Assembly: GCA_944378225.1 (NCBI GenBank)
Contig: CALWGE010000021.1
Coordinates: 1 to 41,831 of the forward strand
DNA length: 41,831 nucleotides
Direction: 5' to 3'
Origin: an uncultured Merdimonas sp.
GTDB taxonomy: Bacteria > Bacillota > Clostridia > Lachnospirales > Lachnospiraceae
Both the position numbers and the translations under genes were made by a program. Positions 1 through 41,831 of the stretch are shown here, in pieces. Each line of letters starts with the position of its first letter. Position 1 is the stretch's first letter. The notes under the pieces are model-generated. The model was not told the origin of the DNA, did not search any database, and saw only the letters and a list, made by a program, of their open reading frames with translations.

Positions 1-72
1 GAAATGGAACGGAAGTATTCTATCCCGTCTGCCTTTAGTGCGTATATGCGGTATTTTCGTGAAAAATATTAA
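1..72 (+). CDS. C-terminal end of an unidentified protein (partial)
   Basis: The window opens inside a reading frame that runs 23 codons to a TAA. The tail is rich in aromatic and basic residues and ends in FREKY. It lies 132 bases upstream of the glycosyltransferase on the same strand, so it may belong to the same envelope or polysaccharide cluster. Too little is visible to name a family, and the frame could be chance, though it is open from the first base. Confidence 0.4.
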   Translation, partial: EMERKYSIPSAFSAYMRYFREKY

Positions 73-204
73 AGGCAGTTATCAAAAAGTGAGCGTAGAT
101 GGAAGATTAAAAAAAAATTTCTCTGACTAAACCGGCGTAAAATAGAAACACATTACACAGTTGCAAAAAAGTAACTGAAGATGAAATAGTATGAGGAGGA
201 AGTC

Positions 205-1230
205 ATGAAGCTGTTATCTGTTACAATACCCTGTTATAATTCTGAAGCGTATATGAGAAACTGCATTCATTCTCTGTTGGTAGGCGGGGAGGAAGTGGAA
301 ATTATCATTGTAGACGACGGTTCAAAGGATGGGACCGCAGCGATTGCCGATGAATATGCTCAGAAATACCCTACCATTGTCAAGGCTATTCACCAGGAGA
401 ACGGCGGACATGGAGCAGCGGTTAATACCGGAATCCGTAATGCCACGGGACTGTATTTTAAGGTGGTGGACAGCGATGACTGGGTTTCTATTTCTGCGTA
501 CAAAGAGGTTTTGAAAACACTGAGTCAGCTGGCAGGGGGCAGACCTTCTGTGGACATGCTGATCAGCAATTTTGTGTATGAAAAAGAAGGGACCAAGCGG
601 AAAAAGGTTATGAGTTATCGTTCAGCCTTTCCGCAGGATCGAATTTTCACCTGGGACGATGTAAAGTTTCTGCTCAAAGGGCAGTATATCCTGATGCATT
701 CTGTGATTTACCGTACCAAGCTTCTTCGGGAATGTGGACTTGAGCTTCCGGAACATACCTTTTATGTGGATAATATTTTTGTGTATCATCCACTGCCTCA
801 TGTGAAATATATGTATTATCTGGATGTGAATTTTTACCGGTATTACATCGGACGTCAGGATCAGTCTGTCAATGAAAAAGTAATGATAGGACGCATTGAT
901 CAGCAGATCAAAGTCAACAAAATAATGATTGATGATTATAAACTGACGGATCCCCGTCAGATTCCCAATAAAAAGCTGCGTCACTATATGAAGAACTATC
1001 TGGAGATCATCATGGTGGTTTCTTCTATCATTGCGATTCGTTCCGGTACGGAAGAGAATCTGAAGAAAAAATATGAGCTCTGGAAATATCTCAAGAAGAA
1101 AGATCCGAAACTGTATTATGAGTTGAAATGGGGAATTCTTGGCCGTACTATGAATCTTCCCGGCAAGAGCGGCAGAAAGATATCTGAGACTGCCTATAAA
1201 ATTGCGAACCGTTTTGTAGGATTTAATTAA
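205..1230 (+). CDS. Family 2 glycosyltransferase
   Basis: A 341-residue cytoplasmic GT-A fold glycosyltransferase, expected to move a sugar from a nucleotide donor to a glycan or lipid acceptor. Residues 5-11 (VTIPCYN) and 33-42 (IIIVDDGSKD) are the nucleotide-binding start of GT2 enzymes. QENGGHGAAVNTGI follows near 64-77, and VVDSDDW near 87-93 supplies the metal-binding DxD-type motif. No membrane segment is obvious; the C-terminal third is basic and helical, which could suit membrane-surface work. The start is fixed by AGGAGGAA about five bases upstream of the ATG. Donor and acceptor cannot be read from sequence. The nearby PAP2 phosphatase, lipid kinase and mutase-like oxidoreductase suggest glycolipid or cell-surface glycan metabolism, which is inference. 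Confidence 0.88.
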   Translation: MKLLSVTIPCYNSEAYMRNCIHSLLVGGEEVEIIIVDDGSKDGTAAIADEYAQKYPTIVKAIHQENGGHGAAVNTGIRNATGLYFKVVDSDDWVSISAYKEVLKTLSQLAGGRPSVDMLISNFVYEKEGTKRKKVMSYRSAFPQDRIFTWDDVKFLLKGQYILMHSVIYRTKLLRECGLELPEHTFYVDNIFVYHPLPHVKYMYYLDVNFYRYYIGRQDQSVNEKVMIGRIDQQIKVNKIMIDDYKLTDPRQIPNKKLRHYMKNYLEIIMVVSSIIAIRSGTEENLKKKYELWKYLKKKDPKLYYELKWGILGRTMNLPGKSGRKISETAYKIANRFVGFN

Positions 1231-1234
1231 TGTT

Positions 1235-1283
1235 GACAATCCCCGGATTCACAGCAGATGAAACTGTAAATCCGGGGATTGTC
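1235..1283 (+). terminator. Strong hairpin between convergent genes
   Basis: Perfect 15-base arms (GACAATCCCCGGATT at 1235-1249 and its complement at 1269-1283) enclose a 19-base loop directly after the glycosyltransferase stop. The T tract afterwards is poor (ATTTC), so it may act as an mRNA 3' stabiliser or a weak terminator. Confidence 0.6.
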
Positions 1284-1288
1284 ATTTC

Positions 1289-1320
1289 AAAAAAATCGGA
1301 GAAGGCTATGCAGCCTCCTC
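1289..1320 (-). terminator. Rho-independent terminator of the PAP2 gene
   Basis: On the minus strand a GGAGGAGGCT / AGCCTTCTCC hairpin with a GCAT loop is followed by seven T residues. The stem overlaps the last codons of the PAP2 gene. Confidence 0.75.
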
Positions 1321-1974
1321 CGGTTTTCTTTTTCGTCCCCAACCGATTCTTACGGTAGAATAATCTGTACGATATACCAGCTGATCTATCAATACTCCCA
1401 GCAGGATTCCGGAAATCACATCCAGAACAGAATGCTGTTTCAGGAACATGGTAGCCAGGATAATAGAAACCATGAGGATAAAAGATCCTCCGCGAATCAG
1501 GCGCTTTTTCCTGAGAGCAGGATTGTTGACGACAGCTCTGTGTGCTGCAATGGAATTAAACACATGCAGGCTTGGGAAAATATTTGTGGCCGTATCGGCC
1601 TGATACAGAAGCTGAACGGCAAGGGTAAAAATACTGTTGCGTTCAAATTCCGAAGGCCGAAGCAGATGACCGTTCGGATATACTGTGGAGATAATCAGGA
1701 ACAGCGTCATTCCGGTAAAAAGGAAAATGCAGTACTGATAAAATTCCCGTCGGTCTTTAAAAAACAGATAAAGAAAGACTACAGCAATATACAGGAACCA
1801 CAGCAGATAAGGAACAATGAAATATTCCACAAAAGGAATTCTGTCATCAAGCCCAACGTGAATAACATGATAGGGCAAATCTGCCCGGCTTTCCAGCCAC
1901 ATGAACCATGGCATATAAATCAGCCCGTAGAGCAGGACGAGAGCATGCCGGTATTTGTGAATAAGTGTCTTCAT
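1306..1974 (-). CDS. PAP2-family membrane phosphatase
   Basis: A 222-residue integral membrane protein with about five or six hydrophobic segments (roughly 10-24, 50-72, 80-97, 114-124, 162-178, 186-200). The PAP2 signature is present as PSLH at 134-137 (motif 2) and H181 and D185 in KQHSVLD (motif 3). PAP2 enzymes remove phosphate from lipid phosphates such as phosphatidate or undecaprenyl pyrophosphate, with the active site facing outside. Motif 1 (KxxxxxxRP) is seen only loosely around HLLRPSEF at 103-110. A promoter with TTGAAT and TATACT lies upstream at 2069-2097. The adjacent lipid kinase on the same strand would catalyse the opposite phosphoryl chemistry. The exact substrate is unknown. 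Confidence 0.85.
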   Translation of the reverse strand: MKTLIHKYRHALVLLYGLIYMPWFMWLESRADLPYHVIHVGLDDRIPFVEYFIVPYLLWFLYIAVVFLYLFFKDRREFYQYCIFLFTGMTLFLIISTVYPNGHLLRPSEFERNSIFTLAVQLLYQADTATNIFPSLHVFNSIAAHRAVVNNPALRKKRLIRGGSFILMVSIILATMFLKQHSVLDVISGILLGVLIDQLVYRTDYSTVRIGWGRKRKPEEAA

Positions 1975-2068
1975 ATGCTCATCCTCTTTTCAATATATTT
2001 CATATGCTTCGCAGTGCCCGAACATTCCGGACAGTGTGCGGAATATCTTTTGTCATTATATGAAACGG

Positions 2069-2097
2069 AGTATAGCACAATCATTCTTCAGATTCAA
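2069..2097 (-). promoter_or_regulatory. Sigma-A-type promoter for the PAP2 gene
   Basis: Minus-strand -35 TTGAAT (2092-2097) and -10 TATACT (2069-2074) are separated by 17 bases, about 95 bases upstream of the PAP2 start. Confidence 0.6.
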
Positions 2098-2148
2098 CGA
2101 AGTTTCTTTTATCTTAAGAAAATTTTCAGAAAGATTCCGGGATCTGTA

Positions 2149-3096
2149 TCAGGAACGCGAAGAGTTCCTGTTTCCGGAAGGCCCTGCGATAATGGACAAT
2201 ATACCGGGGACGCAGCGGATCTGTGTTTTCTCTTTCAATATATAGGGTTCTCCGTCCATGTGAAACGGGAGACTGCGGGGGCAGAAAAGTTCTGCGGAGC
2301 GCGCCCGGATCAGGTGCACACCGGGAAGAATACCGTGCATGCCTATAAGAGAAAGCAGAAACAAAGGGATGATAATAAGCTTTGAGGGTCCTTCTGCAAT
2401 GCAGAGATTCAGTTGTCCGTCATCAGGTCGGGCGGACGGGCAGAATCGTACTCCGCCTCCTTCCACAGGGCAGTTCATGACAGCAGTAAAAATAGTCTTT
2501 CGAAAACGAAGGGTCTTTTTTTCGTCCAGACTCACAGAAAGAGGGGCAGGTTCGGAAAGAATAAGCTGCCGTATTCCTGTGGCAATATAAGTGAGTTTGC
2601 CAAGATGAAGGCGGTTCATAAATTTTTTTATGGAAGAAGAAAAAGACGCGTGGCAGATGGCTGCATCGAAACCGCAGCCGCAGCTGACGGCAAAAAGCAG
2701 ATTCCGACCGTTAACCTGTGCGTTTCCCAGATCAACACGGCGGAAGTAGGAGGGGTGAAGGATATTCTGTACCGCGGCTGCAGTATCAGTGGGCAGCTTG
2801 AGGGAACGGGCAAAATCATTGCCGGATCCTGTGGGAATATAGGCAAAGGTAACTTTTGAAAAATCCTGGATTCCATTCAGAATTTCGTTGACAGTCCCGT
2901 CGCCGCCTACAGCAACCAGAGTGATGCGTTCTTTCCGGGAAGTGATTTCCTGTGCGAGCTTTGTGGCGTGATAACGGTAAGAAGTAAAATATACTCTGTA
3001 CTCAGCTTCTTCTGCATCCAGAATCTCTTCGATTGTTTTCCAGACATATTTTCCGCTGCCGGAACGGGATGCGGGGTTTACGATGAAATAATACAT
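2149..3096 (-). CDS. Diacylglycerol-kinase-family lipid kinase (YegS/BmrU-like)
   Basis: A 315-residue soluble lipid kinase. The ATP-binding loop GGDGTVN is at residues 64-70 and PTGSGNDFAR at 88-97, both diagnostic of the DagK/YegS/sphingosine-kinase fold. The C-terminal beta-sandwich is expected from about 130 onward and ends in typical MDGEP near 283. The ATG at 3096 is chosen because CAGGAGGATT lies just upstream; an in-frame extension to 3162 reads through this ribosome site and the promoter. It likely phosphorylates diacylglycerol or an undecaprenol-type lipid at the inner membrane face. It sits 174 bases upstream of the PAP2 gene on the same strand but each has its own promoter. Confidence 0.9.
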   Translation of the reverse strand: MYYFIVNPASRSGSGKYVWKTIEEILDAEEAEYRVYFTSYRYHATKLAQEITSRKERITLVAVGGDGTVNEILNGIQDFSKVTFAYIPTGSGNDFARSLKLPTDTAAAVQNILHPSYFRRVDLGNAQVNGRNLLFAVSCGCGFDAAICHASFSSSIKKFMNRLHLGKLTYIATGIRQLILSEPAPLSVSLDEKKTLRFRKTIFTAVMNCPVEGGGVRFCPSARPDDGQLNLCIAEGPSKLIIIPLFLLSLIGMHGILPGVHLIRARSAELFCPRSLPFHMDGEPYILKEKTQIRCVPGILSIIAGPSGNRNSSRS

Positions 3097-3133
3097 AAAA
3101 AATCCTCCTGCCCATGGTATCGTTGCTGAGACA

Positions 3134-3162
3134 AGTATATCATCTGAAAAGTCAGGGTTCAA
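3134..3162 (-). promoter_or_regulatory. Sigma-A-type promoter for the lipid kinase
   Basis: Minus-strand TTGAAC (3157-3162) and TATACT (3134-3139) with a 17-base spacer, about 40 bases before the kinase start. Confidence 0.6.
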
Positions 3163-3179
3163 TTCATTGTTTTAATTAT

Positions 3180-3208
3180 TTGACGCAGAGAGGCAGATCG
3201 TGTACAAT
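3180..3208 (+). promoter_or_regulatory. Sigma-A-type promoter for the FAD oxidoreductase
   Basis: TTGACG (3180-3185) and TACAAT (3203-3208), 17-base spacer, about 80 bases upstream of the start codon. It is divergent from the lipid kinase promoter with only 17 bases between the -35 boxes. Confidence 0.65.
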
Positions 3209-3290
3209 AAAGTAAATATGCCTTCCCTGCTTCAGGGATAAGACAGCTTTTTACGGAGAATACTAAAGTGAGATAGAAAAGGAGCTTCAG

Positions 3291-4859
3291 ATGAAGAAAG
3301 CGGTAATTATCGGTGCCGGACCTGCAGGTGTGACGGCGGCGTATGAATTGTTAAAAAAATCAGAGGAGTATCAGGTACTGGTACTGGAAGAGAGCCAGGA
3401 GATCGGCGGAATTTCCCGCACAGTGCGATATAATGGAAATCGTATGGATATCGGGGGACACAGATTCTTCTCCAAGGATGACCGGGTAACCGCGTGGTGG
3501 GATGATATTATGCCTCTGCAGGGTCAGCCATCTTATGATGACAGGAAGCTTGGACGGAGCGTGCCTCTGAAGGAAGGCGGACCGGATCCGGAGAAAGAAG
3601 ATCGGGTGATGCTGACCAGAAACAGAGTATCCCGGATTTATTATAATAAGAAATTTTTTGATTATCCGGTTAAGATGAATGCACGGACTATCAGGAATAT
3701 GGGATTTGCCACTACCATGGCAGCAGGTTTCAGTTATCTGAAAACGGTATTTGTTAAGAAACCGGTGGATTCACTGGAGAACTTCTATATTAATTCTTTC
3801 GGCCGTAAGCTTTATTCTATGTTTTTTGAAGGATATACGGAAAAGCTCTGGGGACGTCATCCGCGGGAGATTGCTCCGGACTGGGGAGCACAGCGTACGA
3901 AAGGGCTGTCGATTATGGGGATTCTGAAGGACAACCTGCAGAAATTATCCCCGAAGAAACAGGATAAGCATCAGGTGCAGACTTCTCTGATTGAGGAATT
4001 CAACTATCCGAAGTACGGACCCGGACAGCTCTGGGAGACAGCGGCTGAAGAAGTGGAAGCGATGGGCGGAGAGATTCGCAGGGGTTGTAAAGTTACAAAA
4101 CTGCAGACCGCAGATGGCCGTGTCCAGAGTGTGATTTATGAGAAGGATGGACAGGAGTATACAGAGGAGGCAGATATTTTTATTTCCTCCATGCCGATCA
4201 AGGATCTTGTGGCTGGCATGAATGATGTTCCGGCAGAGATAGGCTCAATAGCAGCAGGACTTCCTTACCGTGATTTTGTAACGGTAGGACTTCTGGTAGA
4301 TAAGCTGAACCTCAGGAATGAAACAGATTTGAAAACACTGGGGAATATCGTGCCCGACTGCTGGATTTATGTACAGGATGTGGGAGTGAAGCTGGGACGT
4401 ATTCAGATTTTCAATAACTGGTCTCCGTACCTGGTGAAGGATCCGGATCATACCGTATGGATTGGTCTTGAGTATTTCTGTGATGAGGGCGATCAATACT
4501 GGAATATGAGTGAAGAAGAATGGGTAAAATTCGGTATTGCTGAGCTTATTAAAATGGGAGTTATTACAAGCGAGCGTGCTGTACTGGATTCTCATCGGGA
4601 GAGAGTAAAGAAGGCTTATCCGGCTTACTTTGATACCTATGATCACATCGACGATCTGATTGCTTACCTGAATACGTTTGAAAATCTTTATTGTGTAGGC
4701 CGTAATGGTCAGCATCGTTATAACAATATGGATCATTCTATGGCGACATCCTTCGAGGCAGTAGGAAATATCCTGAGCGGCAGAAAGGATAAAAAGAATA
4801 TCTGGAGTGTGAATACAGAAAAAGAGTATCACGAGGAAAAGAAAGAAGAAAAGAAGTAA
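3291..4859 (+). CDS. FAD-dependent amine-oxidase/UDP-galactopyranose-mutase-like protein
   Basis: A 522-residue flavoprotein. The N-terminus shows the Rossmann dinucleotide loop GAGPAG (residues 8-13), an acidic end of the second strand (VLVLEE near 30-35) and EIGGISRT (37-44). [10 protein letters not shown] near 51-60 resembles the corresponding segment of UDP-galactopyranose mutases and protoporphyrinogen-oxidase-like proteins. The C-terminus near 470-505 ([17 protein letters not shown]) fits the second FAD-binding patch. The last ~20 residues are a charged lysine/glutamate tail. Ribosome site AGGAGC precedes the ATG. Proteins of this type often sit near GT2 genes in polysaccharide clusters, and a GT2 lies 2 kb upstream. 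The real substrate is not known. Confidence 0.75.
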
Positions 4860-4866
4860 AGAAAAT

Positions 4867-4903
4867 ATACCGCCAGTCGTAAAATCGGCTGGCGGTATTC
4901 TTA
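4867..4903 (+). terminator. Terminator after the FAD oxidoreductase
   Basis: ATACCGCCAG (4867-4876) pairs with CTGGCGGTAT (4889-4898), with three more pairs inside, followed by TCTTAT. Confidence 0.65.
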
Positions 4904-4961
4904 TGCCCTCCTGCTGTTATATGTATGGTATGATCTTACTGTTTTGTCTGACAGATATGTA

Positions 4962-5011
4962 TAAAAATACCCTCAGGCAGGATTTTGTACTTCAAGCTCC
5001 TGTCTGAGGGT
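4962..5011 (-). terminator. Terminator of the sodium symporter gene
   Basis: On the minus strand ACCCTCAGACAGGA pairs with TCCTGCCTGAGGGT and is followed by ATTTTTAT. It lies just after the transporter stop at 5039. Confidence 0.75.
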
Positions 5012-5038
5012 GACAGTATACTGTATGTGATATGAAAG

Positions 5039-6412
5039 CTATGCAAATTTCTGTATGTAGCTGACAATCAGAATTACCGCAACAATGACCGGAAGAATGT
5101 AAGTTACATAGAAGCGAGCCCATTTCGGGAACTTGATGCCCTTGCCTTCATCGGCTTCTGCAATAAAGTTCTTCCAGCCCCATCCATAACGATTCGTACA
5201 GAACAGAAGATAAAGCAGGCTTCCAATGGGCAGCAGGTTATTGGAGATAATAAAGTCTTCCAAATCCTGAATTGTAGTTCCTGCACCAAGAGGCTGGATG
5301 GTCTCCTTGAGTACGTTAAAGCCAAGCACGCAAGGCATGGAAAGAATCAGGATTACCACAAGATTAATCAGAATGGCTTTTTTGCGGCTCCATCCCCACA
5401 GTTCCATAGAGAAACAGAGAATGTTTTCAAATACTGCAATAACGGTAGACAGGGCAGCAAAGCTCATAAATACGAAAAACAGCGAGCCCCACAGCTGTCC
5501 GGCAGGCATCTGATTAAATACATTGGGCAGAGTGACAAATACAAGACCGGGGCCTTCTCCGGGATCTACGCCGAAAGCGAAACAAGCCGGGAAAATTACC
5601 AGTCCGGACATCAGAGCTACGGTAGTGTCAAGAGCGCAGATATTGATGCATTCACCTGTCAGAGAATGTTCTTTACTGATATAGCTGCCGAAAATAGCCA
5701 TAGCACCGATACCGAGGCTCAGGGTGAAGAAGGCCTGTCCCATAGCAGCATACAGAACCTCTCCAATTCCGTTCTCTGCTATTTTCCCGAAGTCAGGAAT
5801 CAGATAGAATTTCAGACCTGCAGATGCGCCGTCCAGCGTAACGCTGCGGATGCAGAGCGCAATCAGGATAACAAAGAGCAGGCTCATCATAGTCTTATTG
5901 ATTCGCTCTACTCCGTTGCGCAGTCCCATGCTGCACACTCCGAAACCAAGAAAGACAGTTACAATCATCCAGAAAGTCATTTCTCCCGGATTGGCCAGCA
6001 TATTGTTGAAAACGCTTCCTACCTCATCGGGGGTAAGGTTTTTGAATGTGCCGGTGGCCATTTTGAAAATATAGGAAAGCATCCATCCGCCTACAGTCGT
6101 GTAGAACATCATCAGCATATAGTTTCCGAGGATTGCCACATAACTTGCCAAATGCCATTTGCTTCCTTTGGGTTCCAGTACATGGAAACTTCTTGCGGCA
6201 GAGCGTTTGCTTGCGCGGCCTACGGAGAATTCCATAACCATAATCGGAATACCCAGAATTACCAGAAAGCACAGGTAAATCAGTACGAAGGCGGCTCCGC
6301 CGTATTTTCCGGTGATGTACGGAAAGCGCCATACATTTCCAAGTCCGATGGCACAGCCGGCCGAGATGAGAATAAAGCCCAGCCGTGACGCAAATGTTTC
6401 TCGTTTTTCCAT
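5039..6412 (-). CDS. Sodium-dependent transporter, NSS (SNF) family
   Basis: A 457-residue polytopic membrane protein of the neurotransmitter:sodium symporter family (LeuT/MhsT type), which couples Na+ entry to uptake of amino acids or related amines. The first helix contains GCAIGLGNVWRFPYI (about 18-32), the family's unwound helix that forms the sodium and substrate sites. About 11 hydrophobic helices follow; the length matches bacterial 11- or 12-helix members. AGGGAG nine bases upstream supports the ATG at 6412. It is a single-gene unit with its own promoter and terminator. The substrate cannot be predicted. It sits immediately outside the left junction of the integrative element and is not part of it. 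Confidence 0.92.
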   Translation of the reverse strand: MEKRETFASRLGFILISAGCAIGLGNVWRFPYITGKYGGAAFVLIYLCFLVILGIPIMVMEFSVGRASKRSAARSFHVLEPKGSKWHLASYVAILGNYMLMMFYTTVGGWMLSYIFKMATGTFKNLTPDEVGSVFNNMLANPGEMTFWMIVTVFLGFGVCSMGLRNGVERINKTMMSLLFVILIALCIRSVTLDGASAGLKFYLIPDFGKIAENGIGEVLYAAMGQAFFTLSLGIGAMAIFGSYISKEHSLTGECINICALDTTVALMSGLVIFPACFAFGVDPGEGPGLVFVTLPNVFNQMPAGQLWGSLFFVFMSFAALSTVIAVFENILCFSMELWGWSRKKAILINLVVILILSMPCVLGFNVLKETIQPLGAGTTIQDLEDFIISNNLLPIGSLLYLLFCTNRYGWGWKNFIAEADEGKGIKFPKWARFYVTYILPVIVAVILIVSYIQKFA

Positions 6413-6519
6413 TTTCTTTTACTCCCTCTGTATCTGTCTGTGATAAAGAAAACGACACCTTTTCGCAGACGTAATAGCAGCGCTTTGCCCTTTTAAACAG
6501 GTAAAAAGCGCATAAAAAT

Positions 6520-6548
6520 ATATTATCAGAGAATGGTGGCTTCGTCAA
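6520..6548 (-). promoter_or_regulatory. Promoter of the sodium symporter gene
   Basis: Minus-strand TTGACG (6543-6548) and TAATAT (6520-6525) with a 17-base spacer. Confidence 0.6.
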
Positions 6549-6591
6549 TGCAATGCTTTTTAATCACCGTCTGAAGCGGCAAAAGTGTTTC

Positions 6592-6620
6592 TTGACAACA
6601 GTCTTGTACTATGCTATCCT
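6592..6620 (+). promoter_or_regulatory. Orphan promoter, probably the original chromosomal queT promoter
   Basis: TTGACA (6592-6597), 17 bases, TATCCT (6615-6620). It stands in front of the left copy of the queT leader, but no gene follows on this strand; the next gene is the integrase, antisense. I infer that this is the chromosomal promoter cut off from queT by the element. Confidence 0.6.
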
Positions 6621-6726
6621 ATGACACGCAGAAAACCCTGTAAAACCAAGGTCTTTGGGCTCTGCCGCCGATTCCCGGCGTAAAATGAATCGAGTGTTCG
6701 AGACCTTCCACTCGTAAAACAAAACT
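6621..6726 (+). ncRNA. Left (orphan) copy of the queT leader, putative preQ1-type riboswitch aptamer
   Basis: About 90% identical to the leader of queT at 13094-13199. Both copies keep the same fold by eye: a long-range stem AAGGTCT / AGACCTT (6648-6654 with 6701-6707), an internal CGCCG / CGGCG hairpin (6666-6670 with 6676-6680), and CGAGTG inside the loop (6691-6696) pairing with CACTCG downstream (6709-6714), which makes an H-type pseudoknot. After 6726 the copies diverge: this one lacks the AAAGGAG ribosome site and any coding sequence. Riboswitch identity is inferred from the queT context. The class is not assigned; preQ1-III is my first guess because that class is reported upstream of queT in Clostridia. 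Confidence 0.6.
6683..6726 (+). repeat. Left attachment core (attL side)
   Basis: This 44-base block is identical to 13156-13199. It lies at the 3' end of a longer 116-base imperfect repeat (6611-6726 against 13084-13199, about 11 mismatches by hand count). The crossover is most likely inside the identical part. Confidence 0.75.
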
Positions 6727-6831
6727 TTAAGAAGCACTATTTTATCTGTATTTATCACGTCTTATCTTCTCAATTAATAGGGCTTTTGGTAAAAAATCCT
6801 TTTATCATGTTTTAACATGTGTTGTGATAAA

Positions 6832-6849
6832 GTGGGTAAAAAGTGGGTA
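6832..6849 (+). repeat. Left pair of GTGGGTA repeats, probable integrase arm-binding sites
   Basis: GTGGGTA occurs at 6832-6838 and 6843-6849, an 11-base pitch. The same pair with the same pitch recurs at the right end (13043-13060). Arm-type sites of this kind are known for Tn916/lambda-class integrases; the assignment here is by position and symmetry. Confidence 0.55.
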
Positions 6850-6854
6850 TAAAA

Positions 6855-6882
6855 ATCCTGTGCCTTTTAGAAAGCACAGGAT
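6855..6882. terminator. Bidirectional terminator at the integrase 3' end
   Basis: ATCCTGTGC (6855-6863) pairs with GCACAGGAT (6874-6882). The minus strand continues with TTTTTAT and the plus strand with ATTTTTT. It can end the integrase message and also stop transcription arriving from the orphan promoter at 6592. The stem overlaps the last integrase codons. Confidence 0.7.
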
Positions 6883-7976
6883 ATTTTTTGCATTTCCTCT
6901 GATTTAACATCCGGCAATACATGACTGTATAAATCCATTGTCATAGATAAGGAACTATGACCAAGGATAGTTTTTAAAATCTGTGGCTGCATTCCTGCCT
7001 CTATGGCTCGTGTTGCAAAGGTATGACGAAAAATGTGAGGCGTGATATGTCCAAGTTCAATTCCATCGTTTTTGGCTCGCAAAACAATTCTATTTATTTC
7101 TGCCTGCAATCTGTCTCTGCTGAGCGGCTCCCCTTTTTCATTGCAAAACAGATACCTTCCGAATGTTTCTATATTGAAGTTCCAGTATCTTTTTTGAGCC
7201 TCTAAATAATGCAAAACATCCTCTGTTAAAGGAATATCTCTTTTAGATGTTTTAGTTTTGGGCGTATCCTCAAAATATCCTATACCTTCAATATATTTTA
7301 ACGTCCTGACAATGTGTAATACACCTTTTGACTTGTCAATATCAGAAAATTTTAAGCCTCTTATTTCTCCGCTGCGTAAGCCAGTTCTAAGCATTACTGC
7401 AAAAAGATTGTATAAATAACTATCCTCGGCGTAACGCATAAAGACTTGCTGCTGCTCTTTTGTCATTGCCTCCTTTTTTATACGTTCTCCCTTTTTGGGT
7501 AAAATAGCAAGCTTTACAGGATTTTTTTCTATTATTCCGTTTATTTCAGCCTGTTTAAAACAGCCGTTTAGAATAGCAGATACAATTTTAATACTGGATT
7601 GAGCATAATTTTTTTCAGTTAAAGAATTATAGAATCTTTGTATATGCTCACCCCTGATGTCTGATAATCGTTGATTTCCAAGCCTGTCTTTTACCATGGA
7701 ATTATAATATTTCCAATAATTATAATATGTTCCCTTTTTAACAGAATTCTTCTTATATTCCTCCATCCAAGTGGAAAACCATTCATCCAAAGTAATTTTA
7801 CTTTTTTCGACAAAAGTTCCATGTTCGAGTCTATATTTTAACTCGGCTAATTTCTTTTTGGTTTCTGTTATTGTATCGGCATAAACAGAATAACTGCGAT
7901 AATTATGCTTTATTCTTCCCTCATAACGTCCGTTAGCTCTTTGCCGTATTCCTGGCGGTAATTTCTTTTTCTCCAT
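6867..7976 (-). CDS. int: Tn916-type tyrosine recombinase (integrase)
   Basis: A 369-residue tyrosine integrase that cuts and rejoins the attachment sites. Residues 1-55 form the arm-binding domain (short basic beta region, GRYEGRIKHNYR). Residues 60-150 form the SAM-like core-binding domain (WFSTWMEEYKKNSVKKGTY). The catalytic domain covers about 170-369 and has a complete active site: R201 (TGLRSGE), a lysine at 242 or 245 (PKTKTSKRDIPL), H314 and R317 (HIFRHTF), H340 (LGH) and the nucleophile Y350 (DLYSHV). AGGAGG lies about nine bases upstream of the ATG. It is transcribed toward the left end, immediately downstream of the excisionase, the usual int-xis order of such elements. Confidence 0.95.
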   Translation of the reverse strand: MEKKKLPPGIRQRANGRYEGRIKHNYRSYSVYADTITETKKKLAELKYRLEHGTFVEKSKITLDEWFSTWMEEYKKNSVKKGTYYNYWKYYNSMVKDRLGNQRLSDIRGEHIQRFYNSLTEKNYAQSSIKIVSAILNGCFKQAEINGIIEKNPVKLAILPKKGERIKKEAMTKEQQQVFMRYAEDSYLYNLFAVMLRTGLRSGEIRGLKFSDIDKSKGVLHIVRTLKYIEGIGYFEDTPKTKTSKRDIPLTEDVLHYLEAQKRYWNFNIETFGRYLFCNEKGEPLSRDRLQAEINRIVLRAKNDGIELGHITPHIFRHTFATRAIEAGMQPQILKTILGHSSLSMTMDLYSHVLPDVKSEEMQKISCAF

Positions 7977-8049
7977 AATAAAAATTCCTCCTGAAAGTGT
8001 TTAAAAAGTGAGACCTCCTAGTTATATAGAAGGTCTCAAGTGTGTCATC

Positions 8050-8250
8050 TTATCTTGAAGCGCGTTCTAAAAAGCTTTCAATTTTATGTCGATTCCAGAG
8101 AACCCGTTTTCCCACTTGAACCCTAGCTTCTGCTTGGGAGCCGATTTTGATAACGGTCGAATATCCGCAGCCAAGCAGAGACTGTAATTCCGGTGTGGTG
8201 AGAAGAAGTCGTTCTGGAATATCGGTGGAAGAAGCACGAGTCTTGTTCAT
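8050..8250 (-). CDS. xis: Excisionase-like winged helix-turn-helix protein
   Basis: A 66-residue DNA-binding protein of the small excisionase/MerR-like winged-helix type found next to Tn916-family integrases. The helix-turn-helix spans about LTTPELQSLLGCGYSTVIKI (residues 17-36), followed by a wing with VGKRVLWNRHKIESFLE (47-63), the normal ending of this family. It would bind near the element ends and bias the integrase toward excision. GGGAGGG precedes the ATG. It sits 73 bases upstream of int and 18 bases downstream of the ATPase gene, so all three are probably one transcript. Confidence 0.82.
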   Translation of the reverse strand: MNKTRASSTDIPERLLLTTPELQSLLGCGYSTVIKIGSQAEARVQVGKRVLWNRHKIESFLERASR

Positions 8251-8268
8251 AGTTTACCCTCCCCCCCG

Positions 8269-10242
8269 TTAATCAGAATCCCGGAGCTTCTGAAAAACTG
8301 AATTGGGAAACTTTAGAAAAGACTCTTTTTTCCCTTCAATTGCTACCCGCGCATAATAGACTCGCTTTCCCGAACCATTGGAGCTGCTGAGAGCGTAGCC
8401 ATCCTTGCAGAGAAGTGCGCCGATTTGTGTTTCGTCATGAGGCCAGAAAATTCCTCCTTGCCTTAACCAGCTCGCAACTTTATAATATACACTGTGCGGC
8501 AGAAGAAAAGTGTAGCCGTTTTCGGTATAACCGTCCAGAACCATAAGCTCGTGCATATCCGGCTTGCGGTCCTTGATTACAAGCTCACCTCTGTTCATCA
8601 ATGCAAGCAGAGCTTTCATGAAGGTTAAAGCGGGATTTTCTTCCTCAGCAACCATTTCACTTCGTTTTACCGCAGATAAGATGTCCTTCTTTAAAATCTT
8701 GCAGTTTGTGGAAGCAGTGCTTTCGTTGTCACCGCAAAATGAAATCAGGAAGCTTTTGAGTATATCTGCTGTCAGCCAGAGAATGACACCTACATCAACG
8801 AGCCGCTTGGCAGAGAGGGTCGATTTGATTTGTTCCCGATAAATACCGAAAGTCCCCTTTATGAAGGTGATTATGTCATCCCAATTTGCAGATAAAAAAT
8901 CGCTAAATCCCCCGATAAAGCTAGTAATCAGCAATGGATTCTGCTGGAAGTAAGATACAGTCTTTAAGTTGACGTTTGCTGCCTCAATTTCACAAAACAG
9001 ACATCTCAAATTAGAGGACAGTCCCTTTCCGTGCAGCTCTCCGGTCAAGACTACCATGCCTTTCACACCTTCTCCGCGCTGATCGTCTAAAGATACTGAG
9101 GAACGACTCTTAGAACTTCCGTCACCAATCATCCTGATGATAGCCTCGAGTTTGTTAGAAAGGTCGGCGGCACTCTGCCGTGTTTTTGCTGGCGAATAAT
9201 CGTCGATGAGAGTGACAGTGTCTCTTCCGGAAAGAACAATGCCACGTTCAAGAGACACTGCGGTATCGGTATCAATTCTTCGCGGATAATTACGATATTC
9301 ATCATCGGCCAGCTGTGTGAACAGAATTTTAGCCAGCGTGGTCTTAAAACTCCCGGTCTTTCCTGTCATAAAGAGAAGAAAACGCGGAGGATATCCGGCT
9401 TCATCAAACAGTCGGTACGTGACACCCAAGAGAGAATAAAGACATAAAACAGCGGAAGTACTGTAATCAGTGTACAAGCTGCACATTGATGTCCAGATAC
9501 TGGAAAAATCACGTTTGTTAAGACCTTTGATGACAGGCAGCGATAAAGTTGTCATGATCTCGCTACCTGGAATATGGCTGTTCTGGCTAAGATAGATGTG
9601 AGAATCACCTATCATCTGCCATCCGGCGTCAACATAGCAATGAACTGTCTTGGCAAAGCGTATTCTACTACGAAAATCATTTTCGATGGTTGCAGCATTC
9701 CTTTTGTCATACAGGATAGCCTGGGGGTACTGTTTAGCTACACGTCGCGTGATATGTTCAATATCAGAACACTTGATCTTAAAAAAGTCGGATGTCCCCA
9801 TGCCATCAATGAGAATTTTGACTTCGACCTCGTTCTTATCGTAAAGGATACTCCCTTTGCGGTTGACATAAACGCGAAGCCTGATAGGAAATAGCTGGTA
9901 ATTTGCCATTTCGCTTGCAGAGTCTGTGTTTGCAATTACATTTGGCGGATTGACGCGCGTAATAGTGCTGGCAGGAAATTCGGGTTTTGCAATCTCCGAG
10001 GGTTTCTGCTTAGAATGTTTCTTTAAGTATTCGTCGATGTCTACGCCGAATGGAATATGCAGACCGGCCATTCTGGAATCATCAGAATAGCATTCTCGAT
10101 AATTCCCTTCAGCGTCCTGCTGATGGAAAATGAAATCGATCGGCTTTTCTTTCTGCCCCTTGGGAATAATTTCGATGGCAGAACGTATTTGTTTGGGCTT
10201 GTCAAAGGTGATGGGGTGATTGACTTTTTTTTCATCAGACAT
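8269..10242 (-). CDS. P-loop ATPase, DUF927/helicase-like, element-borne
   Basis: A 657-residue protein. The Walker A motif GKTGSFKTT is at 294-302, a Walker B-like VTLIDDY at 343-349 and a sensor-like strand GMVVLTGE near 395-402. The layout fits DUF927-like or superfamily-3-like AAA+ ATPases that mobile elements use for replication. The first 90 residues are polar and probably disordered; about 110-230 may be a separate folded domain. The ATG at 10242 has AGGAGG nine bases upstream; an in-frame extension to 10347 lacks such a site. A role in replicating or unwinding the excised element is inferred; no primase motif was recognised. Confidence 0.7.
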   Translation of the reverse strand: MSDEKKVNHPITFDKPKQIRSAIEIIPKGQKEKPIDFIFHQQDAEGNYRECYSDDSRMAGLHIPFGVDIDEYLKKHSKQKPSEIAKPEFPASTITRVNPPNVIANTDSASEMANYQLFPIRLRVYVNRKGSILYDKNEVEVKILIDGMGTSDFFKIKCSDIEHITRRVAKQYPQAILYDKRNAATIENDFRSRIRFAKTVHCYVDAGWQMIGDSHIYLSQNSHIPGSEIMTTLSLPVIKGLNKRDFSSIWTSMCSLYTDYSTSAVLCLYSLLGVTYRLFDEAGYPPRFLLFMTGKTGSFKTTLAKILFTQLADDEYRNYPRRIDTDTAVSLERGIVLSGRDTVTLIDDYSPAKTRQSAADLSNKLEAIIRMIGDGSSKSRSSVSLDDQRGEGVKGMVVLTGELHGKGLSSNLRCLFCEIEAANVNLKTVSYFQQNPLLITSFIGGFSDFLSANWDDIITFIKGTFGIYREQIKSTLSAKRLVDVGVILWLTADILKSFLISFCGDNESTASTNCKILKKDILSAVKRSEMVAEEENPALTFMKALLALMNRGELVIKDRKPDMHELMVLDGYTENGYTFLLPHSVYYKVASWLRQGGIFWPHDETQIGALLCKDGYALSSSNGSGKRVYYARVAIEGKKESFLKFPNSVFQKLRDSD

Positions 10243-10328
10243 AGCTCTTTTGTTCCTCCTCAAATATAAAAATAGATACGCGCTGGCCAGCACATATCTA
10301 TTAAAACAAATTGGAAGAAAAATGTTAA

Positions 10329-11648
10329 TCAGTGGGAAATTTCCCACAGTGCGTAGGTAATAAAATATTGGATCTGTGTATATTGTTCAGTAGCCGTTTT
10401 AGTGATACGGCTGTTAGCTCTTTGTTCTGAAGACTTTTTTTTCTCTTCATTTTGAGACAATAAAATTTCTTTGATTGTTGTGTCGTCTGCTCCCATAAGA
10501 AAAGAATAGCTGCTTAAATGTTCCAGAAAATTAAATTTATCCATGGGAGTCATTTCGGCAGCAGGAGAAATGGGAATAATTTCCTTTTCCTGATCTATTC
10601 GTTTTTTTATCACAGATCTACAATGCAAATGATTTGGCAGCGTTGCGTTGTATGCATTTTGTTGAACAATATGAGTTAGAATATCATTTTTAGTATTATT
10701 TTTTAGAAGAGATTCATAGGCATTGTATAATAGAAAACCATAAAGTGCATTAAGGGAAGATATGAGGCTTTTTAGAGAGTTGTTTAATTTTGTAAGATAA
10801 GTCTCTATATTTTTATTGTTTTCATTGTTATGGTATTGAAGTACAATTTCCTTTAAAATACATTCTGCAAAATCATTTCTAATGAATGTGCATTTTAATG
10901 CACACAAAGAATAAACAATATTTTGTGTAAATGTATTCCAGTAATCATTGCTGCCTTTTAAATAAAAACAGCAAATCTCTGCAAGAGAACTTCCCAATAA
11001 TTTGTCTAATACAAGTTTATTTTCGATACCTGTATTACTGCTGTAGCGCAAACATTTTTTAAGAAATTCATGTTTCTGAAGTTCTTCAGGAGATAAAGAT
11101 TTTTTGGGGTTTTTTAATTGTAGATGTAATTTTTTCAAAAGTTTGTTGTATTCTAAATATTGTTCTTCTTGAAAACTGTCAAGCTTACCCATAAATTCAT
11201 CAATATTATAGAATGAATACTGATTAATTCTGGTTTTATCGCTTATACCTTTTAGAAAGTGCTGGTTCCATGACTTAGATGGAAACAGACATTTTAAATT
11301 TCTGCACCAATAAGTTTCTCTTTCGTTATTGTTTTCGATTTTACGATCAAATGGTAACCATGTATGATCTCTATAAATTAGCTCAAACTCTGAACAATAA
11401 GAACCTGCTAATAGAAAGAGGTCGGTATATAAATCATTTTGAAATAATTCACAAACATCCGGATACTTCATGGAGTATTTCGGAAGAATTTCTTTTATAT
11501 TATCTGCTATACAAAATTTATCTACTAAAGCTTTAATAAGAGCTGCTCCATCAGGAATATCATTGCCAAATATCTCATTGAGTTTTTGTCGGGCATTAAA
11601 ATCGTATCCAATAAATTTAAAAAAGCGCTTGTCGTTTACTTTTTCCAT
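10329..11648 (-). CDS. Unknown 439-residue element cargo protein
   Basis: I do not recognise this protein. It is a mostly helical, lysine- and asparagine-rich soluble protein coded by clearly AT-rich DNA, unlike the flanking chromosome. No Walker, HTH, nuclease, protease or membrane motif was found. Residues about 150-190 are a charged helical stretch and 290-330 look like a leucine-rich helical hairpin. Two adjacent ATG codons exist (11651 and 11648); AGGTGG at 11653-11658 is better spaced for the second. It precedes the ATPase by 86 bases on the same strand but has its own -10-like TATAAT (11684-11689). It occupies a cargo position in the element; an accessory role such as host interaction or anti-phage defence is possible but unsupported. 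Confidence 0.7.
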   Translation of the reverse strand: MEKVNDKRFFKFIGYDFNARQKLNEIFGNDIPDGAALIKALVDKFCIADNIKEILPKYSMKYPDVCELFQNDLYTDLFLLAGSYCSEFELIYRDHTWLPFDRKIENNNERETYWCRNLKCLFPSKSWNQHFLKGISDKTRINQYSFYNIDEFMGKLDSFQEEQYLEYNKLLKKLHLQLKNPKKSLSPEELQKHEFLKKCLRYSSNTGIENKLVLDKLLGSSLAEICCFYLKGSNDYWNTFTQNIVYSLCALKCTFIRNDFAECILKEIVLQYHNNENNKNIETYLTKLNNSLKSLISSLNALYGFLLYNAYESLLKNNTKNDILTHIVQQNAYNATLPNHLHCRSVIKKRIDQEKEIIPISPAAEMTPMDKFNFLEHLSSYSFLMGADDTTIKEILLSQNEEKKKSSEQRANSRITKTATEQYTQIQYFITYALWEISH

Positions 11649-11660
11649 CATTCCACCTCG

Positions 11661-11726
11661 TCCATCAAATTTTAGGTATGTTTATTATACTAAATGATAG
11701 CTAAGAATAACAGTGGATTTGATGGA
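11661..11726. promoter_or_regulatory. Inverted repeat flanking the promoter of the unknown cargo gene
   Basis: TCCATCAAAT (11661-11670) and its exact complement ATTTGATGGA (11717-11726) bracket a minus-strand -10 TATAAT (11684-11689). The left arm is in the leader just before the ribosome site. GGTGGA also recurs on both outer sides with a one-base shift. This may be a regulator site pair; no -35 box is convincing. Confidence 0.4.
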
Positions 11727-11739
11727 ATGGTGGATTTTC

Positions 11740-11856
11740 TTAAACGACAGCATTTTTACGACGCTTTTTCAAGACCTCGCGCTTCCAGATTGCTAATACA
11801 TTTCTAACAACAACACATACAATTTCTACTAATATTTTTTTGATATCATAATTCAT
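11740..11856 (-). CDS. Candidate small protein, 38 residues, hydrophobic helix plus basic tail
   Basis: A minus-strand frame reads from an ATG at 11854-11856 to a TAA at 11740-11742. The product has a polar start (MNYDIKK), a hydrophobic stretch (about residues 9-23, ILVEIVCVVVRNVLAI in part) and a strongly basic end (KREVLKKRRKN). This layout resembles small membrane peptides and type I toxins, but no antisense RNA was identified. The ribosome site is weak (AAAGGAT about eight bases upstream). It fills an otherwise empty 289-base gap between two element genes on the same strand. Evidence is limited to composition and position. Confidence 0.35.
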   Translation of the reverse strand: MNYDIKKILVEIVCVVVRNVLAIWKREVLKKRRKNAVV

Positions 11857-11902
11857 TTTTATCTATCCTTTCTACTAATATATTATATAGCTGATAAATA
11901 TG

Positions 11903-11935
11903 AAAAAAGCAGAAGCCATATAGACCTCTGCTTTT
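11903..11935 (-). terminator. Terminator of the HNH/repeat-protein operon
   Basis: On the minus strand AAAAGCAGAGG pairs imperfectly with GGCTTCTGCTTTT, ending in six T residues, about 10 bases after the stop of the 106-residue gene. Confidence 0.75.
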
Positions 11936-11945
11936 ATATAATTTT

Positions 11946-12266
11946 TTAATCTTCCTGTTTTCCGTATCCCCGTCTTTTTAATTCTTGTGCATATGCTATT
12001 TTGTCTGCTGTATTGTCGGTATCTCTCCATTTTTCGTATAATTCTTTGTCATTTAAATACTCAGCGGATTTTGCGGCATAAGCCGTTCTTCTTTTTAATT
12101 CCTCGGCGTAAGCCATTTTTTTGGCTATACTGTTTTCGCCTTTCATTTTTTCTAACAAACTATCGTCATCCAAGTTACCAGCTTGCCTTGAGGCAGATCC
12201 ATATTTTTCTTTCTGTTCTTTCAGAGCCTTTCCAGCTGCTTCGCCCAGCATATCCCAAAATCCCAT
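11946..12266 (-). CDS. Small repeat protein with MGFWD N-terminus, function unknown
   Basis: A 106-residue, highly charged soluble protein. It contains two copies of a helical unit spaced 39 residues apart: MAYAEELKRR at 51-60 and IAYAQELKRR at 90-99, each preceded by a similar acidic segment (from about 31 and 70). The first 15 residues (MGFWDMLGEAAGKAL) form a possible amphipathic helix that resembles the start of the HNH protein encoded just upstream (MGFFDSFSKAF). The ATG follows the HNH stop codon with no gap (TAAATG), so the two are almost certainly translationally coupled. Function unknown. Confidence 0.72.
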   Translation of the reverse strand: MGFWDMLGEAAGKALKEQKEKYGSASRQAGNLDDDSLLEKMKGENSIAKKMAYAEELKRRTAYAAKSAEYLNDKELYEKWRDTDNTADKIAYAQELKRRGYGKQED

Positions 12267-12668
12267 TTATTTTTTCCTCTTTTCTTTATTCTGTATTTTA
12301 CGTGCTTCCCTTAAAAACTTTAAATCTTCTTTATCCTGCGCTTTCAATTCCTTCTTGCGACGTTTTAAGTCTTGATTGGTTTCGGAAGTGTCGTCTTGTT
12401 TTGATCTGTTACAATGTTTGCATATACATTGTAGATTTTCACGTCGATTTGTACCACCTTTGCTTTTAGGGATAATATGGTCTATGTCCATATCACCTTT
12501 TCTAAAACTTTTTCCACATTTAATACATTTATACCAGCCATGATTTGAAGGAGTATTTTCAAAACATCTCTGCCTATAATAATTACCGTTTTCTTCATCG
12601 TCTTCGTTATACATATCAATAACGTCTCGATCATTAAATGCTTTTGAAAAACTGTCAAAAAATCCCAT
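12267..12668 (-). CDS. HNH-family nuclease with MGFFD N-terminus
   Basis: A 133-residue protein with a compact HNH (beta-beta-alpha-metal) domain. C48 and C51 pair with C83 and C86 to hold a structural zinc. D63-H64 in DIDHIIPKSKGG is the metal- and water-activating strand, N78 (REN) the central residue, and N87 ends the motif. The C-terminal 45 residues are a lysine/glutamate-rich helix, probably for nucleic-acid or partner binding. The N-terminal MGFFDSFSKAF resembles that of the next gene. It is the first gene of a two-gene operon driven by a promoter at 12716-12744. Small HNH proteins in elements can be homing, packaging or defence nucleases; the sequence does not say which. Confidence 0.8.
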   Translation of the reverse strand: MGFFDSFSKAFNDRDVIDMYNEDDEENGNYYRQRCFENTPSNHGWYKCIKCGKSFRKGDMDIDHIIPKSKGGTNRRENLQCICKHCNRSKQDDTSETNQDLKRRKKELKAQDKEDLKFLREARKIQNKEKRKK

Positions 12669-12714
12669 TATTTATTTTCCCCTTTCGTATTTGACAATTA
12701 GTATCTGATGCATA

Positions 12715-12726
12715 CATTATATAATG
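12715..12726. promoter_or_regulatory. Candidate operator: 12-base palindrome over the -10 box
   Basis: CATTATATAATG is a perfect palindrome that covers the -10 of the HNH operon promoter, between this operon and the divergent XRE regulator. It is a natural site for that regulator; binding is inferred. Confidence 0.45.
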
Positions 12727-12744
12727 CACACATCATTTATGCAA
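12716..12744 (-). promoter_or_regulatory. Promoter of the HNH/repeat-protein operon
   Basis: Minus-strand TTGCAT (12739-12744) and TATAAT (12716-12721), 17-base spacer. Confidence 0.6.
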
Positions 12745-12785
12745 GCGTTGCTTTTCGGATATACTGACTTAAAATGAGGTGAAGC

Positions 12786-12998
12786 ATGGTACGATTACGC
12801 ATTTTAAGCATTCTTGAAGAACAGCAGCATACAAAATATTGGTTATATAAGCAGCTTGATTTAAGCTATCAAAACTTTAATCGCCTTGTGAATAACCAGA
12901 CAAAATCTATAAGATTTGATAACCTTGATAAAATCAGTACTGTTTTGAAATGTTCCGTAGGTGAGCTGTTTGAAAAAATACCTGATTCTGAAGAATAG
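12786..12998 (+). CDS. XRE/Cro-type transcriptional regulator
   Basis: A 70-residue single-domain helix-turn-helix protein of the short Cro/YozG-like type. Residues about 16-40 (TKYWLYKQLDLSYQNFNRLVNNQ) form the helix-turn-helix, and KISTVLKCSVGELFE (49-63) is the usual closing helix pair of this family. AGGTGA precedes the ATG. It is divergent from the HNH operon and the only plus-strand gene in the element. It probably controls the element's minus-strand genes, perhaps through the palindrome at 12715-12726. Confidence 0.85.
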   Translation: MVRLRILSILEEQQHTKYWLYKQLDLSYQNFNRLVNNQTKSIRFDNLDKISTVLKCSVGELFEKIPDSEE

Positions 12999-13042
12999 AG
13001 CTTTCTTTGCCGTATGTACAAAGGCGGTTATTCTGGTTCATT

Positions 13043-13060
13043 GTGGGTAAATTGTGGGTA
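13043..13060 (+). repeat. Right pair of GTGGGTA repeats, probable integrase arm-binding sites
   Basis: GTGGGTA at 13043-13049 and 13054-13060, with the same 11-base pitch as the left pair at 6832-6849. It lies five bases before the -35 box of the promoter that now drives queT, so integrase bound here could block that promoter. Confidence 0.55.
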
Positions 13061-13064
13061 CGGC

Positions 13065-13093
13065 TTGCATTTCACCGGGAACCATGCTATACT
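13065..13093 (+). promoter_or_regulatory. Element-borne promoter now driving queT
   Basis: TTGCAT (13065-13070), 17 bases, TATACT (13088-13093). The -10 region aligns with the left copy, but the -35 and spacer do not. This indicates that the element brings its own promoter upstream of the shared leader. Confidence 0.65.
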
Positions 13094-13206
13094 ACAACAC
13101 GCAGAAAAGCCCTCAAAACCAAGGTCTTTCGGGCCTGCCGCCGATTCCCGGCGTTAAATGAATCGAGTGTTCGAGACCTTCCACTCGTAAAACAAAACTA
13201 AAGGAG
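13094..13206 (+). ncRNA. queT leader, putative preQ1-type riboswitch
   Basis: The leader starts a few bases after the -10 box and ends at the ribosome site AAAGGAG (13200-13206). Pairings seen by eye: AAGGTCT (13121-13127) with AGACCTT (13174-13180); CGCCG (13139-13143) with CGGCG (13149-13153); and CGAGTG (13164-13169) in the loop with CACTCG (13182-13187), which gives an H-type pseudoknot followed by an A-rich tail. GCCC (13109-13112) can also pair with GGGC (13131-13134). CCTT of the main stem could alternatively pair with AAGG of the ribosome site, a possible translational switch. The queT context makes preQ1 the expected ligand. The class is not certain and the sequence does not resemble the short preQ1-II pattern. 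Confidence 0.65.
13156..13199 (+). repeat. Right attachment core (attR side)
   Basis: Identical to 6683-6726 over 44 bases. Identity stops one base before the queT ribosome site, so the ribosome site and coding region are chromosomal and everything upstream of the crossover belongs to the element. Confidence 0.75.
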
Positions 13207-13214
13207 AATTGAAT

Positions 13215-13709
13215 ATGAAGACAAACAAGGTACTGTTTATGACACAGGCAGCCATGATTGCCGCTGTCTATGTGGTGCTGTGTGTGGTGTTCCAGCCTAT
13301 CAGCTATGGAGCCATTCAGACACGGATTGCGGAAGCTCTGACAATCCTGCCGTTTTTTACACCGGCTGCAATTCCGGGATTGTTTATTGGGTGTCTGATT
13401 GCAAACCTGCTTGGAGGAGGCATTCTTGCGGACGTTATCTGCGGAAGTGTTGCGACTTTGATTGGTGCAGCGGGAACATATATGCTGCGAAAGAAAAACA
13501 GGTTTCTTGCACCTCTGCCGCCGATCATTGCAAATGTGGTGATTGTACCCTGGGTACTGAAGTACGGCTATGGTGAACCGTTCAGCATTCCGTTCCTGAT
13601 GGGAACCGTGGGACTTGGCGAGATCCTGACCTGCGGAATTATGGGAATGATTCTTGTTGCTGTGCTGGATAAATACCGCAGCGTGATTTTCAAAACAGCG
13701 CAGAGCTGA
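13215..13709 (+). CDS. queT: QueT-family queuosine-precursor transporter
   Basis: A 164-residue membrane protein of the QueT (COG4708) family, the substrate-binding S component of an ECF transporter that imports a queuosine precursor such as preQ1. About five or six hydrophobic helices are visible. Typical features are ISYGAIQTRIAEALTILPFF (about 28-47) and GLFIGCLIANLLGGG (55-69). The ATG at 13215 lies eight bases after AAAGGAG; a TTG two codons earlier is too close to that site. It is a single gene with its own leader and terminator; the energising ECF module must be encoded elsewhere. Its original promoter appears to have been separated from it by the integrative element. Confidence 0.92.
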   Translation: MKTNKVLFMTQAAMIAAVYVVLCVVFQPISYGAIQTRIAEALTILPFFTPAAIPGLFIGCLIANLLGGGILADVICGSVATLIGAAGTYMLRKKNRFLAPLPPIIANVVIVPWVLKYGYGEPFSIPFLMGTVGLGEILTCGIMGMILVAVLDKYRSVIFKTAQS

Positions 13710-13770
13710 AGAAAAGTGAAAAGCAGTATAGACATACAGAATTAAAAACAGAATACAGGAATATAGATAA

Positions 13771-13800
13771 GGGGGTTCCGGATATCAGGACCCCTTTTTT
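13771..13800 (+). terminator. Terminator of queT
   Basis: The run GGGGGTTCC pairs with GGACCCC and is followed by TTTTTT. Confidence 0.75.
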
Positions 13801-13881
13801 GTTGTACAATTAAGTGGAAAGGTTGTACTTTTTGGTGTTCCGAAATTTTGTCTTGGATTCTTTCAGGGAATGGTTTACAAT
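13801..13881 (+). promoter_or_regulatory. galK promoter region with GTTGTAC direct repeats
   Basis: TTGGAT (13853-13858) and TACAAT (13876-13881) have a 17-base spacer. Upstream, GTTGTAC occurs twice, at 13801-13807 and 13822-13828, a 21-base pitch that places both on the same face of the helix. They may be regulator sites; this is inference. Confidence 0.45.
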
Positions 13882-13941
13882 GAAAACATCCACTGTCCGG
13901 CTGACTGCTGGCAGAAATAAAAAGAAAATGAGGGTATGAGC

Positions 13942-15219
13942 ATGAAAACTACAAAGGAATTAAAAGAGCTTTTTGCGAGTGGGGCACAGGATGAACTACT
14001 GAAAGACATTTATATTGACGAGACATTGATGGATTACCAGAGACAGCGCTATGTAGATACACTCAGTCGTTATGAAGAATTATATGGCTGCCAGGAAGTG
14101 GAGATTTACAGTGCTCCCGGACGCAGCGAGATAGGGGGAAATCATACAGATCATCAGAATGGAGAAGTGCTTGCTGCCTCCATTAATCTGGACGCTATCG
14201 GAGTAGTGGGAAAACTGGACGGGGTTGTAAAGGTTGTATCCGGAACCGCGCCGGAAATCGTGATTTCTCTGGATGATCTGGACGTAAAAGAGAATGAGAA
14301 AGGAACGACAAAGTCCCTGATTAAGGGAGTGCTGGCAGGAATTCGCGAGCATGGAGGAAAAATCGGCGGTTTTCAGGCATATATCACCAGCGATGTGCTG
14401 ATTGGTGCAGGACTTTCTTCTTCCGCAGCCTTTGAAACGATTATCGGTACGATTGTGTCGGGCCTTTATAATGATATGAAGATTTCTCCTGTGGATATTG
14501 CCATTATCGGACAGTATGCAGAGAATGTATATTTTGGGAAGCCCTGTGGTCTGATGGACCAGACGGCCAGCTCTGTGGGAAATCTGGTGCACATTGATTT
14601 CGCAGATAAGAAGAATCCGAAAATTGAAAGCGTAGCCTGTGATCTGGAGAAATACGGATACAGCCTGTGCATTACGGATACAAAGGGGTCTCATGCTGAT
14701 CTGACAGATGATTATGCAGCGGTTCCTCAGGAAATGCGCGCAGCGGCTGCGGTATTTGGAAAAGAAGTTCTGCATGATGTGACGCTTGCTGATCTTCTTG
14801 AGAAATCTGCAGAAGTGCGTGAGAAAGCAGGAGACAGAGGATTTTTGAGAGCAATTCATTTTGTGACGGAGAATCCGAGGGTGCGGGAAGAAGTAGCAGC
14901 CCTGCGCGCGGGAGATTTTCAGGCATTTCTGCGCGCAGTAAAGGCTTCCGGAGACTCTTCATTTAAATATCTTCAGAATGTGTATACGAATCATGATGTA
15001 CAGCATCAGAATGTGTCAGTGGCATTGGCAGTCAGCGAAGCGATCCTTGGTGATAATGGCGTCTGCCGTGTACACGGAGGAGGTTTTGCCGGCACGATTC
15101 AGGCTTTTGTGAAACATGAAGCGGTGGAAGAGTACAGAAAGGTTATGGATCAGACTTTCGGAGAGGGATCCTGCAGTGTTCTTCAGATTCGTAAATATGG
15201 CGGAATGAAGGTGTTATAA
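13942..15219 (+). CDS. galK: Galactokinase
   Basis: A GHMP-family kinase of 425 residues that phosphorylates alpha-D-galactose to galactose-1-phosphate, the entry step of the Leloir pathway. GRSEIGGNHTDHQNG near 60-74 is the galactokinase signature (usually GRxNxxGEHxDY; here GGNH replaces GEH, a variant I believe is common in Clostridia). GAGLSSSAAFE near 155-165 is the ATP-binding GHMP motif, and VHGGGFAGT near 376-384 is the third motif. GAGGG at 13930-13934 is seven bases before this ATG; an ATG at 13936 is too close. galT follows 55 bases later and Mgl transporter genes follow that, so galactose is the confident substrate. Confidence 0.93.
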   Translation: MKTTKELKELFASGAQDELLKDIYIDETLMDYQRQRYVDTLSRYEELYGCQEVEIYSAPGRSEIGGNHTDHQNGEVLAASINLDAIGVVGKLDGVVKVVSGTAPEIVISLDDLDVKENEKGTTKSLIKGVLAGIREHGGKIGGFQAYITSDVLIGAGLSSSAAFETIIGTIVSGLYNDMKISPVDIAIIGQYAENVYFGKPCGLMDQTASSVGNLVHIDFADKKNPKIESVACDLEKYGYSLCITDTKGSHADLTDDYAAVPQEMRAAAAVFGKEVLHDVTLADLLEKSAEVREKAGDRGFLRAIHFVTENPRVREEVAALRAGDFQAFLRAVKASGDSSFKYLQNVYTNHDVQHQNVSVALAVSEAILGDNGVCRVHGGGFAGTIQAFVKHEAVEEYRKVMDQTFGEGSCSVLQIRKYGGMKVL

Positions 15220-15274
15220 GCACAACGGCAGTATTCCGCTCCAACAGATATTTGAGCCTTAACGGAAAGAAAGT

Positions 15275-16792
15275 GTGAAATCAATGAATAATAGCAGAAA
15301 TATCAGTGCTCTGATAGGGGAACTGGTTTCATATGGAATAGAAAATGGTCTGGCAGATTCTGCGGATGAGGTCTTCCTGACTAATCAGCTGCTCTCCCTT
15401 TTTGGACTGGATGAGTATGAAAAACCGGAGGTTCTGCCGGACGGGCGTCAGGTTCATGAGATACTGAATGACATGCTGGCCTATGCTGTGGAACAGAAAC
15501 TTCTGGAAGACGATACCGTTGCCACCAGAGATTTGTTTGATACCAAAATTATGGGCATTCTGACACCGCTTCCATCTCAGGTTCAGCTGAGGTTCTGGGA
15601 AAAATATCAGGTATCGCCCAAAGAAGCCACGGACGATTACTATGCGTTCAGCCAGGCAACGAACTATATTCGCCGGGACAGAATTGCCAAAGACGAAAAA
15701 TGGATAACAGATACAGAATACGGACCTATTGACATTACGATCAATCTTTCCAAGCCGGAGAAGGATCCGCGCGATATTGCGAAGGCGGGGAAGGCAAAGA
15801 AGAGCGGCTATCCCAGCTGCCTTCTGTGCAGAGAGAATGAAGGATATGCAGGTCATTATGATCATCCGGCCAGACAGAATCACAGAATTATTCCCATACG
15901 CCTGAACGGAGAAGAGTATTTTCTGCAGTATTCTCCTTACGTATATTATAATGAGCATTGCATCATATTTAATAAAGAGCATATTCCTATGAAGATTGAC
16001 AGGAATGCTTTTGCAAAGCTTCTTGATTTTGTTCGTCAGTTTCCACATTATACGGCGGGTTCCAATGCAGATCTTCCTATTGTGGGAGGCTCTATTCTGA
16101 GCCATGATCATTTTCAGGGAGGAAATTATGTATTTGCCATGGCCAGGGCTCCCTATGAAAGATATTTCACTATGTCGGCTTATCCGCAGGTGAAGGCCGG
16201 AGTAGTGCGGTGGCCGATGTCGGTGATCCGGCTTCAGGGGGAAAATCCGGTGCAGTTGGCTGACGCAGCAGATTATATTCTGAAAGCGTGGAGAGGATAT
16301 ACGGACGAGGCTGCTTTTATCTACAGTGAAACAGAGGGAGTTCCTCATAATACGATTACACCCATTGCACGAATGCGGGATGGCGTGTATGAACTGGATC
16401 TTGTTCTTCGCAATAACATTACCACGGAAGAACATCCGATGGGAGTTTACCATCCGCATGCACAGTATCATCATATTAAGAAGGAGAATATTGGTCTTAT
16501 TGAGGTGATGGGTCTGGCGGTGCTCCCGGCAAGACTGAAACAGGAGATGGCCCTGTTGGAAGAGTATATTCTGACGGGAAAAGATCTGCGAAGCAGTGAA
16601 ATTCTCGCAAAGCATGCAGACTGGGCAGAGGAGTGGATGGAGCACAGTTCTGTAACAGCAGAGAATCTTCACAGTATTGTACAGAAGGAAATCGGAAAAG
16701 TATTTGCCAAAGTTCTGGAATGTGCCGGCGTATATAAACGGACGGAAGAAGGACAGGCAGCTTTTGACAGATTTATTGATACACTCAGATAA
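15275..16792 (+). CDS. galT: UDP-glucose--hexose-1-phosphate uridylyltransferase, class II GalT
   Basis: A 505-residue cytoplasmic enzyme that swaps UMP between UDP-glucose and galactose-1-phosphate. It matches the Gram-positive class II GalT, much longer than the E. coli type. SHDHFQGGNY near 276-285 and HPHAQYHHIKKENIG near 392-406 supply the histidine motifs; CLLCRENEGYAGH near 184-196 is also typical. The GTG start at 15275 lies five bases after GGAAAG; an ATG three codons later is possible. It shares the galK direction with a 55-base gap and is closed by a terminator. galE, the epimerase that completes the pathway, is not in this window. Confidence 0.93.
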   Translation: MKSMNNSRNISALIGELVSYGIENGLADSADEVFLTNQLLSLFGLDEYEKPEVLPDGRQVHEILNDMLAYAVEQKLLEDDTVATRDLFDTKIMGILTPLPSQVQLRFWEKYQVSPKEATDDYYAFSQATNYIRRDRIAKDEKWITDTEYGPIDITINLSKPEKDPRDIAKAGKAKKSGYPSCLLCRENEGYAGHYDHPARQNHRIIPIRLNGEEYFLQYSPYVYYNEHCIIFNKEHIPMKIDRNAFAKLLDFVRQFPHYTAGSNADLPIVGGSILSHDHFQGGNYVFAMARAPYERYFTMSAYPQVKAGVVRWPMSVIRLQGENPVQLADAADYILKAWRGYTDEAAFIYSETEGVPHNTITPIARMRDGVYELDLVLRNNITTEEHPMGVYHPHAQYHHIKKENIGLIEVMGLAVLPARLKQEMALLEEYILTGKDLRSSEILAKHADWAEEWMEHSSVTAENLHSIVQKEIGKVFAKVLECAGVYKRTEEGQAAFDRFIDTLR

Positions 16793-16805
16793 ATGAAAAC
16801 GAAAG

Positions 16806-16842
16806 CGGACGTTGCGGAAATATTTCTGTGACGTCCGTTTTT
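16806..16842 (+). terminator. Terminator after galT
   Basis: CGGACGT (16806-16812) pairs with ACGTCCG (16831-16837), with an inner GAAATATTTC palindrome, followed by TTTTT. Confidence 0.75.
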
Positions 16843-16947
16843 ATATAGGGAGAATGTCTTTTGCGGGAAAATTCCCCGAGACCGGTGCTGGAAGGAGATT
16901 GCCGGTCGTTTTCCTGAAAATGTCATGGGATATTATTCAATTTCCAT

Positions 16948-17043
16948 AAAAATATCATTAAAATTTCAATGAAAAGTGAAAAATATTCTATTTTATATTT
17001 TCCAGATATCGTCTATACTGTCCATATCAACGAAAACGTCGTT
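16948..17043 (+). promoter_or_regulatory. mgl operon control region
   Basis: The -10 TATACT (17014-17019) has only TTTTAT at the -35 position, so an activator is likely. AAAAATAT occurs at 16948-16955 and 16979-16986, 31 bases apart (about three helical turns), the kind of tandem spacing AraC-type activators use. Downstream of the likely start, AACGA (17029-17033) and TCGTT (17039-17043) form an inverted repeat that could be a repressor site. The YesN-type regulator at 21.9 kb and the DeoR-type regulator at 27.5 kb are candidates. The remaining bases between 16843 and 17064 show no coding signal. Confidence 0.45.
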
Positions 17044-17064
17044 AGATAAGGAGGAACAGAATTT

Positions 17065-18384
17065 ATGAAAAGGAAATTACTTTCACTGACACTGGCAGCA
17101 GTGCTGGCACTTTCCATGACCGCTTGCGGCGGCGGAAAAGATGCAGCTGATACATCCACGGATGCCGCAGCTACAGAAAGCACAGACGCAGCTGAGACTA
17201 CAGATACGGCAGCAGCCGGAGAAGTTGCCAACAAAGATAAGCCGCTTGTATGGTTTAACCGTCAGCCGTCCAACAGCTCCACAGGAGAACTGGACATGGC
17301 AGCACTGTCATTCAATGATAATACTTACTACGTAGGTTTCGACGCTAATCAGGGTGCTGAACTGCAGGGAACCATGATTAAAGATTATATCGAGGCAAAT
17401 ATTGACAGCATCGACCGCAATGGCGACGGCGTTATCGGATATGTTCTGGCTATCGGAGATATCGGACATAACGATTCCATCGCACGTACCAGAGGCGTTC
17501 GCGCAGCTCTGGGAACTGCTGTTGAGAAGGACGGAGCTATTGTAAGTGATCCGGTTGGAACCAACACAGACGGATCTGCTACAGCAGTACAGGACGGAAC
17601 TCTTGAGATCAACGGCAAGACCTATACAGTTCGTGAGCTGGCTTCTCAGGAAATGAAGAACTCCGCAGGAGCTACATGGGATGCAGCTACAGCAGGAAAC
17701 GCTATCGGAACCTGGTCCGCATCCTTCGGTGATCAGATCGATATCGTAGCTTCCAACAATGACGGTATGGGAATGTCCATGTTCAATGCATGGTCCAAGG
17801 ATAATAAGGTACCGACCTTCGGATACGATGCAAACAGCGATGCTGTAGCAGCTATTGCAGAGGGATACGGCGGAACCATCAGCCAGCATGCAGATGTACA
17901 GGCTTACCTGACTCTTCGTGTACTGCGTAACGCACTGGATGGTGTAGACATTGATACAGGTATCGGAACAGCTGACGAGGCTGGAAACGTACTGAGCAGC
18001 GATGTATTTACATACAATGCTGAGCAGCGTTCCTACTACGCACTGAACGTAGCTGTTACTGCTGAAAACTATCAGGATTTCACAGATTCCACAAAGGTTT
18101 ACGAGCCGGTATCCAACCAGCTGGATGCAGCAACACATCCGACCAAGAATATCTGGCTGAATATCTACAATGCAGCAGATAACTTCCTGAGCGCTACATA
18201 TCAGCCGCTGCTTCAGAATTACGATGATATTCTGAACCTGAATGTTGAGTACATCGGTGGAGATGGACAGACAGAGTCCAACATCACAAACCGTCTTGGA
18301 AATCCGAGCCAGTATGACGGATTTGCAATCAACATGGTTAAGACAGATAATGCAGCTTCCTATACATCTCTGCTTAGCCAGTAA
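17065..18384 (+). CDS. mglB: Galactose-binding lipoprotein of the Mgl transporter, apparently circularly permuted
   Basis: A 439-residue exported sugar-binding lipoprotein. Residues 1-21 are a lipoprotein signal (lipobox SMTAC, C21) and 22-58 an acidic Ala/Thr/Asp linker. The folded part is out of order relative to E. coli MglB. It starts at PLVWFNRQP (60-68), which matches the normal segment around Asn91 (VPVVFFNKEP). It then follows family order: YYVGFD (88-93), the calcium loop DRNGDGVIG (117-125), GHNDSIAR (134-141), W205, SNND (230-233), FGYD (252-255), and ENYQDF (334-339), the normal C-terminus. After a 23-residue linker comes IWLNIYNAADNFLS (363-376), equivalent to the normal mature N-terminus (IGVTIYKYDDNFMS), then an AINMVKTDNAA segment (421-431) equivalent to AINLVDPAAA. 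One expected contact, Asn256, is Gln274. AAGGAGG lies ten bases upstream of the ATG. See findings. Confidence 0.9.
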   Translation: MKRKLLSLTLAAVLALSMTACGGGKDAADTSTDAAATESTDAAETTDTAAAGEVANKDKPLVWFNRQPSNSSTGELDMAALSFNDNTYYVGFDANQGAELQGTMIKDYIEANIDSIDRNGDGVIGYVLAIGDIGHNDSIARTRGVRAALGTAVEKDGAIVSDPVGTNTDGSATAVQDGTLEINGKTYTVRELASQEMKNSAGATWDAATAGNAIGTWSASFGDQIDIVASNNDGMGMSMFNAWSKDNKVPTFGYDANSDAVAAIAEGYGGTISQHADVQAYLTLRVLRNALDGVDIDTGIGTADEAGNVLSSDVFTYNAEQRSYYALNVAVTAENYQDFTDSTKVYEPVSNQLDAATHPTKNIWLNIYNAADNFLSATYQPLLQNYDDILNLNVEYIGGDGQTESNITNRLGNPSQYDGFAINMVKTDNAASYTSLLSQ

Positions 18385-18426
18385 AATACAGAAAAAAATA
18401 TCCGGACAAATGGATCATTTATAACG

Positions 18427-18470
18427 GAATGGATTATTGGGGAGAAGAGATTCTCCCTAATAATCTATTC
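18427..18470 (+). promoter_or_regulatory. Long stem-loop between mglB and mglA
   Basis: Two 20-base arms (18427-18446 and 18451-18470) pair over their full length with two G-T pairs and a GAGA loop. No T tract follows, so it is more likely an mRNA processing or stabilising hairpin than a terminator. It would favour more binding protein than ATPase. Confidence 0.65.
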
Positions 18471-18483
18471 AGAGGGAAAAGCA

Positions 18484-18528
18484 GCAGCAGAATGGACTGG
18501 GAACGTGGAAAACAGAGGATTCTGCTGC
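18484..18528 (+). promoter_or_regulatory. Second stem-loop between mglB and mglA
   Basis: GCAGCAGAAT (18484-18493) pairs exactly with ATTCTGCTGC (18519-18528) across a 25-base loop. Again there is no T tract. It lies 49 bases before mglA. Confidence 0.5.
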
Positions 18529-18577
18529 GGGCGAGGGTAAGAGTGTTAATTAATTTACAGATACAGGAGTAAGAAGA

Positions 18578-20086
18578 ATGGCAGATAAGAGGGATGACGT
18601 TGTCTTATCGATACGCGGAATGTGTAAGTCCTTTGGCCGTAACCGGGTTCTGGATCACATTAACCTGAATGTGAAGCGTGGAACGGTCATGGGACTGATG
18701 GGCGAGAACGGTGCCGGCAAGTCAACGATGATGAAATGTCTTTTTGGTACATATCAGAAAGATGAGGGAACTATTTTTCTCGATGGAAAGGAAGTAAGCT
18801 TTTCAGGACCGAAGGATGCCCTCGAAAACGGCATTGCGATGGTTCATCAGGAGCTGAACCAATGCCTGGAAAGAAACGTAATCGACAATCTGTTCCTTGG
18901 ACGCTATCCCAAGAATTCCATGGGAGTTGTGGATGAGGGCAGAATGAAAAAAGAAGCTTCCGAGCTTTTCAGAAGACTCGGCATGACTGTGAATCTGACA
19001 CAGCCGATGCGGAATATGTCCGTATCTCAGCGGCAGATGTGTGAGATTGCCAAGGCAATTTCCTATAACTCCAAGGTGATTGTTCTGGATGAGCCGACTT
19101 CTTCTCTGACAGTTCAGGAAGTTAACAAGCTGTTTGAGATGATGCGTATGCTGAAGGAACAGGGAATTGCTCTGATCTATATTTCTCATAAGATGGATGA
19201 GATATTTGAGATCTGCGATGAAATTTCTGTACTTCGGGACGGCAACCTGGTCATGACCAAAAATTCAAAAGATACGGATATGAATGAACTGATTTCCGCG
19301 ATGGTAGGACGTTCTCTTGAGAACCGGTTCCCGCCGGTAGACAATACCCCGGGAGATGTGATTCTGTCTGTTCAGCATCTGTCCACAAAGTTTGAACCCC
19401 ATTTACAGGATATCACGTTTGATGTCAGAGAAGGGGAAATTTTTGGACTGTACGGATTGGTAGGAGCAGGACGTACGGAACTGCTTGAAACAATTTTTGG
19501 CGTACGAACCAGAGCGGCGGGACGCGTGTACTTTAATAAACGGCTGATGAATTTTGGAAGCGCAAAGGAAGCCATGGAGCATGGGTTCGCCATGATTACA
19601 GAGGAGAGAAAGGCAAACGGACTCTTCCTGAAGGGAAATCTGACTTTCAATACTACGATTGCCAATCTGAATCAGTATAAATCAGGACCGGCTCTTTCTG
19701 ATGTGAAGATGACCAAGGCTACGGCGAAGGAAATTAAAGTCATGCATACCAAATGTATGGGACCGGATGATATGATTACAAGCCTTTCCGGCGGAAATCA
19801 GCAGAAGGTTATTTTCGGAAAATGGCTGGAACGCGAACCGCAGGTATTTATGATGGATGAACCGACACGTGGTATTGACGTCGGAGCCAAATATGAGATA
19901 TATGAGCTGATTATCCAGATGGCAAAAGAGGGAAAGACGATTATTGTAGTTTCCTCTGAGATGCCGGAGATTCTGGGAATTACGAATCGTATCGGCGTTA
20001 TGTCGAACGGACATCTTTCCGGAATTGTTAATACAAAAGAGACCAATCAGGAAGAGCTTTTGAGACTCAGTGCAAAATACCTATAA
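18578..20086 (+). CDS. mglA: Galactose ABC transporter ATPase, two fused ABC domains
   Basis: A 502-residue cytoplasmic ATPase of the MglA/RbsA type. Domain 1 has Walker A GENGAGKST (about 42-50), the signature-like region MSVSQRQMCEIAKA (147-160) and Walker B VIVLDEPTSSL (166-176). Domain 2 has the degenerate Walker A GLVGAGRTE (294-302), typical of this family, LSGGNQQK (402-409) and VFMMDEPTRGIDVG (424-437). The first domain is therefore expected to do most of the hydrolysis. AGGAG lies eight bases before the ATG. It lies between mglB and mglC, 18 bases before the permease, and energises galactose or methyl-galactoside uptake. Confidence 0.94.
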   Translation: MADKRDDVVLSIRGMCKSFGRNRVLDHINLNVKRGTVMGLMGENGAGKSTMMKCLFGTYQKDEGTIFLDGKEVSFSGPKDALENGIAMVHQELNQCLERNVIDNLFLGRYPKNSMGVVDEGRMKKEASELFRRLGMTVNLTQPMRNMSVSQRQMCEIAKAISYNSKVIVLDEPTSSLTVQEVNKLFEMMRMLKEQGIALIYISHKMDEIFEICDEISVLRDGNLVMTKNSKDTDMNELISAMVGRSLENRFPPVDNTPGDVILSVQHLSTKFEPHLQDITFDVREGEIFGLYGLVGAGRTELLETIFGVRTRAAGRVYFNKRLMNFGSAKEAMEHGFAMITEERKANGLFLKGNLTFNTTIANLNQYKSGPALSDVKMTKATAKEIKVMHTKCMGPDDMITSLSGGNQQKVIFGKWLEREPQVFMMDEPTRGIDVGAKYEIYELIIQMAKEGKTIIVVSSEMPEILGITNRIGVMSNGHLSGIVNTKETNQEELLRLSAKYL

Positions 20087-20104
20087 TGAGGGAGAACGAT
20101 AGAT

Positions 20105-21760
20105 ATGGCAACAGAAAATGAAAAGATTCTTACAGCTGAGCGCGAGATGGAACTGCGCAGGCCGATTGACGAATATGTGGGCGGTATCCAGGAAAAAATT
20201 AACGCTCTTCGTGTAGACGGAACCGATAAGGTTGTCTCTGTTCAGAATAAAATTGATTCTCTGAAAAGAGACAAGAGCCGCAGCAAGGCCGAGAATGAAG
20301 CTGCTATTGCAAAGCTTCAGGGCGAACTGAAAAAGGCAAAAGAAGTAGAGGCAAAGAACAAGGATGCAATCGCAAAGCTGATTGCAGATGCGGAAGCCTA
20401 TCTGAAAGAACATTTTGACAAAGAATATTATCAGCCTGTAGCAGAAAGCGGAAAGTATGAAAAAGAGGCTGCAAAGAAAGCTTACCAGGCAAAGGTAGAA
20501 GAGCTTCAGAAAGAACATCAGGCTGCAGTTGCAAAACTTTCTGACCACAGAGAAATTAAGGATGAGAATTATGTTTACAAGAACCGGCTCTTTGATGCAA
20601 AAATGGAGCTGGACAAAAATCTGCAGGACATCAAGGACAGACGGCATGGAGCGTTTACACACAAGTATCATCTGATTGATATGCTGCGTATGTCCAGATT
20701 CACCTTTGCGGAAAATATGGCACAGAGATGGGAAAATTATCAGTATACCTTTAACCGCAGAAGCTTCCTTCTGCAGAACGGTTTGTATATTGCCATCATT
20801 TTGATTTTTATTGCCCTCTGTATCATTACTCCGATTATCAAGGGAACGCCTCTTCTTACTTATAATAATGTACTGAATATTCTTCAGCAGGCATCTCCGA
20901 GAATGTTCCTGGCGCTTGGTGTAGCGGGCCTGATCCTGCTTGCCGGTACAGACCTTTCCATTGGACGTATGGTAGGTATGGGTATGACAACGGCTACTAT
21001 CATCATGCATCAGGGTGTCAATACAGGAGGTGTGTTCGGTCATATCTTTGATTTCACAGGATGGTCGATTCCGGCGAGAATGATATTTGCCCTGGTGATG
21101 TGTATTGTTCTGTGTACCTGCTTTACATCCATTGCCGGATTCTTTACAGCGAAGTTCAAGATGCATCCTTTCATTTCCACAATGGCAAATATGCTGATGA
21201 TCTTCGGTTTAATTACATATGCCACAAAGGGTGTGTCCTTCGGTGCAATTGAGCCTTCTATTCCGGCTATGATTATTCCGAGAGTAAACGGATTCCCCAC
21301 CATTATTCTCTGGGCTGTGGCTGCAGTAGCCATTGTATGGTTTATCTGGAATAAGACAACTTTTGGAAAGAATCTGTATGCTGTAGGTGGAAACTCTGAG
21401 GCGGCAGCAGTGTCCGGTATTTCGGTATTTGCTGTAACAATTGGTGCTTTTATTCTGGCAGGTATTCTCTATGGTTTCGGATCCTGGCTGGAGTGTGCGA
21501 GAATGGTTGGTTCCGGTTCAGCTGCTTATGGACAGGGCTGGGAGACAGATGCGATTGCAGCCTGTGTAGTAGGTGGCGTATCCTTTACCGGTGGTATTGG
21601 TAAGATTTCAGGTGTAGTAGTCGGCGTGCTTATTTTCACGGCTCTTACATATTCTCTGACGATTCTTGGTATCGATACGAACCTGCAGTTTGTATTCTCC
21701 GGTATCATTATTCTGGTAGCGGTAACACTTGACTGTCTGAAATACGTTCAGAAGAAATAA
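20105..21760 (+). CDS. mglC: Galactose ABC transporter permease with a long coiled-coil N-terminus
   Basis: A 551-residue protein. Residues about 222-551 are a normal MglC/RbsC-type permease with eight or more membrane helices, including LALGVAGLILLAGTDLSIG (272-290) and YAVGGNSEAAAVSGI (about 426-440), the family motifs. E. coli MglC is about 336 residues, so the first ~220 residues are extra. They are hydrophilic and rich in Lys/Glu/Ala with heptad-like spacing (about 28-180), then a basic-aromatic segment (180-220) leads into helix 1. The start ATG has GGGAG upstream and the extension is in frame with no internal start of comparable quality. The extension should sit in the cytoplasm near MglA. 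Its role is unknown; a scaffold, stoichiometry or regulatory contact is possible. Confidence 0.9.
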   Translation: MATENEKILTAEREMELRRPIDEYVGGIQEKINALRVDGTDKVVSVQNKIDSLKRDKSRSKAENEAAIAKLQGELKKAKEVEAKNKDAIAKLIADAEAYLKEHFDKEYYQPVAESGKYEKEAAKKAYQAKVEELQKEHQAAVAKLSDHREIKDENYVYKNRLFDAKMELDKNLQDIKDRRHGAFTHKYHLIDMLRMSRFTFAENMAQRWENYQYTFNRRSFLLQNGLYIAIILIFIALCIITPIIKGTPLLTYNNVLNILQQASPRMFLALGVAGLILLAGTDLSIGRMVGMGMTTATIIMHQGVNTGGVFGHIFDFTGWSIPARMIFALVMCIVLCTCFTSIAGFFTAKFKMHPFISTMANMLMIFGLITYATKGVSFGAIEPSIPAMIIPRVNGFPTIILWAVAAVAIVWFIWNKTTFGKNLYAVGGNSEAAAVSGISVFAVTIGAFILAGILYGFGSWLECARMVGSGSAAYGQGWETDAIAACVVGGVSFTGGIGKISGVVVGVLIFTALTYSLTILGIDTNLQFVFSGIIILVAVTLDCLKYVQKK

Positions 21761-21774
21761 TATTTATTGCAGAA

Positions 21775-21815
21775 GAATCCACTCCCGCCTTTACAGGGCG
21801 GAGTGGATTCTTTTG
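21775..21815 (+). terminator. Terminator of the mgl operon
   Basis: GAATCCACTC (21775-21784) pairs with GAGTGGATTC (21801-21810), with a GC-rich inner stem, followed by TTTT. Confidence 0.8.
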
Positions 21816-21844
21816 CAATATACGGAAAAGATCAGAAATGTCCC

Positions 21845-21872
21845 TTGTACACAGGTATTGTTTTGTTATAAT
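21845..21872 (+). promoter_or_regulatory. Promoter of the two-component operon
   Basis: TTGTAC (21845-21850) and TATAAT (21867-21872), 16-base spacer, about 45 bases before the response regulator. Confidence 0.6.
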
Positions 21873-21917
21873 AATAACCAGTCTGAGCTAATCAATGACA
21901 TATAAATGGAGAGAAAA

Positions 21918-23528
21918 ATGGATATTTATACGGTATTGCTGGTGGATGATGAAGAAGAGGTTATTCAGGTCATTCAGAAAAAAATAAACTGGGAGGGGCT
22001 TGGCTTTTCCGTTATAGGGTATGCAAATAATGGGGTGAAAGCCCTGGAGATGGTAGAGGAGTTTCAGCCGGATGTAGTCATGACGGATATCCGGATGCCT
22101 TATATGGATGGAATGGAGCTGGCAAGGCGGATTCGAACAGAATTTCCCGCTACCAAGGTGCTGATTTTTACCGGTTTTGATGAGTTTGAGTATGCCAAGG
22201 AGGCAGTGCATCTTGAGGTGGAGGAATATATTCTGAAGCCGGTGAATTCTGTGGAGCTGACAAATGTTTTTACGTCTCTGAAAATCAAGCTTGATCAGGA
22301 AATCAGCGAAAAACGGAATAAAGAAGTTCTGAAAAAATATTATATGGAATCACTGCCTTTTCTCAAAACCAATTTTTATGTAACGCTGATAGAGGGGCGG
22401 ATCCGCAGGGAAGAGGTTGGTAAATATCTGAAAGACTATCAGATTGATCTGGAAGGACCGTATTATTGCTGTCTGGTTGTTCATACCTCATCTACACGCG
22501 TGGAGAAGAATATGGATCCGGTTCTTCTGGCGATGTCGGTTCAGAAACAGGCGGGGGAATATCTGGGAGAGAGGTGGAAACCAAAACGGTTTTCCTATCT
22601 GGGAAATCTGATTATGATAGCACGCCTTAATAATGAAAATGAAGTATCAGAGCTGACAGACGAATGCGATCGCTTCTGCCGTTATGCCCGGCGTATTATC
22701 GGAGCAGTGGTAACAGTAGGAGTCGGCTGGGTCTGTTCTGACATTCTGGACCTTTCTCAGTCCTATGCCAGTGCGAGAGAGGCGGTTTCTTACCGGGTAA
22801 TTTATGGAACGTCCAGGGCTATTAATATCAGGGAGATTGCACCGCAGGAGACGGGCGGGTCTGAGATGGTCAGCGATGCGGTAATCTCCAATCTGTTTCG
22901 CACAATTCGTCTCGATTCCAGAGAGGATATTATAGAAGAGGCAAATAATTATATGGATCATGTATTTCTGCCTGCAAAATCGCTTCAATATCATCATATT
23001 GCTGTGATGGAACTGGTAAGCGTCCTGTATCGCTTTGCGGTTAATAACGATATTCAGACAGAGGCTTTTTCCGGAGATATGGGGGAGCTGTACGGACGCC
23101 TGAGCGATATGGCTCCGGATGCATTGAGAAAATGGTTCGCAGACACCTGTCTGACATTTCAGGAGAGCCTGATCAGTACCAGAAATAAATCAACAAAGTC
23201 CTTTGTGCTGCGCGCACAGGAATATGTATGTGAAAACTATGCAGATGCCGACCTTTCGCTGGACAGCATCTGTGAAGTGCTGGGGGTGTCAAATTCTTAT
23301 TTTTCTACCATTTTCAAAAAGGAAACGGGAAATTCCTTTATCAGCTACCTGACGGATTATCGCATGGATCAGGCGGCAAGACGTCTGCTGGAGACCAGTG
23401 AAAAGAGCTATATTATAGCGAAAGAAGTGGGATATACAGATCCGAATTATTTCAGCTATGTGTTTAAACGACGATTTGGCGTATCGCCATCCAAATACAG
23501 AACGGAGCATGGAAAGAGTGAAAAGTAA
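21918..23528 (+). CDS. YesN-type response regulator (REC + AraC helix-turn-helix)
   Basis: A 536-residue transcription factor. Residues 1-120 are a receiver domain with acidic D10-D11, phospho-acceptor D57 (VVMTDIRMP) and K107 (ILKPVN). The middle 130-420 is the variable linker domain usual for YesN proteins. The last ~100 residues hold two AraC-type helix-turn-helix units (LSLDSICEVLGVSNSYFSTIF and the YIIAKEVGYTDPNYFSYVFK region, ending FGVSPSKYR). GGAGAG four bases upstream supports ATG 21918 over an upstream in-frame ATG at 21906. The stop overlaps the kinase start. The likely target is the mgl operon, whose promoter lacks a good -35 box, but this is inferred from position. Confidence 0.9.
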   Translation: MDIYTVLLVDDEEEVIQVIQKKINWEGLGFSVIGYANNGVKALEMVEEFQPDVVMTDIRMPYMDGMELARRIRTEFPATKVLIFTGFDEFEYAKEAVHLEVEEYILKPVNSVELTNVFTSLKIKLDQEISEKRNKEVLKKYYMESLPFLKTNFYVTLIEGRIRREEVGKYLKDYQIDLEGPYYCCLVVHTSSTRVEKNMDPVLLAMSVQKQAGEYLGERWKPKRFSYLGNLIMIARLNNENEVSELTDECDRFCRYARRIIGAVVTVGVGWVCSDILDLSQSYASAREAVSYRVIYGTSRAINIREIAPQETGGSEMVSDAVISNLFRTIRLDSREDIIEEANNYMDHVFLPAKSLQYHHIAVMELVSVLYRFAVNNDIQTEAFSGDMGELYGRLSDMAPDALRKWFADTCLTFQESLISTRNKSTKSFVLRAQEYVCENYADADLSLDSICEVLGVSNSYFSTIFKKETGNSFISYLTDYRMDQAARRLLETSEKSYIIAKEVGYTDPNYFSYVFKRRFGVSPSKYRTEHGKSEK

Positions 23529-25332
23529 AGGTTTGAAAGCATTAAGGATACCTGGACCGCTGGGCATTCAGTCCACAATTATGTTCAGCTTTTCCATGAT
23601 CTCTGTTTCAATTATGCTGATTATTGCGGTAGTGCTGTATCTGCGTTTTTCCACATCATCCAGACAGGAAACGATTCATAACACGCAGAGGCTGATGGAA
23701 CAGACCGGAGAGAGCCTGGAGGACTATCTGGTCAGTATGCGCCAGATTTCAGATACGGCGTATTATTATCTGATAAAAGAAAATGATTTTTCAGGTTATG
23801 CAGGAGATATCCAGAGCAGGATGAATCTGCTTTATGAGGCCAACCGGGACAGCCTTCAGAGTATCGCAGTCTATAACAGCTATGGGAGACTTCTGGCAGC
23901 CGAGCCCCTGGCGACCCAGAAAGAAAATCTGAATGTCACAGAACAGAATTGGTTTGTGCAGGCGATGGATGAGGTGGAAAATATGCATTTTTCCATGCCG
24001 CATATTCAGAATCTTTTTGATGACAATACATTTCGCTATTATTGGGTAATTTCTCTGAGCCGTGCCATAGAAATCACGAATGGAGGAAAGTCAGAACTGG
24101 GAGTGCTTCTGGTAGATATGGATTATTCTGTGATTTCAAGGATGCTGGATCAGATTAATACATCTGAAAATGGCCAGTATTACTATCTTTGCGACAGCAG
24201 CGGTGCAATTATTTATCATCCTCGCCGGATTCAGATTAGCGATAAAATCAGCAGTGAGAACAGCACCATGGCGGCTTCCTATAAAGATGGAATTTATGAT
24301 GAGGTTTTTGAGGGAGAAAGGCGCAAAGTGGTGATTAATACCATCAGCTACACAGGGTGGAAGCTGGTAGGAGTTATTCCCTATTCTGCATTTACGTATG
24401 GAATGGTGGATATGCGATATTTCATTATTCTTCTGGTTCTGCTGATGGCAATGATGCTGGCGGTGGTGAACCGGATTGCTTCTCAGGGAATTTCCAGACC
24501 TGTACTGCGCCTGAATGAGTCTGTCAGAGAATATGAAGCGGGAGAGAAGCCGGAGATTTATATCGGAGGGCCTCAGGAAATCCGGCATCTGGGACATTCC
24601 ATTCAAAAATCTTATGAGCAGATAGAAGATTTGATGAGAAAAATCGTGCTGGAGCAGAATGAAAGAAGAAAGAGCGAGCTGGATGCTCTTCAGAGTCAGA
24701 TTAATCCTCATTTTCTCTATAATACGCTGGAATCTATTACATGGATGGTAGAAGGGGAGAAGAATGATGAGGCAGTCTTCATGATTTCTCAGCTGGCAAG
24801 GCTTTTCCGGATCAGTCTCTCCAAAGGACGGACAATCATCAGAATCCGTGATGAAGTGCAGCATGCCCGAAGCTATATGAATATCCAGAAAATAAGGTAC
24901 AAGAATACATTTTCCATAGACTTTGAAATCGATCCTGCGATAGAAGATTACAGCACGGTTAAGCTGATTCTTCAGCCGCTGCTGGAAAACGCCATTAATT
25001 ACGGTGTAAGCGGTATGGACGATTGCGGTGAGATTCTGGTGAAAGGCAGGAGAGAAGGGAATGATATCCTGCTGACAGTGGAAGATAACGGGATAGGAAT
25101 GTCTGAGGAAGAGACCAGGCTGGTGCTCACAGACAGTGATCGTGTTCATAAGCATGGATCGGGAGTGGGGCTTGTGAATGTAAACCGTCGTATTCAGATT
25201 TACTTTGGAAGTGAGTACGGACTGTTTATTGAGAGCGAGCCGGACGAAGGCACAAAAGTGTTGATACGGATTCCGGCAGTTCCGTATACGGAGGAAGACA
25301 CGAAACGTCTGGAAGAGGGAAAAATAGAATGA
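23509..25332 (+). CDS. YesM-type sensor histidine kinase
   Basis: A membrane kinase of about 607 residues. Transmembrane segment 1 is near 17-40 and segment 2 near 301-325. Between them is an extracytoplasmic sensing region of ~260 residues that looks like a Cache domain. A HAMP-like linker follows. The H-box QINPHFLYNTLESI near 395-408 (His_kinase family PF06580), LLENAINYG near 490-498, and ATP-lid motifs EDNGIGM (~524) and GSGVGLVNVNRR (~550-561) complete the catalytic part. The start overlaps the regulator by 20 bases; a GTG at 23518 with GGAG ten bases upstream is an alternative. A sugar-binding partner is encoded next, overlapping by four bases. Confidence 0.9.
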   Translation: MERVKSKGLKALRIPGPLGIQSTIMFSFSMISVSIMLIIAVVLYLRFSTSSRQETIHNTQRLMEQTGESLEDYLVSMRQISDTAYYYLIKENDFSGYAGDIQSRMNLLYEANRDSLQSIAVYNSYGRLLAAEPLATQKENLNVTEQNWFVQAMDEVENMHFSMPHIQNLFDDNTFRYYWVISLSRAIEITNGGKSELGVLLVDMDYSVISRMLDQINTSENGQYYYLCDSSGAIIYHPRRIQISDKISSENSTMAASYKDGIYDEVFEGERRKVVINTISYTGWKLVGVIPYSAFTYGMVDMRYFIILLVLLMAMMLAVVNRIASQGISRPVLRLNESVREYEAGEKPEIYIGGPQEIRHLGHSIQKSYEQIEDLMRKIVLEQNERRKSELDALQSQINPHFLYNTLESITWMVEGEKNDEAVFMISQLARLFRISLSKGRTIIRIRDEVQHARSYMNIQKIRYKNTFSIDFEIDPAIEDYSTVKLILQPLLENAINYGVSGMDDCGEILVKGRREGNDILLTVEDNGIGMSEEETRLVLTDSDRVHKHGSGVGLVNVNRRIQIYFGSEYGLFIESEPDEGTKVLIRIPAVPYTEEDTKRLEEGKIE

Positions 25333-26303
25333 GCAGAAACGCAAAATATTATATTCTGATAGAAATTATTCTGGGTATCCTTGTGATTGTGTTTGCTGCT
25401 CTGATGCTGAGAGGGCAGGAGGACGATGCGTTGGGCAGAGTCTCCGTAATCGTCCGGGATTCTGATGACGCGCAGTGGTCGGCCTTTAAATATGGAATCC
25501 GGATGGCAGCCCAGGAGCGGGGAGTAGAGGCAGTTATTGTAGGTACAGAGAGCATACTGTCATTGAAGGAACAGCAGGAACTGATGAAAAGTGAGATAGC
25601 CAATGGAGCAGACGCCATTATCCTGCAGCCGGTTCCGGGAAAAGATGCCGGAGAAATTCTCGAAAAAACAGGAAAACAAGTGCCGATCCTGTTTGTAGGT
25701 ACAGGGCTTCCGGAGGAAGAGACAAAGGTGTCGGCTGCTGTTATCGAGGCGGATCCATATGCTCTGGGAGCAGCTCTGGCAGAGGAGCTTCTGGAAGATT
25801 ACCAGGGGAATCTGGAAGATAAGACACTGGGAGTGGTTTCTCTGACCACAGATTCTCAGATGACTGCCAGCCGAATGGAAGGCTTTCAGGAGGTTCTCAA
25901 AAATACAGGTGTGGATCTGCTCTGGTGTGTGTCAGGGAATTTTGAAGAGGGGGAAACAGAATATCTGGGAGCTCAGCCAGAGGTGGATTTTATAGCAGCT
26001 CTTGATGACAGCAGTCTGACAGCTGTCGGGGAATATGCGGATTCTAACGGATTAAACGGAGCAGTACTTTATGGAATCGGCCATTCTACTCAGGCTGCCT
26101 ATTATCTGGATAAGGGAATTGTGGAATGTCTTGTGGTGCCGGATGAATTCAGCATGGGATATCAGAGTATGAGTGAGGCTGCCGACTGCCTGGAACACTG
26201 GTTTTATAAGCCTCAGGGCAGAGATGTTCCATATTCTGTCCTGCGCAGAGAGACATTGTTTTCACAGAAGGGGCAGGAAATCCTGTTTACAATGAGTCAG
26301 TAG
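25329..26303 (+). CDS. Membrane-anchored periplasmic-type sugar-binding protein, probable sensor partner
   Basis: A 324-residue protein with an N-terminal membrane anchor (about 8-27) without a lipobox cysteine, followed by a type I periplasmic-binding fold of the ribose/galactose/LacI class (VSVIVRDSDDAQWSAF at about 38-53, ADAIILQP near 92-99). The ATG overlaps the kinase stop (ATGA), a sign of tight coupling. No permease or ATPase gene accompanies it. Such kinase-linked binding proteins are known to present sugar to the sensor domain of a YesM-type kinase, so a sensory rather than transport role is inferred. The ligand is probably galactose or a related sugar by locus context. Confidence 0.8.
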   Translation: MSRNAKYYILIEIILGILVIVFAALMLRGQEDDALGRVSVIVRDSDDAQWSAFKYGIRMAAQERGVEAVIVGTESILSLKEQQELMKSEIANGADAIILQPVPGKDAGEILEKTGKQVPILFVGTGLPEEETKVSAAVIEADPYALGAALAEELLEDYQGNLEDKTLGVVSLTTDSQMTASRMEGFQEVLKNTGVDLLWCVSGNFEEGETEYLGAQPEVDFIAALDDSSLTAVGEYADSNGLNGAVLYGIGHSTQAAYYLDKGIVECLVVPDEFSMGYQSMSEAADCLEHWFYKPQGRDVPYSVLRRETLFSQKGQEILFTMSQ

Positions 26304-26340
26304 TATCAGACCAGGCTTCTAACCGGAAGAGGAAGGAAAT

Positions 26341-27387
26341 ATGAGTACAAAAAGAGCATGGATATGGACGGTTGCTGTTCTGGCAGCCGCTTGCAGTCTG
26401 ACTTTATGCGGCTGTAAAAAAAAGCAGACAGAGGATACAGGAAAAAACTATATTGGCGTGGCGTACTATAATCAGAGCGACACATTTTTAAATGAACTTC
26501 TGGATTGTTTCAGAAGTCAGCTGAAAGATATCCAGGGAGGAGATACGGAGACGGTAGTTATGGTCCGGGATGCTGCGGGCTCTCAGAGAACCCAGGACGA
26601 TCAGGTGAAAGAGCTTATTGATGCAGGCTGCGATGTGCTCTGCGTGAATCTGGTAGATCGGGCGGATCCCTCCGAGATCATAGATTTGGCCAGAGAAAAT
26701 GAAGTACCTATTATTTTCTTTAACAGAGAACCGGTGGCAGAAGATCTGATGCAGTGGGACGGACTTTATTATGTGGGAGCGGATGCGGAGCAGTCTGGTT
26801 ATATGCAGGGAGAACTGGCGGCGGATATGATACAGTCAAACAGTCAGGCTGACGGCAATCGGGACGGAAAAATTCAGTATGTGGTCCTGGAAGGAGAAGT
26901 AGGGCATCAGGATGCTATTATACGCACAGAAGCAGTAGTGGAAGCCCTGGCAGACAGAGAAATTGAGCTGGAAAAACTGAGCTATCAGATTGCCAACTGG
27001 AATCGGGCTCAGGCAGAGAATCGAATGGAACAGCTGATTGGACAGTATGGGAATCAGATAGAGCTGATTCTGGCCAATAATGATGATATGGCATTGGGAG
27101 CATTGGATGCATATGAAAAACTGAATTATACAGAAGCTGCTGTTCCGGCTATTTTCGGAATCGACGGGACGGAAGCCGGTCTTAAGGCTGTTGTGAATGC
27201 AAGACTTGCCGGAACCGTATATAACGATAAAGAGGGACAGGCCAGAGCAATGGCGCAGATAGCGATGGCGCTGCTGACAGGCAAGGGCATGGAAGAAGTA
27301 GAGTTTGAGAGTGAGCGCTGTGTCTACCTGCCTTACCAGAAGATTACAGCAGAAAATGCAGAAGATTTTTTGTATCAAAATCAGTAA
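26341..27387 (+). CDS. Galactose-binding lipoprotein, canonical order
   Basis: A 348-residue MglB-family lipoprotein (lipobox LCGC, C25). The segment order is the normal one: YNQSDTFL (43-50, equivalent to the Asp14/Phe16 region), FFNREP, the calcium-loop-like GNRDGKIQ, VGHQDAIIRTE, a tryptophan in ANWNRAQA, LANNDDM, FGIDGTE and AGTVYND. All expected galactose contacts are present, including the asparagine that is glutamine in the permuted protein at 17065. It lies 37 bases after the sensor-linked binding protein and has no transporter genes of its own. It may feed MglA-MglC or act in sensing. No terminator was seen between it and the next gene's promoter. Confidence 0.88.
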   Translation: MSTKRAWIWTVAVLAAACSLTLCGCKKKQTEDTGKNYIGVAYYNQSDTFLNELLDCFRSQLKDIQGGDTETVVMVRDAAGSQRTQDDQVKELIDAGCDVLCVNLVDRADPSEIIDLARENEVPIIFFNREPVAEDLMQWDGLYYVGADAEQSGYMQGELAADMIQSNSQADGNRDGKIQYVVLEGEVGHQDAIIRTEAVVEALADREIELEKLSYQIANWNRAQAENRMEQLIGQYGNQIELILANNDDMALGALDAYEKLNYTEAAVPAIFGIDGTEAGLKAVVNARLAGTVYNDKEGQARAMAQIAMALLTGKGMEEVEFESERCVYLPYQKITAENAEDFLYQNQ

Positions 27388-27394
27388 AAAAGCG

Positions 27395-27423
27395 TTGACT
27401 CGAATGTTATGAAATGTTATAAT
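27395..27423 (+). promoter_or_regulatory. Promoter of the DeoR-family regulator
   Basis: TTGACT (27395-27400) and TATAAT (27418-27423) with a 17-base spacer. Confidence 0.7.
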
Positions 27424-27424
27424 C

Positions 27425-27451
27425 TGTTACAGAAAACAGGAACAAGTAACA
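27425..27451 (+). promoter_or_regulatory. Inverted repeat, candidate autoregulatory operator
   Basis: TGTTAC (27425-27430) and GTAACA (27446-27451) lie immediately downstream of the -10 box, over the likely transcription start. AATGTTAT is also repeated directly inside the promoter spacer. A DeoR-type site is inferred. Confidence 0.4.
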
Positions 27452-27475
27452 AAATACAACAAGAGGAAACATATT

Positions 27476-28234
27476 ATGAACCAGCTTCGGCGGGAAAAAA
27501 TAGGAAAATATATTCAGGAAAAAGGTGCCGTGACAGTGAAAGAACTCGGCGCTCTTTTTCCTGATGTCAGTTTAATGACTATTCACAGAGATTTGGAAAA
27601 GCTGGAGCAGCAGGGAATTATCAACAGAACCCGGGGAGGAGCTGTATCAGCAATTCAGGGGAACAGCATTACAGAGGCTAAGCTGGAGGCCCGTATGCAT
27701 ACGAACATGAAAGCAAAGAGGGAAATGGCGGTTAAGGCTTTAACGCTGATTGAACCTGGAAGTGCGGTTTTTCTGGATGCGGGAACATCCAGTATTGCGC
27801 TGGCGCAGGCACTTCCTGATATGGATCTCAATATTTTTACTACGGGACCCAATATAGCGCTGGAGCTTGGACGGCTTTCAATCCCGGCAATACATATGTG
27901 CGGAGGAACTCTGAACCGTTTTAATCAGGCTGTGTCCGGGCAGAGCACCCTGCAGATGCTGGAGCACATTAATATAGCCACAGCTTTTGTAGGAGTTTCC
28001 GGATATACGCAGGAGGGAGGCTTTACCTGCGGAAAGGAAGAAGAAATGCTGGTAAAACGTCTGGTGCTGAGAAAGGCCGGAAGGCGGGTGCTCCTGATGG
28101 ACAGCTCCAAATGCGGCAGAATTCTTCCTTATACATTTGGTAATGTGGAGGACGTGGATTATATCATCAGCGATGGAGGACTTCCGGAAGAATTGCTTCT
28201 GCGGGCGGAAAAAGCCGGCACAAAAATTCTGTGA
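27476..28234 (+). CDS. DeoR-family transcriptional regulator
   Basis: A 252-residue sugar-phosphate-responsive repressor type. Residues 1-57 form the winged helix-turn-helix, including VSLMTIHRDLEKLEQQGIIN (about 30-49) and RTRGGA (50-55), the DeoR signature. From about 75 onward comes the DeoR sensor domain with FLDAGTSS (about 97-104) and the GVSGYT segment. AGAGGAAA precedes the ATG. It is followed after 57 bases by the E2 gene with no clear terminator or promoter between them, so it could be cotranscribed with and control the dehydrogenase genes, or control the galactose genes upstream. Targets and effector are unknown. Confidence 0.88.
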   Translation: MNQLRREKIGKYIQEKGAVTVKELGALFPDVSLMTIHRDLEKLEQQGIINRTRGGAVSAIQGNSITEAKLEARMHTNMKAKREMAVKALTLIEPGSAVFLDAGTSSIALAQALPDMDLNIFTTGPNIALELGRLSIPAIHMCGGTLNRFNQAVSGQSTLQMLEHINIATAFVGVSGYTQEGGFTCGKEEEMLVKRLVLRKAGRRVLLMDSSKCGRILPYTFGNVEDVDYIISDGGLPEELLLRAEKAGTKIL

Positions 28235-28291
28235 TTGTGAAAGCAATAAATTAATTATATTAACGAAATGAAAATAATGGAGGTAAAGGAA

Positions 28292-29260
28292 ATGGCAGTA
28301 GGCGTATTGATGCCGAAAGCGGGGATCACGGTAGAAGAGTGTGTGATTACCGAATGGCTGAAAAAGAAAGGCGACCACGTTAATGTGGGCGACATTCTTT
28401 TTACTTATGAGACAGACAAGGCGTCTTTCGAGTGTGAATCTACAGCAGAGGGAGAACTGCTGGAGATTTTCTATCAGGACGGAGACGAGGTTCCGGTACT
28501 GACAAATGTATGTGCAATCGGTCAGCCCGGAGATGATATCTCCAGTCTCAAGGGTGGAAATGCAGAGGCATCAGCGCCTGTAGTTGCAGAAGCTCCGGCA
28601 TCAGCGCCCGCACCTGCTTCTGCCCCGGCAGTATCCGCATCGGGTGCCGGCATGGCACAGACTGTTATTATGCCGAAAGCAGGGATCACGGTAGAAGAAT
28701 GTGTGATCAGTGAATGGCTGAAAAAGAAGGGCGATCATGTCAATGTTGGAGATGTACTCTTCACTTATGAGACAGATAAGGCCTCCTTCGAATGTGAGTC
28801 TACAGCAGAGGGAGAACTGCTGGAGATATTCTATCAGGACGGAGATGAGGTGCCGGTACTGGTTCCTGTATGTGCAATTGGTCAGCCAGGAGACAGTACA
28901 GAGGGATTAAAGGATGGAACGGCAGCAGTGCCGGCTCAGGCGGTTCCTGCATCTGCTCCTGAAGCAGCCCCGGCAGCATCCGCATCGGGTGCCGGCATGG
29001 CACAGACCGTTATTATGCCGAAGGCAGGAATTACGGTAGAAGAATGCGTGATCAGTGAATGGCTGAAGAAGAAAGGAGATCACGTCAGCGTTGGAGATGT
29101 GCTCTTTACTTATGAAACAGATAAAGCATCCTTTGAGTGCGAATCTACAGCAGAAGGAGAACTGCTGGAGATATTCTATCAGGATGGGGACGAGGTGCCG
29201 GTACTGGCTCCTGTGTGCGCAGTAGGTCAGCCTGGGGACAGTATTGAAGGCCTGAAAGAT
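28292..29260 (+). repeat. Three tandem copies of the lipoyl-domain coding unit
   Basis: Units of about 240 bases begin near 28292, 28652 and 28997. They are very similar at DNA level, differing mainly at third codon positions, and are joined by Ala/Pro linkers. This indicates duplication within the gene. Confidence 0.8.
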
Positions 29261-30280
29261 GGAACAGCGGCGGCAGCACCGGCAGCGGGTCCCGCACCTG
29301 CGGCAGCAGCGGCTCAGCCGACAGTTCCGGCAGCATCCGGTCCGGCCAATCCGGATGCAAAGGTTTCTCCGAGAGCAAGAAAGACAGCAAAAGAGCTGGG
29401 AGTAGATGCTACGGCGGCAGTCGGCAGCGGGCCGCACGGACGTATTGTAGAAGCGGATGTGAAAGCATATGCAGCCAGTGCACCTGCGGCAGCGCCTGCA
29501 GCAGCGGTTCAGCCGGCAGCACCGGCAGCAGAACCTGCAGCAGCGCCGGCAGCGGTTTCTGCACCTGCAGCAGCCCCCGAAGCAGAATACGTGGATGTAA
29601 AGTTCTCTGGTGTAAGAAAGGCTACAGCAAAGGGAATGACAAAATCCCTGAGCACCATGGCTCAGCTGACCAACTGCCATTCTTTCGATGCGACAGCAAT
29701 TCTTTCACTCAGGAAGCAGCTTAAGGCAAATGCAGAGGCCATGGGTATGCCGAATATCACTTTGAACGATATGATTCTTTTCGCAGTATCACGTGTCATT
29801 AAGAATCATCCGGATCTGAATGCCACTATGCCGGAAGAGAATGTTCTGCGCAGATATAACCATGTAAATCTTGGTATGGCTGTGGATACTCCCAAGGGTC
29901 TGTTTGTACCTACTATTTTCCACGCAGACGAGATGAGCCTGGCAGAGATCAGTGTAGAGGCAAAACGTGTGGCAAAACTGTGTCAGGAAGGAAAAGCCAC
30001 ACCGGATCTGCTGGCGGGAGCCACCTTTACTATTTCCAATGTAGGTTCGCTTGGCGTGGAAATGTTTACACCGATTATCAATCCGCCGCAGGTAGGTATT
30101 CTGGGCGTGTGCGGAACGGTTACCCGTATTAAGGAAGTGGGCGGAGAAATCAAGCCATATCAGGCGATGCCGCTTTGCCTGACTTACGACCACCGGGCTG
30201 TGGACGGTTCACCGGCTTCCCGCTTTATGAAAGAGCTGTGTAATGCTCTGGAGAACTTCCCGCTTCTGATGATGAAATAA
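28292..30280 (+). CDS. Dihydrolipoamide acyltransferase (E2) with three lipoyl domains
   Basis: A 662-residue 2-oxo-acid dehydrogenase core. Three lipoyl domains begin near 1, 121 and 236, with the lipoylated lysine in ETDKAS at K43, K163 and K278; they are nearly identical to one another. Ala/Pro-rich swinging linkers separate them. A peripheral-subunit-binding domain spans about 353-393 (SPRARKTAKELG, GSGPHGRI). The catalytic domain runs from about 430 to 662 with the active-site DHRAVDG (H634, D638). GGAGG eight bases upstream supports ATG 28292; an ATG at 28268 lies before that site. It moves acyl groups from E1 to CoA. The oxo-acid (pyruvate, acetoin-type or branched-chain) cannot be settled from sequence. 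Confidence 0.9.
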   Translation: MAVGVLMPKAGITVEECVITEWLKKKGDHVNVGDILFTYETDKASFECESTAEGELLEIFYQDGDEVPVLTNVCAIGQPGDDISSLKGGNAEASAPVVAEAPASAPAPASAPAVSASGAGMAQTVIMPKAGITVEECVISEWLKKKGDHVNVGDVLFTYETDKASFECESTAEGELLEIFYQDGDEVPVLVPVCAIGQPGDSTEGLKDGTAAVPAQAVPASAPEAAPAASASGAGMAQTVIMPKAGITVEECVISEWLKKKGDHVSVGDVLFTYETDKASFECESTAEGELLEIFYQDGDEVPVLAPVCAVGQPGDSIEGLKDGTAAAAPAAGPAPAAAAAQPTVPAASGPANPDAKVSPRARKTAKELGVDATAAVGSGPHGRIVEADVKAYAASAPAAAPAAAVQPAAPAAEPAAAPAAVSAPAAAPEAEYVDVKFSGVRKATAKGMTKSLSTMAQLTNCHSFDATAILSLRKQLKANAEAMGMPNITLNDMILFAVSRVIKNHPDLNATMPEENVLRRYNHVNLGMAVDTPKGLFVPTIFHADEMSLAEISVEAKRVAKLCQEGKATPDLLAGATFTISNVGSLGVEMFTPIINPPQVGILGVCGTVTRIKEVGGEIKPYQAMPLCLTYDHRAVDGSPASRFMKELCNALENFPLLMMK

Positions 30281-30344
30281 AATGAACAGAAAGATATAAA
30301 AGATAAACCTAGAACCAGACTCAAATAAAAAAGGAGATAAAAAC

Positions 30345-32825
30345 ATGCCAAAGTCAATATTTGTTGATCCGGACAAGATGCGCGCTGAGGGAAAAATCAC
30401 GTTTAAGGATATTCCGATTAACGTGTATAAAAAGACCGTGCAGGAGGAGCTGGACGAAGGAAACTTTACAAAAGAGGATTTGATTCGTATTTTCCGTGAC
30501 ATGACAATTTGCCGTGAGTTCGAGGATATGCTGAATCAGATCAAAACACAGGCGAAATATGCTGACGTAGAGACTACATATCCCGGTCCTGCCCACCTGT
30601 CTCTGGGACAGGAAGCGGCGGCTGTAGGAGAGGCCTATCTGCTGGGTAAAGAAGACTTTACCTTCGGAAGCCACAGAAGCCACAGCGAGATTCTGGCAAA
30701 GGGACTGTCCTGTATTGAAAAGCTGGGAGACAAAGAACTTCTGGATATCATGGAAAACTTCCTTGGCGGAAAGACCCTGAAGGCAATCAAGACAGCCAGC
30801 AAGGCGGAAGGAAATGTGAAAGAGCTTGCCATTGAGTTCCTGGTATACGGAGCTCTGGCGGAACTGTTTGCCCGTGAAAACGGTTTCCATATGGGCCTTG
30901 GCGGTTCCATGCATGCGTTCTTCCTGCCGTTTGGAATCTATCCCAACAATGCACTGGTAGGCGGCTCAGCCACGATTGCAACGGGAGCTTCACTGTTTAA
31001 GAAGTGCAATGACAGGGAAGGCGTGGTAGTGGCCAATCTGGGTGATGGATCTATGGCGCGCGGCCCCGTATGGGAAGCCCTCTCCTTTGCAACTATGGAT
31101 CAGTATCGTACGCTCTGGGAGGAAGGAAGAAAAGGCGGCTTGCCTCTGATTTTCAATATCAATAACAACTCTTATGGAATGGGCGGTCAGACCTGCGGCG
31201 AAACTATGGGCTATGGCGAACTGGCCCGTATGGGAGCAGGCGTAACGGAGAGCCAGCTGCATGCAGAGCGCGTGGATGGTTATAATCCTCTGGCAGTAAT
31301 TGATGCGTACCGCCGCAAACTTCCGCTTGTAAAGAGCGGAGAGGGTCCCGTATTCCTGGATGTGGTAACCTATCGTCTGCTTGGACATTCTACATCTGAT
31401 CAGAATGCATATCGTACAAAAGAAGAAATCGAAGCCTGGAGAGCACAGGATCCGCTGGTAACCTACCGCAAGGCTCTCGTAGAAGCCGGTGTGGCCGACG
31501 ACAGCGTATTTGAGGAAATCTGGACAAAGACAAGGGAGAGAATGGCGCGTATCTGCCGCCTGGCAGCAGACAAGGAAGCTTCTCCGTATCTGGATTTCGA
31601 TAAGGATCCGGCCATCGTAGAGCGCGTTATGTACAGCAATGGTCATGTACGCAACATGGATCCCGGAAGAGAGCCGTCTGTAACCGGACCGAAAGAGAGC
31701 TGCAAGCGTTACATGGATATTCAGAAGAAGATTCGCACCCATTATATGGACGGACAGGAAGTGAGCTCCATGAAGCGCTACAATATCCGTGATGCTATTT
31801 TTGAGCCCATGTTTAATAAATATTATGAAGATCCCACTCTGATTGCTTACGGCGAGGATGTGCGTGACTGGGGCGGAGCCTTTGCGGTATATCGTGGATT
31901 TACAGATGTGATCCCGTATTCCAGACTGTTTAACTCTCCGATTTCTGAATCTGCAATCGTAGGTACCGGCGTAGGATATACCATTTCCGGAGGTCGTGCG
32001 GTTATTGAACTGATGTATGCAGACTTTATCGGATGCTGCGGCGATGAGATCTTCAATCAGATGGCAAAATGGCAGGCCATGAGTGCCGGAATCCTGAAGA
32101 TGCCGCTGATTCTGCGTGTGTCTGTGGGATCTAAATATGGTGCGCAGCATTCTCAGGACTGGACATCCATGTGTGCACATGTTCCAGGACTGAAGGTATG
32201 CTTCCCGGCTACTCCGTATGAAGCAAAAGGATTAATGCAGGCAGCACTGAATGGAACAGATCCTGTTGTATTCTTCGAGAGCCAGAGAATCTATGATGTA
32301 GGCGAGAAATTCCATGAAGGCGGCGTTCCGAAGGAAGAGTATGAGCTGCCCTTCGGTGAGGTGGATGTAATTACCACAGGTTCTGATCTTACAGTTCTTA
32401 CCATCGGTGCAACCTTATACAGAGCATACGATGCAGTGAAAGAACTGAAAGAGAAATATGGCGTATCTGCAGAGCTTATTAATCTGTGCAGCCTGGCGCC
32501 TCTTGATTACACCAGAATTCTGGAGTCTGTAAAGAAGACAGGCAAAGTTGTTCTTGCATCTGACGCCTGCGCAAGAGGAAGTTTCCTGGATGAGGTGGCA
32601 AAGAATATTACAGAGCTGGCCTTTGATTACCTGGATGCACCGCCTGCAATTGTGGGAGCGCAGAACTGGATTACACCGCCCTTCGAGTATGACAAATATT
32701 TCTTCCCGCAGAAGGAATGGATTCTGGATGCGATTAACGAGAAAATCATGCCGCTTAAGGGATATACACCGGTTACCAACGTGACACCTGAAGAGCAGAT
32801 GAGAAAGCTGAAGCTGGGTGTATAA
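30345..32825 (+). CDS. Fused E1 alpha-beta subunit of a 2-oxo-acid dehydrogenase
   Basis: An 826-residue thiamine-diphosphate enzyme joining two subunits that are usually separate. Residues about 45-410 are the E1 alpha part, with the TPP motif GDGS at 233-236 ending in NNN at 273-275 and HSTSDQ near 348-353. Residues about 478-826 are the E1 beta part (YGEDVRDWGG 502-511, ESAIVGTGVGYTISGGRAV 535-553, and a typical C-terminal transketolase domain). It decarboxylates the oxo-acid and loads the lipoyl arms of E2. The start has AAGGAGAT upstream. It lies 64 bases after E2. No E3 (dihydrolipoamide dehydrogenase) is in the window, so E3 must come from elsewhere or be shared. Confidence 0.9.
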   Translation: MPKSIFVDPDKMRAEGKITFKDIPINVYKKTVQEELDEGNFTKEDLIRIFRDMTICREFEDMLNQIKTQAKYADVETTYPGPAHLSLGQEAAAVGEAYLLGKEDFTFGSHRSHSEILAKGLSCIEKLGDKELLDIMENFLGGKTLKAIKTASKAEGNVKELAIEFLVYGALAELFARENGFHMGLGGSMHAFFLPFGIYPNNALVGGSATIATGASLFKKCNDREGVVVANLGDGSMARGPVWEALSFATMDQYRTLWEEGRKGGLPLIFNINNNSYGMGGQTCGETMGYGELARMGAGVTESQLHAERVDGYNPLAVIDAYRRKLPLVKSGEGPVFLDVVTYRLLGHSTSDQNAYRTKEEIEAWRAQDPLVTYRKALVEAGVADDSVFEEIWTKTRERMARICRLAADKEASPYLDFDKDPAIVERVMYSNGHVRNMDPGREPSVTGPKESCKRYMDIQKKIRTHYMDGQEVSSMKRYNIRDAIFEPMFNKYYEDPTLIAYGEDVRDWGGAFAVYRGFTDVIPYSRLFNSPISESAIVGTGVGYTISGGRAVIELMYADFIGCCGDEIFNQMAKWQAMSAGILKMPLILRVSVGSKYGAQHSQDWTSMCAHVPGLKVCFPATPYEAKGLMQAALNGTDPVVFFESQRIYDVGEKFHEGGVPKEEYELPFGEVDVITTGSDLTVLTIGATLYRAYDAVKELKEKYGVSAELINLCSLAPLDYTRILESVKKTGKVVLASDACARGSFLDEVAKNITELAFDYLDAPPAIVGAQNWITPPFEYDKYFFPQKEWILDAINEKIMPLKGYTPVTNVTPEEQMRKLKLGV

Positions 32826-32878
32826 TAAGTGTAAAATGATAATAAATTTTTCCTGAAAATGAAATAGAAAAGACTCAG

Positions 32879-32911
32879 GCCCCGGATGCCGAAACGCATC
32901 CGGGGCTTTCT
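32879..32911 (+). terminator. Hairpin between E1 and lipoate ligase genes
   Basis: GCCCCGGATGC pairs perfectly with GCATCCGGGGC around a CGAAAC loop. The following TTTCT is a weak T tract, so partial read-through into the ligase gene is plausible. Confidence 0.65.
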
Positions 32912-32982
32912 GAAAACTTACAACTAATAGGGAAAATCTGGTCTTGTCGGCCGGATTTATAAGAACAGCAGGAGAACAGCAT

Positions 32983-33981
32983 ATGGCACATAACTATTTT
33001 ATACAGACATATACCCATAATCCCTGGTATAACCTGGCTGCGGAAAAATATCTGGCAGATCAGATCGGAGAGGGAGAGGTTATTCTTTATCTCTGGCAAA
33101 ACGAACATACAGTAGTAATAGGAAGAAATCAGAATGCCATACGGGAGTGCCGGGCACAGTTACTGGAAGAGGAAGGAGGCTTTCTCGCACGCCGAACGAC
33201 GGGAGGCGGGGCCGTATATCAGGATCTTGGAAATCTGTGCTTTACTTTTCTTGCCTCACCGGAGCAATACGATTTGCAGAAACAGCTTGCGGTGATTCAG
33301 ACAGCATGCAGAAAGTTTGGAATTGAGACGAGGTTTTCCGGACGTAACGATGTTATCACAGAAGACGGGTTTAAATTTTCCGGAAATGCTTTTTCAAAAA
33401 ACTCCCGATGCAGTATTCAGCATGGTACTCTGATGATAGATGTGGACGTGTCACGGCTTGGCCGTTATCTGACGCCTTCCAGGGAGAAAATGAAGGCCAA
33501 GGGAGTGAAGTCCGTTCAGTCGCGGGTATGTAATTTGAAGGAACTGAATCCCGAAATTACGGTAGAAGCCATGCGTCAGGCTTTGAAAGAAAGTTTTTTT
33601 GAATTATATGGGGAATTTGAAGAGCTTGATTCTTCTGTTCTGGAAAATTCTGAAGTACAGAAAACATTTGAGACATATTCCTCCTGGGAGTGGAGATATG
33701 GAAAGTCTCCGGAATGTGAGACTTCCTACAGCCATCGGTTCGACTGGGGAGAGGTGGAGGTATGGCTGAAACTCCATAAAATGTATATCAGCGAGATAAC
33801 AGTCTATTCCGATGCACTGGACGTGGAACTCCCCCGGAAACTGGAACAGATGCTTTTGAATAAACGGTATGATATGGCGGATCTGGAGCTGGAAAAGGAG
33901 ACGGCAGAGTGTACGCCGGAGCAAAAGGAGAAACTCCGGCAGGTAACAGAATGGCTGTCAGGCCTGTGGAGTGAAGAATGA
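32983..33981 (+). CDS. lplA: Lipoate--protein ligase
   Basis: A 332-residue LplA-type enzyme that activates lipoate with ATP and attaches it to the lipoyl lysines of acceptor domains. HTVVIGRNQN (about 44-53), RRTTGGGAVYQDLGN (about 70-84) and DGFKFSGNAFSKN (about 127-139, with the catalytic lysine) are the family motifs. The C-terminal ~85 residues match the accessory domain of full-length LplA. AGGAG eight bases before ATG 32983 fixes the start; the frame is open further upstream without a ribosome site. Its place right after E2 and E1 indicates that it services the triple-lipoyl E2. Confidence 0.9.
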   Translation: MAHNYFIQTYTHNPWYNLAAEKYLADQIGEGEVILYLWQNEHTVVIGRNQNAIRECRAQLLEEEGGFLARRTTGGGAVYQDLGNLCFTFLASPEQYDLQKQLAVIQTACRKFGIETRFSGRNDVITEDGFKFSGNAFSKNSRCSIQHGTLMIDVDVSRLGRYLTPSREKMKAKGVKSVQSRVCNLKELNPEITVEAMRQALKESFFELYGEFEELDSSVLENSEVQKTFETYSSWEWRYGKSPECETSYSHRFDWGEVEVWLKLHKMYISEITVYSDALDVELPRKLEQMLLNKRYDMADLELEKETAECTPEQKEKLRQVTEWLSGLWSEE

Positions 33982-34058
33982 TTCTGGCCAGAACCTTAAG
34001 ATACCCTTAATTTTTTTCTGCTTTGAAAAAAACACTTTTCTTTTTGGCAACTATTGTA

Positions 34059-34064
34059 TATAAT
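34059..34064 (+). promoter_or_regulatory. Likely mreB-type gene promoter (-10), in a 301-base gap
   Basis: TATAAT at 34059-34064 is clear, but the -35 position holds only T-rich sequence (TTTTCT). Just before it, a short TTAAG / CTTAA hairpin (33996-34010) followed by seven T residues may be a weak terminator for lplA. The rest of 33982-34282 shows no convincing coding region. Confidence 0.4.
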
Positions 34065-34282
34065 ATAGATTGGCTTAAATGGACGGGATTTTTGCGCCCT
34101 GAGGAAGACGGGCAGGATAAGTCCAGAAGAACATGCCAACAGCGAGCAATTAGACAGAAGTTTTTGACAGAGACCGGAAGTTTTTTCAGGATTCTGCAGA
34201 GACTGAATAACTGATGATAAATGTGAAAGACTGTAATCATAGGAAAAAACTGAGAGAAAAGTGAGAAAGGGGATTGTGAATC

Positions 34283-35284
34283 ATGGCAGGGACTGACATC
34301 GGAATCGATTTGGGAACCGCGAGCATTCTGGTATATATAAATGGAAAAGGAGTCGTATTGAAAGAGCCGTCTGTAGTGGCATTTGACAGAGATACGAATA
34401 AGATCCGTGCAATTGGAGAAGAAGCACGCCTGATGCTGGGAAGAACTCCGGGCAACATCATTGCAGTGCGGCCGCTTCGTCAGGGTGTTATTTCTGATTA
34501 TACTGTAACAGAAAAAATGCTGCGTTATTTTATTCAGAAGGCAACCGGAAAGAAGACTTTCCGCAAGCCCCGTATTGCTGTCTGCGTTCCCAGCGGTGTG
34601 ACCGAGGTGGAGAAAAAAGCTGTAGAGGACGCTACCTATCAGGCCGGCGCCAGAGAGGTTCTGATTATTGAGGAGCCGATTGCAGCGGCTATCGGAGCAG
34701 GAATTGATATTTCCAGACCCTGTGGTAACATGATTGTGGATATCGGAGGCGGTACCAGTGATATCGCTGTAATTTCTCTGGGCGGCACGGTAGTAAGTAC
34801 GTCCGTGAAGGTCGCCGGTGATGATTTTGATGAGGCGATTGTGCGTTATATGCGTAAAAAGCACAATCTTCTGATTGGAGAAAGAACTGCAGAAGATATT
34901 AAGATAAAAGTAGGAACCTGCTATCCGAGAGCAGAGGTGGAGCGCATGAATGTGCGCGGCCGTAATCTGGTGACAGGACTTCCCAAAACGGTGGAGGTAA
35001 CTTCCGAGGATTGTGAGGAGGCTCTTCGCGAGACTACGATGCAGATTGTGGAAGCGGTACACAGTGTACTGGAAAAGACACCGCCCGAGCTGGCAGCCGA
35101 TATCGCAGATCGCGGTATTGTTCTGACAGGAGGAGGGGCTCTGCTTCGCGGTCTGGAAGAACTGCTGGAAGAGAAGACGGGAATCAATACGATGACTGCA
35201 GAGGATTCCATGAAATGTGTGGCTATCGGCACAGGAAAATTCGTGGAGTTTATGGCGGGAAACCGTGAGGATCTCCACGCATAA
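34283..35284 (+). CDS. MreB/Mbl-type actin-like cell-shape protein
   Basis: A 333-residue actin-fold ATPase that polymerises under the membrane and guides peptidoglycan synthesis. Phosphate-1 motif DIGIDLGTASILVY (4-17), CVPSGVTEVEKKAVEDA (about 106-122), phosphate-2 motif DIGGGTSDIAVI (about 153-164) and the adenosine motif VLTGGGALLRGL (about 279-290) are all present. The length matches MreB/Mbl/MreBH. AAAGGGGA precedes the ATG. It is a lone gene with its own terminator and is not followed by mreC and mreD, which suits an Mbl-like extra paralogue rather than the mreBCD copy. I cannot separate MreB from Mbl by eye. Confidence 0.92.
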   Translation: MAGTDIGIDLGTASILVYINGKGVVLKEPSVVAFDRDTNKIRAIGEEARLMLGRTPGNIIAVRPLRQGVISDYTVTEKMLRYFIQKATGKKTFRKPRIAVCVPSGVTEVEKKAVEDATYQAGAREVLIIEEPIAAAIGAGIDISRPCGNMIVDIGGGTSDIAVISLGGTVVSTSVKVAGDDFDEAIVRYMRKKHNLLIGERTAEDIKIKVGTCYPRAEVERMNVRGRNLVTGLPKTVEVTSEDCEEALRETTMQIVEAVHSVLEKTPPELAADIADRGIVLTGGGALLRGLEELLEEKTGINTMTAEDSMKCVAIGTGKFVEFMAGNREDLHA

Positions 35285-35301
35285 GAAAGATACAAACGAG
35301 G

Positions 35302-35335
35302 GGCATGACGGAGATCTTTCCGTCATGCCATTTTT
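35302..35335 (+). terminator. Terminator after the MreB-type gene
   Basis: GGCATGACGGA (35302-35312) pairs with TCCGTCATGCC (35319-35329), followed by ATTTTT. Confidence 0.8.
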
Positions 35336-35398
35336 ATCAGATGGGAAATTTTACAACCGTGGATAAAGGCCCCAGGGAAGGATATTAAAAGGCGTACG

Positions 35399-37681
35399 AT
35401 GAAACTGGAAGGATATGTGGAGCATATTATCTATCGCAATTCGGAGAATGGCTATTCGGTATTGAATCTGGAAGCAGACGGGGAAGAGATTACGGCAGTA
35501 GGGATTTTTCATTACATAAGTGAAGGAGAACTTCTGGAGCTGGAAGGAGAATTCACAGAACATCCGCTGTATGGACAGCAGTTCCGTGCGGACAGCTTTG
35601 AAGTGAAGGTGCCGCAGGATGCTCTGGCTATGGAACGCTACCTGGGCAGCGGTGCCATCAAAGGTATCGGCCCTGCACTGGCAGCCCGCATTGTGCGTCG
35701 CTTTGGGACAAAGACCTTTGAGATCCTTGAGAGAGAGCCTGAAAGGCTGGCAGAGATCAAAGGCATCAGTGAACGTAAGGCCCGTGAGCTTGCAGAGCAG
35801 ATGGAAGAAAAACGGGATCTCCGGCAGGCGATGGTATTTCTGCAGGAATACGGGATTTCTGTAAATCTTGCAGCAAAAATATATGAACAGTATGGCGGAG
35901 AAATTTACCGGGTAATAAAGGAAAATCCTTATCGCCTGGCAGATGATATTACAGGTATAGGATTCCGGACTGCAGATGAAATCGCCAGACGGGTAGGGAT
36001 ACGTGAGGATTCTGATTTCCGTATCCGAAGCGGAATTTTATATACTTTGCTTGCGGCTTCGGGAGAAGGCCATACCTGTCTGCCGGAAGACCAGCTGCTT
36101 GGCCGCACTTCCAGGCTGCTGGGAGTTAGTGCTGAGGCTGTGGAGAAACATCTGTCAGATCTGAGCATAGAGCGCAGACTGGTGAGAAAGCTGCTCCCTG
36201 ATACAGACGGAAAGGAAAAGCCTTTTGTATATGGAACGGCTGCTTATTATGCAGAACTGAGTACAGCAGTTATGCTTTGCAGACTGAATCTGTCTCTGGA
36301 AACCTCAGATACAGAAATCAGCACGATGCTGCACCGTGTTTCTGCACAGGCGGAAATAGAGCTGGATGAGCATCAGAAAGAAGCTGTATATGAAGCAGTA
36401 AAAAATGGAGTCCTGATTCTGACGGGCGGCCCGGGTACGGGAAAAACGACAACGATTAATACCATGATCCGTTATTTTGAATCAGAGGGTCTGGATATAC
36501 TTCTTGCTGCCCCTACAGGCAGAGCGGCTAAACGGATGACAGAGGCTACAGGCTGTCAGGCCAGAACCATTCACCGTCTGCTGGAACTGTCAGGCGGCCC
36601 GGAAAGCGCATCGGGCAGAGCGGTTTTTATGAAAAATGAAGAGGAACCGCTGGAAGCAGACGTTATTATTATTGACGAGATGTCCATGGTAGATTTATAT
36701 CTGATGCAGGCTCTTCTGAAAGCAATTGTACCGGGAACCCGTCTGATTCTGGTAGGTGACGTGAATCAGCTGCCCAGTGTGGGACCGGGAAGTGTGCTGC
36801 AGGATTTAATTCGCAGCGGAGCTTTTCCAGTGGTGAGGCTGACAAAAATTTTCCGTCAGGCAGCAGAAAGCGATATCATAGTAAATGCACATAAGATTAA
36901 CCGGGGTGAAAAGATTACTCTGGATAATAAAAGCAGAGATTTCTTTTTCCTCAAAAGACAGGATCCGAATGTGATTCTGCGGGTGGTTCTGGCTCTTGTA
37001 CAGGAAAAGATGCCGCGCTATGTACATGCGCAGATATCAGAGATACAGGTTTTGACGCCCATGCGCAAAGGAGCACTGGGGGTGGAAAATCTGAATCGGG
37101 TACTGCAGAGGTATCTGAATCCTGAAGCGCCGGATAAGCCGGAGATTCCGTTCGGCCATGGGACGGCAGCGGAGGAAGGCAAAGAAGGCGGAAAAGGCGT
37201 TCTGCGGGTGGGTGACAAGGTTATGCAGATACGCAACAACTATCAGCTGGAATGGGAAGTGCGGAACCGTTACGGAATCGCTGTTGATACGGGACTGGGA
37301 GTCTTTAATGGGGATGTGGGAATTGTACATTCCATTAACTCTTTTGCTGAGGAAGTTGTGGTGGAATTTGATGAAGGGCGGATGGTTGCTTATCCCTATA
37401 AACAGTTGGATGAACTGGAGCTGGCCTATGCGATTACTGTGCATAAAGCACAGGGGAGCGAATATCCGGCTGTAGTGATTCCGCTTCTTTCAGGTCCGCG
37501 TCTTCTGATGAACAGAAATCTTCTGTATACGGCGGTAACCCGTGCAAGATCCTGCGTGACGCTGGTGGGAAGTGACGAAATGTTTCAGGCTATGGTGGAC
37601 AATGGAACAGAACAGAAACGGTATACAGGTCTTTGCGAGGCTGTCCAATCTTATTTATCCTCGCAGATGTCCGATTTGTGA
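35399..37681 (+). CDS. recD2: RecD2-family DNA helicase
   Basis: A 760-residue superfamily 1B 5'-3' helicase of the RecD2/TraA type, found without RecB and RecC. The N-terminal region (about 1-75) is followed by helix-hairpin-helix motifs (GAIKGIGPALAARI and IKGISERKARELA, about 81-135). Motif I GGPGTGKTTT is near 342-351, Walker B VIIIDEMSMVD near 422-432, GDVNQLPSVGPGS near 451-463, and the C-terminal motif ELAYAITVHKAQGSEYPAVV near 675-694. RecD2 proteins act in DNA repair and replication-fork maintenance. AAAGG lies upstream of the ATG. The 3' end overlaps comF by 80 bases, so the two are cotranscribed. Confidence 0.93.
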   Translation: MKLEGYVEHIIYRNSENGYSVLNLEADGEEITAVGIFHYISEGELLELEGEFTEHPLYGQQFRADSFEVKVPQDALAMERYLGSGAIKGIGPALAARIVRRFGTKTFEILEREPERLAEIKGISERKARELAEQMEEKRDLRQAMVFLQEYGISVNLAAKIYEQYGGEIYRVIKENPYRLADDITGIGFRTADEIARRVGIREDSDFRIRSGILYTLLAASGEGHTCLPEDQLLGRTSRLLGVSAEAVEKHLSDLSIERRLVRKLLPDTDGKEKPFVYGTAAYYAELSTAVMLCRLNLSLETSDTEISTMLHRVSAQAEIELDEHQKEAVYEAVKNGVLILTGGPGTGKTTTINTMIRYFESEGLDILLAAPTGRAAKRMTEATGCQARTIHRLLELSGGPESASGRAVFMKNEEEPLEADVIIIDEMSMVDLYLMQALLKAIVPGTRLILVGDVNQLPSVGPGSVLQDLIRSGAFPVVRLTKIFRQAAESDIIVNAHKINRGEKITLDNKSRDFFFLKRQDPNVILRVVLALVQEKMPRYVHAQISEIQVLTPMRKGALGVENLNRVLQRYLNPEAPDKPEIPFGHGTAAEEGKEGGKGVLRVGDKVMQIRNNYQLEWEVRNRYGIAVDTGLGVFNGDVGIVHSINSFAEEVVVEFDEGRMVAYPYKQLDELELAYAITVHKAQGSEYPAVVIPLLSGPRLLMNRNLLYTAVTRARSCVTLVGSDEMFQAMVDNGTEQKRYTGLCEAVQSYLSSQMSDL

Positions 37682-38336
37682 CGAACTCACAGGTTCACAT
37701 AAGATACTGATCTGCAGGGAATGCAGGCAGAAACTGCATTATATCTGCGAACCGGCATGTAAAAAATGCGGGAAATCTCTGGAACACGATGAGACAGAAT
37801 ACTGTGGCGACTGCAGGCGGAGGACGCACAGATATACAAGAGGCAGAGCAGTCTTTCCCTATGACAGACTGCTTCGTGCATCCATTGCTCGTTTCAAATA
37901 TAAAGGGCGCAGGGAATATGCAGATTTTTATGCGGAAGAAATGGCTGAACAATACGAAGATCTTCTGCGCTCCTGGAATCCCGACGCTCTGGTGCCAATT
38001 CCTCTTCACAAGACAAGAAAACGAAAAAGAGGATTTAATCAGGCGCAGCTGCTTGCTGAAAAACTTGGGAAAAGACTGGAAATCCCGGTAGAAAAACGGA
38101 TTCTGGAAAGGACAAAAAAGACGGGGCCACAGAAGGAACTGAACGATGTGCAGAGAAGGGCAAACCTGAAAAATGCTTTTCAAGTACGTCAAAATGATGT
38201 AAGATTAAAAAGAATAGTTCTGGTGGATGACATTTATACTACTGGAAGCACGATTGACGCAGCTGCAGCTGTACTGTTGGAGCATGGAGCGGAAAAAGTG
38301 TATTTTTTGACCATTTGCATTGGAAGAGGCTTTTAA
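37602..38336 (+). CDS. comF: ComF-family phosphoribosyltransferase-like protein
   Basis: A 244-residue protein. The N-terminus has a four-cysteine zinc-binding part (CPIC, CREC, CKKC, CGDC between about 22 and 70). The C-terminus is a type I PRTase-like domain with the PRPP loop VLVDDIYTTGSTIDAA (about 208-223). ComF proteins are required for DNA uptake in competent bacteria and are also conserved where competence is unproven. The ATG at 37602 lies inside the recD2 3' end with a GGTGG site three bases upstream, a marked overlap of 80 bases in a different frame. The pairing with a helicase gene suits DNA processing. Confidence 0.9.
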   Translation: MEQNRNGIQVFARLSNLIYPRRCPICDELTGSHKILICRECRQKLHYICEPACKKCGKSLEHDETEYCGDCRRRTHRYTRGRAVFPYDRLLRASIARFKYKGRREYADFYAEEMAEQYEDLLRSWNPDALVPIPLHKTRKRKRGFNQAQLLAEKLGKRLEIPVEKRILERTKKTGPQKELNDVQRRANLKNAFQVRQNDVRLKRIVLVDDIYTTGSTIDAAAAVLLEHGAEKVYFLTICIGRGF

Positions 38337-38421
38337 ATATAGCAGAGACATGATATACTGAAATTTGAAAGCTGATTTCCACGCGGTACAAAAAGAGTGT
38401 GGAAAAGTAAGAGAGGTACGC

Positions 38422-38877
38422 ATGGTAAACGAAGAAAAAGTCAGGCTTATGGCAAAGGCAGCCTCCTTTGAGGCAGGAGAAGGAAAGCAGGCACTGTCCA
38501 TGAACAGGTTTTTCAGGGGAGACTACATCAGTCTTCAGCTGATAGGGGCATGGATTTCATTTACGGTAGCGTTTTGCCTTTGCATGGGGCTTTGGGCCTT
38601 CTATAAAATGGAATATCTGATGAGCAATATAAATCAGCTGGATCTTCTGGCGATGGGAAGAGGCGTGGCTCTTCTGTATCTGAGCCTGCTGGGAATTTTT
38701 ATGATAATTCATTATGCAGTTTACCACAGCCGATACCAGCAGAACAAAAAGACTCTGGCGGCATACAATCATATTCTGAAGCAGCTGTCGCATATTTATC
38801 AGACAGAGTCCAGAAGTGCGGGCAGCGAATTTACGTCAGAAGGAGCAGAAGAAGATGAAAACTTTATTGGAATATAG
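38422..38877 (+). CDS. Small two-helix membrane protein, function unknown
   Basis: A 151-residue protein I do not recognise. It has a soluble N-terminal ~35 residues, two membrane helices (about 39-62 and 79-101) joined by a short loop, and a charged C-terminal tail of about 50 residues likely to be helical, then acidic. GAGAGG lies before the ATG at 38422. It overlaps the next gene by 23 bases and precedes cdaA, so it is probably cotranscribed with the c-di-AMP genes. A link to c-di-AMP or the envelope is possible only by position. Confidence 0.78.
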   Translation: MVNEEKVRLMAKAASFEAGEGKQALSMNRFFRGDYISLQLIGAWISFTVAFCLCMGLWAFYKMEYLMSNINQLDLLAMGRGVALLYLSLLGIFMIIHYAVYHSRYQQNKKTLAAYNHILKQLSHIYQTESRSAGSEFTSEGAEEDENFIGI

Positions 38878-39856
38878 GGAAAAAATGAAACTGTTTCTGG
38901 GGAAATATGATATTTATCTTTTCCCGGTGCTGAAATTTGCACTGGCACTGATAGCCTTTCTGGCTATTAATGCAAATGTGGGATTTATGAGCAGGCTGAC
39001 CAATCCGGGGATTGCCCTGATTCTGGCTCTGATGTGCGCGTTTCTTCCTCTGAACGTGACGGCAGTTTTTGGAGCAGGTCTGATTCTGGCACATATGTAT
39101 GCATTGTCGCTTGAAGCATTTGCCATTACCTTTGTCTTGTTTGCGCTGATGGTTCTGCTCTTTTTCCGGACAGCGCCCAAATATGGTTATCTGCTTATTA
39201 TAACGCCTCTGGCCTTCGGTCTGCGGATTCCTTATGTAATTCCTCTTGCGATGGGACTTATGGGGACACCGGTGGCAGCTATTCCGGTAGCCTGTGGAAC
39301 TGTGGTTTATTTTCTGCTTCACTATGTCAGATTGAATACGGCGATTCTGGGAAATACCGAAACGAGTACCATGACAGAAAAAATCACCTATCTTCTGGAC
39401 AATGCAGTGAATAATAAAGAAATGCTTCTGACGGCAGCAGCATTTGCCCTTACTCTGATTCTGGTTTACGTGATACGCAGAATGTCAGTGGACCATTCAT
39501 GGTCGATTGCTATTGCTGCAGGTACAGTGACGGATATTATTGTTCTTCTGTTTGGCAGTCTTCTGCTTGATGTTACGCCGCAGATACTCAGTGTTCTTTT
39601 GGGAAGCCTGATTTCTGCAGGAATTGCAGTACTGCTTCAGATCACAGTTTTCAGTCTGGATTATTCCCGGACAGAATATGTGCAGTTTGAAGATGATGAG
39701 TATTATTATTATGTAAAAGCAGTTCCTAAAATTACAATTGCAGTACCGGAAAAAACTGTAAAAAAGATTAATCCTCAGAGAAAAATCTCCGCAGTTCGCA
39801 AGAAGGAGAAACAGGGGAGAAAAACGGCAGAAAAACAGAACAGACAGAATAGATAA
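38855..39856 (+). CDS. Polytopic membrane protein upstream of cdaA, function unknown
   Basis: A 333-residue protein with about seven to nine membrane helices (from ~20 to ~275), a long middle segment around 165-195 without membrane character, and a cytoplasmic basic tail from about 285, ending in a run rich in Lys, Arg and Gln. DEYYYYVK near 281-288 is a striking acidic-tyrosine patch just before the tail. AAGGAG nine bases upstream of the ATG at 38855 decides the start. It overlaps the previous gene by 23 bases and lies 29 bases before cdaA. I cannot assign a family; the conserved-looking position suggests a partner of the c-di-AMP synthase or an envelope role. Confidence 0.8.
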   Translation: MKTLLEYREKMKLFLGKYDIYLFPVLKFALALIAFLAINANVGFMSRLTNPGIALILALMCAFLPLNVTAVFGAGLILAHMYALSLEAFAITFVLFALMVLLFFRTAPKYGYLLIITPLAFGLRIPYVIPLAMGLMGTPVAAIPVACGTVVYFLLHYVRLNTAILGNTETSTMTEKITYLLDNAVNNKEMLLTAAAFALTLILVYVIRRMSVDHSWSIAIAAGTVTDIIVLLFGSLLLDVTPQILSVLLGSLISAGIAVLLQITVFSLDYSRTEYVQFEDDEYYYYVKAVPKITIAVPEKTVKKINPQRKISAVRKKEKQGRKTAEKQNRQNR

Positions 39857-39885
39857 GACAGACAAGACAGAGAGGAAGGGGTCCT

Positions 39886-40773
39886 ATGAGAAATTCCATT
39901 CCTGAAGTTATAAGCGGAATGATTGATACCTTTATACGGGTGAATATCCGCATCACAGATGTGGTAGAGATTATAATTTTATCCTTCCTGATCTATGAGA
40001 TTATGGTATGGATTAAAAAAACCAGGGCATGGGTACTTCTGAAAGGATTTGGAGTGCTTCTGGCTTTAATCTGTATCGCAGTGATTTTTGAGATGAACAC
40101 GATTCTCTGGATTGCAAGAAATGTATTCAGTCTGGGAATCACGGCTTTGGTAATTGTGTTTCAGCCGGAACTGCGCAAGGCGTTGGAACAGCTGGGACAG
40201 CAGAATATTATCAGTTCTATTTTCAGCTTTGACAGTTCAAGGGATGTGGAGGCACGGTTTAGTGATAAGACTGTTAATGAACTGACGAAGGCTGTGTTTG
40301 AAATGGCAAAGGTTAAAACAGGAGCTCTCATTGTGCTGGAAAAAAACACTCCACTCAATGAATATGAGCGTACCGGCATTACATTGGATTCTGTGATTAC
40401 CAGCCAGCTCCTGATTAACATATTTGAAAAAAACACCCCTCTTCATGATGGCGCTGTGATAGTGCGGGGCGACCGGATAGTGTCGGCCACCTGTTATCTC
40501 CCTCTGTCGGATAATCTGTTTTTGAGCAAAGATCTGGGTACGAGACACAGAGCTGCAGTGGGGATCAGCGAAGTGACAGATTCGCTGACTATTGTGGTAT
40601 CAGAAGAGACAGGAGCTGTGTCAGTTGCCTGCCAGGGAGAATTGAAGAGAAATCTTACACAGGAAGAACTGAAGGCGCAGCTGACGGCTGCTCAGGATAA
40701 GACCAAGGATACGGGAAGATTCAGACTCTGGAAAGGACGGGTGAAGAGGCATGAAAAACCTTCTGACAAATAA
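39886..40773 (+). CDS. cdaA: Diadenylate cyclase CdaA (c-di-AMP synthase)
   Basis: A 295-residue membrane enzyme that makes cyclic di-AMP from two ATP. Three N-terminal membrane helices lie at about 24-40, 47-67 and 73-92. The DAC domain spans about 105-270 with the catalytic DGA in LHDGAVIV (near 186-193) and the RHR motif in GTRHRAA (near 217-223). The C-terminal ~30 residues are charged. GAGAGGAAGGGG precedes the ATG. The cdaR gene overlaps its last 23 bases, the usual cdaA-cdaR arrangement of Firmicutes. c-di-AMP controls potassium, osmolyte and cell-wall homeostasis. Confidence 0.95.
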   Translation: MRNSIPEVISGMIDTFIRVNIRITDVVEIIILSFLIYEIMVWIKKTRAWVLLKGFGVLLALICIAVIFEMNTILWIARNVFSLGITALVIVFQPELRKALEQLGQQNIISSIFSFDSSRDVEARFSDKTVNELTKAVFEMAKVKTGALIVLEKNTPLNEYERTGITLDSVITSQLLINIFEKNTPLHDGAVIVRGDRIVSATCYLPLSDNLFLSKDLGTRHRAAVGISEVTDSLTIVVSEETGAVSVACQGELKRNLTQEELKAQLTAAQDKTKDTGRFRLWKGRVKRHEKPSDK

Positions 40774-41831
40774 CCTGTGGCTGAAACTTCTCTCTGTAGT
40801 TTCTGCGTTTATGCTGTGGCTTATCGTGCTGGATCAGGTGGATCCGGTGAGTTATGCGGATTTTTCACCTATCCAGGTGACCATGCTGAATGAAAATGTG
40901 GTGACAGATCAGGGTCTGGTCTATCAGATCCAGGACAACAGCGATGTAATCAGTGTGCGTGTCCGGGCGAAGACCTCTGTTCTGAGGGAGCTTTCAGCAG
41001 CTGATTTTACAGCTACGGCTGATATGGAAAAAAATATGAAGTACGGTAATCTGGTAGGGATCGAAGTGACCTGCAGAAACCGTGATGTAAAGTCTACAGA
41101 TATTACTAAGAGCAGAGAAAATGTAGTGCTCAGTATTGAAGATGCTTCAACAGAGCAGTTTAATGTGGTTGTAGACCAGGAGGGAACTCCGCCGGAAGGA
41201 TATATGGTTGGAACTGCCGTGCCTGAACAGAGTTTAATTCAGATAAGTGGTCCCGCATCTATTGTATCCAAGATACGGCGGGTAGAGGCAGCCCTTCAGG
41301 TATCCACACTCACTTCGGACAGAGTCGTACACTGCAGTCTGAATGTAATAGATGGCAATAACGATCCTTTGAGTGCTGCGGAGCTGGCCACGCTGGAATT
41401 TACGGGAAAAGATGAGGGCATGGATGTAGCCGTTACAGTACTTCGGACGAAGACGGTTCCTCTTAAGATAGGACATAGCGGGAATCCGGACTCGGGTTAT
41501 AGTTTCCGGTCTATTTCCTATAAACCGGAGAGCGTTGAGATAGCCGGAAGTTCTGAAATTATAGCCAATGTAACAGAGATAGTCGTTCCGGATGAAGCGG
41601 TGAATATTGAAGGTATTACAGAAAATCTTCAGACAACCGTGGATATCACGCCGTATCTTCCGGAAGGAATCCGCCTGAAGGATGAGACAGAGGCGAATGT
41701 GGCGGTAGTAGTAGAACTGGAAAGAAAGCAGGGCAGGACTGTGGATATCCCTGTGTCAGAGATTGCGTTGCGGAACGTTCCCCGGGGGTATGAAGTGGAT
41801 TTTGGGGACCTGGAAAACGTGGAACTGACTG
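40751..41831 (+). CDS. cdaR: CdaA regulator CdaR (YbbR-domain protein), truncated by the window end
   Basis: An open frame from ATG 40751 to the last base, at least 360 codons. It starts with a short cytoplasmic NNLWLKLLSVVSAFMLWLIV segment that forms a single membrane anchor (about 8-25), typical of CdaR. Repeating ~80-residue beta-rich YbbR domains follow, seen from repeated patterns such as VVVDQEGTPPEGYMVG, LKIGHSGNPDSGYSF and IPVSEIALRNVPRGYEV. YbbR domains face outside and modulate CdaA activity. It overlaps cdaA by 23 bases. The C-terminus is not in the window. Confidence 0.9.
   Translation, partial: MKNLLTNNLWLKLLSVVSAFMLWLIVLDQVDPVSYADFSPIQVTMLNENVVTDQGLVYQIQDNSDVISVRVRAKTSVLRELSAADFTATADMEKNMKYGNLVGIEVTCRNRDVKSTDITKSRENVVLSIEDASTEQFNVVVDQEGTPPEGYMVGTAVPEQSLIQISGPASIVSKIRRVEAALQVSTLTSDRVVHCSLNVIDGNNDPLSAAELATLEFTGKDEGMDVAVTVLRTKTVPLKIGHSGNPDSGYSFRSISYKPESVEIAGSSEIIANVTEIVVPDEAVNIEGITENLQTTVDITPYLPEGIRLKDETEANVAVVVELERKQGRTVDIPVSEIALRNVPRGYEVDFGDLENVELT

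Follow-up and report, generated by a model that had tools for sequence, protein, structure and literature searches.

The circularly permuted MglB of Treponema pallidum, TpMglB-2, was solved by Brautigam et al. in 2016 (PDB 5jx2), and its circular permutation was described in the same paper (PMC4990184). The available text of that paper proposes the name Type Ic/Cluster Bc for the permuted class, and places the permuted topology in many Gram-positive bacteria, many of which are gut commensals. It gives a table of ten sugar-contacting residues in which Gln in place of Asn256 is already included, and also treats the fourth hinge and the changed tether point of TpMglB-2. In addition, it reports that the moved piece is 13% identical to the MglB N-terminus, and considers origin from another gene to be a possibility.

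The second described system of relevance is CuaD-CuaS-CuaR of Ruminiclostridium cellulolyticum (PMC10384115), in which a second lipoprotein solute-binding protein stands beside a two-component pair comprising a 627-aa kinase and a 538-aa regulator of the YesN/AraC type. According to the available text, this second lipoprotein contacts the kinase whereas the transport protein does not, and the system controls a transport operon that has its own binding protein. CuaD-CuaS-CuaR is a cellobiose system, in which CuaD binds more tightly than CuaA, and that text mentions no permutation.

The window analyzed here is the whole stretch of 41,831 nucleotides from an uncultured Merdimonas sp., and in it galK, galT, a permuted mglB, mglA, and mglC lie in one run, with a regulator, a kinase, and two further binding proteins downstream. 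The gene at 17065-18384 very likely (at roughly 90%) encodes a lipoprotein of the TpMglB-2 class that binds galactose/glucose for an Mgl ABC importer. The protein belongs to that published class, and the permutation itself is no discovery. The features of the locus are as follows.

13936..15219, plus strand: galK, galactokinase (PF10509, PF00288)
15275..16792, plus strand: galT, galactose-1-phosphate uridylyltransferase (PF01087, PF02744)
17065..18384, plus strand: permuted mglB, 439 aa, intact open reading frame
17065..17235, plus strand: signal peptide with Cys21 and low-complexity tether of the permuted MglB, aa 1-57 (hydropathy, Cys column)
17236..18081, plus strand: core of the permuted MglB in normal order, aa 58-339, equivalent of MglB residue ~85 through the C-terminus (hhalign)
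18082..18150, plus strand: linker of 23 residues, aa 340-362, from the old C-terminus to the old N-terminus
18151..18381, plus strand: moved segment, aa 363-439, corresponding to the MglB N-terminus (profile tests; PF18610 at 360-430)
18578..20086, plus strand: mglA, two ABC ATPase domains, 502 aa (PF00005 twice; NF008215 at 664.8 bits, below the cut-off of 828)
20105..21760, plus strand: mglC permease, 551 aa (NF007014 at 219-551; PF02653 at 256-539)
20105..20758, plus strand: N-terminal extension of MglC, about 210 aa (no Pfam domain)
21906..23528, plus strand: AraC-type response regulator, 540 aa, which we take to be YesN-like from its domain layout (PF00072, PF12833)
23458..25332, plus strand: YesM-like sensor histidine kinase with dCache outer domain, start codon uncertain (PF06580, PF02743, PF02518)
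25329..26303, plus strand: RbsB/TorT-like binding protein, 324 aa (PF13407; TorT model E=3.6e-9, below cut-off)
26341..27387, plus strand: ordinary-order MglB lipoprotein, 348 aa (8fxu, E=3.6e-67 over 38-342)

The best PDB sequence match of the permuted MglB is 5jx2 (TpMglB-2, Tp0684), which covers residues 56-437 in one stretch (E=2.2e-90), and ordinary MglB structures align to it in two partial stretches. The Pfam domains are PF13407 at 84-293 and PF18610 (Peripla_BP_7) at 360-430, the latter with 138.6 bits against a curated cut-off of 36.8, whereas the canonical MglB model NF011924 gives 91 bits against a cut-off of 420, again in two stretches. The permutation of the MglB order claimed in the original prediction is thus borne out by the end-to-end match to 5jx2, and by a rotated family profile that aligns better than the normal order. 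The linker after ENYQDF has the predicted 23 residues, because this motif begins at 334 and IWLNIY at 363. The ten sugar-contacting residues were also numbered correctly (N65, H135, D137, R141, W205, N232, D255, Q274, D372, and F374), and they are kept on either side of the cut. The lipid anchor is attached at a different place than in ordinary MglB, and the TpMglB-2 paper discusses the same change of tether in its available text. The permutation and the intact gene of the original prediction therefore stand, but its claim of novelty was wrong because PMC4990184, as far as its available text goes, describes the permutation, the residues, the tether, and the gut clade; TpMglB-2 has been in print since 2016. 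No papers on Peripla_BP_7 were found in open-licence PMC text, and no permuted solute-binding proteins in Lachnospiraceae were among the matches listed from open-licence PMC titles and abstract starts.

TpMglB-2 (PDB 5jx2, 6bgc, and 6bgd; PF18610) shares its permuted order with the window protein from end to end, at about 41% identity, and its fold is the top match of the window protein's model. Both proteins have Gln at the Asn256 position, a linker at the same place, and a lipid tether, and the calcium-site pattern of TpMglB-2 (D, N, D, hydrophobic, G ... D) is also present in the window protein. By sequence alignment the 23-residue linker corresponds to the fourth hinge or connection of TpMglB-2 and is about 5 residues longer, while the structure model is too inaccurate to place it. 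In contrast, the Asp14 position is occupied by Asp in the window protein and by Asn in TpMglB-2, and the window protein differs in its galK/galT context and in coming from a member of the Gram-positive clade. For TpMglB-2 glucose is the preferred ligand, ahead of galactose, whereas a galactose or glucose ligand of the window protein is suggested by analogy. E. coli MglB, like 8fxu, 5kws, and 1gca, shares the two-lobed family with the permuted MglB, and nine of the ten sugar-binding residues are identical between the two. However, the chain order differs, and the permuted protein has an extra linker.

PF18610 occurs in 21 of 200 genomes of a same-family sample and in 2 of 299 of a phylum sample, with the window's genome counted in both, and in none of 14 control genomes; the window's own genome holds one copy. 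With regard to the spread of the permuted order, a point raised in the original prediction, a search of the named collection found 412 relatives, of which the best 80 were kept, and these 80 are mostly labelled Lachnospiraceae or genera that we take to be allied to this family. The window protein, the 80 named loci, and 20 further loci give 101 permuted rows, 96 of them distinct because five of the 20 repeat the DNA of named loci. These repeats include Diplocloster agilis and a Lachnospiraceae bacterium, which makes Lachnospiraceae the very probable family of the window. No variation occurs among the 101 rows at any of the ten positions that contact the sugar: Gln consistently replaces Asn256, and Asp14 is matched by Asp, the E. 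coli residue. The same holds, again in 101 of 101, for the five residues that correspond to the calcium site of TpMglB-2 (D117, N119, D121, G125, and D226). The window protein has a hydrophobic segment at 4-24 with Cys21 (hydropathy), and Cys occupies this lipid-anchor column in 95 of the 101 rows; a strict lipobox pattern is present within the first 40 aa in 54 of them, a count made on uncurated start codons.

The open frame and the conservation among relatives indicate a natural and intact permuted MglB that is very probably functional, as had been proposed from the sequence. A broken or misassembled gene without its first lobe would account for an order unlike that of E. coli MglB, which is the sole point that speaks for it. 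This explanation is so improbable as to be negligible, given that the frame is intact, the 80 named loci are 78-90% identical to the window protein over almost its full length (in L080 the match begins at residue 54), the ten sugar positions are invariant, and the order is conserved in independent genomes.

The structure model agrees with this picture at the level of fold. A single-sequence AlphaFold model was a failed fold (pLDDT 34.1), and a 77-sequence model, whose alignment took 76 of the 80 named loci (L002, L004, L010, and L080 omitted), reached only moderate confidence (pLDDT 62.6, pTM 0.58). The top Foldseek hits of the latter are the four TpMglB-2 chains, with E between 4.2e-28 and 6.2e-27, TM 0.69-0.74, and rmsd 5.3-5.5 (5.4 to 5jx2) over about 390 columns, whereas ordinary MglBs reach a query-normalised TM of 0.38-0.40 over about 290 columns. 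The model is too inaccurate to stand alone.

The doubt that the 2016 paper leaves over the source of the moved segment can be addressed with profiles. The 101 permuted rows were compared with 53 ordinary MglBs, namely 16 from the transport position beside mglA, 36 from the sensor position beside the kinase, and E. coli MglB; two ordinary MglBs (in L146 and L154), assigned to neither position, were left out. In this comparison, limited by the shallow permuted profile (Neff ~1.4), the last 95 residues of the permuted MglB match the MglB N-terminus profile with a probability of 85.6 (P=5.5e-6, 21% identity). The corresponding probability is 0.2 and 0.1 with two other MglB pieces, and 0.6 when the N-terminus is that of the RbsB-like neighbours. 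The N-termini of the RbsB-like family and of MglB match each other at 96.3. Moreover, an MglB-family profile in normal order stops at residue 341 of the permuted MglB (hhalign, 222 columns, score 203.5), whereas this profile reaches residue 431 once its first 84 columns have been placed last (293 columns, score 225.5). Forty controls in which the columns of the moved segment were shuffled have a mean score of 202.2 and a maximum of 207.0, all below that of the rotated profile. Residues 360-439 thus do match the N-terminal segment of MglB, the point on which the original prediction could have failed.

The alternative raised in the 2016 paper is that the last ~80 residues come from a different binding-protein gene, and resemble the MglB N-terminus by convergence. 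The low identity fits such an origin, both the 13% given in the available text of PMC4990184 and the 21% of the profile alignment, as does the lack of a significant hit to E. coli MglB when the moved segment alone is searched by single-sequence BLAST (E=0.56, 34% across 32 residues). Borrowing is nevertheless improbable in view of the far better match to the MglB N-terminus than to the other MglB pieces or the RbsB-like N-terminus, and the equivalents of D14 and F16 are invariant in the permuted rows. On the profile evidence, shared ancestry with the MglB N-terminus is a better explanation of the moved segment than borrowing from another gene.

The two mglB genes of the window share a strand, are separated by 8 kb, and have their binding residues in common, which could suggest that the permuted gene is a recent duplicate of the ordinary mglB at 26341-27387 that was then trimmed. 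However, the core of the permuted protein is 26.5% identical to this neighbour (324 columns), which does not exceed its identity to E. coli MglB (30.3%, 264 columns). In a tree of the unmoved core, the permuted proteins form one group with a support of 100 and a stem of 2.56, and all 36 sensors lie apart from it in another group with a support of 99. A recent local duplication is contradicted by this tree and is highly improbable.

With regard to the transport cassette, the permuted MglB chain would start within the N-lobe, run through the C-lobe to the usual C-terminus, return via the linker, and end with the normally first segment. By analogy with the T. pallidum protein, and from the gene context, which together suggest its ligand, transport, and expression, the protein would shut around a hexose in the manner of a Venus flytrap and pass it to MglC/MglA, and galactose inside the cell would be handled by GalK and GalT. 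Against a galactose role counts that galK or galT lies within the 4 kb flanks of only 7 of the 80 named loci.

The MglC of the window is unusual in its charged, probably helical N-terminal extension, which has 42 K/R, 41 D/E, and only 8 G/P in 215 residues. It is less conserved than the membrane part, with a mean identity to the window of 58% versus 85%. It has no Pfam domain and no significant solved relative (best E=0.065), and no report of such an extension was found in open-licence PMC titles and abstract starts. In all 21 permuted loci, the window included, MglC is 549-568 aa long, and 253-272 of these residues precede a shared membrane position; the same position is preceded by 39-111 residues in 18 MglCs from non-permuted loci (18 of the 20 such loci had an MglC that passed the filter of >30% identity and 250-599 aa) and by 41 in E. 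coli. Among the named loci, 5 of 80 have no MglC in the stretch, and 71 of the 75 MglCs are 548-563 aa long. The four exceptions are cut by a contig end (L010 and L021), in two pieces (L070), or short (L015). The link of the permuted MglB with a long MglC is a lead, and counts as one evolutionary observation because the 21 loci are one lineage. Genes split over two frames, namely a regulator (L143), a kinase (L167), and an MglC (L070), as well as the short MglC of L015, may be assembly errors.

The original prediction passes over the second, ordinary-order MglB of the same locus, at 26341-27387. Ordinary MglB structures cover its whole mature length, it keeps all ten sugar residues, and it lies 8 kb downstream of the permuted mglB. 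It adjoins the kinase, which has two hydrophobic segments (hydropathy), and the regulator both in the window and in 15 of the 20 permuted loci fetched. An extra binding protein beside a kinase and an AraC-type regulator, the arrangement of CuaD-CuaS-CuaR, is therefore found in this downstream module as well. It is fairly likely that the ordinary-order MglB senses sugar for the neighbouring two-component system, which would control the locus, and that it takes no part in transport. By analogy with CuaD-CuaS-CuaR, the ordinary MglB, perhaps together with the anchored RbsB-like protein, would report sugar to the kinase, which via the regulator would switch on the locus. The available text of PMC10384115 mentions no counterpart of the extra anchored RbsB-like protein. 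Against the sensor idea counts that 5 of the 20 permuted loci have no ordinary MglB in the stretch, one of them being cut by a contig end. Open-licence PMC text yielded no papers on MglB together with YesN, and no galactose three-component system was among the matches listed from open-licence PMC titles and abstract starts.

The RbsB/TorT-like protein has a hydrophobic anchor at its N-terminus (hydropathy) and lacks Cys within the first 60 aa. It might itself be the sensor, in which case the ordinary MglB would serve the same MglA/MglC as an additional binding protein for transport. Its gene directly follows that of the kinase, it has a weak match (E=3.6e-9) to TorT, which NCBI names as part of a sensor system, and two loci (L148 and L151) carry an RbsB-like protein without an ordinary MglB. 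This assignment is possible but rather doubtful: ordinary MglBs in the sensor position group together (support 99), apart from those in the transport position, remain beside the kinase when the type of transport cassette switches, and by their branch lengths change more quickly than the permuted transport protein. These points argue for the ordinary MglB as the sensor.

The locus comparison took in the permuted loci of the PF18610 genomes (22 distinct genomes, of which G299, 74% complete, was not fetched), together with 20 comparison loci picked for holding a relative of the window's ordinary MglB. In 13 of the 20 permuted loci the sensor set of regulator, kinase, RbsB-like protein, and ordinary MglB follows downstream, which is the window's arrangement, and two have this set upstream, one of these being visible only from the kinase onward. 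Another two carry a diverged regulator, kinase, and RbsB-like protein but lack an ordinary MglB, and three have no sensor set, one of them cut by a contig end. On the other side, in 16 of the 20 comparison loci the transport position beside mglA is taken by an additional ordinary MglB (the stretch of L166 ends before mglC), and 11 of these 16 show exactly the gene order of the window; the other four lack a recognised transport binding protein.

In the compared loci, the permuted MglB is accompanied by its own MglA lineage and by an MglC with the ~210-residue extension. MglA is 80-93% identical to that of the window in permuted loci versus 36-53% in the others, and the MglAs of permuted loci form one group (support 100). 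On the sensor tree, with the four loci lacking a recognised transport binding protein unscored, association with the permuted transporter needs 3 changes, of which well-supported branches force at least 2; bootstraps range from 2 to 3 changes, and none of 200 trees (0%) needs one. Two kinds of transport cassette have therefore probably been exchanged beside the sensor cassette. Since MglA and MglC change together with MglB, the data point to exchange of whole cassettes, and permutation of the transport gene in situ, inside a shared locus, does not fit the same concerted change.

A speculative extension, unlikely to hold in full, is that the two chain orders do two jobs. The permuted MglB would only feed the importer through its own long-N-terminus MglC, the ordinary MglB would only signal to the kinase, the changed order and tether would help to prevent cross-docking, and the cassette of permuted MglB, MglA, and long MglC would move as a unit between sensor-equipped loci. 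The window adds a natural side-by-side pair of a permuted and an ordinary MglB in one galactose locus, which makes the question of 2016, what use, if any, the permuted order has, easier to test.

An Rfam search of the window found no family at gathering score, riboswitches included, and no tRNA. Upstream of galK, 13209-13709 encodes a QueT queuosine-precursor transporter (PF06177), and the minus strand at 6867-12668 carries a probable integrated mobile element with a phage-type integrase, a DUF927 protein, and an HNH endonuclease. Downstream of the ordinary mglB, 28268-32825 holds genes of a pyruvate-dehydrogenase-type complex, which would be unusual for a strict anaerobe. Its E2 has three lipoyl domains (670 aa), the alpha and beta parts of its E1 are fused in one 826-aa chain, and a lipoate-protein ligase follows at 32944-33981.
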